Positions 1 to 36,158 of a stretch of 36,158 nt of DNA are shown here, one piece after another. The stretch comes from a bacterium (GTDB lineage Bacteria; Fidelibacterota; UBA8477; JABMPR01). Where the stretch lies: positions 1-36,158 of the forward strand of contig JABMPR010000303.1 in the NCBI GenBank assembly GCA_013202895.1. The letters are read 5' to 3'. Made by a program: the position numbers and the translations under genes. The notes under the pieces were generated by a model. The model saw only the letters and a program-made list of their open reading frames with translations. It searched no databases and was not told the origin of the DNA. The stretch's first letter is position 1; every line of letters begins with the position of its first letter.

Positions 1-659
1 GCCATAAACGCGATGCCTCCAATGATACCATTCATGACAACTGAAAATCTCAAGGTGCCGTCTACTCCACATATATTGATCAACAGAAAACCGCTGAGCA
101 GCGATCCCACAGCGGCACCAATGGTATTAATGGCATACAGGCGGCCGACCCTGGAACCCAGGTGGCCAAGTTTAGCAACATAAAATCGAATCAGAATCGG
201 CAGAGTGGCACCCATTAGGGTTACCGGTAAGATGAACAGGATGACTGCCCCGATTAGGATGAAGAAATTGAACACCAGGAAATGACCGGGTGAGCTATTA
301 TAAAGCATACTGAAAACAGGTTGGCTGGCATTTATCAACCCGGGAAGGATGAAGGCATATATACCAATAAATATCTCAAGTATTCCATAAAGTTGCAGCA
401 GTTGGGAGGGCTTTTTTACTTGATCAATGTAGCGACTGGCCAGATAACTCCCCAGCCCCAGACCACCCATAAACACGGTGAGGACGATGCTGATGGCAAA
501 GGGGGCTGCCCCTATCACCTTGACTATCAGCCTGGACCAGATGATTTCATATAGCAGACCGGTCATCCCTGAAAACAGGAACAGGACCAAGATCAAAAAG
601 CCAATATATCGAATCCCGCGATTTGAAAGTGCTGGTGCTTGTGGGTTATCTTGAACCAA
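1..659 (-). CDS. SpeE-like multi-pass membrane protein, N-terminal part (window edge; tandem paralogue of next gene)
   Basis: Partial gene that runs off the left edge; only about 219 N-terminal codons are visible. The translation is a run of hydrophobic helices nearly the same as the N-terminus of the next gene (GIRYIGFLIL, SGMTGLLYEIIWSRL, MGATLPILIRFYVAKLGHLG, YAINTIGAA). It belongs to the multi-pass membrane half of spermidine-synthase-like proteins. No ATG lies near the expected start. The alignment with the downstream copy puts a TTG codon (rc of 657-659) exactly where that copy has ATG, with a conserved ATCAGG ribosome-binding-like sequence just upstream, so I take TTG as the start. No stop interrupts the visible frame, so it may be functional. 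The rest of the gene (SAM/decarboxy-SAM fold and TPRs, if retained) is outside the window. Confidence 0.75.
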   Translation of the reverse strand, partial: MVQDNPQAPALSNRGIRYIGFLILVLFLFSGMTGLLYEIIWSRLIVKVIGAAPFAISIVLTVFMGGLGLGSYLASRYIDQVKKPSQLLQLYGILEIFIGIYAFILPGLINASQPVFSMLYNSSPGHFLVFNFFILIGAVILFILPVTLMGATLPILIRFYVAKLGHLGSRVGRLYAINTIGAAVGSLLSGFLLINICGVDGTLRFSVVMNGIIGGIAFM

Positions 660-711
660 TGGGGTACCCCTGATGATTTCGCTAGCTAATTGCCATTTAT
701 TGTAAAGCAAT

Positions 712-740
712 AAGATAAAATAGGTGTTTTAAAATGTCTC
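712..740 (-). promoter_or_regulatory. candidate promoter of the partial SpeE-like gene
   Basis: On the minus strand GAGACA and TATCTT are separated by exactly 17 bases. Both hexamers match consensus at only 4 of 6 positions, but boxes and spacing are the same in front of the paralogue (4588-4616), while the spacer between them has diverged. Conservation of the boxes over the spacer is the main argument. The conserved block stops just upstream, at about 751. Confidence 0.4.
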
Positions 741-809
741 GGTATTCTTTTACAATGGATACTCAGTTTTTCAGATAGCTTCCACCCCTGATTTTTGCTG
801 TAATCTGAA

Positions 810-3800
810 CTACCGATGCTGAGCCAGCATTTTTAGAAATTCTGGATGCACCGGAAAACCAAAAGCCAGGGCTTTGTCGCAATGCTCTATTGCTAATTTG
901 TAATTCTCAACATCGGAGTAGACGATTGCCAGGTTGTTGTGGGTTCCAGCATGATCGGGTCTCAAACTGAGGACATTTTTGTAATGTACAATTGCCTCTC
1001 TGAGATTTTCCAGGGCCTGGTAGGTTGCTCCAAGCCCAATCAGGGCATTCAGATATTCTGGATTGAATTTGAGGGCCTGTTTAAAATCATTAACAGCTGA
1101 CTCATAATTCTGATTTTGAACGGCTACAACGCCTCTATTATAATAATAGCGCGGATCTTCCTTATCACCCATTTTTGGAACATTGGTTATCATCGGTTTT
1201 GGTGCTCGCTGGCCGGAATACTTTTCGCGGATTGCACGTAACTGGATTTGAGCAGTCCCCCAATTGGGATCTATTTTCAGGGCTTTTTCCAGTATCGCCA
1301 CAGCTTTGTCAACTTGCCTTCTTTCCAGATATATTTTGCCCAGGCGTGAATATGCTAGAAGATATTCTGGGTCGATCCCCAATGCTTCCTGGCATGCCGA
1401 AAAGGCTTTTTCAAGATCTCCCGCTTCCAGATAGATGCCTGCAAGATTATAATGTGCCATGGGAACATCCGGGCCAAGCTGGATTGCCCTGTCATACTCA
1501 CGTCTGGCATCTTCAAAGCGCATCTTTGATTCATAAAGCGTTCCCACATTATTGTGAGCTTCGAAATTGTCTGGATCCATTGAAATAACTTTTTCATAGT
1601 ATGCAATAGCTTCATCTTTCTTACCTGACTGCATATAAAACAGCCCTAAATTGAGAAAAGCTTCTATGGGATCTTCTTCATATTCCGAGACAAGTTTACA
1701 ATATTTAATAGCCTCCTCGTAATTGTTTTGATGGGCATAGGCATTTGTAAGGAGCATAAAGGACTCCGTCTTGTTGGGAACGGTCCTTAAGTTTTCTTTA
1801 ATAATTTCAATCTGATTTTCTATGGCAGCTTCTCTAACCTTTTTTTCGGTATAAATTTTATAGTTATCAGTGAGGGTATTCCGGCTGTATTCAAGCATCA
1901 TTTGCGTGTATTGATTGTGCTGTTCTTCTGAAATTTCCGATAAATCTACCATATTCTCAAAAGAGGCATATACAGAAAGCATGAACCTGGCGAAATTCAG
2001 TTGACCCTCCACGTCAGCGACTTGCAGCAGCACATCCTGAATGTCTTCACTAAGCGTTCGCCTTGCTGCAAGATTCCTGTCAACACTGTTTTCTTTCAAA
2101 TGCATACGCTTGGGTGCCATAAACTCCAGGAGTGGCTTATCATCAGTATGTATTGGTCCTTTACCAAAGAGCTTCTGGAGCCTATCGCTTACCATAAGTC
2201 TATATAATATCCGGGGATCTTCAAGCACCAGATTAGGGGAATTTTGTAACATGGGTAGATTTTTTATAGCATTTTGAATTGGAAGCTGATCTGAACCCTT
2301 GAAGCCAATAAATAAATAGTCATTCCCCTTGATAAATGTTTTCATGAGCAAGCTGTTCGGAAAGACTTTTGAGAAGGTTCTTCCAACCATTGAAAAAGTA
2401 GCCCAATCCATCTGATAGGACGGCAGCCACTGGACAAAAATTCCATCCCAATTCAATCGGTCTTTGGCTAACATGAAAAATTCCTCTGTAAACAGGCTGG
2501 CCAAACCCGCCATCCAGGGATTTGATGGTTCGGAGTTTATGATATCATATTTTTGATCACTTAATTCGAGATGTGCTCGACCATCCTGGATTATCAAATT
2601 GGTCTTCGCGTGCTTTAGCACATTACTATTCAATTCGCTGAAGAATTTGCTGGCTTCCACTACCTGCTCACTGATCTCAACAATATCAAGCCGATCTATA
2701 TCATAATATAGAGCTTCACCAGCAGTGATCCCGCTGGCCAGACCCAGGATCATTACGTTTTTAGCATTGGGGTGGAATAGGAGCGGAATGTGGGCTGCCA
2801 TGGTCTGGGTAGGCATATCTGATTCCGATGAAGCATCCGCCTTGCCGCTATTATATAGCGTATATTGTCGCTTCCCGAAGGAATTAATATGTTGCACCAC
2901 TGTAGTGAAGCCACCAATGCCATCACCATAAAAGACCAGCTCATTGCCATTGGTATTAGGCATTAATTCGCTTGGGTGCTTAAAAATGGCATCCCACCAG
3001 CTTGTCCTTCTTAGTAAGCTTTCTTTGGATTCAAATCGATAATACTTTCCGGTTGCCAATTGCTGCCGGTCCCAATGTGGAAATGTGAGTGTGAGAATTA
3101 AGCCCAGAATACCGAACGCAATTATACCGACCTTTTTTGTGGCAGACATCTTTTCACGATAAATGAACCAAAACACAAATAGGGCTGTAATAATTTGTAT
3201 GCCTATCACTAAACTTATGCTGTCTTCTTTTCCAAGTATTGGGATGAGCAGAAAACCAGCAGAGAATGATCCCAGCAAGGCTCCAATCGTATTGATCGCA
3301 TAAGCAGAGCCGATAGATTTTCCTATCTGGTTTATTGAGGAGGTATAAATTTTCCCAACCAACGGAAAGGTAGCGCCTAATGCAATCGTTGGTCCCACCA
3401 TCAATAAAAATAAGATCGCGCCCTTCGCTAATGAAAGCTGCACAAAATCATCCTTCAAACTGAAGATTAGCTTAGCAAAGATGAATTGACTATTCCCCAT
3501 AAATTGGCTGACAAATAACGCCAAGACCCCCGCTGCGATTTGGGTGAATAAAAGTAGTCTGAGGGGATGTTTACTCCTGTCTGCGATTCGTCCAAACACA
3601 GTGGCTCCAAGCGCCAGACCAATAATAAATGTCGTCAGAACGATGCTAAATGAATAGGTGGTCGGTCCAATAATTAATGCCAGCAGACGAGTCCAGATCA
3701 CTTCGTAAGCCATGGCGGCAAAACCTGAAACGGCAAAAATAATCAGTGCTGCAACCTGCTGGGCTTTTGAATACCGCAGCTGGGCGTTATTGTTATCATC

Positions 3801-4535
3801 AGGGAGGAGCTGTTTCATTGGTGTGGCATCGTCTATGCTTGATTCTGATCTTTTTGAAATCCAGTTTGCTGCCACAAAGGCGATGCCTCCAATGATACCA
3901 TTCATGACAACTGCAAATCTCAAGGTGCCGTCTACTCCCCATATATTGATCAATAAAAAACCACTAAGCAGAGATCCTAGGGCTGCACCAATGGTATTAA
4001 TGGCATACAAACCGCCTACCCTGGAACCCAGGTGGCCAAGTTTAGCGACATAAAACCGAATCAAGATTGGCAGAGTAGCACCCATGAGGATCACCGGCAC
4101 AATGAACAGAAAGACAGCCCCAACCATAATAAAAGAGTTGAATAATAGTAAATGATTTGAGGATTGATTGTATATGCTGCTAAATAACGGCTGGCTCGCT
4201 CCGATCATCCCCGGTAGAATGAGGGCATAGATTCCTATACCAATCTCCAGCAAGCCATATAGCTGCAAGAGTTGAGAGGGTTTTTTAATCCGATCAATAT
4301 ATTTACCGGCTAAATAACTGCCCAATCCCAGACCACCCATAAATACAGTGAGTACAATACTGATGGCGAAGGGGGCTGCCCCAATGACCTTAACTATCAG
4401 CCTGGACCAGATGATTTCATATAACAGCCCGGTCATACCTGAGAACAGGAACAGGGTTAATATTAAAAAACCAATATATCGAATTCCTCTATCTGTCATT
4501 GATGGTAAATTTGCTAGTGGGGCAGCTTGAGACAT
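810..4535 (-). CDS. giant fusion: duplicated multi-pass membrane domain + spermidine-synthase-like domain + C-terminal TPRs
   Basis: 1241 residues. Residues about 15-225 and 255-460 are two copies of one hydrophobic unit: SGMTGLLYEIIWSRL pairs with SGFAAMAYEVIWTRL, MGATLPILIRF with LGATFPLVGKI, and YAINTIGAALGS with YAINTIGALLGS. Residues about 540-800 have the aminopropyltransferase/methyltransferase Rossmann fold: LGLASGITAGEAL near 597, acidic end of beta 2 in DIVEIS, and NSEPSNPWMAGLASLFTEEF near 667, typical of SpeE-like membrane fusions. From about 925 to the end there are eight or nine TPRs. Such proteins are annotated as fused spermidine synthase, but real polyamine synthesis is unproven because the glycine-rich loop is not the usual GGGDG. 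It probably sits in the inner membrane with soluble domains attached. The ATG start follows an AGGAAT-like site and aligns with the paralogue. A second, partial copy lies immediately downstream. Confidence 0.85.
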   Translation of the reverse strand: MSQAAPLANLPSMTDRGIRYIGFLILTLFLFSGMTGLLYEIIWSRLIVKVIGAAPFAISIVLTVFMGGLGLGSYLAGKYIDRIKKPSQLLQLYGLLEIGIGIYALILPGMIGASQPLFSSIYNQSSNHLLLFNSFIMVGAVFLFIVPVILMGATLPILIRFYVAKLGHLGSRVGGLYAINTIGAALGSLLSGFLLINIWGVDGTLRFAVVMNGIIGGIAFVAANWISKRSESSIDDATPMKQLLPDDNNNAQLRYSKAQQVAALIIFAVSGFAAMAYEVIWTRLLALIIGPTTYSFSIVLTTFIIGLALGATVFGRIADRSKHPLRLLLFTQIAAGVLALFVSQFMGNSQFIFAKLIFSLKDDFVQLSLAKGAILFLLMVGPTIALGATFPLVGKIYTSSINQIGKSIGSAYAINTIGALLGSFSAGFLLIPILGKEDSISLVIGIQIITALFVFWFIYREKMSATKKVGIIAFGILGLILTLTFPHWDRQQLATGKYYRFESKESLLRRTSWWDAIFKHPSELMPNTNGNELVFYGDGIGGFTTVVQHINSFGKRQYTLYNSGKADASSESDMPTQTMAAHIPLLFHPNAKNVMILGLASGITAGEALYYDIDRLDIVEISEQVVEASKFFSELNSNVLKHAKTNLIIQDGRAHLELSDQKYDIINSEPSNPWMAGLASLFTEEFFMLAKDRLNWDGIFVQWLPSYQMDWATFSMVGRTFSKVFPNSLLMKTFIKGNDYLFIGFKGSDQLPIQNAIKNLPMLQNSPNLVLEDPRILYRLMVSDRLQKLFGKGPIHTDDKPLLEFMAPKRMHLKENSVDRNLAARRTLSEDIQDVLLQVADVEGQLNFARFMLSVYASFENMVDLSEISEEQHNQYTQMMLEYSRNTLTDNYKIYTEKKVREAAIENQIEIIKENLRTVPNKTESFMLLTNAYAHQNNYEEAIKYCKLVSEYEEDPIEAFLNLGLFYMQSGKKDEAIAYYEKVISMDPDNFEAHNNVGTLYESKMRFEDARREYDRAIQLGPDVPMAHYNLAGIYLEAGDLEKAFSACQEALGIDPEYLLAYSRLGKIYLERRQVDKAVAILEKALKIDPNWGTAQIQLRAIREKYSGQRAPKPMITNVPKMGDKEDPRYYYNRGVVAVQNQNYESAVNDFKQALKFNPEYLNALIGLGATYQALENLREAIVHYKNVLSLRPDHAGTHNNLAIVYSDVENYKLAIEHCDKALAFGFPVHPEFLKMLAQHR

Positions 4536-4627
4536 TTAGGTATTCCTGATGATTAGTTAAATTATTGCTATTTAATAACAAGCTGATAAGATAAAATGGG
4601 AATTATGGAATGTCTCGGTATTCTTTT
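3871..4627. repeat. tandem duplication, right copy (matches 1-751)
   Basis: Same unit as 1-751, covering the 5' part of the complete 1241-residue gene and its upstream region down to the shared GGTATTCTTTT block. Beyond 4627 the two sequences are unrelated, which marks the duplication boundary or the limit of conserved regulatory DNA. Confidence 0.85.
4588..4616 (-). promoter_or_regulatory. candidate promoter of the 1241-residue SpeE-like/TPR gene
   Basis: Minus-strand GAGACA, 17-base spacer, TATCTT; same boxes and spacing as in front of the paralogue at 712-740. It lies 53 bases upstream of the ATG. The rest of the 4536-4810 gap must hold the divergent gatE promoter, but I could not fix convincing boxes for it. 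Confidence 0.4.
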
Positions 4628-4810
4628 TAGGAGGGTTGCTGTCACAAAAGCTAAGACTGAAACACCATAAACTCATAAACTTGCAGAAGAGAGGCGTAGA
4701 CTTATCTTGTTTTGTTCCGGGTACGGGGTGATTGGCATCATCAATGCTATACCTGACCCCTAAGCAAATATTCCTTAGTTTTGAGATCTATGAATTGATG
4801 ATTGGTTGCC

Positions 4811-6805
4811 ATGAAGCAGACTGAAGCACTAAAAAACTTTGAAGCTACCCGCAAAGCGATTGGTTATGTTGAACACCGGAAAGCTACCCCAAAAGACTAT
4901 AAACGCATTGGTTTCAAATCAGGACTCGAAGTCCACCAGCAACTAGATACCAGCAGTAAACTTTTTTGCAGATGTCCCTCGGGAATTTATCACTCAGATG
5001 ATGATTACGACGCAGAAGTCATCCGCCATATGCGTCCCACCCTGAGCGAATTGGGGGAATATGACGGAACTGCACTCATGGAGTTTAAAACTCGCAAAGA
5101 GATTACCTATCGCTTGAACAATACGAGCGCCTGCACATATGAAGTGGATGACACTCCCCCATTTCCCATTGATCGGGAAGCCTTGGAATTTGCGTTGGAG
5201 ATTTGCTTGCTGTCACGTCTGAACATCGTCGGTGAAGTCCATATTACCCGGAAGCAATATTTGGATGGCAGCATTCCCACAGGGTTTCAACGCAGCGCCA
5301 TTCTGGGGGTTGAAGGTGAGATTCTGTTGAGGAATAAAAAGGTGAGACTGATGCAGCTAAGTATCGAGGAAGATTCTTGTCGCGAAATTTCTGATATTGG
5401 CCATAGCAGGATATACAAAACAGATCGTCTTGGAATGCCCCTCATAGAAACGGTTACCCATCCTGATATGGAAACACCTGATGAGTTGGCAGAAGCGGCC
5501 GAATATATACGTTTTCTCAATCGTAGTACGGGTAAAGTCCGCACCGGAATGGGAGCTGCACGGGAAGATGTTAATGTGAGCTGCGCCGGTGGAAGTAGAG
5601 TTGAAATCAAAGGCGTCGCTCATAATAAATGGATACCAGCCCTATCACATAACGAAGTCTTCAGACAGTGGGCACTCCTGAATATCCGCAAATTGATGCT
5701 TGACCGGGGATTAAAAAAAGAGACCTGGAAAATTACTCTTAAACGAATCGATTTTTCCTTGCCGGAACTCCTGGCGCCTCCCCTGAGAAAAAAGCTGGAT
5801 AAAGGCCTAGAGGTGGTTGCCATCAACCTGCCCCAATTAAAAGGCATTCTATCACATTTCACCCAACCCGGGCACCCCTTTGCAGACGAAATAATTCACC
5901 GCTTGAAGGTGATTGCCTGTATTGAAAGACCCAATATGACACACTCCGAGGATTTGGAGCCATCCATTTCGGAAAAAGGACTTCGCAAAATTGCGTCCTG
6001 GCTGGAAGCTGGCGAGGACGATGCTCAAATTATTTTCTGGGGTCCTTCTGCGGATATTCCAACAGCAATCGAGACGATTGAAGAACGGATGCTCATGGCC
6101 TTTGAAGGTGTCCCCAACGAAACCCGTAAATCCTTTGCCGATGGAACTACGATCTTTGAACGAGTGCTTCCCGGCCGTGACAGAATGTATCCCGATACAG
6201 ATTCTCCACCTATTCCCCTGGCGGTTGAATACATCGACAGTTTGGGTCAGAATCTGCCCGTAGATATTTCTGATCGTTTTCAACAGTTAAAGGACTGGGG
6301 CGTACCTGATGATACCTGGAAATATTTGCTGAGCAAAAACATGATCCCACTTCTCGAAAGAATTTGTGATAATTTCACATATACACCAAAATTTATCGGT
6401 GCATTTTTGGGTCATACATTCAAAAACATAGCAGGCAAGAGGCAACGCCACAAAAATTTCCACTACGAAAAGATTTACCAGCTTTTCCGCTATATTAGTG
6501 AGAAAAAAATGGTCCCTGGAATAGCCAAGTTTATGATGCCGGTAATTTATGAGTTTCCTGATATGCAGTTTAGTTCCGTTCTGACCAGTATCCATTTCGA
6601 ACACCGATCCCTAATTGATATTATGGCTCCTGTTGAATTTCTGTATGAGAAGTATCTCGAAAACACTCCAGAACGGGAGTTGGAACCAGCCGTCAACTGG
6701 CTCATGGGGCAGGTGCATCAGCAAGCACTGGGAAATTTAAAGCTATCGGACCTGCGGAAAAAAATAGAACGATTAATCAAAAAAGAGCATACATCTCATG
6801 AGTGA
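4811..6805 (+). CDS. gatE: glutamyl-tRNA(Gln) amidotransferase subunit E
   Basis: GatE recognises mischarged Glu-tRNA(Gln) and, with ammonia supplied by GatD, converts it to Gln-tRNA(Gln) by ATP-dependent phosphorylation and amidation. The protein is about 664 residues. It starts with the GatB/E cradle (GFKSGLEVHQQLDTSSKLFC near residue 35; KQYLDGSIPTGFQR; EDSCREI; DRLGMPLIETVTHPDM; MGAAREDVNVS). It has the GatE-specific stretch GVPNETRKSFADGTTIFERV followed by PGRDRMYPDTDSPPIPL, and the middle region holds the extra domain that GatB lacks. The C-terminus is the helical YqeY-like tail. I use ATG 4811 rather than the upstream in-frame TTG 4802, because alignment starts soon after it; neither has a strong Shine-Dalgarno site. 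It overlaps gatD by 8 bases, so the pair is translationally coupled. GatDE is classically archaeal, so its presence here is notable. Confidence 0.95.
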   Translation: MKQTEALKNFEATRKAIGYVEHRKATPKDYKRIGFKSGLEVHQQLDTSSKLFCRCPSGIYHSDDDYDAEVIRHMRPTLSELGEYDGTALMEFKTRKEITYRLNNTSACTYEVDDTPPFPIDREALEFALEICLLSRLNIVGEVHITRKQYLDGSIPTGFQRSAILGVEGEILLRNKKVRLMQLSIEEDSCREISDIGHSRIYKTDRLGMPLIETVTHPDMETPDELAEAAEYIRFLNRSTGKVRTGMGAAREDVNVSCAGGSRVEIKGVAHNKWIPALSHNEVFRQWALLNIRKLMLDRGLKKETWKITLKRIDFSLPELLAPPLRKKLDKGLEVVAINLPQLKGILSHFTQPGHPFADEIIHRLKVIACIERPNMTHSEDLEPSISEKGLRKIASWLEAGEDDAQIIFWGPSADIPTAIETIEERMLMAFEGVPNETRKSFADGTTIFERVLPGRDRMYPDTDSPPIPLAVEYIDSLGQNLPVDISDRFQQLKDWGVPDDTWKYLLSKNMIPLLERICDNFTYTPKFIGAFLGHTFKNIAGKRQRHKNFHYEKIYQLFRYISEKKMVPGIAKFMMPVIYEFPDMQFSSVLTSIHFEHRSLIDIMAPVEFLYEKYLENTPERELEPAVNWLMGQVHQQALGNLKLSDLRKKIERLIKKEHTSHE

Positions 6806-8183
6806 CATCATATTTCAAGGTTATAAAGGGGCTGCATTGGAGGTACTCAAGAAATTCAATGTCAGGGTCTGGGGTCAAACAGAGATAAAGACGACTCGAG
6901 GGACTTTTACTGGAACCGTATTACCCCGAGCTGAAAATGACGATGACCAGCATATTGTACTAAAAATTGAAACGGGTTATAACATTGGCATTGATATCGT
7001 TACCATTGATAAGATGATTGAAACTGGTTATCAAAAAGCCAACTATAAGATACCTGAGAAGAAATTCCCCTACTCTGACGATAAGCCCAATGTAAAACTT
7101 TTTGGTACGGGTGGTACAATAGCATCCCGTTTGGACTACCGCACAGGTGCCGTTATCCCTGCCTTTTCTCCTGGGGAATTGTATGGCGCTGTTCCGGAAT
7201 TAGCTGATATCTGCAATATTGATACGGAGAAACTTTTTGCTGTTTTTAGTGAGAACATGGGTCCTGATCAATACAAAATTTTAGCTGAAAGTATTGGAAA
7301 AGAGATTGCAAACGGTGCTGATGGAATCATGATCGGTCATGGAACCGATACTCTGCATCACACTGCTGCAGCGCTATCATTTATGGTACAGGATTCACCG
7401 ATACCCATCATTCTGGTAGGTTCACAACGCTCTTCAGATCGACCATCATCAGATGCTGCACTTAATTTAATTCATGCTTCCTATGCAGCAGGTCATGGTG
7501 ATATCGCTGAAACTCTGGTGTGTATGTTTGGACCAACCTCAGATGAATATGGCTTTCTCCACAGGGGAACTCGAGTACGAAAGATGCACAGTTCCTACCG
7601 CTCAACCTTTCGAACCATTGGTGATACTCCCGTCGCCACAGTCAATCGAGACGGAATAAAATTCATTAAGCGTGAGTACAAGCATCGACGAAAAGATAAG
7701 CTAGTAAGAATCCTGCCCTTCTTCAGGGAAAAGGTCACCATGCTCTACTATTACCCACATATGCAGCCCGAGATCATTGATGCGCTAATCGACGCTGGAT
7801 ATAAAGGCATCGTCATAATCGGCACGGGTTTGGGTCATGTGAATCGAGAGCTTTACCCGGCCCTGGAAAGAGCCCGGGATGAAGGAGTCTCAGTCTTTAT
7901 GACACTGCAAACCATCTGGGGATATGCCCATATGTTTGTTTATGACACTGGACGTGATATGTTGGCACTTGGTGTGATTCCCCTGGGAAATATGCTGCCA
8001 GAGGTAGCCTGGGTAAAGTTAGGCTGGGTTCTGGGCCAGACAGAAGATCCGGTGGAAATTAAACAACTCATGCTGACACCGATTAATGACGATATCACGG
8101 TTCGTGAACCCTATAATGGTTATCTTGTCTACCAGGGTGGAGTACCAGAAGTGGAAGGGTTTGTCAGAAATTTCCGTAAATAG
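6798..8183 (+). CDS. gatD: glutamyl-tRNA(Gln) amidotransferase subunit D (asparaginase-like glutaminase)
   Basis: GatD hydrolyses glutamine and channels ammonia to GatE. 461 residues, the usual length for the family, which is longer than simple L-asparaginases. Residues 1-90 form the N-terminal GatD domain (GAALEVLKKFNVRVWGQTEI, then a small beta barrel). The asparaginase domain follows with all four catalytic residues of the family visible: T107 in GTGGTIAS, T183 and D184 in GHGTDTLHHTA, and K262 in RGTRVRKMHSSYRSTF. VGSQRSSDRPSSDAALNL is also typical. The ATG lies inside the end of gatE (8-base overlap). The N-terminal domain and the partner gene exclude a free asparaginase. About 100 bases without a clear terminator separate it from the next gene, so readthrough is possible. 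Confidence 0.95.
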   Translation: MSDIIFQGYKGAALEVLKKFNVRVWGQTEIKTTRGTFTGTVLPRAENDDDQHIVLKIETGYNIGIDIVTIDKMIETGYQKANYKIPEKKFPYSDDKPNVKLFGTGGTIASRLDYRTGAVIPAFSPGELYGAVPELADICNIDTEKLFAVFSENMGPDQYKILAESIGKEIANGADGIMIGHGTDTLHHTAAALSFMVQDSPIPIILVGSQRSSDRPSSDAALNLIHASYAAGHGDIAETLVCMFGPTSDEYGFLHRGTRVRKMHSSYRSTFRTIGDTPVATVNRDGIKFIKREYKHRRKDKLVRILPFFREKVTMLYYYPHMQPEIIDALIDAGYKGIVIIGTGLGHVNRELYPALERARDEGVSVFMTLQTIWGYAHMFVYDTGRDMLALGVIPLGNMLPEVAWVKLGWVLGQTEDPVEIKQLMLTPINDDITVREPYNGYLVYQGGVPEVEGFVRNFRK

Positions 8184-8282
8184 TCCCCTCTTTTACTGGG
8201 TACAAACAGCTTATCATTTTTAAATAAGATCTGAAATTCAAATAAAAGATTGTTTCATTTGATATAAAGCAGAAATTGAATT

Positions 8283-9380
8283 ATGATTCCCAATCGCTCT
8301 GAATATCTCAAACAACAGGCTCTCCAGGGTCAAAAGATCATGGGTGTGCTGCCTGCACTTTATCCAAAGGAGTTGCTCTGGGCGTTTGATATCCTGCCGG
8401 CTGAAATTTGGGATCCTCCCGGTGATATAGTGAAAGCGAACAGGCATCTGCAGACTACTATTTGTCCGATTGTAAAGCAAAGTCTGGAATTTATTCTAAC
8501 TGAACCTGGGATTGTAAATGCCGGGTACCTTTTTCCGCATACATGTGACTCTCTTCAAAATCTGGGCTCACAGGTGAAAGATATGATCGGGGTCCCGGTC
8601 CCTGTCTATACATTCTATAATCCCAAGGGCAATTTCAATAAGGCAACCAGAGCTTATTATGGAGATATTCTCAATGAATTTTTGCAGGTTTTGGCTGATG
8701 TTCATGGACCTCCGGATATAGAAAAATTGAGAGCGGCCTGTGAGCTGGGTTTAAAAATCGATGGGCGCCGAATCGAGCTTCAACAGGCCCGTATGACAGA
8801 TCGTCTATCTCTCAATAGTCAACAATATTTTCAACTGATTAGAGCCGCAGAGTTCATGCAGCCTGTTGATTATCTCTACCTCTTAAATCAGGTCGAAATT
8901 CAGGACGAGCCTCTGAAGTCTCATGCTATTCGATTTCTGATCTCAGGTATCCTGCCACCGAATGACATGACCCTATCATTCCTTGATGATCTTGGAATAG
9001 GTATTGTCGCAGAAGATTTGCTGGCTGGGAGCCGCCGAATCCCCATAGCCACCTTGGATCCACCAGCTGATCCCATTGAGTATCTTACGGATCGGTTTTT
9101 TCTTTTGCCACCCTGCTCCACAAAGGCCGGAAGCCTGGATCATCGCCAGCAATACCTTAAAAAGTTGGCTTCTGACAGTAAGGCTCAAGCTGTACTCTTC
9201 AATATTGTTAAATTCTGTGAACCTGAATTATTTGACCATCGATCGTTGGTCAAATCCCTTAAAAACGAGGGGCTACCTGTACTCAGCCTGGAAACCGAAC
9301 TGCTTCCAGGACTCTCCGGTCAAACGCAGACCCGCATCGAGGCCATTGTTGAGATGATGGGTGATGAGGTGTTGGCTTGA
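8283..9380 (+). CDS. 2-hydroxyacyl-CoA dehydratase / benzoyl-CoA reductase-type subunit (BcrC/HgdB-like)
   Basis: 365 residues, soluble. It resembles the D-component family of 2-hydroxyacyl-CoA dehydratases and class I benzoyl-CoA reductases, whose subunits each hold a [4Fe-4S] cluster and act on CoA thioesters after electron transfer from an ATP-driven activator. Visible family features are KIMGVLPALYPKELLWAFDILPAEIWDPP, then candidate cluster cysteines in TTICPIVKQ, FPHTCDSLQNLG and VKFCEPELFDH, and the C-terminal PVLSLETELLPGLSGQTQTRIEA helix entry. The stop codon overlaps the TTG start of the next gene (TTGA), and the activator gene follows, so this is the first gene of a three-gene unit. 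The start ATG has only a weak ribosome-binding site. Substrate cannot be read from sequence. Confidence 0.82.
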   Translation: MIPNRSEYLKQQALQGQKIMGVLPALYPKELLWAFDILPAEIWDPPGDIVKANRHLQTTICPIVKQSLEFILTEPGIVNAGYLFPHTCDSLQNLGSQVKDMIGVPVPVYTFYNPKGNFNKATRAYYGDILNEFLQVLADVHGPPDIEKLRAACELGLKIDGRRIELQQARMTDRLSLNSQQYFQLIRAAEFMQPVDYLYLLNQVEIQDEPLKSHAIRFLISGILPPNDMTLSFLDDLGIGIVAEDLLAGSRRIPIATLDPPADPIEYLTDRFFLLPPCSTKAGSLDHRQQYLKKLASDSKAQAVLFNIVKFCEPELFDHRSLVKSLKNEGLPVLSLETELLPGLSGQTQTRIEAIVEMMGDEVLA

Positions 9381-10699
9381 GTCTTCCCGCAAAACTGAGA
9401 TATCGATTCATGAGGGATGTTGGTGCACCGGCGTTGATGTCTTTTCGGGATTTGACCCGACGAAAATCACGACCCGTTCCCGAAGCCTTTGGACCACCGT
9501 TGAGAAGCAATAAGCGGCTAAAAGAAATCCTAGGCAGGCATTATTTCCTTTCCCGATATGTCCCGGGGGCTAAAAAAGTTGCCTGGGTCACCAGCGGTGC
9601 ACCCGTGGAATTGCTGAGAGCATTTGATTTCTATACAATTTACCCTGAAAATCACTCAGCGCTGGTAGGTGCAAAAAAGAATGGCGCCGAGTACTGCAGT
9701 ATTGCCGAAAGTGACGGCTTCAGTCAGGATCTGTGTTCTTATGCCCGCATCGATTTGGGGCATATGCTTTCGGGAAAATCACCAGCAGGGAAATTACCCC
9801 GGCCAGATTTGCTCTTCTGTTCCAACAATATTTGTCAAACTGTAATCTACTGGTACAAAACCATTGCTCATGAATTAAATATTCCCCTTATCCATTTTGA
9901 TGCCCCCTTTGTTTCCACTAAACAATCAGAAGCTGATGTGCGCTATATGGCTCAACAATTACTGGACATGATTCCCATACTGGAACAAGTCTCTGGGAAT
10001 GTCTTCTATCTAAATGATTTTGAGACAATTCTCAGTCGTTCACAGGAAACTTCGCAGACATGGGGTACCATTCTCCAGACCATGCGAGCAAAACCTGCCC
10101 CGATGACCATCTTTGATGCTTTTGGGCATCTTGCTCCTATCGTATCATTGAGAGGATTACCTGTAGCACATGACTATTATAACATCCTCCTTGAGGAGCT
10201 TGAGGAGCGTGTAGCACTGGGAATAGGGGCGATTACAGAGGAACGTTATCGATTGATCTGGGACAACATTGCAGTCTGGTACAAAGTCAGGTTTCTGGCA
10301 ACTTTTTTCGCGGAGCGTAAGATGAATTTTGTCACGGCTACCTATACCAATGCCTGGGCAGAGACCACGTGTCATCTGGATGTCAAAGATCCCTGGTCAT
10401 CAATGGCAAAAACCTATGGACAAATTATTCTTAATAATAATCTTAAACACCGGATGGGTTTGATGCGTGATATGATTAAAAATTTTGAAGTTGATGGTAT
10501 GGTCATGCATTCTACCCGCAGCTGTAAGCCATATTCAGTAGGACAGTTTGATTTGCGAAGAGCTCTGGGTGCTGAGTTAAATCTCCCGGCAGTAATCATT
10601 GATGCAGATATTGCCGATGAGCGGGTGTGGTCAGAGCAACAAATACAAACCAGACTGGAAGCCTTTTGCGAAACGCTGGAGGATGCTGCTCATGTCTAA
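9377..10699 (+). CDS. 2-hydroxyacyl-CoA dehydratase / benzoyl-CoA reductase-type large subunit (BcrB/HgdA-like)
   Basis: 440 residues, the partner of the preceding subunit. Family features are KKVAWVTSGAPVELLRAFDFYTIYPEN near the start of the core, DLCSYARIDLG, PDLLFCSNNICQTVIYWYK and HSTRSCKPYSVGQFDLRRAL, giving conserved cysteines for one [4Fe-4S] cluster, and the closing IDADIADERVWSEQQIQTRLEAF. About 60 extra N-terminal residues, rich in Arg and Lys, precede the core. Translation probably starts at TTG 9377, whose TTGA overlaps the previous stop; an ATG twelve codons in is the alternative. The gene overlaps the activator by 8 bases. The two dissimilar subunits plus activator match a complete dehydratase/reductase heterodimer rather than a lone paralogue. 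Confidence 0.82.
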   Translation: MSLPAKLRYRFMRDVGAPALMSFRDLTRRKSRPVPEAFGPPLRSNKRLKEILGRHYFLSRYVPGAKKVAWVTSGAPVELLRAFDFYTIYPENHSALVGAKKNGAEYCSIAESDGFSQDLCSYARIDLGHMLSGKSPAGKLPRPDLLFCSNNICQTVIYWYKTIAHELNIPLIHFDAPFVSTKQSEADVRYMAQQLLDMIPILEQVSGNVFYLNDFETILSRSQETSQTWGTILQTMRAKPAPMTIFDAFGHLAPIVSLRGLPVAHDYYNILLEELEERVALGIGAITEERYRLIWDNIAVWYKVRFLATFFAERKMNFVTATYTNAWAETTCHLDVKDPWSSMAKTYGQIILNNNLKHRMGLMRDMIKNFEVDGMVMHSTRSCKPYSVGQFDLRRALGAELNLPAVIIDADIADERVWSEQQIQTRLEAFCETLEDAAHV

Positions 10700-11483
10700 T
10701 GCTTTATTCGCTGGTGTGGATGTTGGATCACTAAGTACTGATGTAGTACTCATCGATTCAGCGGGGGCAACCAGGGCGGAAGTTGTTTTTCCAACTGGCA
10801 TAAATGGTGCAGAGGCGGCTCAAAAAGCCTATGACCTGGCTTTGGAACAGGGCGGGATATCACGGGATCAAATTAAGGCTGTGATTGCCACTGGCTATGG
10901 TCGAGCAGCTGTTGCTTTTGCTTCGGGGAAGACCACTGAAATCAGTTGTCATGGCGTCGGTGCGCATCATCTCTTCCCTGACACGGGAACGGTGATCGAT
11001 ATTGGTGGACAGGATAGTAAGGTAATACAAGTAGATGGTCGTGGGCGCATGCTTGATTTTAGTATGAATGATAAATGCGCTGCCGGAACAGGTCGTTTTC
11101 TGGAAGTGATGGCAGCCCAGCTGGAGATGAATCTGAATGAGTTGAGTGATCCCAGGCATGTTTCCGGTGAGTCAGTCCAAATTAGCAGCACCTGTACGGT
11201 ATTCGCTGAGAGCGAAGTCATTTCATTGCTGGCTAAGCATACCCCCAGAGAGCAAATTATAAATGGATTGCAGCGTTCCATTGTAAACCGTATCTGGAGT
11301 ATGGTTATTAGTATTGGGATACAAGGTGAGATTACCATTACTGGTGGTGTCGCCAAAAACAAGGGTCTGGTCACTGTACTGGAAGAAAAACTGGGAATGC
11401 ACCTGAATGTCCCCGATAACCCTCAGACGGTGGGAGCGCTGGGCGCGGCACATATCGCCCAACGAGGTTTTAAAGACGAGTAG
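10692..11483 (+). CDS. ATP-dependent [4Fe-4S] activator of 2-hydroxyacyl-CoA dehydratase (HgdC/BcrA/BadF family)
   Basis: About 263 residues, the normal size for the single-domain activators. It is an actin/hexokinase-fold ATPase: phosphate-1 loop GVDVGSLSTDVVLID at the N-terminus, TGYGRAAVAFASGK, the second phosphate loop TVIDIGGQDSKVIQVD, and the adenosine motif ITGGVAKNKGLV. The two cluster cysteines that bridge the homodimer are in NDKCAAGTGRFLE and SSTCTVFAESEVISLLA. It would hydrolyse ATP to push one electron at very low potential into the dehydratase or reductase encoded just upstream. I start it at ATG 10692, inside the previous gene, because the protein then begins MSNALFAGVDVG as in the family; the longer upstream reading frame is not homologous. 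Such activators are oxygen-sensitive, implying at least a partly anaerobic lifestyle or niche. Confidence 0.9.
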   Translation: MSNALFAGVDVGSLSTDVVLIDSAGATRAEVVFPTGINGAEAAQKAYDLALEQGGISRDQIKAVIATGYGRAAVAFASGKTTEISCHGVGAHHLFPDTGTVIDIGGQDSKVIQVDGRGRMLDFSMNDKCAAGTGRFLEVMAAQLEMNLNELSDPRHVSGESVQISSTCTVFAESEVISLLAKHTPREQIINGLQRSIVNRIWSMVISIGIQGEITITGGVAKNKGLVTVLEEKLGMHLNVPDNPQTVGALGAAHIAQRGFKDE

Positions 11484-11600
11484 ATTTTGGAGAAATGATT
11501 GTGCCCTTCTATCTTCAAAGCAAGCACCGAAAGAGATATTTGATTTTAACCTTTCAGGAACTTTGAGCGTCTAAGAACATACCAAAACTTGAGGTGCCCT

Positions 11601-12089
11601 ATGAAAATTCATCGCATAATACTTATATTATTAATTGGAATTATGGCTGTTCAGGCTCATCCGCAACGTCGCCATCATTCACATCCAGGCTGGCAGCCAT
11701 ACCATCAAAATAATTGGTACGGTCCTCGCCATTCGCACTATTATTCACCCTATTGGTCCTATCGTTATTACACACCGGTTATGGTCACAACGAGAACCAT
11801 CACGACTTATCCCTCAAACCTGGTAATAATAACAGTTGAACATGTTGCAGAAGATATTGTGATTTTAAATAATCTGATGACAAGGGGGATGATCACAGAA
11901 AAGGAATATGAACGAGCAAAGAAAACACTACTAAATCGCATTGGGATGTCCATCAATCCAGAAGCGGCGGAACCCACCACAAAAGAAATTACCAGTCAAA
12001 TCAAAACACTTTACCAGATGCGCGAAGGTCAGCTCCTGACAAACAGCGAATACCAAAAACAGAAGCAGAAACTGCTGGCAACTATATAA
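11601..12089 (+). CDS. secreted His/Tyr-rich protein with two SHOCT-like helical hairpins
   Basis: About 162 residues. A short basic N-terminus and hydrophobic stretch (MKIHRIILILLIGIMAVQAH) form a signal peptide. A segment of about 45 residues follows that is very rich in His, Tyr and Trp (HHSHPGWQPYHQNNWYGPRH). The C-terminal half has two similar helical hairpins: LNNLMTRGMITEKEYERAKK and LYQMREGQLLTNSEYQKQKQ. Both follow the SHOCT pattern L..L...G.IT..EYE..K..L. ATG 11601 is preferred because GAGGTG (11591-11596) lies just upstream. Function is unknown; the His cluster might bind metal and SHOCT hairpins usually mediate protein contacts. It stands alone between the dehydratase set and the convergent RND operon. 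Confidence 0.7.
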   Translation: MKIHRIILILLIGIMAVQAHPQRRHHSHPGWQPYHQNNWYGPRHSHYYSPYWSYRYYTPVMVTTRTITTYPSNLVIITVEHVAEDIVILNNLMTRGMITEKEYERAKKTLLNRIGMSINPEAAEPTTKEITSQIKTLYQMREGQLLTNSEYQKQKQKLLATI

Positions 12090-12146
12090 ATTTTTGAATG
12101 AATCAAGATAACTTGCGCTCTACTCACCATATGCAAACCAGGCAAG

Positions 12147-12174
12147 TTCTAATTCATCAACCGTTAAATTAGAA
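12147..12174. terminator. possible bidirectional terminator between convergent genes
   Basis: TTCTAATT (12147-12154) and AATTAGAA (12167-12174) form an 8-base AT-only stem with a 12-base loop, followed by CTTTTTAT on the plus strand. It lies between the SHOCT gene and the 3' end of the RND gene. The stem is weak, so the call rests on position. Confidence 0.35.
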
Positions 12175-12181
12175 TAACTTT

Positions 12182-15100
12182 TTATCTCTTACCATCGCGA
12201 CCTTCAGTGTAGGCTGTTAAGAACTGCTGTTCCTGGATGGCTGGCTCAACTGCTTCAGGACTCAATATTTGATTATGATACAAGCGCATCCAGAGGACTC
12301 GGGCTTTATTGATTGCCAGAAAACCAGCAGGCAAGACGACTAAAATCAAAAGCGTGCCAAACAACAAGCCATAGGCTACAGATACAGCCATGGGGATCAG
12401 GAATTGGGCCTGGCGACTCGTTTCAAAAACCAGAGGTGCCAACCCAAATGCTGTGGTGAAAGTAGTTAGAAGAATGGGTCGCAGCCTGGATACCCCGGCA
12501 TCATAAACAGCCTCAAAAACCAACATTCCCGCACGCAGGTTGCGATTGATTTTGTCCACCAAAACGATGGAGTCATTCACAATTATACCGGTCAAAGCTA
12601 AGATGCCATATACAGAGAGAGTATTGACTTGGATGCCCTGAATCCCATGCCCCCAAAATGCACCAATGACACCAAACGGAATCAGACCAAAAATTAAGGC
12701 GGCTTGCATGTATGACCTAAATACAAGGATGAGCAAGATAAACATTCCAATAAATGCCAGGGGGAATGTTCTTCGAAAACTCGCGCTCGTCTTCGCCTGA
12801 TCTCTGGATTGCCCCTCATATGAGACCTGAACACCCTGTACCTGGGAGAGCACGCGCGGAATTACTTCTTCACGAATTTCTGCCAGAATGGGCGGCAGAT
12901 CCAGACCGGCATCAGCCAGATCAGCCTCTACGGTCAACACCCGCTTTTTATTAAGATGGCTGATGGATGTGATGCCTCGTTTCATTGTGTATGTGGCTAA
13001 CTCACCAAAGGGGTATTCAGACCCCTCCTGTGTTCGAATCTGCATCCCGTCCAGAAAACCAAGGGAGGATCTATCCTCAGCAGAATAACGAACCCAGACT
13101 CTAACTTCGTCTCTGCCCCTTTGGATTCGTTGAACTTCTTGCCCAAAAAATCCCTGTCGCACCTGGCTGGCAATTCCTCTCAGGGTTAAGCCCATTGCAT
13201 AAGCTTTTGGTTTTAATTTGATGTCAATCTCTCGGCGTCCCTCCTTGCTGCCCAGAGATACATCTCGCAGGGTCGAAAATTGTTCTAACTCAGCAGTGAG
13301 TAGACTACTTGCCTTGCTCCGTTCAGACATATTGCTCCCCAACAGGCTGACAGATACGGGTTTGCCGAACATACTGGCTCGGCCGAAAGAAAGTTTTTGT
13401 GCTTCAGGTATTGGGCCAACTGCCTCTCGGATTTGATTGGCAATTTTGAAACTCTCCATACCCCGCATTTCACCATCAAGTAATTGGAGGGTCAGTTTTC
13501 CTGCATGGCTCCCAGCATCTCCAAAATCATTACTGCCTATATCTCTCTTTATCCCGAGTATTACCTGACGACCATCTTCCCGCTGACGGCTCATTTCAAC
13601 ATTAACGGTCAGGACAATTTCTTCTATCTCCTGCAATATTTTATTAACATCGGCTTCCTGACGTCCTGCTACCAGGCTTAGGTTTATGGGAATGGTGTCA
13701 CCATCGATAAACGGGAAAAATGTGAATCCAATAAATCCGCCCCGGAATAAGCCTACCGTGATAAGAACAAAAACAATTGGCATGGTGACCGTAATCCATT
13801 TATGCCTGAGGGCAAACATGAGCGATGGAGCGTACATCCGGTGAGTCATAAAATTAATGATACCTTCAATCCGCTGACGCAATGCTGAATCTTTACTATG
13901 TGAGTGCAGGCCCTTTGAGTGCGCCAAATGAGCGGGTAGAATAAAAAATGATTCAATCAGAGAAAAAATGAGGGCAGCGACAACCACTGCAGCCACATTC
14001 CAGATAAAGCGCCCCAGAAATCCATCCAGGAAGAAGAATGGCAGAAATACCAGAATGGTAGTCATGACAGATGTGGTCACCGGACCCAACATAATGATGG
14101 TCCCGTCAATGGCTGCCTGGATGCCTTTTTTCCCCTTTTCATACTCACTGAAGATGCTTTCGGACACAACAATGGCATCATCAACCAGAATACCAATAAC
14201 GATAATCATCCCGAACAGGGAGATCACATTCAGGGTGATGCCGGCAAAAGACAGAACCAGAAACGTTCCGGCAAATGAGAAGGGAATTCCTATTGCTACC
14301 CAAAATGAAATACGCAGGTTGAGAAAGAAGCTCAAACTGAGAATTACGAGAGTTAAACCGATCAAGCCATTTTTGATTAACAGCTCAATTCTCTGACGCA
14401 AACTGATGGTGTTATCTGCCAATACGGTGGCCTGCACCACCTGATTCTCATAATTAAAGTCTTCCACCATCGATTTGGCGATTTCGGCGACTAAAAGCAC
14501 ATTCTCTTCTTTGGTTTTATCAATATTGAGGACTACTGCAGTACCGCCATTATAATAAGTTTTATCAGGTGAATCAGCCCAACGCTCGCGAATTGTCGCA
14601 ACATTTTTGAGATAGATGAGATTTCCCTCATTATCACCTCGAATGATGAGATTGGATAATTCAGCCGCTTCGTACTTGCGGCCATAAGCTCGAATCAAAA
14701 TTTCTTCATCACGCGTCTCAAGTTTTCCCCCAGATAGATTCACGTTTTCTAATTGCACACGACGGGTGATCTCATCGAATGTGAGATGATAACGACGTAA
14801 ATCGGCCTCTGAAACTTCGATTGAGATCTCGATTCCCGGGTATCCCTGAATACCTACCTGTGAAATGTCTGGCGATGCAATCAATTTATCCCGAAGATCT
14901 TCTGCAAAAACTTTCATTGTCTGGAGATCTGTTTCTCCATAAAGAACAATTGATAGCGCCCTGCTCCGAAACTTACGTTCATAAATTACTGGTTTTTCTG
15001 CTCCCAAAGGAAAAGAGCTGATCCGATCCACTGCATTTTTAACATCCGTTAAAACCTTATCCATATCAGATCCACGAATGGTTTCCACATTCACTGTTCC

Positions 15101-15367
15101 GATATTCTCACTGGAAGTTGAAGTCACGCGTTCAATACCTTCAAGTCCGTCAAGATTCTCTTCGATCTTGAGGATTACCCCCTCTTCCACTTCTTCTGGA
15201 GAGGCACCGGGATAGATGACCTGGATAACTAAATTGTTGGGAGCGATTTCAGGGAAGGTTGAGTAACGCAAATTTTTAAGAGCGAACCCTCCAAACAGAA
15301 GAATTCCAAATAAAAGCACATTTGTCCAAACAGGAAACTGAGCAAAGAACTCAATTATTCGTTTCAT
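12182..15367 (-). CDS. RND-family efflux pump, inner-membrane permease
   Basis: 1061 residues, full length for an AcrB-type proton-driven permease. N-terminal TM1 is followed by the first periplasmic porter region (FPEIAPNNLVIQVIYPGASPEEV) and the TM2-TM6 block with IGILVDDAIVVSESIFSEYEKG, which holds the two proton-relay aspartates of TM4 near residues 394-396. The second half repeats this layout, with GILALTGIIVNDSIVLVDKI in TM10. In AcrB that position is KN (Lys940); here it is ND, as in a common bacterial subgroup. Substrate class cannot be assigned beyond drug, lipid or small-molecule export. It lies 8 bases downstream of its adaptor gene; no outer-membrane TolC-type gene is nearby, so a channel must come from elsewhere. 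Residue count and membrane pattern look intact. Confidence 0.93.
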   Translation of the reverse strand: MKRIIEFFAQFPVWTNVLLFGILLFGGFALKNLRYSTFPEIAPNNLVIQVIYPGASPEEVEEGVILKIEENLDGLEGIERVTSTSSENIGTVNVETIRGSDMDKVLTDVKNAVDRISSFPLGAEKPVIYERKFRSRALSIVLYGETDLQTMKVFAEDLRDKLIASPDISQVGIQGYPGIEISIEVSEADLRRYHLTFDEITRRVQLENVNLSGGKLETRDEEILIRAYGRKYEAAELSNLIIRGDNEGNLIYLKNVATIRERWADSPDKTYYNGGTAVVLNIDKTKEENVLLVAEIAKSMVEDFNYENQVVQATVLADNTISLRQRIELLIKNGLIGLTLVILSLSFFLNLRISFWVAIGIPFSFAGTFLVLSFAGITLNVISLFGMIIVIGILVDDAIVVSESIFSEYEKGKKGIQAAIDGTIIMLGPVTTSVMTTILVFLPFFFLDGFLGRFIWNVAAVVVAALIFSLIESFFILPAHLAHSKGLHSHSKDSALRQRIEGIINFMTHRMYAPSLMFALRHKWITVTMPIVFVLITVGLFRGGFIGFTFFPFIDGDTIPINLSLVAGRQEADVNKILQEIEEIVLTVNVEMSRQREDGRQVILGIKRDIGSNDFGDAGSHAGKLTLQLLDGEMRGMESFKIANQIREAVGPIPEAQKLSFGRASMFGKPVSVSLLGSNMSERSKASSLLTAELEQFSTLRDVSLGSKEGRREIDIKLKPKAYAMGLTLRGIASQVRQGFFGQEVQRIQRGRDEVRVWVRYSAEDRSSLGFLDGMQIRTQEGSEYPFGELATYTMKRGITSISHLNKKRVLTVEADLADAGLDLPPILAEIREEVIPRVLSQVQGVQVSYEGQSRDQAKTSASFRRTFPLAFIGMFILLILVFRSYMQAALIFGLIPFGVIGAFWGHGIQGIQVNTLSVYGILALTGIIVNDSIVLVDKINRNLRAGMLVFEAVYDAGVSRLRPILLTTFTTAFGLAPLVFETSRQAQFLIPMAVSVAYGLLFGTLLILVVLPAGFLAINKARVLWMRLYHNQILSPEAVEPAIQEQQFLTAYTEGRDGKR

Positions 15368-15375
15368 ATTTCAGT

Positions 15376-16515
15376 TCAATCTTTTGCCACGGGATTCTCA
15401 CGAGCTTTTGCGGCCATCCCATCAGAAATCCCCTGAAGCAGCTCTGTGACAAGGGTATCTCCGGGACTTAATCCGCTTTTTACGATAAAATAATCGCCCT
15501 CATCAAACGCTATTCCCACCTCCCGTTTTGAAAATTGACCATCCTCAACTAAAAATACATGAGATTCCTCATAAACAGCTCGTCTGGGTACTTTAATAGC
15601 GTTAGGAATCGTACTGGCAGCAATATCCACTGCTAAAAATGAGCCAATGAAGGGATGGATTTTGTCAGTGTCATCTAGCTTGATATACACTAATACAGAT
15701 TGGGTGCGATCCTCTATTGTTTTACCTATTCGATCGATATGACCCAACCATTCGCTCCCGTTTCCTACAGGCCGAAGCTTTACAGGAACATTTATATCTA
15801 TCCAATGAATGTCCTGAGCTGGAACCTGAATCTCAACCTCAAGCGCCTCTAGATTAATAAGTTCAGCCAATCGAGAGCCCGGTGAGGCAGTGCTCCCTGC
15901 TCTCAATTGTGTGGAAACAATGGATCCATTAAAGGGCGCATAAAAAAGGTGTTTTGATGCTCTGATCTCCAGATTCTGCACATTGAAATAAAGTTTATAG
16001 ATATTGTAGCGGGCCAACAATGCTTTTATCCGCTGGTTTTTTGAGTTCGGTAGTTTAGCGATTGATTTTTCAAAATTTATTGAATCAAAATAGTCCTGCC
16101 ATACCTGATAATACTGGGGTGAACTAACTTTTATTTCAGGCATAAAGCTGGCCAAGGCCGTCAGCATATCGCTCTTGGTGCTGTTTATTTCCAGGTTGAT
16201 TTGTCGGTTATCAACCTTGAGCAGGAGATCACCTTTCTTGAATGACTGTGCTGGCAGGAAGGGGATGTCACCTGGCTGAAGGGTTCCAGAAACCTCACTG
16301 GTTAATGAGATTGGCTGGCTGGATGCCAAGGTCCCAAAGGTGGTTAATTTTGCAGGTACATCTCCCAGAGACACTATCTCAGTGGCTACCACACGTGGTT
16401 TAATTTGGGTATTACGTTTAGGCTTTTCATCCTCAAAGGATGAAAGCAGACGCATACTAACGATTCCAAAAAGAATTAATATAAGGGGTGCAAGCACCAG
16501 AATTTTACGTTTCAT
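15376..16515 (-). CDS. RND efflux periplasmic adaptor (membrane fusion protein)
   Basis: About 379 residues from the chosen ATG. An N-terminal membrane anchor (KRKILVLAPLILILFGIVSM) precedes the standard adaptor order: beta-barrel entry (RVVATEIVSLGDVPAKLTTFGTL), lipoyl half-domain (GDLLLKVDNRQINLEI), a helical hairpin of about 80 residues, the second lipoyl half (IRASKHLFYAPFNGSIVSTQLRAGSTASPGSRLAELI), beta barrel and membrane-proximal domain (VPRRAVYEESHVFLVEDGQFSKREVGIA). It links the RND permease to an outer-membrane channel. An in-frame ATG lies ten codons upstream, but GGGGA sits 6 bases before ATG 16515 and the shorter form starts with a normal signal anchor. It is the first gene of a two-gene operon driven by the promoter at 16617-16645. 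Confidence 0.9.
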   Translation of the reverse strand: MKRKILVLAPLILILFGIVSMRLLSSFEDEKPKRNTQIKPRVVATEIVSLGDVPAKLTTFGTLASSQPISLTSEVSGTLQPGDIPFLPAQSFKKGDLLLKVDNRQINLEINSTKSDMLTALASFMPEIKVSSPQYYQVWQDYFDSINFEKSIAKLPNSKNQRIKALLARYNIYKLYFNVQNLEIRASKHLFYAPFNGSIVSTQLRAGSTASPGSRLAELINLEALEVEIQVPAQDIHWIDINVPVKLRPVGNGSEWLGHIDRIGKTIEDRTQSVLVYIKLDDTDKIHPFIGSFLAVDIAASTIPNAIKVPRRAVYEESHVFLVEDGQFSKREVGIAFDEGDYFIVKSGLSPGDTLVTELLQGISDGMAAKARENPVAKD

Positions 16516-16616
16516 TGAATTCCCCAGCACTGCAATTGAGTGCATGATTTAATTCATTTTCAAGCTGCTTTTCTCAGACAATTCAAGTCGCTGTGCAGCT
16601 AACGGTATCACATCCA

Positions 16617-16645
16617 CTAATACCATTTTTGTCATGTTTTGTCAA
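16617..16645 (-). promoter_or_regulatory. sigma-70-type promoter of the adaptor/RND operon
   Basis: Minus strand: a perfect TTGACA (16640-16645), a 17-base spacer, and TATTAG (16617-16622, 4 of 6). It lies about 100 bases upstream of the adaptor ATG. An inverted repeat overlaps the -35 box. Confidence 0.6.
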
Positions 16646-16662
16646 GTAGGTAATTTACTTGA
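16642..16662. promoter_or_regulatory. inverted-repeat operator candidate over the RND -35 box
   Basis: TCAAGTA (16642-16648), 7-base spacer, TACTTGA (16656-16662): perfect 7-base arms. It overlaps the TTGACA box of the efflux operon, the normal position for a TetR/MarR-type repressor site. No regulator gene is adjacent, so the binder is unknown. Confidence 0.45.
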
Positions 16663-16700
16663 ACTTCTTTCGCTTGCGTTAATAGAATTATAAAAAAGTC

Positions 16701-16731
16701 AAAAAAAGGGGCTCCTATAAATAGCAGCCCC
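16701..16731 (-). terminator. rho-independent terminator of the PPC lipoprotein gene
   Basis: Read on the minus strand, GGGGCT pairs with AGCCCC, one mismatch, then CTAT pairs with ATAG around a tiny loop, followed by seven T (plus-strand A tract 16701-16707). It lies 24 bases after the lipoprotein stop. It also separates this gene from the RND operon downstream. Confidence 0.85.
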
Positions 16732-16754
16732 TGAATACATGCTTTTCAGTCTTT

Positions 16755-17642
16755 TTAGTGGAAGCTGAACTTTTTCAAGTTGGTTCTCTGATAATCCCGC
16801 GTTTTATTTTCACCTGATGGCGCGGGTGCTTTTGTTAAACCCGTAGCAATTACAACAGATACAGAGTAATCGCCAAATTCCCATTCTGAAAAACCTTCCA
16901 CCACAAAATAGTAATCCCCACTTGCGGGACAGGTCCATTCTAACCGTGGATTTTTGTTAATGGGGTAATTAATGTCATCAGCAAAATCGAGTTCGTTATT
17001 GTTCGCATCATAAAGGGTAAGTGTCAAATCAAGATCTGAAGTCTCGGCTGTTGTGGTTGCCAGTGTATAAATCGAGCCACTCTCCGCAGTAAACATATAA
17101 TAATCCTGATCTTCGCATTCACCGAGATAGTGATTCTGAACAGTTCCACCTGCAGCAATAGCAGTTGCCAATGCAAAACTGTTATCCGATTCATAGGTAT
17201 CATTTGTCAATAAATTGGGATCGCTCCAGACTGCTGGAGGAATAGCATCGTCATATACAGCTAAAACAGCAATATCACCCTCAGTTGTAATTATTAGTTT
17301 TCCATCTTCAATCCTATAGCTGTCATTTGTCCCATCTGTATAAACTATTGAGGTCTCTGTTACCTCATCAATTTCAAAACTATCAACGTAATCGGTATCA
17401 TAGTTGGCGTCGCAATGATCATAATCGTTGGCGTAGAAATAGACATCATCTCGAGTAATTTCAATAAACACGGCATCCTCAAGAGCAACATCTGTTAAAT
17501 CTTCAGTCATTCCTAACTCCGTCACCGATTCCAGGATATAGGTGTTAATAATATCCGCTGCGTAATTTGGGTCATCCTCTTCGCAACTGAGCATAAAAAA
17601 AGCAAGGGGCAGAAGCACAACAAGTCTCGTCCATGGTTTCAC
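16755..17642 (-). CDS. secreted lipoprotein with C-terminal PPC-type beta-sandwich
   Basis: 295 residues. The N-terminus KPWTRLVVLLPLAFFMLSCEEDD is a type II signal peptide with lipobox LSC, and the acidic residues after Cys favour outer-membrane or surface placement. Residues about 30-140 are an acidic unknown domain with alternating strands. Residues about 150-270 (TYESDNSFALATAIAAGGTV, DQDYYMFTAESGSIYTLAT, DLDLTLTLYDANNNELDFAD, ASGDYYFVVEGFSEWEFGDYSVSV) fit the bacterial pre-peptidase C-terminal (PPC) beta-sandwich, usually found on secreted enzymes; here there is no catalytic domain. Start is GTG, with AGGAGAG a few bases upstream. The tail KTRDYQRTNLKKFSFH is unusually basic for the otherwise acidic protein. 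Monocistronic, closed by a strong terminator. Role unknown. Confidence 0.75.
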   Translation of the reverse strand: MKPWTRLVVLLPLAFFMLSCEEDDPNYAADIINTYILESVTELGMTEDLTDVALEDAVFIEITRDDVYFYANDYDHCDANYDTDYVDSFEIDEVTETSIVYTDGTNDSYRIEDGKLIITTEGDIAVLAVYDDAIPPAVWSDPNLLTNDTYESDNSFALATAIAAGGTVQNHYLGECEDQDYYMFTAESGSIYTLATTTAETSDLDLTLTLYDANNNELDFADDINYPINKNPRLEWTCPASGDYYFVVEGFSEWEFGDYSVSVVIATGLTKAPAPSGENKTRDYQRTNLKKFSFH

Positions 17643-17793
17643 GATTTCTCTCCTTCAGTTTTAGTCTTTTACATACAATTCTCGCAAAAGCTATCAGGGA
17701 AGCATACAGTTGCAAGATCAAATATGGGTTTCAAGTCAATCTGGATTTTATTATATAGCAATTATACTAATGAAGTAACCTTAACTCGACTAT

Positions 17794-17869
17794 GACAATT
17801 TCACTTGAACTGAATTGTCTGAATCACGACAATAAAAGTTGATTCTCTATACTACTATTAGGAATTGTC
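17794..17869. promoter_or_regulatory. four alternating GACAAT/ATTGTC hexamers upstream of the Rieske-ThDP gene
   Basis: GACAAT at 17794-17799, ATTGTC at 17814-17819, GACAAT at 17828-17833 and ATTGTC at 17864-17869. The first pair extends to 7-base arms (GACAATT/AATTGTC). They fill the promoter-proximal half of the 250-base gap between the divergent lipoprotein and Rieske-ThDP genes. A TATACT (17848-17853) lies among them without a good -35. Possibly binding sites of one regulator; the DNA is AT-rich, so chance is a real alternative. Confidence 0.3.
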
Positions 17870-17893
17870 TAAAGACTATAACTTGAGGAAGTG

Positions 17894-19840
17894 ATGAAAG
17901 ACAAAAAGATTAGCTGGTGGCCGGTTTTGGAGGATAAAGATTTTCTGGTTGAAGGTCGAGTGATGACGGTAACTGCAGATACCAAACAAATTTGTCTTAC
18001 ACACCATGAGGGTAAATTATGCGCACTCGATAACCATTGCCCTCACCAGGGAGGTCCCCTGGGCGAGGGGAGCATCGAAAAAGGACTCCTCCGATGTCCC
18101 TGGCATGGATGGGATTACCATCCCTGCAGCGGTAAGGCTCCTGGTTTTGATGACGGTGTAGCGACCTATCCCGTGAAAGTTGAGGGAAAGCAGGTATATG
18201 TTGGCTTGCAAGAGGCAATACCTCATGAGACCACAATTGCGGATGTCATGATCCAAACCATGGTGCAAGCTGGGGTAAATACAGTATTTGGTATGGTGGG
18301 TCATTCAAATTTGGGACTGGCTGATGCCATGCGTAGACAGGAAACCTCGGGCAATCTAAAATACATTGGCATTCGCCATGAGGGCGCAGCGGCGTTTGCA
18401 GCTTCAGCCTATGGTAAATTGACAGGTCGGCCAGCTGTCTGTTTTGCCATTGCTGGACCTGGTTCCACAAACATGTTTACAGGTTTATGGGATGCGAAGG
18501 TCGATCGTGCACCACTTTTAGCCCTCACCGGGCAAATTGAAACCCAGGTTATTGGAACGGGGACTTTTCAGGAGGTAGATTTACTCCAAGCATTTCAAAG
18601 TGTAGCAAATTTTAATCACCGTGTTCATGTGGACTCCAAGCATCCAGAATTAATGATCCAGGCTATCAGACACGCCATCCTCAACCGTGAACCCTCCCAT
18701 TTGACTTTTCCTGATGAAGTCCAGGTGACTCAGGTATCTGATCCTGACCTGGCAGATCCTCTTCAACGAATAACTAAACAAACTATCTCACCGCCTCCAG
18801 AACAATTAGAACTGGCCGTTTCGCTAATTCGAGCAGCAAAACGCCCTGTGATTGTGCTTGGGCACGGAGCCCTGTTCCATATGGAAAGTGTTATCGCATT
18901 AGCAGAGAGCCTCCTGTGCCCGGTGATTACAACATTCAAGGGCAAGGGTCTCATTTCAGATAAACATGAGCTTGCTGGTGGGGTATTGGGTCGGAGCGGA
19001 ACACCCATTGCTTCTCATTTCATGAACGAAAGCGATTTGCTACTGGTCATCGGAGCCTCCTTTTCAAAGCACACTGGTATCACCCCCAAAAAGCCCACAA
19101 TCCAGATCGATTTTGATCCCTTGGCTTTGAGCAAGTTTCATGAGATTGACTGCCCGGTGTGGGGCGAAATATCCATAACTGTGGCACTTATCCGGGAACA
19201 GTTGGGTTCCGGGATCAAAGCTCTTGACCATCGGCAAGAGCTGGCAGAGCGATGGAAGATCTGGCGTCAAGAAAAATCCCGTCGTAGACAGGAAGATCTG
19301 GGGCAGGGAATCAGCTCTAGCCTGATTTTCCAGTGCTTATCTGAAACTGCCCCCGAAAATGCCGTGATTTGTGTTGATGTAGGCAACAATGCCTATTCCC
19401 TGGGTCGCTATTTTGAATCCCAGTCGCAATCCTTTCTCATGTCAGGCTATTTGGGATCTATCGGTTTTGCACTTCCTGCAGGTTTAGGAGCCTGGGCGGC
19501 AGTTGGTGATAAACGACCAGTTGTTGTTGTGACTGGAGATGGTGGATTGTGCCAATACCTTGCGGAACTTACAACTATGGTTAAGTATAGGATGCCCATA
19601 AAGGTTGTGGTTTTGAACAACAATGAACTTGGTAAAATTTCAAAAGAACAACGCTCGGGTGAGTTTCCAGTTTGGGGCACTGACCTGGTAAATCCAGATT
19701 TTGCAGTATTAGCCAATTCTATTGGCGCAATGGGCTTCACGGTCTCTGAGAAGTCTGACTTGGCAAGCCTGTTAAAGCAGCTATTTCTGCAACCCGGTCC
19801 AGCCCTGCTTGAGATAAAAAGTGATGTCTCACTGATTTAA
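17894..19840 (+). CDS. fusion of Rieske [2Fe-2S] domain with ThDP-dependent acetolactate synthase/pyruvate oxidase-like enzyme
   Basis: About 648 residues in one uninterrupted frame. Residues 5-105 are a Rieske ferredoxin domain with a complete cluster motif: CPH at 49-51 and CPWH at 68-71. From about residue 110 starts a full three-domain ThDP enzyme. The Pyr domain has the catalytic glutamate region IRHEGAAAFAASAYGKLTGR and AIAGPGSTNMFTGLWDAKVDRAPLL; a central domain follows (KRPVIVLGHGA, CPVITTFKGKG, VIGASFSKHTG). The PP domain has the ThDP-Mg motif GDGGLCQ near 548, ending in VVLNNN. Closest relatives are acetolactate-synthase, pyruvate oxidase and 2-oxoacid decarboxylase types. A tethered Rieske cluster suggests electrons from a 2-oxoacid or its enamine leave through iron-sulfur; that is inference. 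ATG 17894 is preferred over GTG 17891 because GAGG lies 5 bases before it. Monocistronic. Confidence 0.88.
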   Translation: MKDKKISWWPVLEDKDFLVEGRVMTVTADTKQICLTHHEGKLCALDNHCPHQGGPLGEGSIEKGLLRCPWHGWDYHPCSGKAPGFDDGVATYPVKVEGKQVYVGLQEAIPHETTIADVMIQTMVQAGVNTVFGMVGHSNLGLADAMRRQETSGNLKYIGIRHEGAAAFAASAYGKLTGRPAVCFAIAGPGSTNMFTGLWDAKVDRAPLLALTGQIETQVIGTGTFQEVDLLQAFQSVANFNHRVHVDSKHPELMIQAIRHAILNREPSHLTFPDEVQVTQVSDPDLADPLQRITKQTISPPPEQLELAVSLIRAAKRPVIVLGHGALFHMESVIALAESLLCPVITTFKGKGLISDKHELAGGVLGRSGTPIASHFMNESDLLLVIGASFSKHTGITPKKPTIQIDFDPLALSKFHEIDCPVWGEISITVALIREQLGSGIKALDHRQELAERWKIWRQEKSRRRQEDLGQGISSSLIFQCLSETAPENAVICVDVGNNAYSLGRYFESQSQSFLMSGYLGSIGFALPAGLGAWAAVGDKRPVVVVTGDGGLCQYLAELTTMVKYRMPIKVVVLNNNELGKISKEQRSGEFPVWGTDLVNPDFAVLANSIGAMGFTVSEKSDLASLLKQLFLQPGPALLEIKSDVSLI

Positions 19841-20142
19841 ATGACTGGATGAATATCGGTCAGTCCCGTAATCGGTTAATTGACAACAGTCTCTCACACT
19901 GTTAGGACTTTAATACATCGCGGGAATTGTTCGCCTTATAAACATGCCTATAATCCAGATCTCTAATCTACATGTGGAGCATTGATGCACACAAGCCCTT
20001 TGGTACTTCCTAAATCTTGGTAGTGTCTTTCTTTAACGCGGCAACCACACTATGCAACTTTTTGTCATATTTAAGACAGTAAGACCTTAACGATCCCATT
20101 AGAATGATGGTAGAATTCTATACTCGTTGAAAGGAGTTACTG
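19841..20142. other. 302-base intergenic stretch, no gene seen
   Basis: Between the Rieske-ThDP gene and the yceI-like gene. I find no convincing reading frame, tRNA or strong hairpin. It holds AAGGAG just before the yceI-like start, a 10-base palindrome TAGAATTCTA (20111-20120) and a possible -10 TATACT (20119-20124) with no matching -35. It presumably carries the yceI-like promoter. Confidence 0.5.
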
Positions 20143-20679
20143 ATGAAACTTAAAAATATTGTACTGGCAACTATGCTGATTCTTCCCCTTCTGGGATGGT
20201 CCAACATTATTATTACCGAAGCTAATGGGTCTTTTGGGGGTTTGGGGCATGCTCGAACACATGATTTTCCCGTGGTAGCCCGTGTCTTCACCATCAATGT
20301 AGGCGATGCAGACACCAGCGGGTTCCGAACGGTCGATGTGGAGGTATCTGTGAATGATCTGCATTCTGGTAATGCCATGCGGGACACCCATATGAGAATG
20401 TCCGTTTTGGACCGCAAGAAGCATCCTTTAATCACATTTACTTCAAAAATTAAAATGGCTGAATTTCTAGCTGGAGATGTTTCGATTCCAGGCTACCTTC
20501 AGATAAATGGTGTAACTAAATCCTTTAACCTAAACCTAAACCTAAAGCAGGATGGAGACACCTGGCATGCTACTGGAAGCTTTCTTATCATACCCACCGA
20601 ATTTGATCTTCCGCTGGTAGGGATGGGACCCATGAAAGTCCTGGATAGTGTCAATCTGGATCTAGATGTCACTTTTTAG
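20143..20679 (+). CDS. YceI-family periplasmic protein
   Basis: 178 residues. A cleavable signal peptide (KLKNIVLATMLILPLLGWS) is followed by a lipocalin-like beta barrel of the YceI family, which binds isoprenoid-type lipids and is often linked to stress or electron-transport chains. Recognisable pieces are SVNDLHSGNAMRDTHMRMSVLDRKKHPLITFTS, the family's conserved central block (the pattern N..RD.H.....D....P.I.F.S), GYLQINGVTKSFNLNLNL and FLIIPTEFDLPLVGMGPMKVLDSVNLDLDVTF. A good AAGGAG ribosome-binding site lies upstream. It ends at a strong hairpin terminator, so it is probably a single-gene unit, although the ergothioneine operon begins only 100 bases further on. Confidence 0.82.
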   Translation: MKLKNIVLATMLILPLLGWSNIIITEANGSFGGLGHARTHDFPVVARVFTINVGDADTSGFRTVDVEVSVNDLHSGNAMRDTHMRMSVLDRKKHPLITFTSKIKMAEFLAGDVSIPGYLQINGVTKSFNLNLNLKQDGDTWHATGSFLIIPTEFDLPLVGMGPMKVLDSVNLDLDVTF

Positions 20680-20702
20680 TTAACTTTTCTCCTGCGTAAG
20701 TC

Positions 20703-20741
20703 AAAAGCACCCTATTTAAGGTTCTATTTCAGGGTGCTTTT
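20703..20741 (+). terminator. rho-independent terminator after yceI-like gene
   Basis: AAAAGCACCCT (20703-20713) pairs perfectly with AGGGTGCTTTT (20731-20741), an 11-base stem with a 17-base loop; the stem ends in T residues and TTATTTT follows. Only 37 bases remain before the next start codon, so the promoter of the SDR-egtB operon must lie in or around this hairpin, or that operon depends on readthrough. Confidence 0.85.
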
Positions 20742-20778
20742 GTTATTTTCAACATTCAATTAACATTGAAAGGGAACC

Positions 20779-21456
20779 ATGAATCAAAAGTTTAGTAACT
20801 GTGTTATCACTGGTGTTTCTGGAGCAACCGGGTCAGCCATTCGTTCCAGATTGTTGGAAAATGGAGCGACTGTCATCGGTTCCTTTCGATCAACCCATGA
20901 TACTCAAGAGTTGCTAAAAATTGGTTCAAACGACTATCAAATCGGAATGAACCCTAAAGATCCTAGCTCAATTAAATCTGCAATAAATATTATTTCCCAG
21001 GAGTTACATCAAATACACGTCTGGATAAATGTCGTCGGGGGTTTTGAAATGGGATCTGCCATAGAAGACTATCCCGCAGAAGTTTGGGAACGTATGTGGT
21101 CTTTGAATTATCTAACAGTTCTTAATTCAACCCAGGCTATAATACCTCACTTCAAATTGTTTCAAACAGGTCGCTTGATCAATTTCGGGTCTGCTGCTGT
21201 CGCAGATGGGATGCCTTATGCAGGACCCTATCTAGTAAGCAAGGCAGCCGTCCAGGCTTTGACAAAAGCCACCGCTGCTGAATTAAAAGGAGATATTACC
21301 TGCAATGCCATCCTGCCGACCATCATTGATACGCCTACAAATCGTAACGCAATGCCGGATGCAGACTATAGTGAATGGGTGACACCGGAGTCTATTGCAA
21401 CTCAAGTCATTAGTTTCATTTCAAATATAAGCAATGGTAGATTGATACGCATATGA
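20779..21456 (+). CDS. short-chain dehydrogenase/reductase, first gene of the egt operon
   Basis: 225 residues, classical SDR size. The N-terminal nucleotide loop is VITGVSGATGSAIRS (TGxSGATG, a variant of TGxxxGxG). The NNAG position is replaced by NVVGG in VWINVVGGFEMG. The catalytic serine lies in LINFGSAAVADGMPYAG, and Tyr and Lys in PYLVSKAAVQALTKATAAELK, so the active site is intact. The C-terminus shows the usual NAILPTIIDTPTNRNAMPDADYSEW stretch. A good AAGGGAA site precedes the ATG. Its stop overlaps the egtB ATG (ATGA), so the two are co-translated. SDRs are not part of the known ergothioneine route; it may handle a precursor or derivative, or simply be hitch-hiking. Cofactor preference cannot be fixed. 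Confidence 0.85.
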   Translation: MNQKFSNCVITGVSGATGSAIRSRLLENGATVIGSFRSTHDTQELLKIGSNDYQIGMNPKDPSSIKSAINIISQELHQIHVWINVVGGFEMGSAIEDYPAEVWERMWSLNYLTVLNSTQAIIPHFKLFQTGRLINFGSAAVADGMPYAGPYLVSKAAVQALTKATAAELKGDITCNAILPTIIDTPTNRNAMPDADYSEWVTPESIATQVISFISNISNGRLIRI

Positions 21457-22739
21457 GTCAACACAAGCCACTTCAAGTTTCAAGACCGGAGCTGATTAAA
21501 AAATATGGTTCCGTGCGCGCATTTACTGAGTATCTCTGTGAGCCCTTGGAGCTAGAAGATTATGTGATCCAGTCCATGCATGATGTCAGTCCCTTACGCT
21601 GGCACCTGGCTCACACCGCCTGGTTTTTTGAAACCTTCCTGCTGAAACCTCATCTTGCAGGATATCAGACACCTAATGAGTTGTATGATTTTCTGTTCAA
21701 CTCCTATTATAATGCCGTTGGAACACAATATCCCCGTCCTAAAAGGGGACTTCTCAGTCGACCTACAGTTGCCCAGATTTTTGATTATCGTCAGCATGTT
21801 GACCTGGAAATGCTGAGCCTTCTGGAAAAGCTGGACGATGATAAACTGGAGGAGTTGAGCCCTTTTATAGAGCTGGGTTTACAACACGAGCAACAGCATC
21901 AGGAATTAATGCTAACCGACTTAAAACACATCTTTTTTCAAAACCCTCTTTATCCAGCATATACTCCTGCCCTGGACAATCTCAATAATCAGGGGATCGA
22001 CCCACAGGCTTGGCAATCCTTTCCAGGTGGTCAAATCAAGGTTGGGTATGATGGATCAGGATTTGCCTATGATAATGAATCACCAAGTCATGAGGTTCTT
22101 CAGCAAGACTTCGAGATCAGCAATCGACTGGTTACCAACGCAGAATACCTGGCTTTTATCGATGATGGCGCTTATGGACAGGCTCATTATTGGCTCTCTG
22201 ATGGCTGGACCTTGATCAATGGTAAAAATTGGCAGTCACCCCTGTACTGGATCAAACAGGACCAGCACTGGTTTGAATTTACGCTCTCGGGTTTGCAAAC
22301 ACTGGATATAAATGCCCCCGTCTCACATTTGAGCTATTATGAGGCGGATGCTTTTGCCAATTGGGCAGGAGCTCGACTCCCTGGCGAATTTGAATGGGAG
22401 CAGGCAGTGCAACATTTGAAAATTGAAGGAAATTTTGTGGAAAGCGGCAGCTACCAACCCCATGCTTCCACACCATCGACTCCCGGACAGCTACATCAAT
22501 TTTATGGTGATGTCTGGGAATGGACCCGAAGTCCTTACACTCCCTATCCCGGTTTTAAGGCAGCATCTGGTGCCATCGGTGAATACAATGGAAAATTCAT
22601 GTCCAACCAGATGGTCTTAAAGGGGGGTTCTTGTGTGAGCAGCAGGAATCATCTGCGTGCGACTTACCGCAACTTTTTTTACCCGCATTCACGTTGGCAA
22701 TTTACGGGTTTGCGGCTAGCCAGGGATATTGACAGCTAG
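21453..22739 (+). CDS. egtB: ergothioneine biosynthesis protein EgtB (hercynine sulfoxide synthase)
   Basis: Non-haem iron enzyme that joins hercynine to a thiol (gamma-Glu-Cys or Cys) with oxygen, giving the hercynyl sulfoxide. 428 residues. The N-terminal DinB-like domain carries all three iron ligands: H51 in PLRWHLAHTAWFFETFL, and H145 and H149 in LQHEQQHQELMLTDLKH. The C-terminal formylglycine-generating-enzyme-like domain shows FEISNRLVTNAEYLAFIDDG, VSHLSYYEADAFANWAGARL, GDVWEWTRSPYTPYPGF, LKGGSC and the closing HLRATYRNFFYPHSRWQFTGLRLARD. No egtA (Glu-Cys ligase) or egtC is nearby, so a Cys-using or otherwise simplified route is plausible, as in many bacteria with only EgtB and EgtD. 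The start overlaps the SDR stop by 4 bases. Confidence 0.93.
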   Translation: MSQHKPLQVSRPELIKKYGSVRAFTEYLCEPLELEDYVIQSMHDVSPLRWHLAHTAWFFETFLLKPHLAGYQTPNELYDFLFNSYYNAVGTQYPRPKRGLLSRPTVAQIFDYRQHVDLEMLSLLEKLDDDKLEELSPFIELGLQHEQQHQELMLTDLKHIFFQNPLYPAYTPALDNLNNQGIDPQAWQSFPGGQIKVGYDGSGFAYDNESPSHEVLQQDFEISNRLVTNAEYLAFIDDGAYGQAHYWLSDGWTLINGKNWQSPLYWIKQDQHWFEFTLSGLQTLDINAPVSHLSYYEADAFANWAGARLPGEFEWEQAVQHLKIEGNFVESGSYQPHASTPSTPGQLHQFYGDVWEWTRSPYTPYPGFKAASGAIGEYNGKFMSNQMVLKGGSCVSSRNHLRATYRNFFYPHSRWQFTGLRLARDIDS

Positions 22740-22821
22740 GGAAACCAATGGATATTTACTTTCGCTATCCTGGTTTTATAGGACTGACATCTCTTTGTAA
22801 ATACCGATAATGGAGAATCAA

Positions 22822-23685
22822 ATGAATACACCTACGACAACCTGGATCACAATTTCACGACCTTCCGACGATCGCCTTTTTGAGGCTAGAGCTCAACTGC
22901 ACCAGGCCGCTCAATTATTAGCGGCAACCGGTATCTCCTTTCTCACTGCCCGAACTGACGATAGTCATACTGCCATCTTGTGGTCAAGTGGGGAAAATCA
23001 TTTCTTAAGCCAGACTTTTGGAGATAATCAATCGTATCAAGTGACTTTGAATCCAAGTGATCTGGTCCTTACTGTTACAAACAATGGATCAAGTATTTAT
23101 CAGCTCGAGCTCAATGGAATCAGCCTGAGACAGGCGGCAGCAAATCTGCAATTGGTTTTAGATGGATATGGCTTTTCGAAAGATAACTTCACCATGAACA
23201 AGCACTACGAACTGCCCGACTATCCAGACCGCTGGGAGACCGCTTTTGATACAACAGATGTAGAGGCTTTTGAAGTCTTGGTGAATAGTTATGCCAATGC
23301 GTTTTCGCTATTCAGTGGCATAAAAAGCTCGGAGCCAGCTGCCAGTGATTTATTGATCTGGCCTCATCATTTTGACCTGGCAATCCTGATCACAATGGAT
23401 ACAGATGCACAAGGAAATCTTAGCAAATCAATTGGTGTTGGACTTTCGCCTGGTGACGGAAGCTACACAACACCCTATTATTATATCACGAATTGGCCAT
23501 ATCCATCAGAGGATATTAAGCTCCCTACATTGTTTAGCCGCGGAAGCTGGCATACAGCAGGTTGGACGGGCATGGTTTTAGCTCTGGATCCCATCACCTC
23601 AGTATCCACACCTGACGATCAGAAGAGGATAGTTGAGACCTTTCTTGATGAGGCGCTTGCGCTTGCAAAGACCATAAGTCAATAG
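22822..23685 (+). CDS. unknown protein resembling DUF5996, embedded in the egt operon
   Basis: About 287 residues, soluble, no signal peptide. I do not recognise a function. The layout resembles DUF5996 proteins: an early helix (RLFEARAQLHQAAQLLAATG), a beta-rich middle, a second helical part (FEVLVNSYANAFSLFSGIKSS), then LLIWPHHFDLAILITMDTD, GVGLSPGDGSYTTPYYYITNWPYP, GSWHTAGWTGMVLAL and a final helix after a proline-rich stretch. The HHFD, SPGD and WHTAGW motifs with conserved His, Asp and Trp could form a ligand or metal site. I choose ATG 22822 because GGAG (22812-22815) lies six bases before it; the upstream ATG 22810 contains that site. It sits 83 bases after egtB and 14 bases before the ABC ATPase, so it is part of the operon by position. 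The DUF5996 match is from memory of motifs. Confidence 0.6.
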   Translation: MNTPTTTWITISRPSDDRLFEARAQLHQAAQLLAATGISFLTARTDDSHTAILWSSGENHFLSQTFGDNQSYQVTLNPSDLVLTVTNNGSSIYQLELNGISLRQAAANLQLVLDGYGFSKDNFTMNKHYELPDYPDRWETAFDTTDVEAFEVLVNSYANAFSLFSGIKSSEPAASDLLIWPHHFDLAILITMDTDAQGNLSKSIGVGLSPGDGSYTTPYYYITNWPYPSEDIKLPTLFSRGSWHTAGWTGMVLALDPITSVSTPDDQKRIVETFLDEALALAKTISQ

Positions 23686-23699
23686 TATAGACTAATAAT

Positions 23700-24452
23700 A
23701 TGATCCAATTAGATCAAATCAGTAAAAGTTTCGGCGGGCAGGAAGTAATTCATGACCTCAGCCTTGAAATTCCTGAAGAAAAAACTGTCGTGCTTATTGG
23801 ACCCAGCGGTTGTGGAAAATCGACCCTACTGCGATTGATGATTGGAATCCTGTGGCCGGACAAAGGTAGAATCTCTCTTTTGCGTAAGGAATTGACATCC
23901 CAAAATATTGAATCACTTCGGCAGCAGGTAGGATTTGTACTCCAGGATGGCGGATTGTTTCCACACTTGACCGCCGCCCAAAATATTTGTCTTATGGCAA
24001 AGTACCTGCAACGTGACCCGGCCTGGATTCAATCCAGATTGGCTGAGTTGTGTGCCTTGAGCCGCTTGTCTCTAGATCTATTGGAGCGTTATCCACGACA
24101 GCTCTCCGGCGGTCAGGTTCAGCGTGTGGCGCTCATGCGGGCGCTCATGCTTGATCCTCAGGTTCTTTTTCTAGACGAACCCCTGGGAGCATTAGACCCC
24201 TTGCATAGAGTAAGTCTTCAAGACGATATGAAATCCATTTTTAGTGAATTAAAGAAGACGGTGATCATGGTAACCCATGATATGGGTGAAGCAGCATCTT
24301 TAGCGGATCTGATTGTTATCATGCGCGAAGGTCGTATCGTCCAATACGATAATATGGCCACCCTGGTAACCCAGCCCGCTGATCCATTTGTCGTTGAATT
24401 TATCAATGCCCAGCGCAAACCATGGCAGCATTTGGAAGATCAAATCAGATGA
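23700..24452 (+). CDS. ABC transporter ATPase, quaternary-amine/EgtV type
   Basis: 250 residues, one nucleotide-binding domain. Walker A GPSGCGKST (about 33-41), Q-loop FVLQDGGLFPHLT, signature LSGGQVQRVALMRAL, Walker B VLFLDEPLGALDP, and the H-loop VTHDMGEAASLADLIVIM are all intact. The closest group is the OpuCA/ProV-type ATPases for betaine, choline or carnitine, which includes EgtV, the ergothioneine importer ATPase; the C-terminal CBS domains of osmoregulated OpuCA/ProV are absent, as expected for a non-osmotic transporter. It overlaps the fused permease by 4 bases (ATGA), so both are made together. Placement between egtB and egtD makes ergothioneine or hercynine the first substrate guess. 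Confidence 0.88.
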   Translation: MIQLDQISKSFGGQEVIHDLSLEIPEEKTVVLIGPSGCGKSTLLRLMIGILWPDKGRISLLRKELTSQNIESLRQQVGFVLQDGGLFPHLTAAQNICLMAKYLQRDPAWIQSRLAELCALSRLSLDLLERYPRQLSGGQVQRVALMRALMLDPQVLFLDEPLGALDPLHRVSLQDDMKSIFSELKKTVIMVTHDMGEAASLADLIVIMREGRIVQYDNMATLVTQPADPFVVEFINAQRKPWQHLEDQIR

Positions 24453-25960
24453 TGCTTCAAAAATCTATATTGCAGCTTCTGTTGCTGAGCATCCTATCTG
24501 GGTTGGTGTTTGCTTCTGCAGATGCCAATATTAAAGTTGGGTCAAAAAAATTCACAGAATCAGTAATTCTGGGTGAGATAATAAGCCAACATTTGTCAAG
24601 CCATGGAATTGCTGCCGTTCATCAGGATCAACTTGGGGGAACACGACTGCTCTGGAAAGCACTTTTAGGGGGCGATATTGATATCTATCCTGACTATAGT
24701 GGTACCATTATCCATGAGATTCTGCAAGCAGAGGATATTGATAATCATGCAGAATTAAAGTCCGCTCTTGAAAAAACTGGCGTACTCATGGCGAATCCCC
24801 TGGGGTTCAATAACACTTACGCTCTCGGGGTATCCCAGGCAACGGCCCAAAAATATCAGCTTAGAAAAATTAGTGATCTGAAAAATCTTCCAGACTTGAG
24901 ATTTGGGTTTACAAACGAATTTATGGATCGTGAAGACGGCTGGCCAAGTCTTCGAAATTATTACCAACTTCCCCAGAAAACGGTTCGAGGTCTGGATCAT
25001 GATCTGGCCTATAAGGGTCTGGAAGCTGAATCCATTGATCTTATTGATCTGTATTCAACCGATGCGGAGATAGCCTATTATCAACTCCATATTCTGGATG
25101 ATGATCTGAAACACTTCCCTGAATATTCCGCGGTTATTTTGTACAGGGCAGAACTTGAAGACCGGAATCCGCAAATAAAATCATTGCTGGCTCAACTTTC
25201 AGGTTCCATTTCAAATACGGAGATGGTTCGCATGAATTCTGCTGTCAAACTTGATGGCAATTCAGAAGCACTGGTGGCTCACAACTTCTTGAAGCAAAAA
25301 TTCAATGTTTCTTCTCTTGTTGAAAACTCAACTTTACTTAGCAGGTTATTAAAGACGGGAAGCGAGCATCTACTCCTGGTAATTCTGTCTTTGAGCGCTG
25401 CCATCCTGGTGGCAATACCCCTGGGAATCTGGGGGGCACGGAGCCCCGCAGCCGGGCAAATCATTCTCAGCACAGTGGGCATCATTCAAACTATCCCCTC
25501 TCTGGCATTATTGGTTTTCATGATCCCTTTGTTGGGGATTGGTGGACCTCCAGCTCTAGTGGCACTGTTTCTATACAGTCTGCTCCCAATTGTGCGGAAT
25601 ACTTTGAGTGGTTTAAGCGATATTCCCCTTGATATCCGTGAATCAGCACTGGCACTTGGCTTACCGCCTGCAGCCCGCTTAAAGCTTGTTGAAATACCCC
25701 TGGCAACCAGATCGATTCTGGCTGGAATAAAAACCTCTGCCGTTATCAACGTGGGGACAGCTACACTTGGAGCCTTGATCGGTGCCGGTGGATTTGGTCA
25801 ACCCATTCTAACGGGGATTCGCTTGGATGATACCGGCTTAATCCTTGAAGGTGCCATACCTGCCGCCGTCCTCGCATTATTGGTTCAGTGGGGCTTTGAT
25901 CTGCTCGAACGCTTGATTCTTTCACCTGGACTACAAATCTCTCAGGAATCACACTCATGA
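24449..25960 (+). CDS. fused substrate-binding/permease subunit of quaternary-amine (EgtU/OpuC-like) ABC transporter
   Basis: About 503 residues. After a signal peptide (MMLQKSILQLLLLSILSGLVFASA) comes an OpuCC/ProX-type binding domain from about residue 25 to 285: IKVGSKKFTESVILGEIISQ, GGTRLLWKALLGGDIDIYPDYSGT, and YKGLEAESIDLIDLYSTDAEI. From about 300 to the end is an OpuCB/ProW-type permease with six helices and the EAA-like loop (IPLDIRESALALGLPPAARLKLVEIPLATRSILAG) and GTATLGALIGAGGFGQPI. The order is binding domain first, permease second; in EgtU of Streptococcus and Helicobacter and in Lactococcus OpuABC the permease comes first. ATG 24449 is chosen: it forms an ATGA overlap with the ATPase stop and directly precedes the signal peptide. 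It overlaps egtD by 4 bases. Domain class says uptake of a trimethylammonium compound. Confidence 0.88.
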   Translation: MMLQKSILQLLLLSILSGLVFASADANIKVGSKKFTESVILGEIISQHLSSHGIAAVHQDQLGGTRLLWKALLGGDIDIYPDYSGTIIHEILQAEDIDNHAELKSALEKTGVLMANPLGFNNTYALGVSQATAQKYQLRKISDLKNLPDLRFGFTNEFMDREDGWPSLRNYYQLPQKTVRGLDHDLAYKGLEAESIDLIDLYSTDAEIAYYQLHILDDDLKHFPEYSAVILYRAELEDRNPQIKSLLAQLSGSISNTEMVRMNSAVKLDGNSEALVAHNFLKQKFNVSSLVENSTLLSRLLKTGSEHLLLVILSLSAAILVAIPLGIWGARSPAAGQIILSTVGIIQTIPSLALLVFMIPLLGIGGPPALVALFLYSLLPIVRNTLSGLSDIPLDIRESALALGLPPAARLKLVEIPLATRSILAGIKTSAVINVGTATLGALIGAGGFGQPILTGIRLDDTGLILEGAIPAAVLALLVQWGFDLLERLILSPGLQISQESHS

Positions 25961-26952
25961 TTGAAACCATTTCAAAACCTGTCATAACTTTATCTCATGC
26001 TAATCAGGAAAATCCGGCCTACGTCTTCGGAAGAGATGTATCAGCTGGATTGAATTCATCACCCAAGCGACTTTCTTCGGTCTATTTTTACGATGGAAAA
26101 GGATCTCGAATATTTGAACAAATCTGTGATCTTGATGAATATTATTTAACCCGGAAAGAAACAGAAATCCTGCGTAAATCTGCCCATGATATCATTGGCT
26201 CCTTACAGCATAACACACATCTCATTGAACTAGGCAGCGGCAGCTCAACCAAGACACGGATTCTGTTGGAAGCAGCCCTGGCTCAGTTTACCAGGACACG
26301 CTATTCACCCATAGATGTGTCATCAGAAATGCTTACCAAATCGGTGAATGAATTGAGCCGCCGCTATCCTCAATTGCAAATAGAAGCTGTTGCAGATCTT
26401 TATGAAAAAGGTTTGGAGAATATACTTAGAAGTGAGGATACGCCCGTTTGCATCATGTGGCTGGGGTCCAGTATCGGCAATCTATCCAGACAGGAGGCCA
26501 GCGAATTTCTGCTCCATGTTCGATCAGATTTAGATGCTGATGATTCCGTGCTTTTGGGGATTGATCTGCGAAAAGATGCCAGTATTCTTGAACCTGCATA
26601 TGATGATGCCGCAGGTGTGACCGCTGCTTTTAATTTGAATCTGCTAGATCGAATCAATCGAGAGGTAGGCGGGCATTTTAGGACTGAAAAATTCCACCAT
26701 CAAGCAGTTTACAATGTTGTTGAAGGTCGTATCGAAATGTATCTGGTTAGTGAAATTGATCAAGAAGTCAGAATTGACAAGCTTGATACAAATATCCACC
26801 TCAACAAAAACGAAAAAATATTGACAGAATATTCATATAAATATTCACAATCGGAGATAATTAATCTCGCCCATTCGTCCGGATTTCAGTTGCAAAAGCA
26901 ATGGCTGGATGAGTCTGGCTGGTTTAGTCTCAATTATTTTAAAACGAAATGA
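25957..26952 (+). CDS. egtD: L-histidine N-alpha-methyltransferase EgtD
   Basis: Trimethylates the alpha-amino group of histidine with three SAM molecules to give hercynine, the betaine precursor of ergothioneine. 331 residues, matching the family. The SAM-binding motif is LIELGSGSSTKTRILLEAA (about 89-107), the SAM acidic region is SPIDVSSEML, and IMWLGSSIGNLSRQEA holds the Asn (175) expected to position the histidine. Tyr215 in LEPAYDDAAGVTAAFNLNLL and the Glu-x-Ser pair at 291 and 293 (LTEYSYKYS) correspond to the histidine-carboxylate and imidazole contacts known for mycobacterial EgtD. The N-terminal LSSVYFYDGKGSRIFEQICDLDEYYLTRKE block is also characteristic. It overlaps the transporter by 4 bases, so biosynthesis and transport are translated in one unit. 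Confidence 0.95.
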   Translation: MIETISKPVITLSHANQENPAYVFGRDVSAGLNSSPKRLSSVYFYDGKGSRIFEQICDLDEYYLTRKETEILRKSAHDIIGSLQHNTHLIELGSGSSTKTRILLEAALAQFTRTRYSPIDVSSEMLTKSVNELSRRYPQLQIEAVADLYEKGLENILRSEDTPVCIMWLGSSIGNLSRQEASEFLLHVRSDLDADDSVLLGIDLRKDASILEPAYDDAAGVTAAFNLNLLDRINREVGGHFRTEKFHHQAVYNVVEGRIEMYLVSEIDQEVRIDKLDTNIHLNKNEKILTEYSYKYSQSEIINLAHSSGFQLQKQWLDESGWFSLNYFKTK

Positions 26953-26990
26953 CTACGCGTTAACATGACGCCCCTTAAAAGGAAATCAAT

Positions 26991-27272
26991 ATGAAAGCAA
27001 TATGGAAAAATAAAGTTATCGCAGAGAGTAATGAAACGGTCTTTATCGAAGGCAATCACTACTTTCCAGTATCATCAGTCAATCAGGAATATTTAAAGGA
27101 AAGCGCGACACACACAACTTGTGCCTGGAAGGGGATTGCCAGCTATTACCACATTGAAACAGAAGGACTTGTAAATAATGATGCTGCCTGGTATTACCCT
27201 AGCCCGTCAGATGCAGCGCAGCCTATAAAAGATCATATTGCCTTTTGGCGCGGAGTTCAAGTCGTAGAATGA
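26991..27272 (+). CDS. DUF427-family small protein
   Basis: 93 residues, soluble. It matches DUF427: MKAIWKNKVIAESNETVFIEGNHYFPVSSV, then the conserved CAWKGIASYYHI stretch, AAWYYPSPSDAAQPIKDHIAFWRGVQV. The conserved Cys, Trp, Lys and Tyr residues of the family are present. No biochemical role is established for it to my knowledge. It lies 38 bases after egtD with no terminator between, so it is probably the last gene of the ergothioneine operon. Only four bases separate it from the stop of the convergent PLP gene, and I see no terminator hairpin there. Confidence 0.82.
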   Translation: MKAIWKNKVIAESNETVFIEGNHYFPVSSVNQEYLKESATHTTCAWKGIASYYHIETEGLVNNDAAWYYPSPSDAAQPIKDHIAFWRGVQVVE

Positions 27273-27276
27273 ATTT

Positions 27277-28071
27277 TTAACGCATCCAATCAATCCCTGA
27301 GGGACAGGTAATCCAGATACAAATGTTGGGAGGTAATTTTTTTTGCTGCCTAATAAAACTGAATACGACACCCATAAAGACGGGATCCCACAGCTGACCA
27401 GTGATTTCTCTGATTTCTGTCATCAAAGCAATTCTGTGATCTAGAGACTGTCTTAAAATGCCTCTGGTATTATTCAAGTGGAATGATTTGATGATTCGGA
27501 TGCCCAGAGGTTGAGTTAACACACCCGTTACATGTTCAGTTTTTCCCTGGATATTTTTTAGTAGATCTCCTGATGCAACTGCAGTAAAATGGTGAAAATC
27601 CATTCCAAGTTCTGAAACCACTTTTTCCACAGTAGTCGTAGTTTCTTGATCTTGACCCAGACTACCCCCGATTTTCATAAAATGATGCCCTGTTTTCCTC
27701 CGCCGTTTCTGGCGATTGAATTCGCGAGACATTTTTAAGGGGGATCCTGTCGTCTGGATAATGTTGGATTGTTCGTTAAGTAATCTCAGCATGGTATTTT
27801 CATATGGCCCGCCCCCATAATGAGTCCCATAAAGATGCAGTTTTACCTGTGGCAGGAGTTGGGCTAATGTGAAAGCTGTATGTGACCCGGCATAAGAAAG
27901 TAGATGTATATGTTCAATATCTTTCAAATTTTCAGCCAGGGAGCCTAATGCCCGACGTTTCTTCCCGCCTCCATCTGGCAGGAGATCTTCGCGAACCAGA
28001 GCAACTTCTTTAACCCCCAACCACTTGGCCAGTGAATCGTTCCTCTGTATATGAGTGGCTAAGGCCGTCAT
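27277..28071 (-). CDS. fold-type II PLP enzyme, D-cysteine desulfhydrase/ACC deaminase-like
   Basis: 264 residues, shorter than the usual 300-340. The PLP lysine is in LPDGGGKKRRALGSL (K37, the GGNK-like motif of the family), followed by HLLSYAGSHTAFTLAQLLP, corresponding to the SN-type cofactor-ring loop; here the Asn is replaced by His. Later parts are HFTAVASGDLLKNIQG (in place of the usual glycine-rich phosphate loop), TQPLGIRIIKS and LWDPVFMGVVF, equivalent to DPVYTGKA. The usual HTGG near the C-terminus is altered to TCPSG. Relatives deaminate or desulfhydrate small amino acids by beta-elimination, but the altered motifs suggest a different substrate or weak activity. Last gene of a three-gene unit; it overlaps the flavoprotein by 4 bases. 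Confidence 0.72.
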   Translation of the reverse strand: MTALATHIQRNDSLAKWLGVKEVALVREDLLPDGGGKKRRALGSLAENLKDIEHIHLLSYAGSHTAFTLAQLLPQVKLHLYGTHYGGGPYENTMLRLLNEQSNIIQTTGSPLKMSREFNRQKRRRKTGHHFMKIGGSLGQDQETTTTVEKVVSELGMDFHHFTAVASGDLLKNIQGKTEHVTGVLTQPLGIRIIKSFHLNNTRGILRQSLDHRIALMTEIREITGQLWDPVFMGVVFSFIRQQKKLPPNICIWITCPSGIDWMR

Positions 28072-29132
28072 CCCGTGAGAATTTTGGATAGCCGGGGTGC
28101 CACATACTGAGAGCCTATCATGAATTTCATGGGGGGACCGAAAAATGCCTCGGTTGAGGGTCCAACAAAATACAGATTCTTCGTGGAACTCATAAAATTT
28201 TTATCTATGCTGGGCATTGAGGCTCTCATTTTCAGACTTGATCGTAATTCCTCTCCCAGAAAAGTCATGTGATTCAAACTGTAACGATAGCCAGTGGCAG
28301 TAATCACATGATCATATTCAGCCAGATCGGGTTTCACCGAAAACCTGGTTATTTGGGAGAGTTTGGATTTGTAATCAGGTGTTATCGTCGTGGCTGAAAA
28401 TATAGAAAAAAGGTTCTTGATGATTATCGGAGGTAATCTACGAAAAAGTCCGGCACTTTTAACGACCAGGTCAAACATCCATTTGGGAAGATCAAGGGGT
28501 TCCGAATAATAGCGTGGTTCCTTACGAGAATACCACTGTACCAGGTTTTCATTTTGCTGGCAGACCTCAATAGCTTCAGCGGCAGATTGTCCAGAGCCTA
28601 CCACTAGAATCTTTTTATGCTTAAGGGACTCTATTTTGGCCACCTGGTAACTATGGATCACATCAGCGGCCTTTTTAAACTCTTCCGGAACATTTAGATG
28701 ATGAGCTACACCCGTAGCAATAACAACCTGTTTTGCCTTGATCAGCTCACCCGTTTCCAGTTCAGCGTGAAAACGACCTTGATGCTGTGTTAATTTTTTT
28801 AAATATACTTCCTGGATTTTATAAGGAATTTTGTCGAGGACCCAATCAATGTAGTTGCGATATTCTTTTACCGTCACTCTCTCTTCAGAATCACTACGAA
28901 GACCGACTTGCTTGCGGAAGGCATCAATGGAGTATCGGTTTTTTGGGTGAGCGATCTCTGAAGTAGCCATATCTGAGCGCAAAGCAGTATCGCTAAAAGT
29001 ATGTTTCCGCCACAGTTCCATTGGTTTTCCAATTATTCTAAAATCCAAACCTTTGTGCTCCAGATAATTTGCCAGTGCCAGACCATAAGGACCCTGACCA
29101 ACTATTAATATCGGTGTGGTCTTCATTACCAT
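28068..29132 (-). CDS. FAD/NAD(P)-dependent monooxygenase-like flavoprotein
   Basis: 354 residues. Two Rossmann motifs are visible: FAD loop LIVGQGPYGLALANYLEHKG at the N-terminus and NADPH loop KILVVGSGQSAAEAIEVC near residue 180. VVIATGVAHHLNVPEEFK precedes the second domain, and DHVITATGYRYSLN fits the ATGY signature of class B flavin monooxygenases and amino-acid N-hydroxylases. The C-terminal NLYFVGPSTEAFFGPPMKFMIGSQY returns to the FAD domain. The family hydroxylates amines or sulfur, or acts as a thioredoxin-reductase-like oxidoreductase; no CxxC is present, which disfavours the latter. It overlaps both neighbours (7 bases with the Lgt-like gene, 4 with the PLP gene), so the three genes are translationally coupled. 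Confidence 0.8.
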   Translation of the reverse strand: MVMKTTPILIVGQGPYGLALANYLEHKGLDFRIIGKPMELWRKHTFSDTALRSDMATSEIAHPKNRYSIDAFRKQVGLRSDSEERVTVKEYRNYIDWVLDKIPYKIQEVYLKKLTQHQGRFHAELETGELIKAKQVVIATGVAHHLNVPEEFKKAADVIHSYQVAKIESLKHKKILVVGSGQSAAEAIEVCQQNENLVQWYSRKEPRYYSEPLDLPKWMFDLVVKSAGLFRRLPPIIIKNLFSIFSATTITPDYKSKLSQITRFSVKPDLAEYDHVITATGYRYSLNHMTFLGEELRSSLKMRASMPSIDKNFMSSTKNLYFVGPSTEAFFGPPMKFMIGSQYVAPRLSKILTG

Positions 29133-30133
29133 TGACCAATCTTTTTACCGTGCGTCCCATATACCAATCCCATAATAAGTGATGCACCCGCTAATATCCC
29201 CAATCCGCTCTGCATACTTTCAAACCCGGATCCAAAATCTCCCGGCTGGTTCGCCTGACCGAATAAGATTACGAATACGGCGGTCCCTAGCCCTAAAACT
29301 ATAAAGGATAGACTGAACCATTGCCAGAGCGTCAGACCATATAAATAGACTCTTGGAAATTCGCCTCGCAACAGCTCTACCATAAAACGTTTCAATCCGT
29401 ACAGAACCATGAATGTTGCTGCGAGGGCTCCCCCAGCTCTTGCATCCCAGACCAGCCAGAGGGTTAACATCGTCAGATAGATGGCAAAATTAGCCAGTGC
29501 GGAATAGATCTGGGTCGGGTGGAGTCGTTTACCTTTTAATTTGGGATCATAACGCAAAACTTTGGTCTGCGCATTAAAATATCTGATTCCAAATTGATGA
29601 TCTGAGCTGCATTCGTTCCCGTGACAGCAGCCATAGTTTAGACAGCCCAGGCGGCCCAGCATCTGCGCCAGTGGAAAACCAACAGCAAAGGCATCCAGGA
29701 GAGCCAGAAGCGGTGTTTGTGTGATTGTGGCAAAGGTAGTTACGATAAGCATACCGCCAACAAGTCCACCCCATAGCCCAAAGCTTACGGTGCGAATATA
29801 TTCAATAAAACTCTTCTCACCTGACAGCCAGGTTTTTATATCCAATAGTCGTGTAATTATATATGCAGAAAGCGGTCCACCAAGAGCAAGCGACAGGGCT
29901 AATTGATTTGCGTGTACAATAGGCGATAAAATATGGTAGCTCCCCAAATAGAACCAGGTGTGCAATGATGCCATCAGAGCCCCCAATCCAACGATCAGAC
30001 CAAAACTGACAAAGGTGAAACTTTCTCCCTGGTACAACACGACGGGTCCAAAGTCACTCTTTATTTCTCTGGCTTTCACACGTGGGAGTTCAGTGTCAAT
30101 AAATGTATCCATTGTTTCTATCCGTTCGTTCAT
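29126..30133 (-). CDS. Lgt-like integral membrane protein lacking several canonical catalytic residues
   Basis: 335 residues, about seven or more membrane helices. It belongs to the prolipoprotein diacylglyceryl transferase superfamily: LAQMLGRLGCLNYGCCHG (residues 155-172) occupies the place of E. coli GRIGNFINGE, RLHPTQIYSAL that of HPSQLYEAL, and GLKRFMVELLRGEF that of RFIVE. Arg143, Arg239 and Glu243 equivalents (R161, R249, E253) are kept. The Asn146 and Glu151 positions are both Cys (C164, C169), and the His103 position is Trp (W121). The YGCCHG variant is shared by a group of Lgt paralogues, so a dedicated role other than lipoprotein lipidation is likely. First gene of the unit with the flavoprotein and PLP genes; about 210 bases of shared upstream DNA separate it from the divergent tetR. 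Confidence 0.78.
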   Translation of the reverse strand: MNERIETMDTFIDTELPRVKAREIKSDFGPVVLYQGESFTFVSFGLIVGLGALMASLHTWFYLGSYHILSPIVHANQLALSLALGGPLSAYIITRLLDIKTWLSGEKSFIEYIRTVSFGLWGGLVGGMLIVTTFATITQTPLLALLDAFAVGFPLAQMLGRLGCLNYGCCHGNECSSDHQFGIRYFNAQTKVLRYDPKLKGKRLHPTQIYSALANFAIYLTMLTLWLVWDARAGGALAATFMVLYGLKRFMVELLRGEFPRVYLYGLTLWQWFSLSFIVLGLGTAVFVILFGQANQPGDFGSGFESMQSGLGILAGASLIMGLVYGTHGKKIGQW

Positions 30134-30337
30134 TTTAGCAATCCTCTTTTTCTAAGCATGTAGTCTTGAATCCGATCCCAATTTACATTCCCGGTCAATT
30201 TTGGGTGTCGTAATGCTTACACTTTGACATTTGTTTTGGATGGTCCCGAAGTTTTGGTGGGAGGAGCTTATCCTTAAATTGGATAAAAAAAATACAAAGC
30301 CTTTTCTTTAATTTTCCAAAAAAATTCAGAATTTATA

Positions 30338-30365
30338 TTGACTTAAATGAATGTTCATTTATTTT
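30338..30365 (+). promoter_or_regulatory. candidate tetR promoter
   Basis: TTGACT (30338-30343, 5 of 6), then TATTTT (30360-30365) after a 16-base spacer. Most of the spacer is occupied by an 18-base palindrome (30344-30361), the normal layout for an autoregulated TetR gene. If used, transcription would start near 30372. Confidence 0.5.
30344..30361. promoter_or_regulatory. TetR operator 1 (perfect palindrome)
   Basis: TAAATGAATGTTCATTTA: 8-base perfect arms (TAAATGAA/TTCATTTA) around a TG centre. It sits in the spacer of the tetR promoter. A second site with 15 of 18 identical bases lies at 30963-30980, in front of the next gene. Together they make autoregulation by the TetR protein very likely. 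Confidence 0.75.
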
Positions 30366-30371
30366 AGAATT

Positions 30372-30944
30372 GTGAGAGTTAAGGACGAAATAAAACAGGA
30401 CGCCATCATTGAAGCCACTGTGGCTCTGGTCAACGAAATTGGTTTTGCAGCCAGTTCTGTTTCCAAGATCGCTAAACGGGCAGGGGTTTCCCCTGCAACT
30501 ATTTATATCTACTTTGAAAATAAAGAAGACCTCCTGGTCTCTACCTATATACAGATAAAGAAATCACTGGGAGATGCTCTGATGAGCAACTTCAATCCAA
30601 CCCACCCAGTACACGATGCGCTGATGAATGCGGGAAAAAACTTGTTCAAATACATCTCTGACCACAGGGAGTTGTTTTATTTCACAGAGCAATTCGCTAA
30701 TTCTCCCTACTGTGAACTTGTGAATAAAGGGGAGATAGAAGCAGCCTTTCAACCCCTGTTTGAATTACTTCAATATGGAATTGACCAAAAAATCATTAAA
30801 GATGCTCCCTTTGAACTACTGCTAGCCCACCTCTACCACCCTATTTTCAGTCTGGCCAACCCGAGAATCAATCCCGACTTTCAACCCAGTCCTGAAAATA
30901 TCGACATGGCTATGTCTATGGCCTGGGATGCCATAAAACTATAA
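30372..30944 (+). CDS. TetR/AcrR-family transcriptional repressor
   Basis: About 190 residues. The N-terminal helix-turn-helix is complete: QDAIIEATVALVNEIGFAASSVSKIAKRAGVSPATIYIYFENKEDLLVSTY, the standard TetR pattern. The C-terminal ligand-binding part is all helical and unremarkable (REFFYFTEQ-like segment HRELFYFTEQFANSPYCELV). I take GTG 30372 as the start. The longer ATG-started form (30351) would put its start codon inside the palindromic operator and add residues not typical of the family; neither has a good ribosome-binding site, and with the promoter above the GTG form would be nearly leaderless. It heads an operon with the metallo-hydrolase and two NAD(P)-binding proteins and probably represses it through the two operators. 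The inducer is likely a small lipophilic substrate of those enzymes. Confidence 0.88.
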   Translation: MRVKDEIKQDAIIEATVALVNEIGFAASSVSKIAKRAGVSPATIYIYFENKEDLLVSTYIQIKKSLGDALMSNFNPTHPVHDALMNAGKNLFKYISDHRELFYFTEQFANSPYCELVNKGEIEAAFQPLFELLQYGIDQKIIKDAPFELLLAHLYHPIFSLANPRINPDFQPSPENIDMAMSMAWDAIKL

Positions 30945-30962
30945 AAAAATTTGATTGATAAC

Positions 30963-30980
30963 TGAATGAATATTCGTTTA
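30963..30980. promoter_or_regulatory. TetR operator 2 (imperfect palindrome)
   Basis: TGAATGAATATTCGTTTA, identical to operator 1 at 15 of 18 positions, with the core AATGAAT.TTC.TTTA kept. TTGATA (30955-30960) just in front mirrors the TTGACT of operator 1, so there may be a second regulated promoter inside the operon. The annotated start codon of the hydrolase (30966) lies within it. Confidence 0.65.
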
Positions 30981-32153
30981 AATAAATTTTCCTTTAAATC
31001 AGGTAAGATTAGCAAGATCCTGATTCTGACCTTGTTGATCCTGATTGTTCTCACTTTCACCATTAATTCTGCACTATCAGCTGCAACATACCCTACAGGA
31101 GAAAAACCTTTGAATAAAATTCAGAGCTCACCACAATATGAAAACGGGAAATTCAGAAATACTTCCCCATGGAATGATAAACCCTCCTTCCAAACCATGA
31201 GAGAGTACTTTTGGGGAAAACAACAACGAGCACCAAAGGAGGCCATTCCCCAGGAATACATGGATATTTCTTTGTTCGAGTCAGCCGATACCAACCAACT
31301 CAATGTTACAAATGCTGGACATTCTTCCCTGCTTATAAATATTGATGGCTATCGTATCCTTACCGATCCCGTTTTTGAACCAAAACTAACCCTTGTGGGA
31401 CCAAGTCGCTTTAATAAAGAGCTGCCCCTGGACATGCATAAGTTGAATGATATAGATTATGTCATCATTTCTCATAATCATTACGATCACCTAAATAAAT
31501 TCTCTATACAATTTCTTAACCCGAATGTTGGACATTTTGTGGTTCCGCTTGCCGTAGGGGCTCAACTGGAAGACTGGGGAGTACCACGTGATAAAATCAC
31601 CGAGTTGGATTGGTGGGAAGAATTACATTTGACCAATGATTTATTGGTGGTGTCAACCCCTGCTCAACATTTCTCAGGGCGTGGGTTAACTGATCGAGAT
31701 AAAACCTTGTGGGCTTCTTATGTAATTCGGACCGAGAAACACAGAGTATATTTCAGCGGTGATTCAGGATACTTCGAAGGTTTTAAACAAATCGGAGAGA
31801 AATATGGTCCCTTCGATATCGCTTTTATGGAATGTGGAGCATACAATCAGGGCTGGGCTGCTATCCACATGTTCCCAGAGGAAACCGCTCAAGCTGCTGT
31901 CGATCTGAAAGCAAAATACCTCTATCCAATACATTGGGGAACATTCAATCTCTCGCTGCATTCATGGTATGATCCAGTGCTGCGGGTTACAGCCGAAGCA
32001 AAGAAACTGGGGGTACCATTGATCACACCCCGCTTTGGTCATACCGTCGTTTATCCAGACAATCTTGACTCAGATCAATGGTGGACACCCTATCTCCCAG
32101 AACCAAGTGTGGCGCAGACTTCTGAACCAGTTCCACAATTCGAAACCCCATAA
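30966..32153 (+). CDS. membrane-anchored metallo-beta-lactamase-fold hydrolase, NAPE-PLD/RomA-like
   Basis: 395 residues. A basic N-terminus and one hydrophobic helix (KISKILILTLLILIVLTFTI) act as signal anchor or signal peptide. The catalytic domain begins near 110 with NVTNAGHSSLLINIDGYRILTDPVF and VGPSRFNKELPL. Two-metal ligands are all present: H170, H172, D174, H175 in SHNHYDHL; H235 in TPAQHFSGRG; D266 in YFSGDSGYFEGFKQIG; H323 in PIHWGTFNLS. This motif set is that of the N-acyl-phosphatidylethanolamine phospholipase D / UlaG-like branch, often annotated as outer membrane protein RomA. Its likely substrates are phosphodiesters or lactone-like lipids outside the cytoplasm. The start lies inside operator 2, 22 bases after tetR; no better start precedes the membrane helix. 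Confidence 0.85.
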   Translation: MNIRLNKFSFKSGKISKILILTLLILIVLTFTINSALSAATYPTGEKPLNKIQSSPQYENGKFRNTSPWNDKPSFQTMREYFWGKQQRAPKEAIPQEYMDISLFESADTNQLNVTNAGHSSLLINIDGYRILTDPVFEPKLTLVGPSRFNKELPLDMHKLNDIDYVIISHNHYDHLNKFSIQFLNPNVGHFVVPLAVGAQLEDWGVPRDKITELDWWEELHLTNDLLVVSTPAQHFSGRGLTDRDKTLWASYVIRTEKHRVYFSGDSGYFEGFKQIGEKYGPFDIAFMECGAYNQGWAAIHMFPEETAQAAVDLKAKYLYPIHWGTFNLSLHSWYDPVLRVTAEAKKLGVPLITPRFGHTVVYPDNLDSDQWWTPYLPEPSVAQTSEPVPQFETP

Positions 32154-32176
32154 GCTGATTTAGAGGAATTAGAATC

Positions 32177-32863
32177 ATGACAATGAGAGTGATAATTACG
32201 GGGGCCACGGGTATGGTTGGTGAAGGGGTGCTGCATGAATGCCTGCATCACCCAGATGTAGAATCAGTTCTCGTGATCAACCGCAGAAACTGTGGGATTG
32301 AACATCCCAGATTAAAGGAAATCATCCATAGCGATTTTTCTGACTTCAGTGGAATCAAGGATCAGATCTCTGGGTACGATGCTGCATTTCTTTGTATGGG
32401 AATCACCTCCCTCGGAATGAGTGAGGAAAAGTACAGCTCCATAACCCATGACATGACACTGGCATTGGCAACTCCACTTTCCCAACTCAATCCTGAAATG
32501 ACTCTATGTTATGTATCTGGCTTGGGCACCGATTTATCTGAGGCTGGTCGCAATATGTGGGTGAGAGTGAAGGGCAGAACTGAAAATGACCTTCTGAAAC
32601 TACCTTTCAAACAGGCTTTCATGTTTCGACCGGGACTCATTCAGCCGACAAAGGGTCTGACCCATTCCTATTTCATATATAAAATACTAAACCCGCTGAT
32701 ACCGCTTTTGCGAAGCCTCTTTCCAAAGTACGTCACCACGCTCAGAGAAATCGGATTGGCCATGATTCAGGCTGTAAGTGGCGGATATTCTTCACAGATA
32801 ATTGAAGTAAAAGACATCGTCACACTGGCGGACAGACAAATACCTAAGGGGAAAATACGATGA
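32177..32863 (+). CDS. NAD(P)-binding Rossmann protein (atypical SDR, epimerase-like)
   Basis: 228 residues. The nucleotide-binding loop RVIITGATGMVGEGVLHECL gives TGATGxVG as in extended/atypical SDRs, and VINRR follows beta 2. AAFLCMGITSLGMSEEKYSSITHDMT and LCYVSGLGTDLSEAGRNMWVRVKGRTENDLLKLPF replace the usual YxxxK with a WVRVKG segment, matching the NAD(P)H-binding (TIP30/HTATIP2- or YwnB-like) subgroup. FRPGLIQPTKGL is the family's conserved RPG. A GAGGA site lies 9 bases before the ATG. It overlaps the next SDR by 4 bases. Substrate unknown; position makes it a member of the TetR-regulated operon. Confidence 0.82.
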   Translation: MTMRVIITGATGMVGEGVLHECLHHPDVESVLVINRRNCGIEHPRLKEIIHSDFSDFSGIKDQISGYDAAFLCMGITSLGMSEEKYSSITHDMTLALATPLSQLNPEMTLCYVSGLGTDLSEAGRNMWVRVKGRTENDLLKLPFKQAFMFRPGLIQPTKGLTHSYFIYKILNPLIPLLRSLFPKYVTTLREIGLAMIQAVSGGYSSQIIEVKDIVTLADRQIPKGKIR

Positions 32864-33762
32864 CAAGCTCAAATTGGACCATAGACAACATCCCCGACCA
32901 GAGTGGTCGGATCATCATAATCACCGGCGCAAATAGCGGAATCGGTTTTGAGGCAGCCAAGGTGCTTGCTGCCAAAAGTGCTGAGGTCATCCTGGCCGTC
33001 AGAAACCAGGAAAAGGGAGATCTTGCTAAAACGAGAATAATTAAGAACTATCCAGAGGCTAAGGTTCAGGTCATGCTTCTTGATCTCGCCGATCTCAAGT
33101 CGGTACAAGCATTTTGCACTGCCTTTGTTACAAAGTACAAAAAATTGGATATTCTGATAAACAACGCTGGCATCATGATTCCACCATATGGTAAAACCGT
33201 TGATGGATTTGAATCGCAGTTCGGTACCAACCATTTAGGGCATTTCGCCCTCACTGCACAACTTTTCGATCTGCTGAAGGACACATCAGATAGCCGAATT
33301 GTAAATCTGAGCAGCACTGCCCATAAAATGGGGAATCCAAATTTTGAGGATCTAAACTGGGAGAAGCGTAAGTATGTCGCCTGGAAAGCATATGGAGATA
33401 GCAAGATTGCCAATCTATATTTTACTTACGCGCTCACAGAAATAATAAAAAATGCAGACCTGGAAATCACAGTAACGGCTGCACATCCGGGCTACGCAGC
33501 AACAGAGCTACAGAAATCCCTTTGGCTAAAAATCCTGAATGTTCTGATGGCCCAATCCGGATCAATGGGCGCCTTGCCTACGCTTATGGCAGCCATAGAT
33601 CCAGATGCAAAGAGTGGAAATTTCTATGGTCCTTCAGGCTTTGCTCAACAAAGGGGTTATCCCAAAGAGGTTTTATCTAACAAACTCTCTTACGATGCTG
33701 AAATAGCGTCCAGACTTTGGGCGGTTTCCGAGGAAATGACAGGCGTAAAATTTCAACCTTGA
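32860..33762 (+). CDS. short-chain dehydrogenase, retinol-dehydrogenase-like
   Basis: 300 residues, classical SDR with an extended tail. TGANSGIGFEAAKVLAAKSAEVILAVRNQEKG is the TGxxxGxG loop with the AVRN after beta 2 indicating NADP preference; LDILINNAGIM is the NNAG motif; the catalytic set is NLSSTAHKMG and YGDSKIANLYFTYAL (Ser, Tyr, Lys). AAHPGYAATELQKSL is the PG motif. The tail FYGPSGFAQQRGYPKEV, SRLWAVSEEMTGVKF is typical of the retinol dehydrogenase/WW-domain-oxidoreductase-like bacterial group, which acts on hydrophobic alcohols and ketones. It is coupled to the preceding gene by an ATGA overlap and is the last gene of the TetR-controlled unit, 67 bases before htpG. Confidence 0.87.
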   Translation: MTSSNWTIDNIPDQSGRIIIITGANSGIGFEAAKVLAAKSAEVILAVRNQEKGDLAKTRIIKNYPEAKVQVMLLDLADLKSVQAFCTAFVTKYKKLDILINNAGIMIPPYGKTVDGFESQFGTNHLGHFALTAQLFDLLKDTSDSRIVNLSSTAHKMGNPNFEDLNWEKRKYVAWKAYGDSKIANLYFTYALTEIIKNADLEITVTAAHPGYAATELQKSLWLKILNVLMAQSGSMGALPTLMAAIDPDAKSGNFYGPSGFAQQRGYPKEVLSNKLSYDAEIASRLWAVSEEMTGVKFQP

Positions 33763-33786
33763 AGCGCTTGGCTCCTTAACTATATT
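33758..33786 (+). promoter_or_regulatory. possible htpG promoter
   Basis: TTGAAG (33759-33764) and TATATT (33781-33786) with 16 bases between. The longer match CTTGAA at 33758-33763 equals the -35 of sigma-32 heat-shock promoters, but no CCCAT-type -10 follows, so heat-shock control is only suggested. It overlaps the stop of the preceding gene. Confidence 0.35.
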
Positions 33787-33829
33787 TGCGCCGCTATTGA
33801 AAATTTAATCATTATGGAGAACAAATAAT

Positions 33830-35713
33830 ATGACAAAACATGTATTCCAAACCGAAGTGAATGAACTATTACACCTCATTATTCACTCGCTTTATTCACA
33901 CAGGGAAATCTTCCTGCGTGAATTGGTTTCCAATGCCTCTGATGCTCTTGATAAACTGAAATACCTGACCCTCACAGAAGCTGAATTTAAAAAAATTAAC
34001 TTTGATCCAAAAATCGATATTTCGTTTAATGATACAAAGGATGGACGTTCAATTACTATCAGTGATACCGGGATCGGCATGAATGAAGCAGATCTCATTG
34101 AACATATCGGGACAATAGCACGCTCCGGAACCAAATCCTTTTTAAGTGAACTTACTGGAGATGCAAAAAAAGACTCTAATCTTATTGGTCAGTTTGGTGT
34201 TGGTTTTTATTCCTGTTTTATGGTCGCTGATCAGATTGAAGTAATCTCTCGTAAAGCAGGTGAAAAAGAAGCTTACCGTTGGGTAAGTGACGGCAAAAGC
34301 GGCTTTGAAATTGAACCCACTGTCAAAAAAGAAACTGGTACCGATATTACACTCTTCCTCAATGATGAGGGCAAGGAATATGCTAATCGCTGGTCCATCA
34401 CAGAAACCTTGAAAAAATATTCCAATCATATAGCCTTCCCCATAAATCTCAGCTACGAAGAGAGCAGATTTGATGGCGAAGGTGATGCTAAAAAGGAAAT
34501 CAAGGAACGGAAAACTGAGCAAGTTAACGATGCCACTGCATTCTGGAAAAAACCTAAAAGCAGTCTCAAAAAGAAAGACTATAACGAATTCTATAAGACC
34601 TTTAGCAATGACTATCAGGATCCTGCTCTACATGTTCACACTCAGGCTGAAGGCGCTCTGGATTATACGACTCTTTTCTTTGTGCCTGAAAAAGCACCGA
34701 ACGATCTCTTCTATGCTGATTACAAGTCAGGTGTTAAGCTGTATGTAAAGCGCGTCTTTATCACTGATGATGAAAAAGAACTGCTACCCACCTACCTTCG
34801 CTTTGTTAAAGGTATCATTGATTCGGAAGATCTGCCTCTAAATGTAAGCCGTGAAATCCTCCAGCAGAATCGCACCCTGGAAAATATTCGCAAAGCTTCC
34901 GTGAAGAAGCTACTCAAGTCGTTCCAGGCACTATCCAAGAATGAAAAGAATTACATCAAGTTTTATGAACAATTTGGTCGCCCCCTTAAAGAGGGCTACT
35001 TTCAGGATCGTGAAAATCGTGAGCTTCTGGAGAAATTGGTTCGCTTTAAATCCACCAAAACAGATGGATATACAAGTCTGGAAGATTATGTAAAGCGGAT
35101 GCCGGAAGATCAAAAGGGCATTTATTACATCACGGGAGATAATGAGGCCACGCTTCGTAGATCACCGCTGATTGAGATGTACATGCAAAAGGATATTGAA
35201 GTGTTGATTGCCGATGATGAGATCGATGAGATCATTATCCCCGGTGCGGCAAAATATGGTGATCATGACTTCAAATCGGTTAATCGAAGTGATGCTGGTG
35301 ACGAGCTCAAGAAGGATGACGATAAAGAGGATGAACCCGATGAAAAAGCGACCGCTCCATTTATCAAAAAAGTTAAAACGGTGTTAGGTGAGAGGGTTAA
35401 GGATGTAAAAGTTTCTTCCCGCCTCACAGATTCACCCTCCGTGCTGGTCACTGATACAAATGATCCAACCTTCCAGATGCAGGAAATGATGCGTGCTATG
35501 GGTCAGACCGAAATGCCCGATGCCAAACCGATTCTGGAAATCAATCTTGATCATCCCATATTGAAAAAGATGAAGGATATGCGCAAGTCAAAGGACTTTG
35601 ACAACGCCACAGAGCTGCTTTATGAACAAGCGCTGCTTTTAGAGGGTATGAAGCTGGAGAATCCTGCAGACTTTGTCAAACGTCTCAATGATATCCTGGC
35701 CAAGTCCCTGTAG
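33830..35713 (+). CDS. htpG: molecular chaperone HtpG (Hsp90)
   Basis: ATP-dependent dimeric chaperone of the cytoplasm. 627 residues, full length. The GHKL ATPase domain is at the N-terminus: FLRELVSNASDALDKLKYL (E31, N35, D38), ISDTGIGMNEADLI (D79), and GQFGVGFYSCFMVAD; GTDITLFLND closes it. The middle domain has YTTLFFVPEKAPNDLFY, VKLYVKRVFITDD, and VKGIIDSEDLPLNVSREILQQ with the conserved catalytic-loop Arg. The C-terminal dimerisation part begins after a charged acidic and lysine-rich linker (about 485-510, KKDDDKEDEPDEKA) and carries SSRLTDSPSVLVTDTND and ILEINLDHPILKKM. There is no MEEVD tail, as in bacteria. GGAG precedes the ATG. Probably a single-gene unit. Confidence 0.97.
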   Translation: MTKHVFQTEVNELLHLIIHSLYSHREIFLRELVSNASDALDKLKYLTLTEAEFKKINFDPKIDISFNDTKDGRSITISDTGIGMNEADLIEHIGTIARSGTKSFLSELTGDAKKDSNLIGQFGVGFYSCFMVADQIEVISRKAGEKEAYRWVSDGKSGFEIEPTVKKETGTDITLFLNDEGKEYANRWSITETLKKYSNHIAFPINLSYEESRFDGEGDAKKEIKERKTEQVNDATAFWKKPKSSLKKKDYNEFYKTFSNDYQDPALHVHTQAEGALDYTTLFFVPEKAPNDLFYADYKSGVKLYVKRVFITDDEKELLPTYLRFVKGIIDSEDLPLNVSREILQQNRTLENIRKASVKKLLKSFQALSKNEKNYIKFYEQFGRPLKEGYFQDRENRELLEKLVRFKSTKTDGYTSLEDYVKRMPEDQKGIYYITGDNEATLRRSPLIEMYMQKDIEVLIADDEIDEIIIPGAAKYGDHDFKSVNRSDAGDELKKDDDKEDEPDEKATAPFIKKVKTVLGERVKDVKVSSRLTDSPSVLVTDTNDPTFQMQEMMRAMGQTEMPDAKPILEINLDHPILKKMKDMRKSKDFDNATELLYEQALLLEGMKLENPADFVKRLNDILAKSL

Positions 35714-35750
35714 ATTACTAGCACTCCAAGCACACCGACAGGATCCATCA

Positions 35751-35770
35751 CATTGAGCGGTGTCGAAGTG
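35751..35770. repeat. possible dispersed repeat, CATTGAGCGGTGTCGAAGTG
   Basis: Resembles the widespread intergenic element CACTTCGAC.CCGCTCA.TG known from many bacterial genomes; on the minus strand it reads CACTTCGACACCGCTCAATG. From memory only; a single copy is present in this window. Confidence 0.4.
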
Positions 35771-35929
35771 TAAAATATATCACAGGCAAGTAGTACTTTC
35801 CTAAATGAGCTACGCTCAGCTGTGACACACCAGCAGGACTTTTTACTAATATTTACGGTTTGTTTAAAAAGAAAGTGCTTGTTCAATTTAGATATGAGAT
35901 TTTAATAAAAATTAGTATCTGATTTTGGA

Positions 35930-35954
35930 GATGCTTCCACAGGCTCAGCATGAC
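35930..35954. repeat. possible dispersed repeat of the GTCATGCTGAGCCTGT..AAGCAT type
   Basis: On the minus strand this stretch reads GTCATGCTGAGCCTGTGGAA followed by GCATC. This differs by about one base from an element I remember as very common between bacterial genes. It lies 160 bases from the other possible repeat, in the same gene-free end. Confidence 0.5.
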
Positions 35955-36158
35955 CCAGTCGTCAGTTCTATTCTCGATATCACAGTTAGTTTAAGGTCGA
36001 TCAATCAACGCCCTGCGGGTCTACGATTGACAGATGTAGTACCTTATTGGCTAGTAATCTTTGGCGCTATTCGTGTAATTAGCGGTTCCATTTTTTGATA
36101 GTGGTGTGAGGAATACAGGGACGAAATTTCGCTTTGTCTGAACATCTTCAAAAGTCTA

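Follow-up and report, generated by a model that had tools for sequence, protein, structure and literature searches.

A putative ergothioneine importer encoded within an egtB/egtD operon of a Fidelibacterota bacterium

Introduction

SpEgtU (spd_1642-1643) of Streptococcus pneumoniae is a known ergothioneine importer, as described in PMC9732360. There, Gly244 was stated to be invariant in EgtU, and Phe293 and Tyr337 were regarded as the switch relative to AfProX. The relatives of SpEgtU were reported nearly exclusively from Firmicutes, as uptake systems of organisms that do not make the compound (PMC9732360). Likewise, the bacterial ergothioneine importers described in PMC9732360, PMC12689799, PMC9516567 and PMC12918743 serve organisms that take ergothioneine from outside. 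A linkage of egtB/egtD to an EgtU-like transporter was not found among the listed titles and abstract openings of the non-preprint literature.

The classical mycobacterial ergothioneine cluster is egtABCDE, and cysteine is the donor for EgtB of the Chloracidobacterium type (type II). AfProX of Archaeoglobus fulgidus binds betaines. EgtUV of H. pylori was reportedly described by Dumitrescu et al. in 2022, a study cited in PMC12918743 and PMC12689799. The structure 8dp7 of H. pylori EgtU has the title "bound to EGT".

In the present work, an operon was analysed in a 36,158-nucleotide stretch of DNA from a bacterium of the Fidelibacterota; the whole stretch is called the window. With a probability of about 0.6, the operon makes and retains ergothioneine, which would be the main ligand of its importer and would be recaptured or taken from outside.

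Results and Discussion

Organization of the operon

Seven genes, all on the + strand, were tightly packed between positions 20779 and 27272, each at the place given in the preliminary description (Table 1). The genes are presumably co-transcribed. The hairpin upstream of the first gene had a folding energy of -17.3 kcal/mol (z -3.55), and 0 of 200 shuffled sequences were as stable; it was not listed by the pattern scan because its loop exceeded the 8-base maximum of that scan. The spacings along the operon were, in order, -4, +70, +14, -31, -4 and +38 bases. Several 4-base overlaps had been described, and two were found at -4. When the fused protein was started at Met10 (24449), the -31 spacing became a third 4-base overlap (ATGA). 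Met10 was retained in the 3 genus relatives with an alignment that far, in which position 1 was Leu, and 24449 is the likely start of the fused protein.

Table 1. Positions of the features in and before the operon, in the numbering of the window.
Feature	Position	Strand	Family match or remark
Terminator-like hairpin with T-rich tail	20702..20750 (stem to 20742)	+	Between YceI gene and SDR gene
SDR	20779-21456	+	PF00106, 100 bits
EgtB	21453-22739	+	TIGR03440, 577 bits (cut-off 360)
DUF5996-like	22810-23685	+	PF19459, 19.6 bits (under gathering score 25)
ABC ATPase (EgtV-like), 250 aa	23700-24452	+	PF00005, 122 bits
OpuAC SBD then BPD permease, one ORF (EgtU-like)	24422-25960	+	PF04069, 203 bits; PF00528, 67 bits
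Codon of His193 (numbering from 24422)	24998..25000	+	Codon checked
EgtD, histidine N-alpha-methyltransferase	25957-26952	+	TIGR03438, 360.2 bits (cut-off 290.9)
DUF427 (NTP_transf_9), last gene	26991-27272	+	PF04248, 107.9 bits (gathering score 22.1)

Biosynthetic enzymes

EgtB and EgtD each scored above the curated cut-off of the family. The operon EgtB matched 6o6l, 6qki and 8qf6 with 492 bits (residues 15-426 of 428), whereas the match to mycobacterial EgtB (4x8b) reached 146 bits. We take 6o6l (label "Cabther"), 6qki and 8qf6 to be EgtB of Chloracidobacterium thermophilum. Judged by these similarities, the enzyme is of the Chloracidobacterium (type II) kind and is nearer to it than to mycobacterial EgtB. 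The synthesis of selenoneine instead of ergothioneine was also considered and was rejected, as the SenA model gave 340 bits against a cut-off of 420 and the EgtB model 577 against 360.

EgtB and EgtD are common to the operon and the mycobacterial egtABCDE cluster. In contrast to that cluster, the genome of the window (87.7% complete) had neither EgtC (TIGR03442, best 35 bits, cut-off 218.65) nor EgtE (TIGR04343, best 61 bits, cut-off 400) above the cut-off, and the operon adds the importer and the SDR, DUF5996-like and DUF427 genes.

Binding pocket of the transporter

The OpuAC SBD of the fused protein covered residues 36-292, and the BPD permease covered residues 331-498. The predicted structure of the SBD (AF2, pLDDT 94.2) was matched by Foldseek to 8dp6 and 4z7e with TM values of 0.89-0.91. 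The ABC ATPase scored 198 bits with TIGR01186 (proV), under the cut-off of 327. An OpuAC-type SBD-permease fusion with a separate ATPase is also the architecture of SpEgtU, and the aromatic cage of SpEgtU together with K242, T296, N339, E375, R379 and D381 was retained in the window, as were Y341, Y419 and Y443. Position 274 of SpEgtU was Gly in the window, and the T274G mutant of SpEgtUC has been deposited with ergothioneine bound (9egi).

The differences from SpEgtU concerned the residues 244, 293 and 337 and the domain order. Phe44, Tyr92 and Phe129 of the window stood in place of G244, F293 and Y337, respectively, and the same three residues occurred in 94/94 rows of the residue table of the clade, so that the pneumococcal signature was found in 0/94 rows; two loci (L128 and L144) were left out of this table and of the tree because the extracted stretch was short. 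The permease comes first in SpEgtU, with the SBD within residues 232-506 according to PMC9732360, whereas the SBD comes first in the window. Moreover, the transporter of the window adjoins EgtB and EgtD, whereas the relatives of SpEgtU were, in the same text, reported from non-makers. Under the residue and domain-order test drawn from PMC9732360, the transporter does not count as an EgtU. The preliminary description had proposed an EgtUV-like importer linked to EgtB/EgtD; the linkage stood, and since the specificity residues were absent and the domain order was reversed, "EgtUV-like" denotes a functional analogy.

H. pylori EgtU (8dp6; TM 0.89, 33-34% identity to the SBD of the window) was likewise without Gly244, Phe293 and Tyr337, and N339, Y341, R379 and Y443 were shared with the window. 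It differed from the window by Ser at 244, Asp at 375 and Phe at 419. AfProX (1sw1, 1sw2 and 3mam; TM 0.89 for 3mam) had Phe at 244, Tyr at 293 and Phe at 337, like the window. As judged by the reversed domains, the invariant His193 and an aromatic cage of the ProX type, the transporters form a clade distinct from pneumococcal EgtU.

His193 was H in 94/94 rows of the clade, in egt-linked and unlinked members alike, and the five solved relatives with an alignment at this position had Pro, Ile or Met (Ile in H. pylori EgtU). This residue may contribute to the recognition of that part of the ligand which derives from histidine, and it provides a single-residue hypothesis for ligand recognition. 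No clean separation of the pocket residues was observed between the 32 linked and the 48 unlinked loci among the best 80 loci listed. Positions 243 and 274 were Arg and Asn, respectively, in a mainly Betaproteobacterial subgroup, most of whose genomes carried EgtD.

The strongest competing explanation is a general osmoprotectant importer (glycine/proline betaine, choline), which would be connected with the egt genes through a stress that calls for both ergothioneine and compatible solutes or through ergothioneine acting partly as a betaine solute. AfProX-type residues at 244, 293 and 337 replace the ergothioneine determinants named in PMC9732360, the Pfam and NCBIfam domain names refer to betaine transport, and OpuB/OpuC, YehZ/OsmF and ProX were among the sequence and fold neighbours. 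However, AfProX, the sole betaine binder with an alignment there, has Pro in place of His193, and the distribution of EgtD described below would be unexpected for such a transporter; this explanation is considered unlikely.

Co-occurrence and linkage with EgtD

In the phylum of the window, 245 genomes were surveyed, and a transporter match was defined by E<=1e-20. Such matches were obtained in 25 genomes across 8 families. EgtD was present in 24 of these 25 genomes compared with 7 of the 220 others (Fisher p 6e-26, uncorrected for kinship), and one transporter genome had no EgtD. When two genomes with a permease-first relative (G028 and G033) were counted as non-carriers, the values were 22/23 and 9/222 (p 4e-23, uncorrected for kinship). 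Across the surveys of the phylum and beyond, many genomes were incomplete MAGs.

Beyond the phylum, the best 80 loci listed, a non-random sample ranked by similarity to the window, were examined. The same fetched stretch contained egtD in 32 of these 80 loci, at most 3.4 kb from the transporter genes. For the 48 loci without an adjoining egtD, 47 genomes were searched (the genome of L157 was left out), and 36 had an EgtD match elsewhere, 34 over the cut-off and 2 as mere pieces at contig ends. No EgtD was found in 11 of the 79 checked genomes of these best 80 loci. The linkage with egt genes, the absence of which would have counted against the initial proposal, was thus kept well beyond the genome of the window. 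The proposal that importers and synthesis usually occur in different organisms did not hold for this clade, as most of the examined carriers of its transporter had an EgtD match. The pairing of importer and biosynthesis recurs in many bacteria and speaks against a strict division into makers and scavengers. In the environmental strain Panacagrimonas perspica DSM 26377 (L114), for example, egtB, egtD, the ATPase gene and the fusion gene follow one another on a single strand.

In the Gammaproteobacteria, excluding the centre, EgtD matches were counted from 190 bits upwards, a threshold picked after the list was seen. They were present in 10 of the 12 genomes that had a full-length transporter match, compared with 63 of the 190 others (p 0.0008). 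The enrichment was weak when the strict EgtD cut-off was applied (8/12 compared with 58/190, p 0.02). EgtD accompanied weaker transporter paralogues in 5 of 13 cases; that these do not track EgtD also speaks against a general osmolyte importer.

It is improbable, more so than osmoprotectant uptake, that hercynine (or histidine) is imported as the precursor for EgtB rather than ergothioneine. In E. coli with a different synthase, external trimethylhistidine was better for synthesis than internal EgtD (PMC9516567), and three SpEgtU residues that are linked to its affinity for ergothioneine differ in the window. However, the import of a precursor would be redundant because EgtD of the same operon would make hercynine from histidine, and the transporter was adjoined by EgtD in 32/80 and by EgtB in 26/80 of the best 80 loci listed, some of which were cut by contig ends.

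On a quick tree, the label "linked" required 23 changes, fewer than the mean of 31 for shuffled labels, and was therefore more clustered, so part of the linkage was inherited. A linkage that arose only through common descent or through drift of operons, without functional coupling, is nevertheless highly improbable: this clustering, the common gene order of close relatives and the separation of the transporter from egtB/egtD in one family (f3) agree with it, but the linked copies among the matches listed occurred in several phyla with varying gene orders and strands, at least 10 of the changes lay on well-supported branches, and in another family (f8) a different, permease-first transporter adjoins egtD.

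Proposed function and implications

In the preferred reading, synthesis and retention of ergothioneine, EgtD would trimethylate histidine to hercynine, and EgtB of the Chloracidobacterium kind would use O2 to join a cysteine-type thiol to hercynine. Ergothioneine would then probably be completed by an unlinked PLP lyase. The SBD-permease fusion and the ATPase would form an ABC importer with ergothioneine as the main ligand; hercynine or another histidine betaine is a less likely ligand. The importer would regain leaked ergothioneine or take that of neighbours, and the pool would be kept inside the cell.

The odds are about even that the clade is a large unrecognised group of ergothioneine importers, mainly partnering producers across many phyla, with a pocket unlike that of pneumococcal EgtU; in that case, these bacteria would regain the ergothioneine that they make as a regular element of the pathway. 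If producers in many phyla carry a dedicated importer, ergothioneine would be a pool worth recapture or trade, and producers may be consumers too. Searches by the pneumococcal signature would then miss the clade. Furthermore, the importer may be of use in ergothioneine fermentation, a process affected by the loss of product to the medium and by its re-uptake. DUF427 and DUF5996, whose names mark them as families of unknown function, are placed in the context of a pathway.

Accessory genes and neighbours

Close relatives of the SDR gene adjoin egtB in two genomes (G002 and G015), and a fragment was found in a third (G007). In G015, which is without the transporter, both SDR and DUF427 sit with egtB/egtD. 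SDR is a variable member of the operon, and SDR and DUF427 are independent of the transporter within the genus, whereas the DUF5996-like gene travels together with it. DUF427 was matched in 7 of the best 80 transporter loci listed.

The name "DUF5996-like" was used because the PF19459 score was below the gathering score (Table 1). The AF2 model of this protein (pLDDT 72.8, 10 rows) had no match among PDB folds at E<=0.001, the sequence had one PDB match (E 1.7), and no function was readable from the model. A remodelling of ergothioneine or hercynine by the accessory genes, as had been suggested, found no support, given the context in G015 and the lack of a fold match for the DUF5996-like protein.

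The neighbour survey comprised 167 ORFs from 41 loci, of which 123 were scanned; 13 ORFs under 270 bases, 22 mostly short ones and 9 further ones were left out. None of the 25 families listed out of 79 was common among the 123 ORFs. The neighbours included aldehyde dehydrogenase (5), glycosyltransferase (5), SDR (3), DUF427 (3) and DUF5996 (1).

Organization of the Operon

The region was best read as a predicted operon for making and retaining ergothioneine, with a probability of roughly 0.6. All seven genes of the preliminary description were borne out, on a single strand, at the positions described there (overall span in the table). According to Pfam and NCBIfam, the gene content was SDR, EgtB (TIGR03440, 577 bits versus a cut-off of 360), DUF5996 (weak, 19.6 bits, under the cut-off of 25), ABC ATPase, an OpuAC solute-binding domain (SBD) fused to a BPD permease, EgtD (TIGR03438, 360 bits versus a cut-off of 291) and DUF427, with successive spacings of -4, +70, +14, -31, -4 and +38 bases. 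A start of the fusion at Met10 (24449), which was kept in three genus relatives (all those whose alignment extends to that position), would turn the -31 spacing into another 4-base overlap (ATGA). Immediately upstream of the SDR gene lay a hairpin with T-rich tail (z -3.55), the likely boundary between the operon and the YceI gene; opposite-strand genes followed DUF427. Promoter-like matches over the whole region were not in excess (17 versus 13.5, sd 3.8, in shuffles).

EgtB scored 492 bits against 6o6l, 6qki and 8qf6, which represent Chloracidobacterium EgtB (the organism that we take the 6o6l label 'Cabther' to denote), and 146 bits against 4x8b, the mycobacterial type. The Chloracidobacterium-type EgtB uses cysteine directly, which would make EgtA and EgtC dispensable. 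No EgtC or EgtE was over the cut-off in the window's genome (87.7% complete), where the best matches of 35 and 61 bits were far under, too weak to assign the final C-S lyase; similarly weak matches occurred in control genomes (EgtC in 10/14, EgtE in 14/14). In two loci (L087 and L088, genomes G208 and G209), EgtD lay 3' of egtB within an open frame of ~650 aa, roughly double the normal EgtD length, a possible fusion.

Within the genus, the DUF5996-like gene, the ATPase and the fusion behaved as a single removable module, because all three were present together in 9 of the 12 EgtD-positive genomes (the window, G004, G007, G008, G009, G011, G012, G013 and G018; G010 is interrupted by a contig end), were missing from G015, where SDR, egtB, egtD and DUF427 occupied the equivalent place, and were lost in G002. 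In G002, the DUF5996-like gene and the ATPase were gone, the fusion was reduced to its final 49 codons, and egtB had an internal deletion and a broken frame; an assembly error could be the source of these losses. DUF427 adjoined EgtD in all 12 genomes, truncated at a contig end in G007 and G011. SDR adjoined egtB in three genomes (the window, G002 and G015), and G007 had a fragment of it. There was no space for SDR between YceI and egtB in G004, G008, G009, G011, G012, G013 and G018, and G010 was uninformative. A second, distant case of DUF5996 with egt-transporter genes came from an acidobacterium (L134), where a full DUF5996 (444 bits) adjoined clustered genes for the ATPase, the fusion, EgtB and EgtD. 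The remodelling of ergothioneine or hercynine that had also been proposed found nothing in its support.

Coordinates of the features in the window and in surveyed loci
Feature	Record	Position	Strand	Remarks
Seven-gene operon	Window	20779-27272	+	
MFS/spermidine-synthase fusion	Window	810-4535		1241-aa ORF with C-terminal TPR repeats
GatE-GatD pair	Window	4802-8183		Archaeal-type Glu-tRNA(Gln) amidotransferase, though the genome appears bacterial; GatE 461 bits (cut-off 456), GatD 484 bits (cut-off 324); GatD over cut-off in 24/245 genomes of the phylum
HGD-D type dehydratase	Window	8283-11483		Two subunits and a BadF-type activase, immediately 3' of GatD
Rieske [2Fe-2S] domain with complete thiamine-diphosphate enzyme	Window	17891-19840		649-aa ORF; pyruvate oxidase/acetolactate synthase-like
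Egt-transporter locus of family f8	L050	7469-12803		
Decayed egtB and transporter remnant	L052	4224-5096		Same-genus genome; flanked by intact-looking SDR gene and egtD
MerR regulator gene with B12-binding domains	L139	4055-5002		Verrucomicrobial record; CarH-like; close to egtD-transporter cluster

Linkage of the Transporter With EgtD

The transporter was matched in 25 of the 245 genomes of the phylum (in G010 by the C-terminal part only, at a contig end), and EgtD was found in 31 (30 over the cut-off and G033, cut by a contig end). EgtD was present in 24/25 transporter genomes versus 7/220 others (p 6e-26, on raw counts with kinship ignored). When G028 and G033, which carry a permease-first relative, were recounted as non-carriers, the values were 22/23 versus 9/222 (p 4e-23, kinship ignored). 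The sole transporter genome without EgtD, G038, was 69% complete. Seven genomes had EgtD but no counted transporter, and two of these held traces of one: the remnant in G002, and the ATPase with the fusion start at a contig end in G242.

The linkage was conserved beyond the window, as the neighbourhood survey confirmed. Among the 80 loci most similar to the window in the multi-phylum scan, which is not a random sample and again ignores kinship, the fetched stretch contained egtD in 32, egtB in 26 and a DUF427 match in 7. The chance of egtD within 9 kb was ~0.5% per locus, assuming a random place in a 3.5-Mb genome. Of the 48 loci without egtD on that stretch, 47 had a genome that could be searched; EgtD was matched in 36 of these (34 over the cut-off, 2 only as pieces at contig ends) and in none of the remaining 11. 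In the Gammaproteobacterial sample (n=203), 13 genomes had a full-length transporter match. With the centre excluded and kinship ignored, EgtD of at least 190 bits occurred in 10/12 versus 63/190 others (p 0.0008), and EgtD over the strict cut-off in 8/12 versus 58/190 (p 0.02). Among genomes with only weaker paralogues, EgtD occurred in 5/13.

Gene order and strand differed among the linked loci, whose record names in the tree covered seven phyla (Planctomycetota, Thermodesulfobacteriota, Acidobacteriota, Pseudomonadota, Verrucomicrobiota, Methylomirabilota and Ignavibacteriota) besides the window's phylum, which may itself be among the seven. In a quick tree of 94 rows, the label 'linked' (egtD on the same fetched stretch) changed 23 times, at least 10 of which were forced by well-supported branches, and the shuffled mean was 31. 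Hence, the linkage has been repeatedly gained or lost and is also partly inherited. Among the literature titles and abstract openings covered, with preprints outside the scope, no report of egtB/egtD linkage to an EgtU-like transporter was found.

Fold and Ligand Pocket of the Transporter

The AF2 model of the SBD had a pLDDT of 94.2, and its fold neighbours included Lmo1422 (which we take to be BilEB; TM 0.91), H. pylori EgtU (0.89) and AfProX, the Archaeoglobus fulgidus betaine binder (0.89). The ligand was therefore not decided by the fold. BilEB is reported in PMC9732360 to bind ergothioneine. The pocket residues were placed on SpEgtUC, the SBD of the pneumococcal importer SpEgtU, via sequence alignments and the residues named in PMC9732360. 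The cage and carboxylate residues of SpEgtU were all present in the window SBD, whereas the ergothioneine determinants named there were absent: positions 244, 293 and 337 were Phe, Tyr and Phe, the same as in AfProX. The domain order of SpEgtU was opposite to that of the window fusion. H. pylori EgtU, with Ser, Tyr and Phe, also lacks the determinants, yet PDB 8dp7 is titled as this protein bound to EGT. PMC9732360 itself describes other-subcluster relatives without these determinants and a lower affinity for the H. pylori transporter. Judged from the residues, the failed SpEgtU comparison would weaken the name EgtU in the sense of PMC9732360, and not the claim that the window SBD may bind ergothioneine.

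The transporter set comprised 96 sequences (the best 80 multi-phylum loci and 16 from the window's phylum, window included), from which L128 and L144 were excluded for a short extracted stretch. His193 (numbered from the ORF start at 24422) was invariant in all 94 rows, in both egt-linked and unlinked members, and was the first residue of a helix in the AF2 model. The five solved relatives aligned over this position all differed: Lmo1422, AfProX and SpEgtUC carried Pro, H. pylori EgtU carried Ile, and iAChSnFR carried Met. We hypothesize a functional role for His193.

In family f8 (G028 and G033; loci L050 and L051), an ATPase and egtD adjoined a permease-first transporter without His193. Hence, egt genes appear to have recruited two different transporters from one superfamily within a single phylum. 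G028 also had a class II amidotransferase gene (EgtC-like) between egtB and egtD. In the transporters of families f17 and f18 (L047, L048, L049, L091 and L092), the cage Tyr (SpEgtU Y341) was Trp in 5/5.
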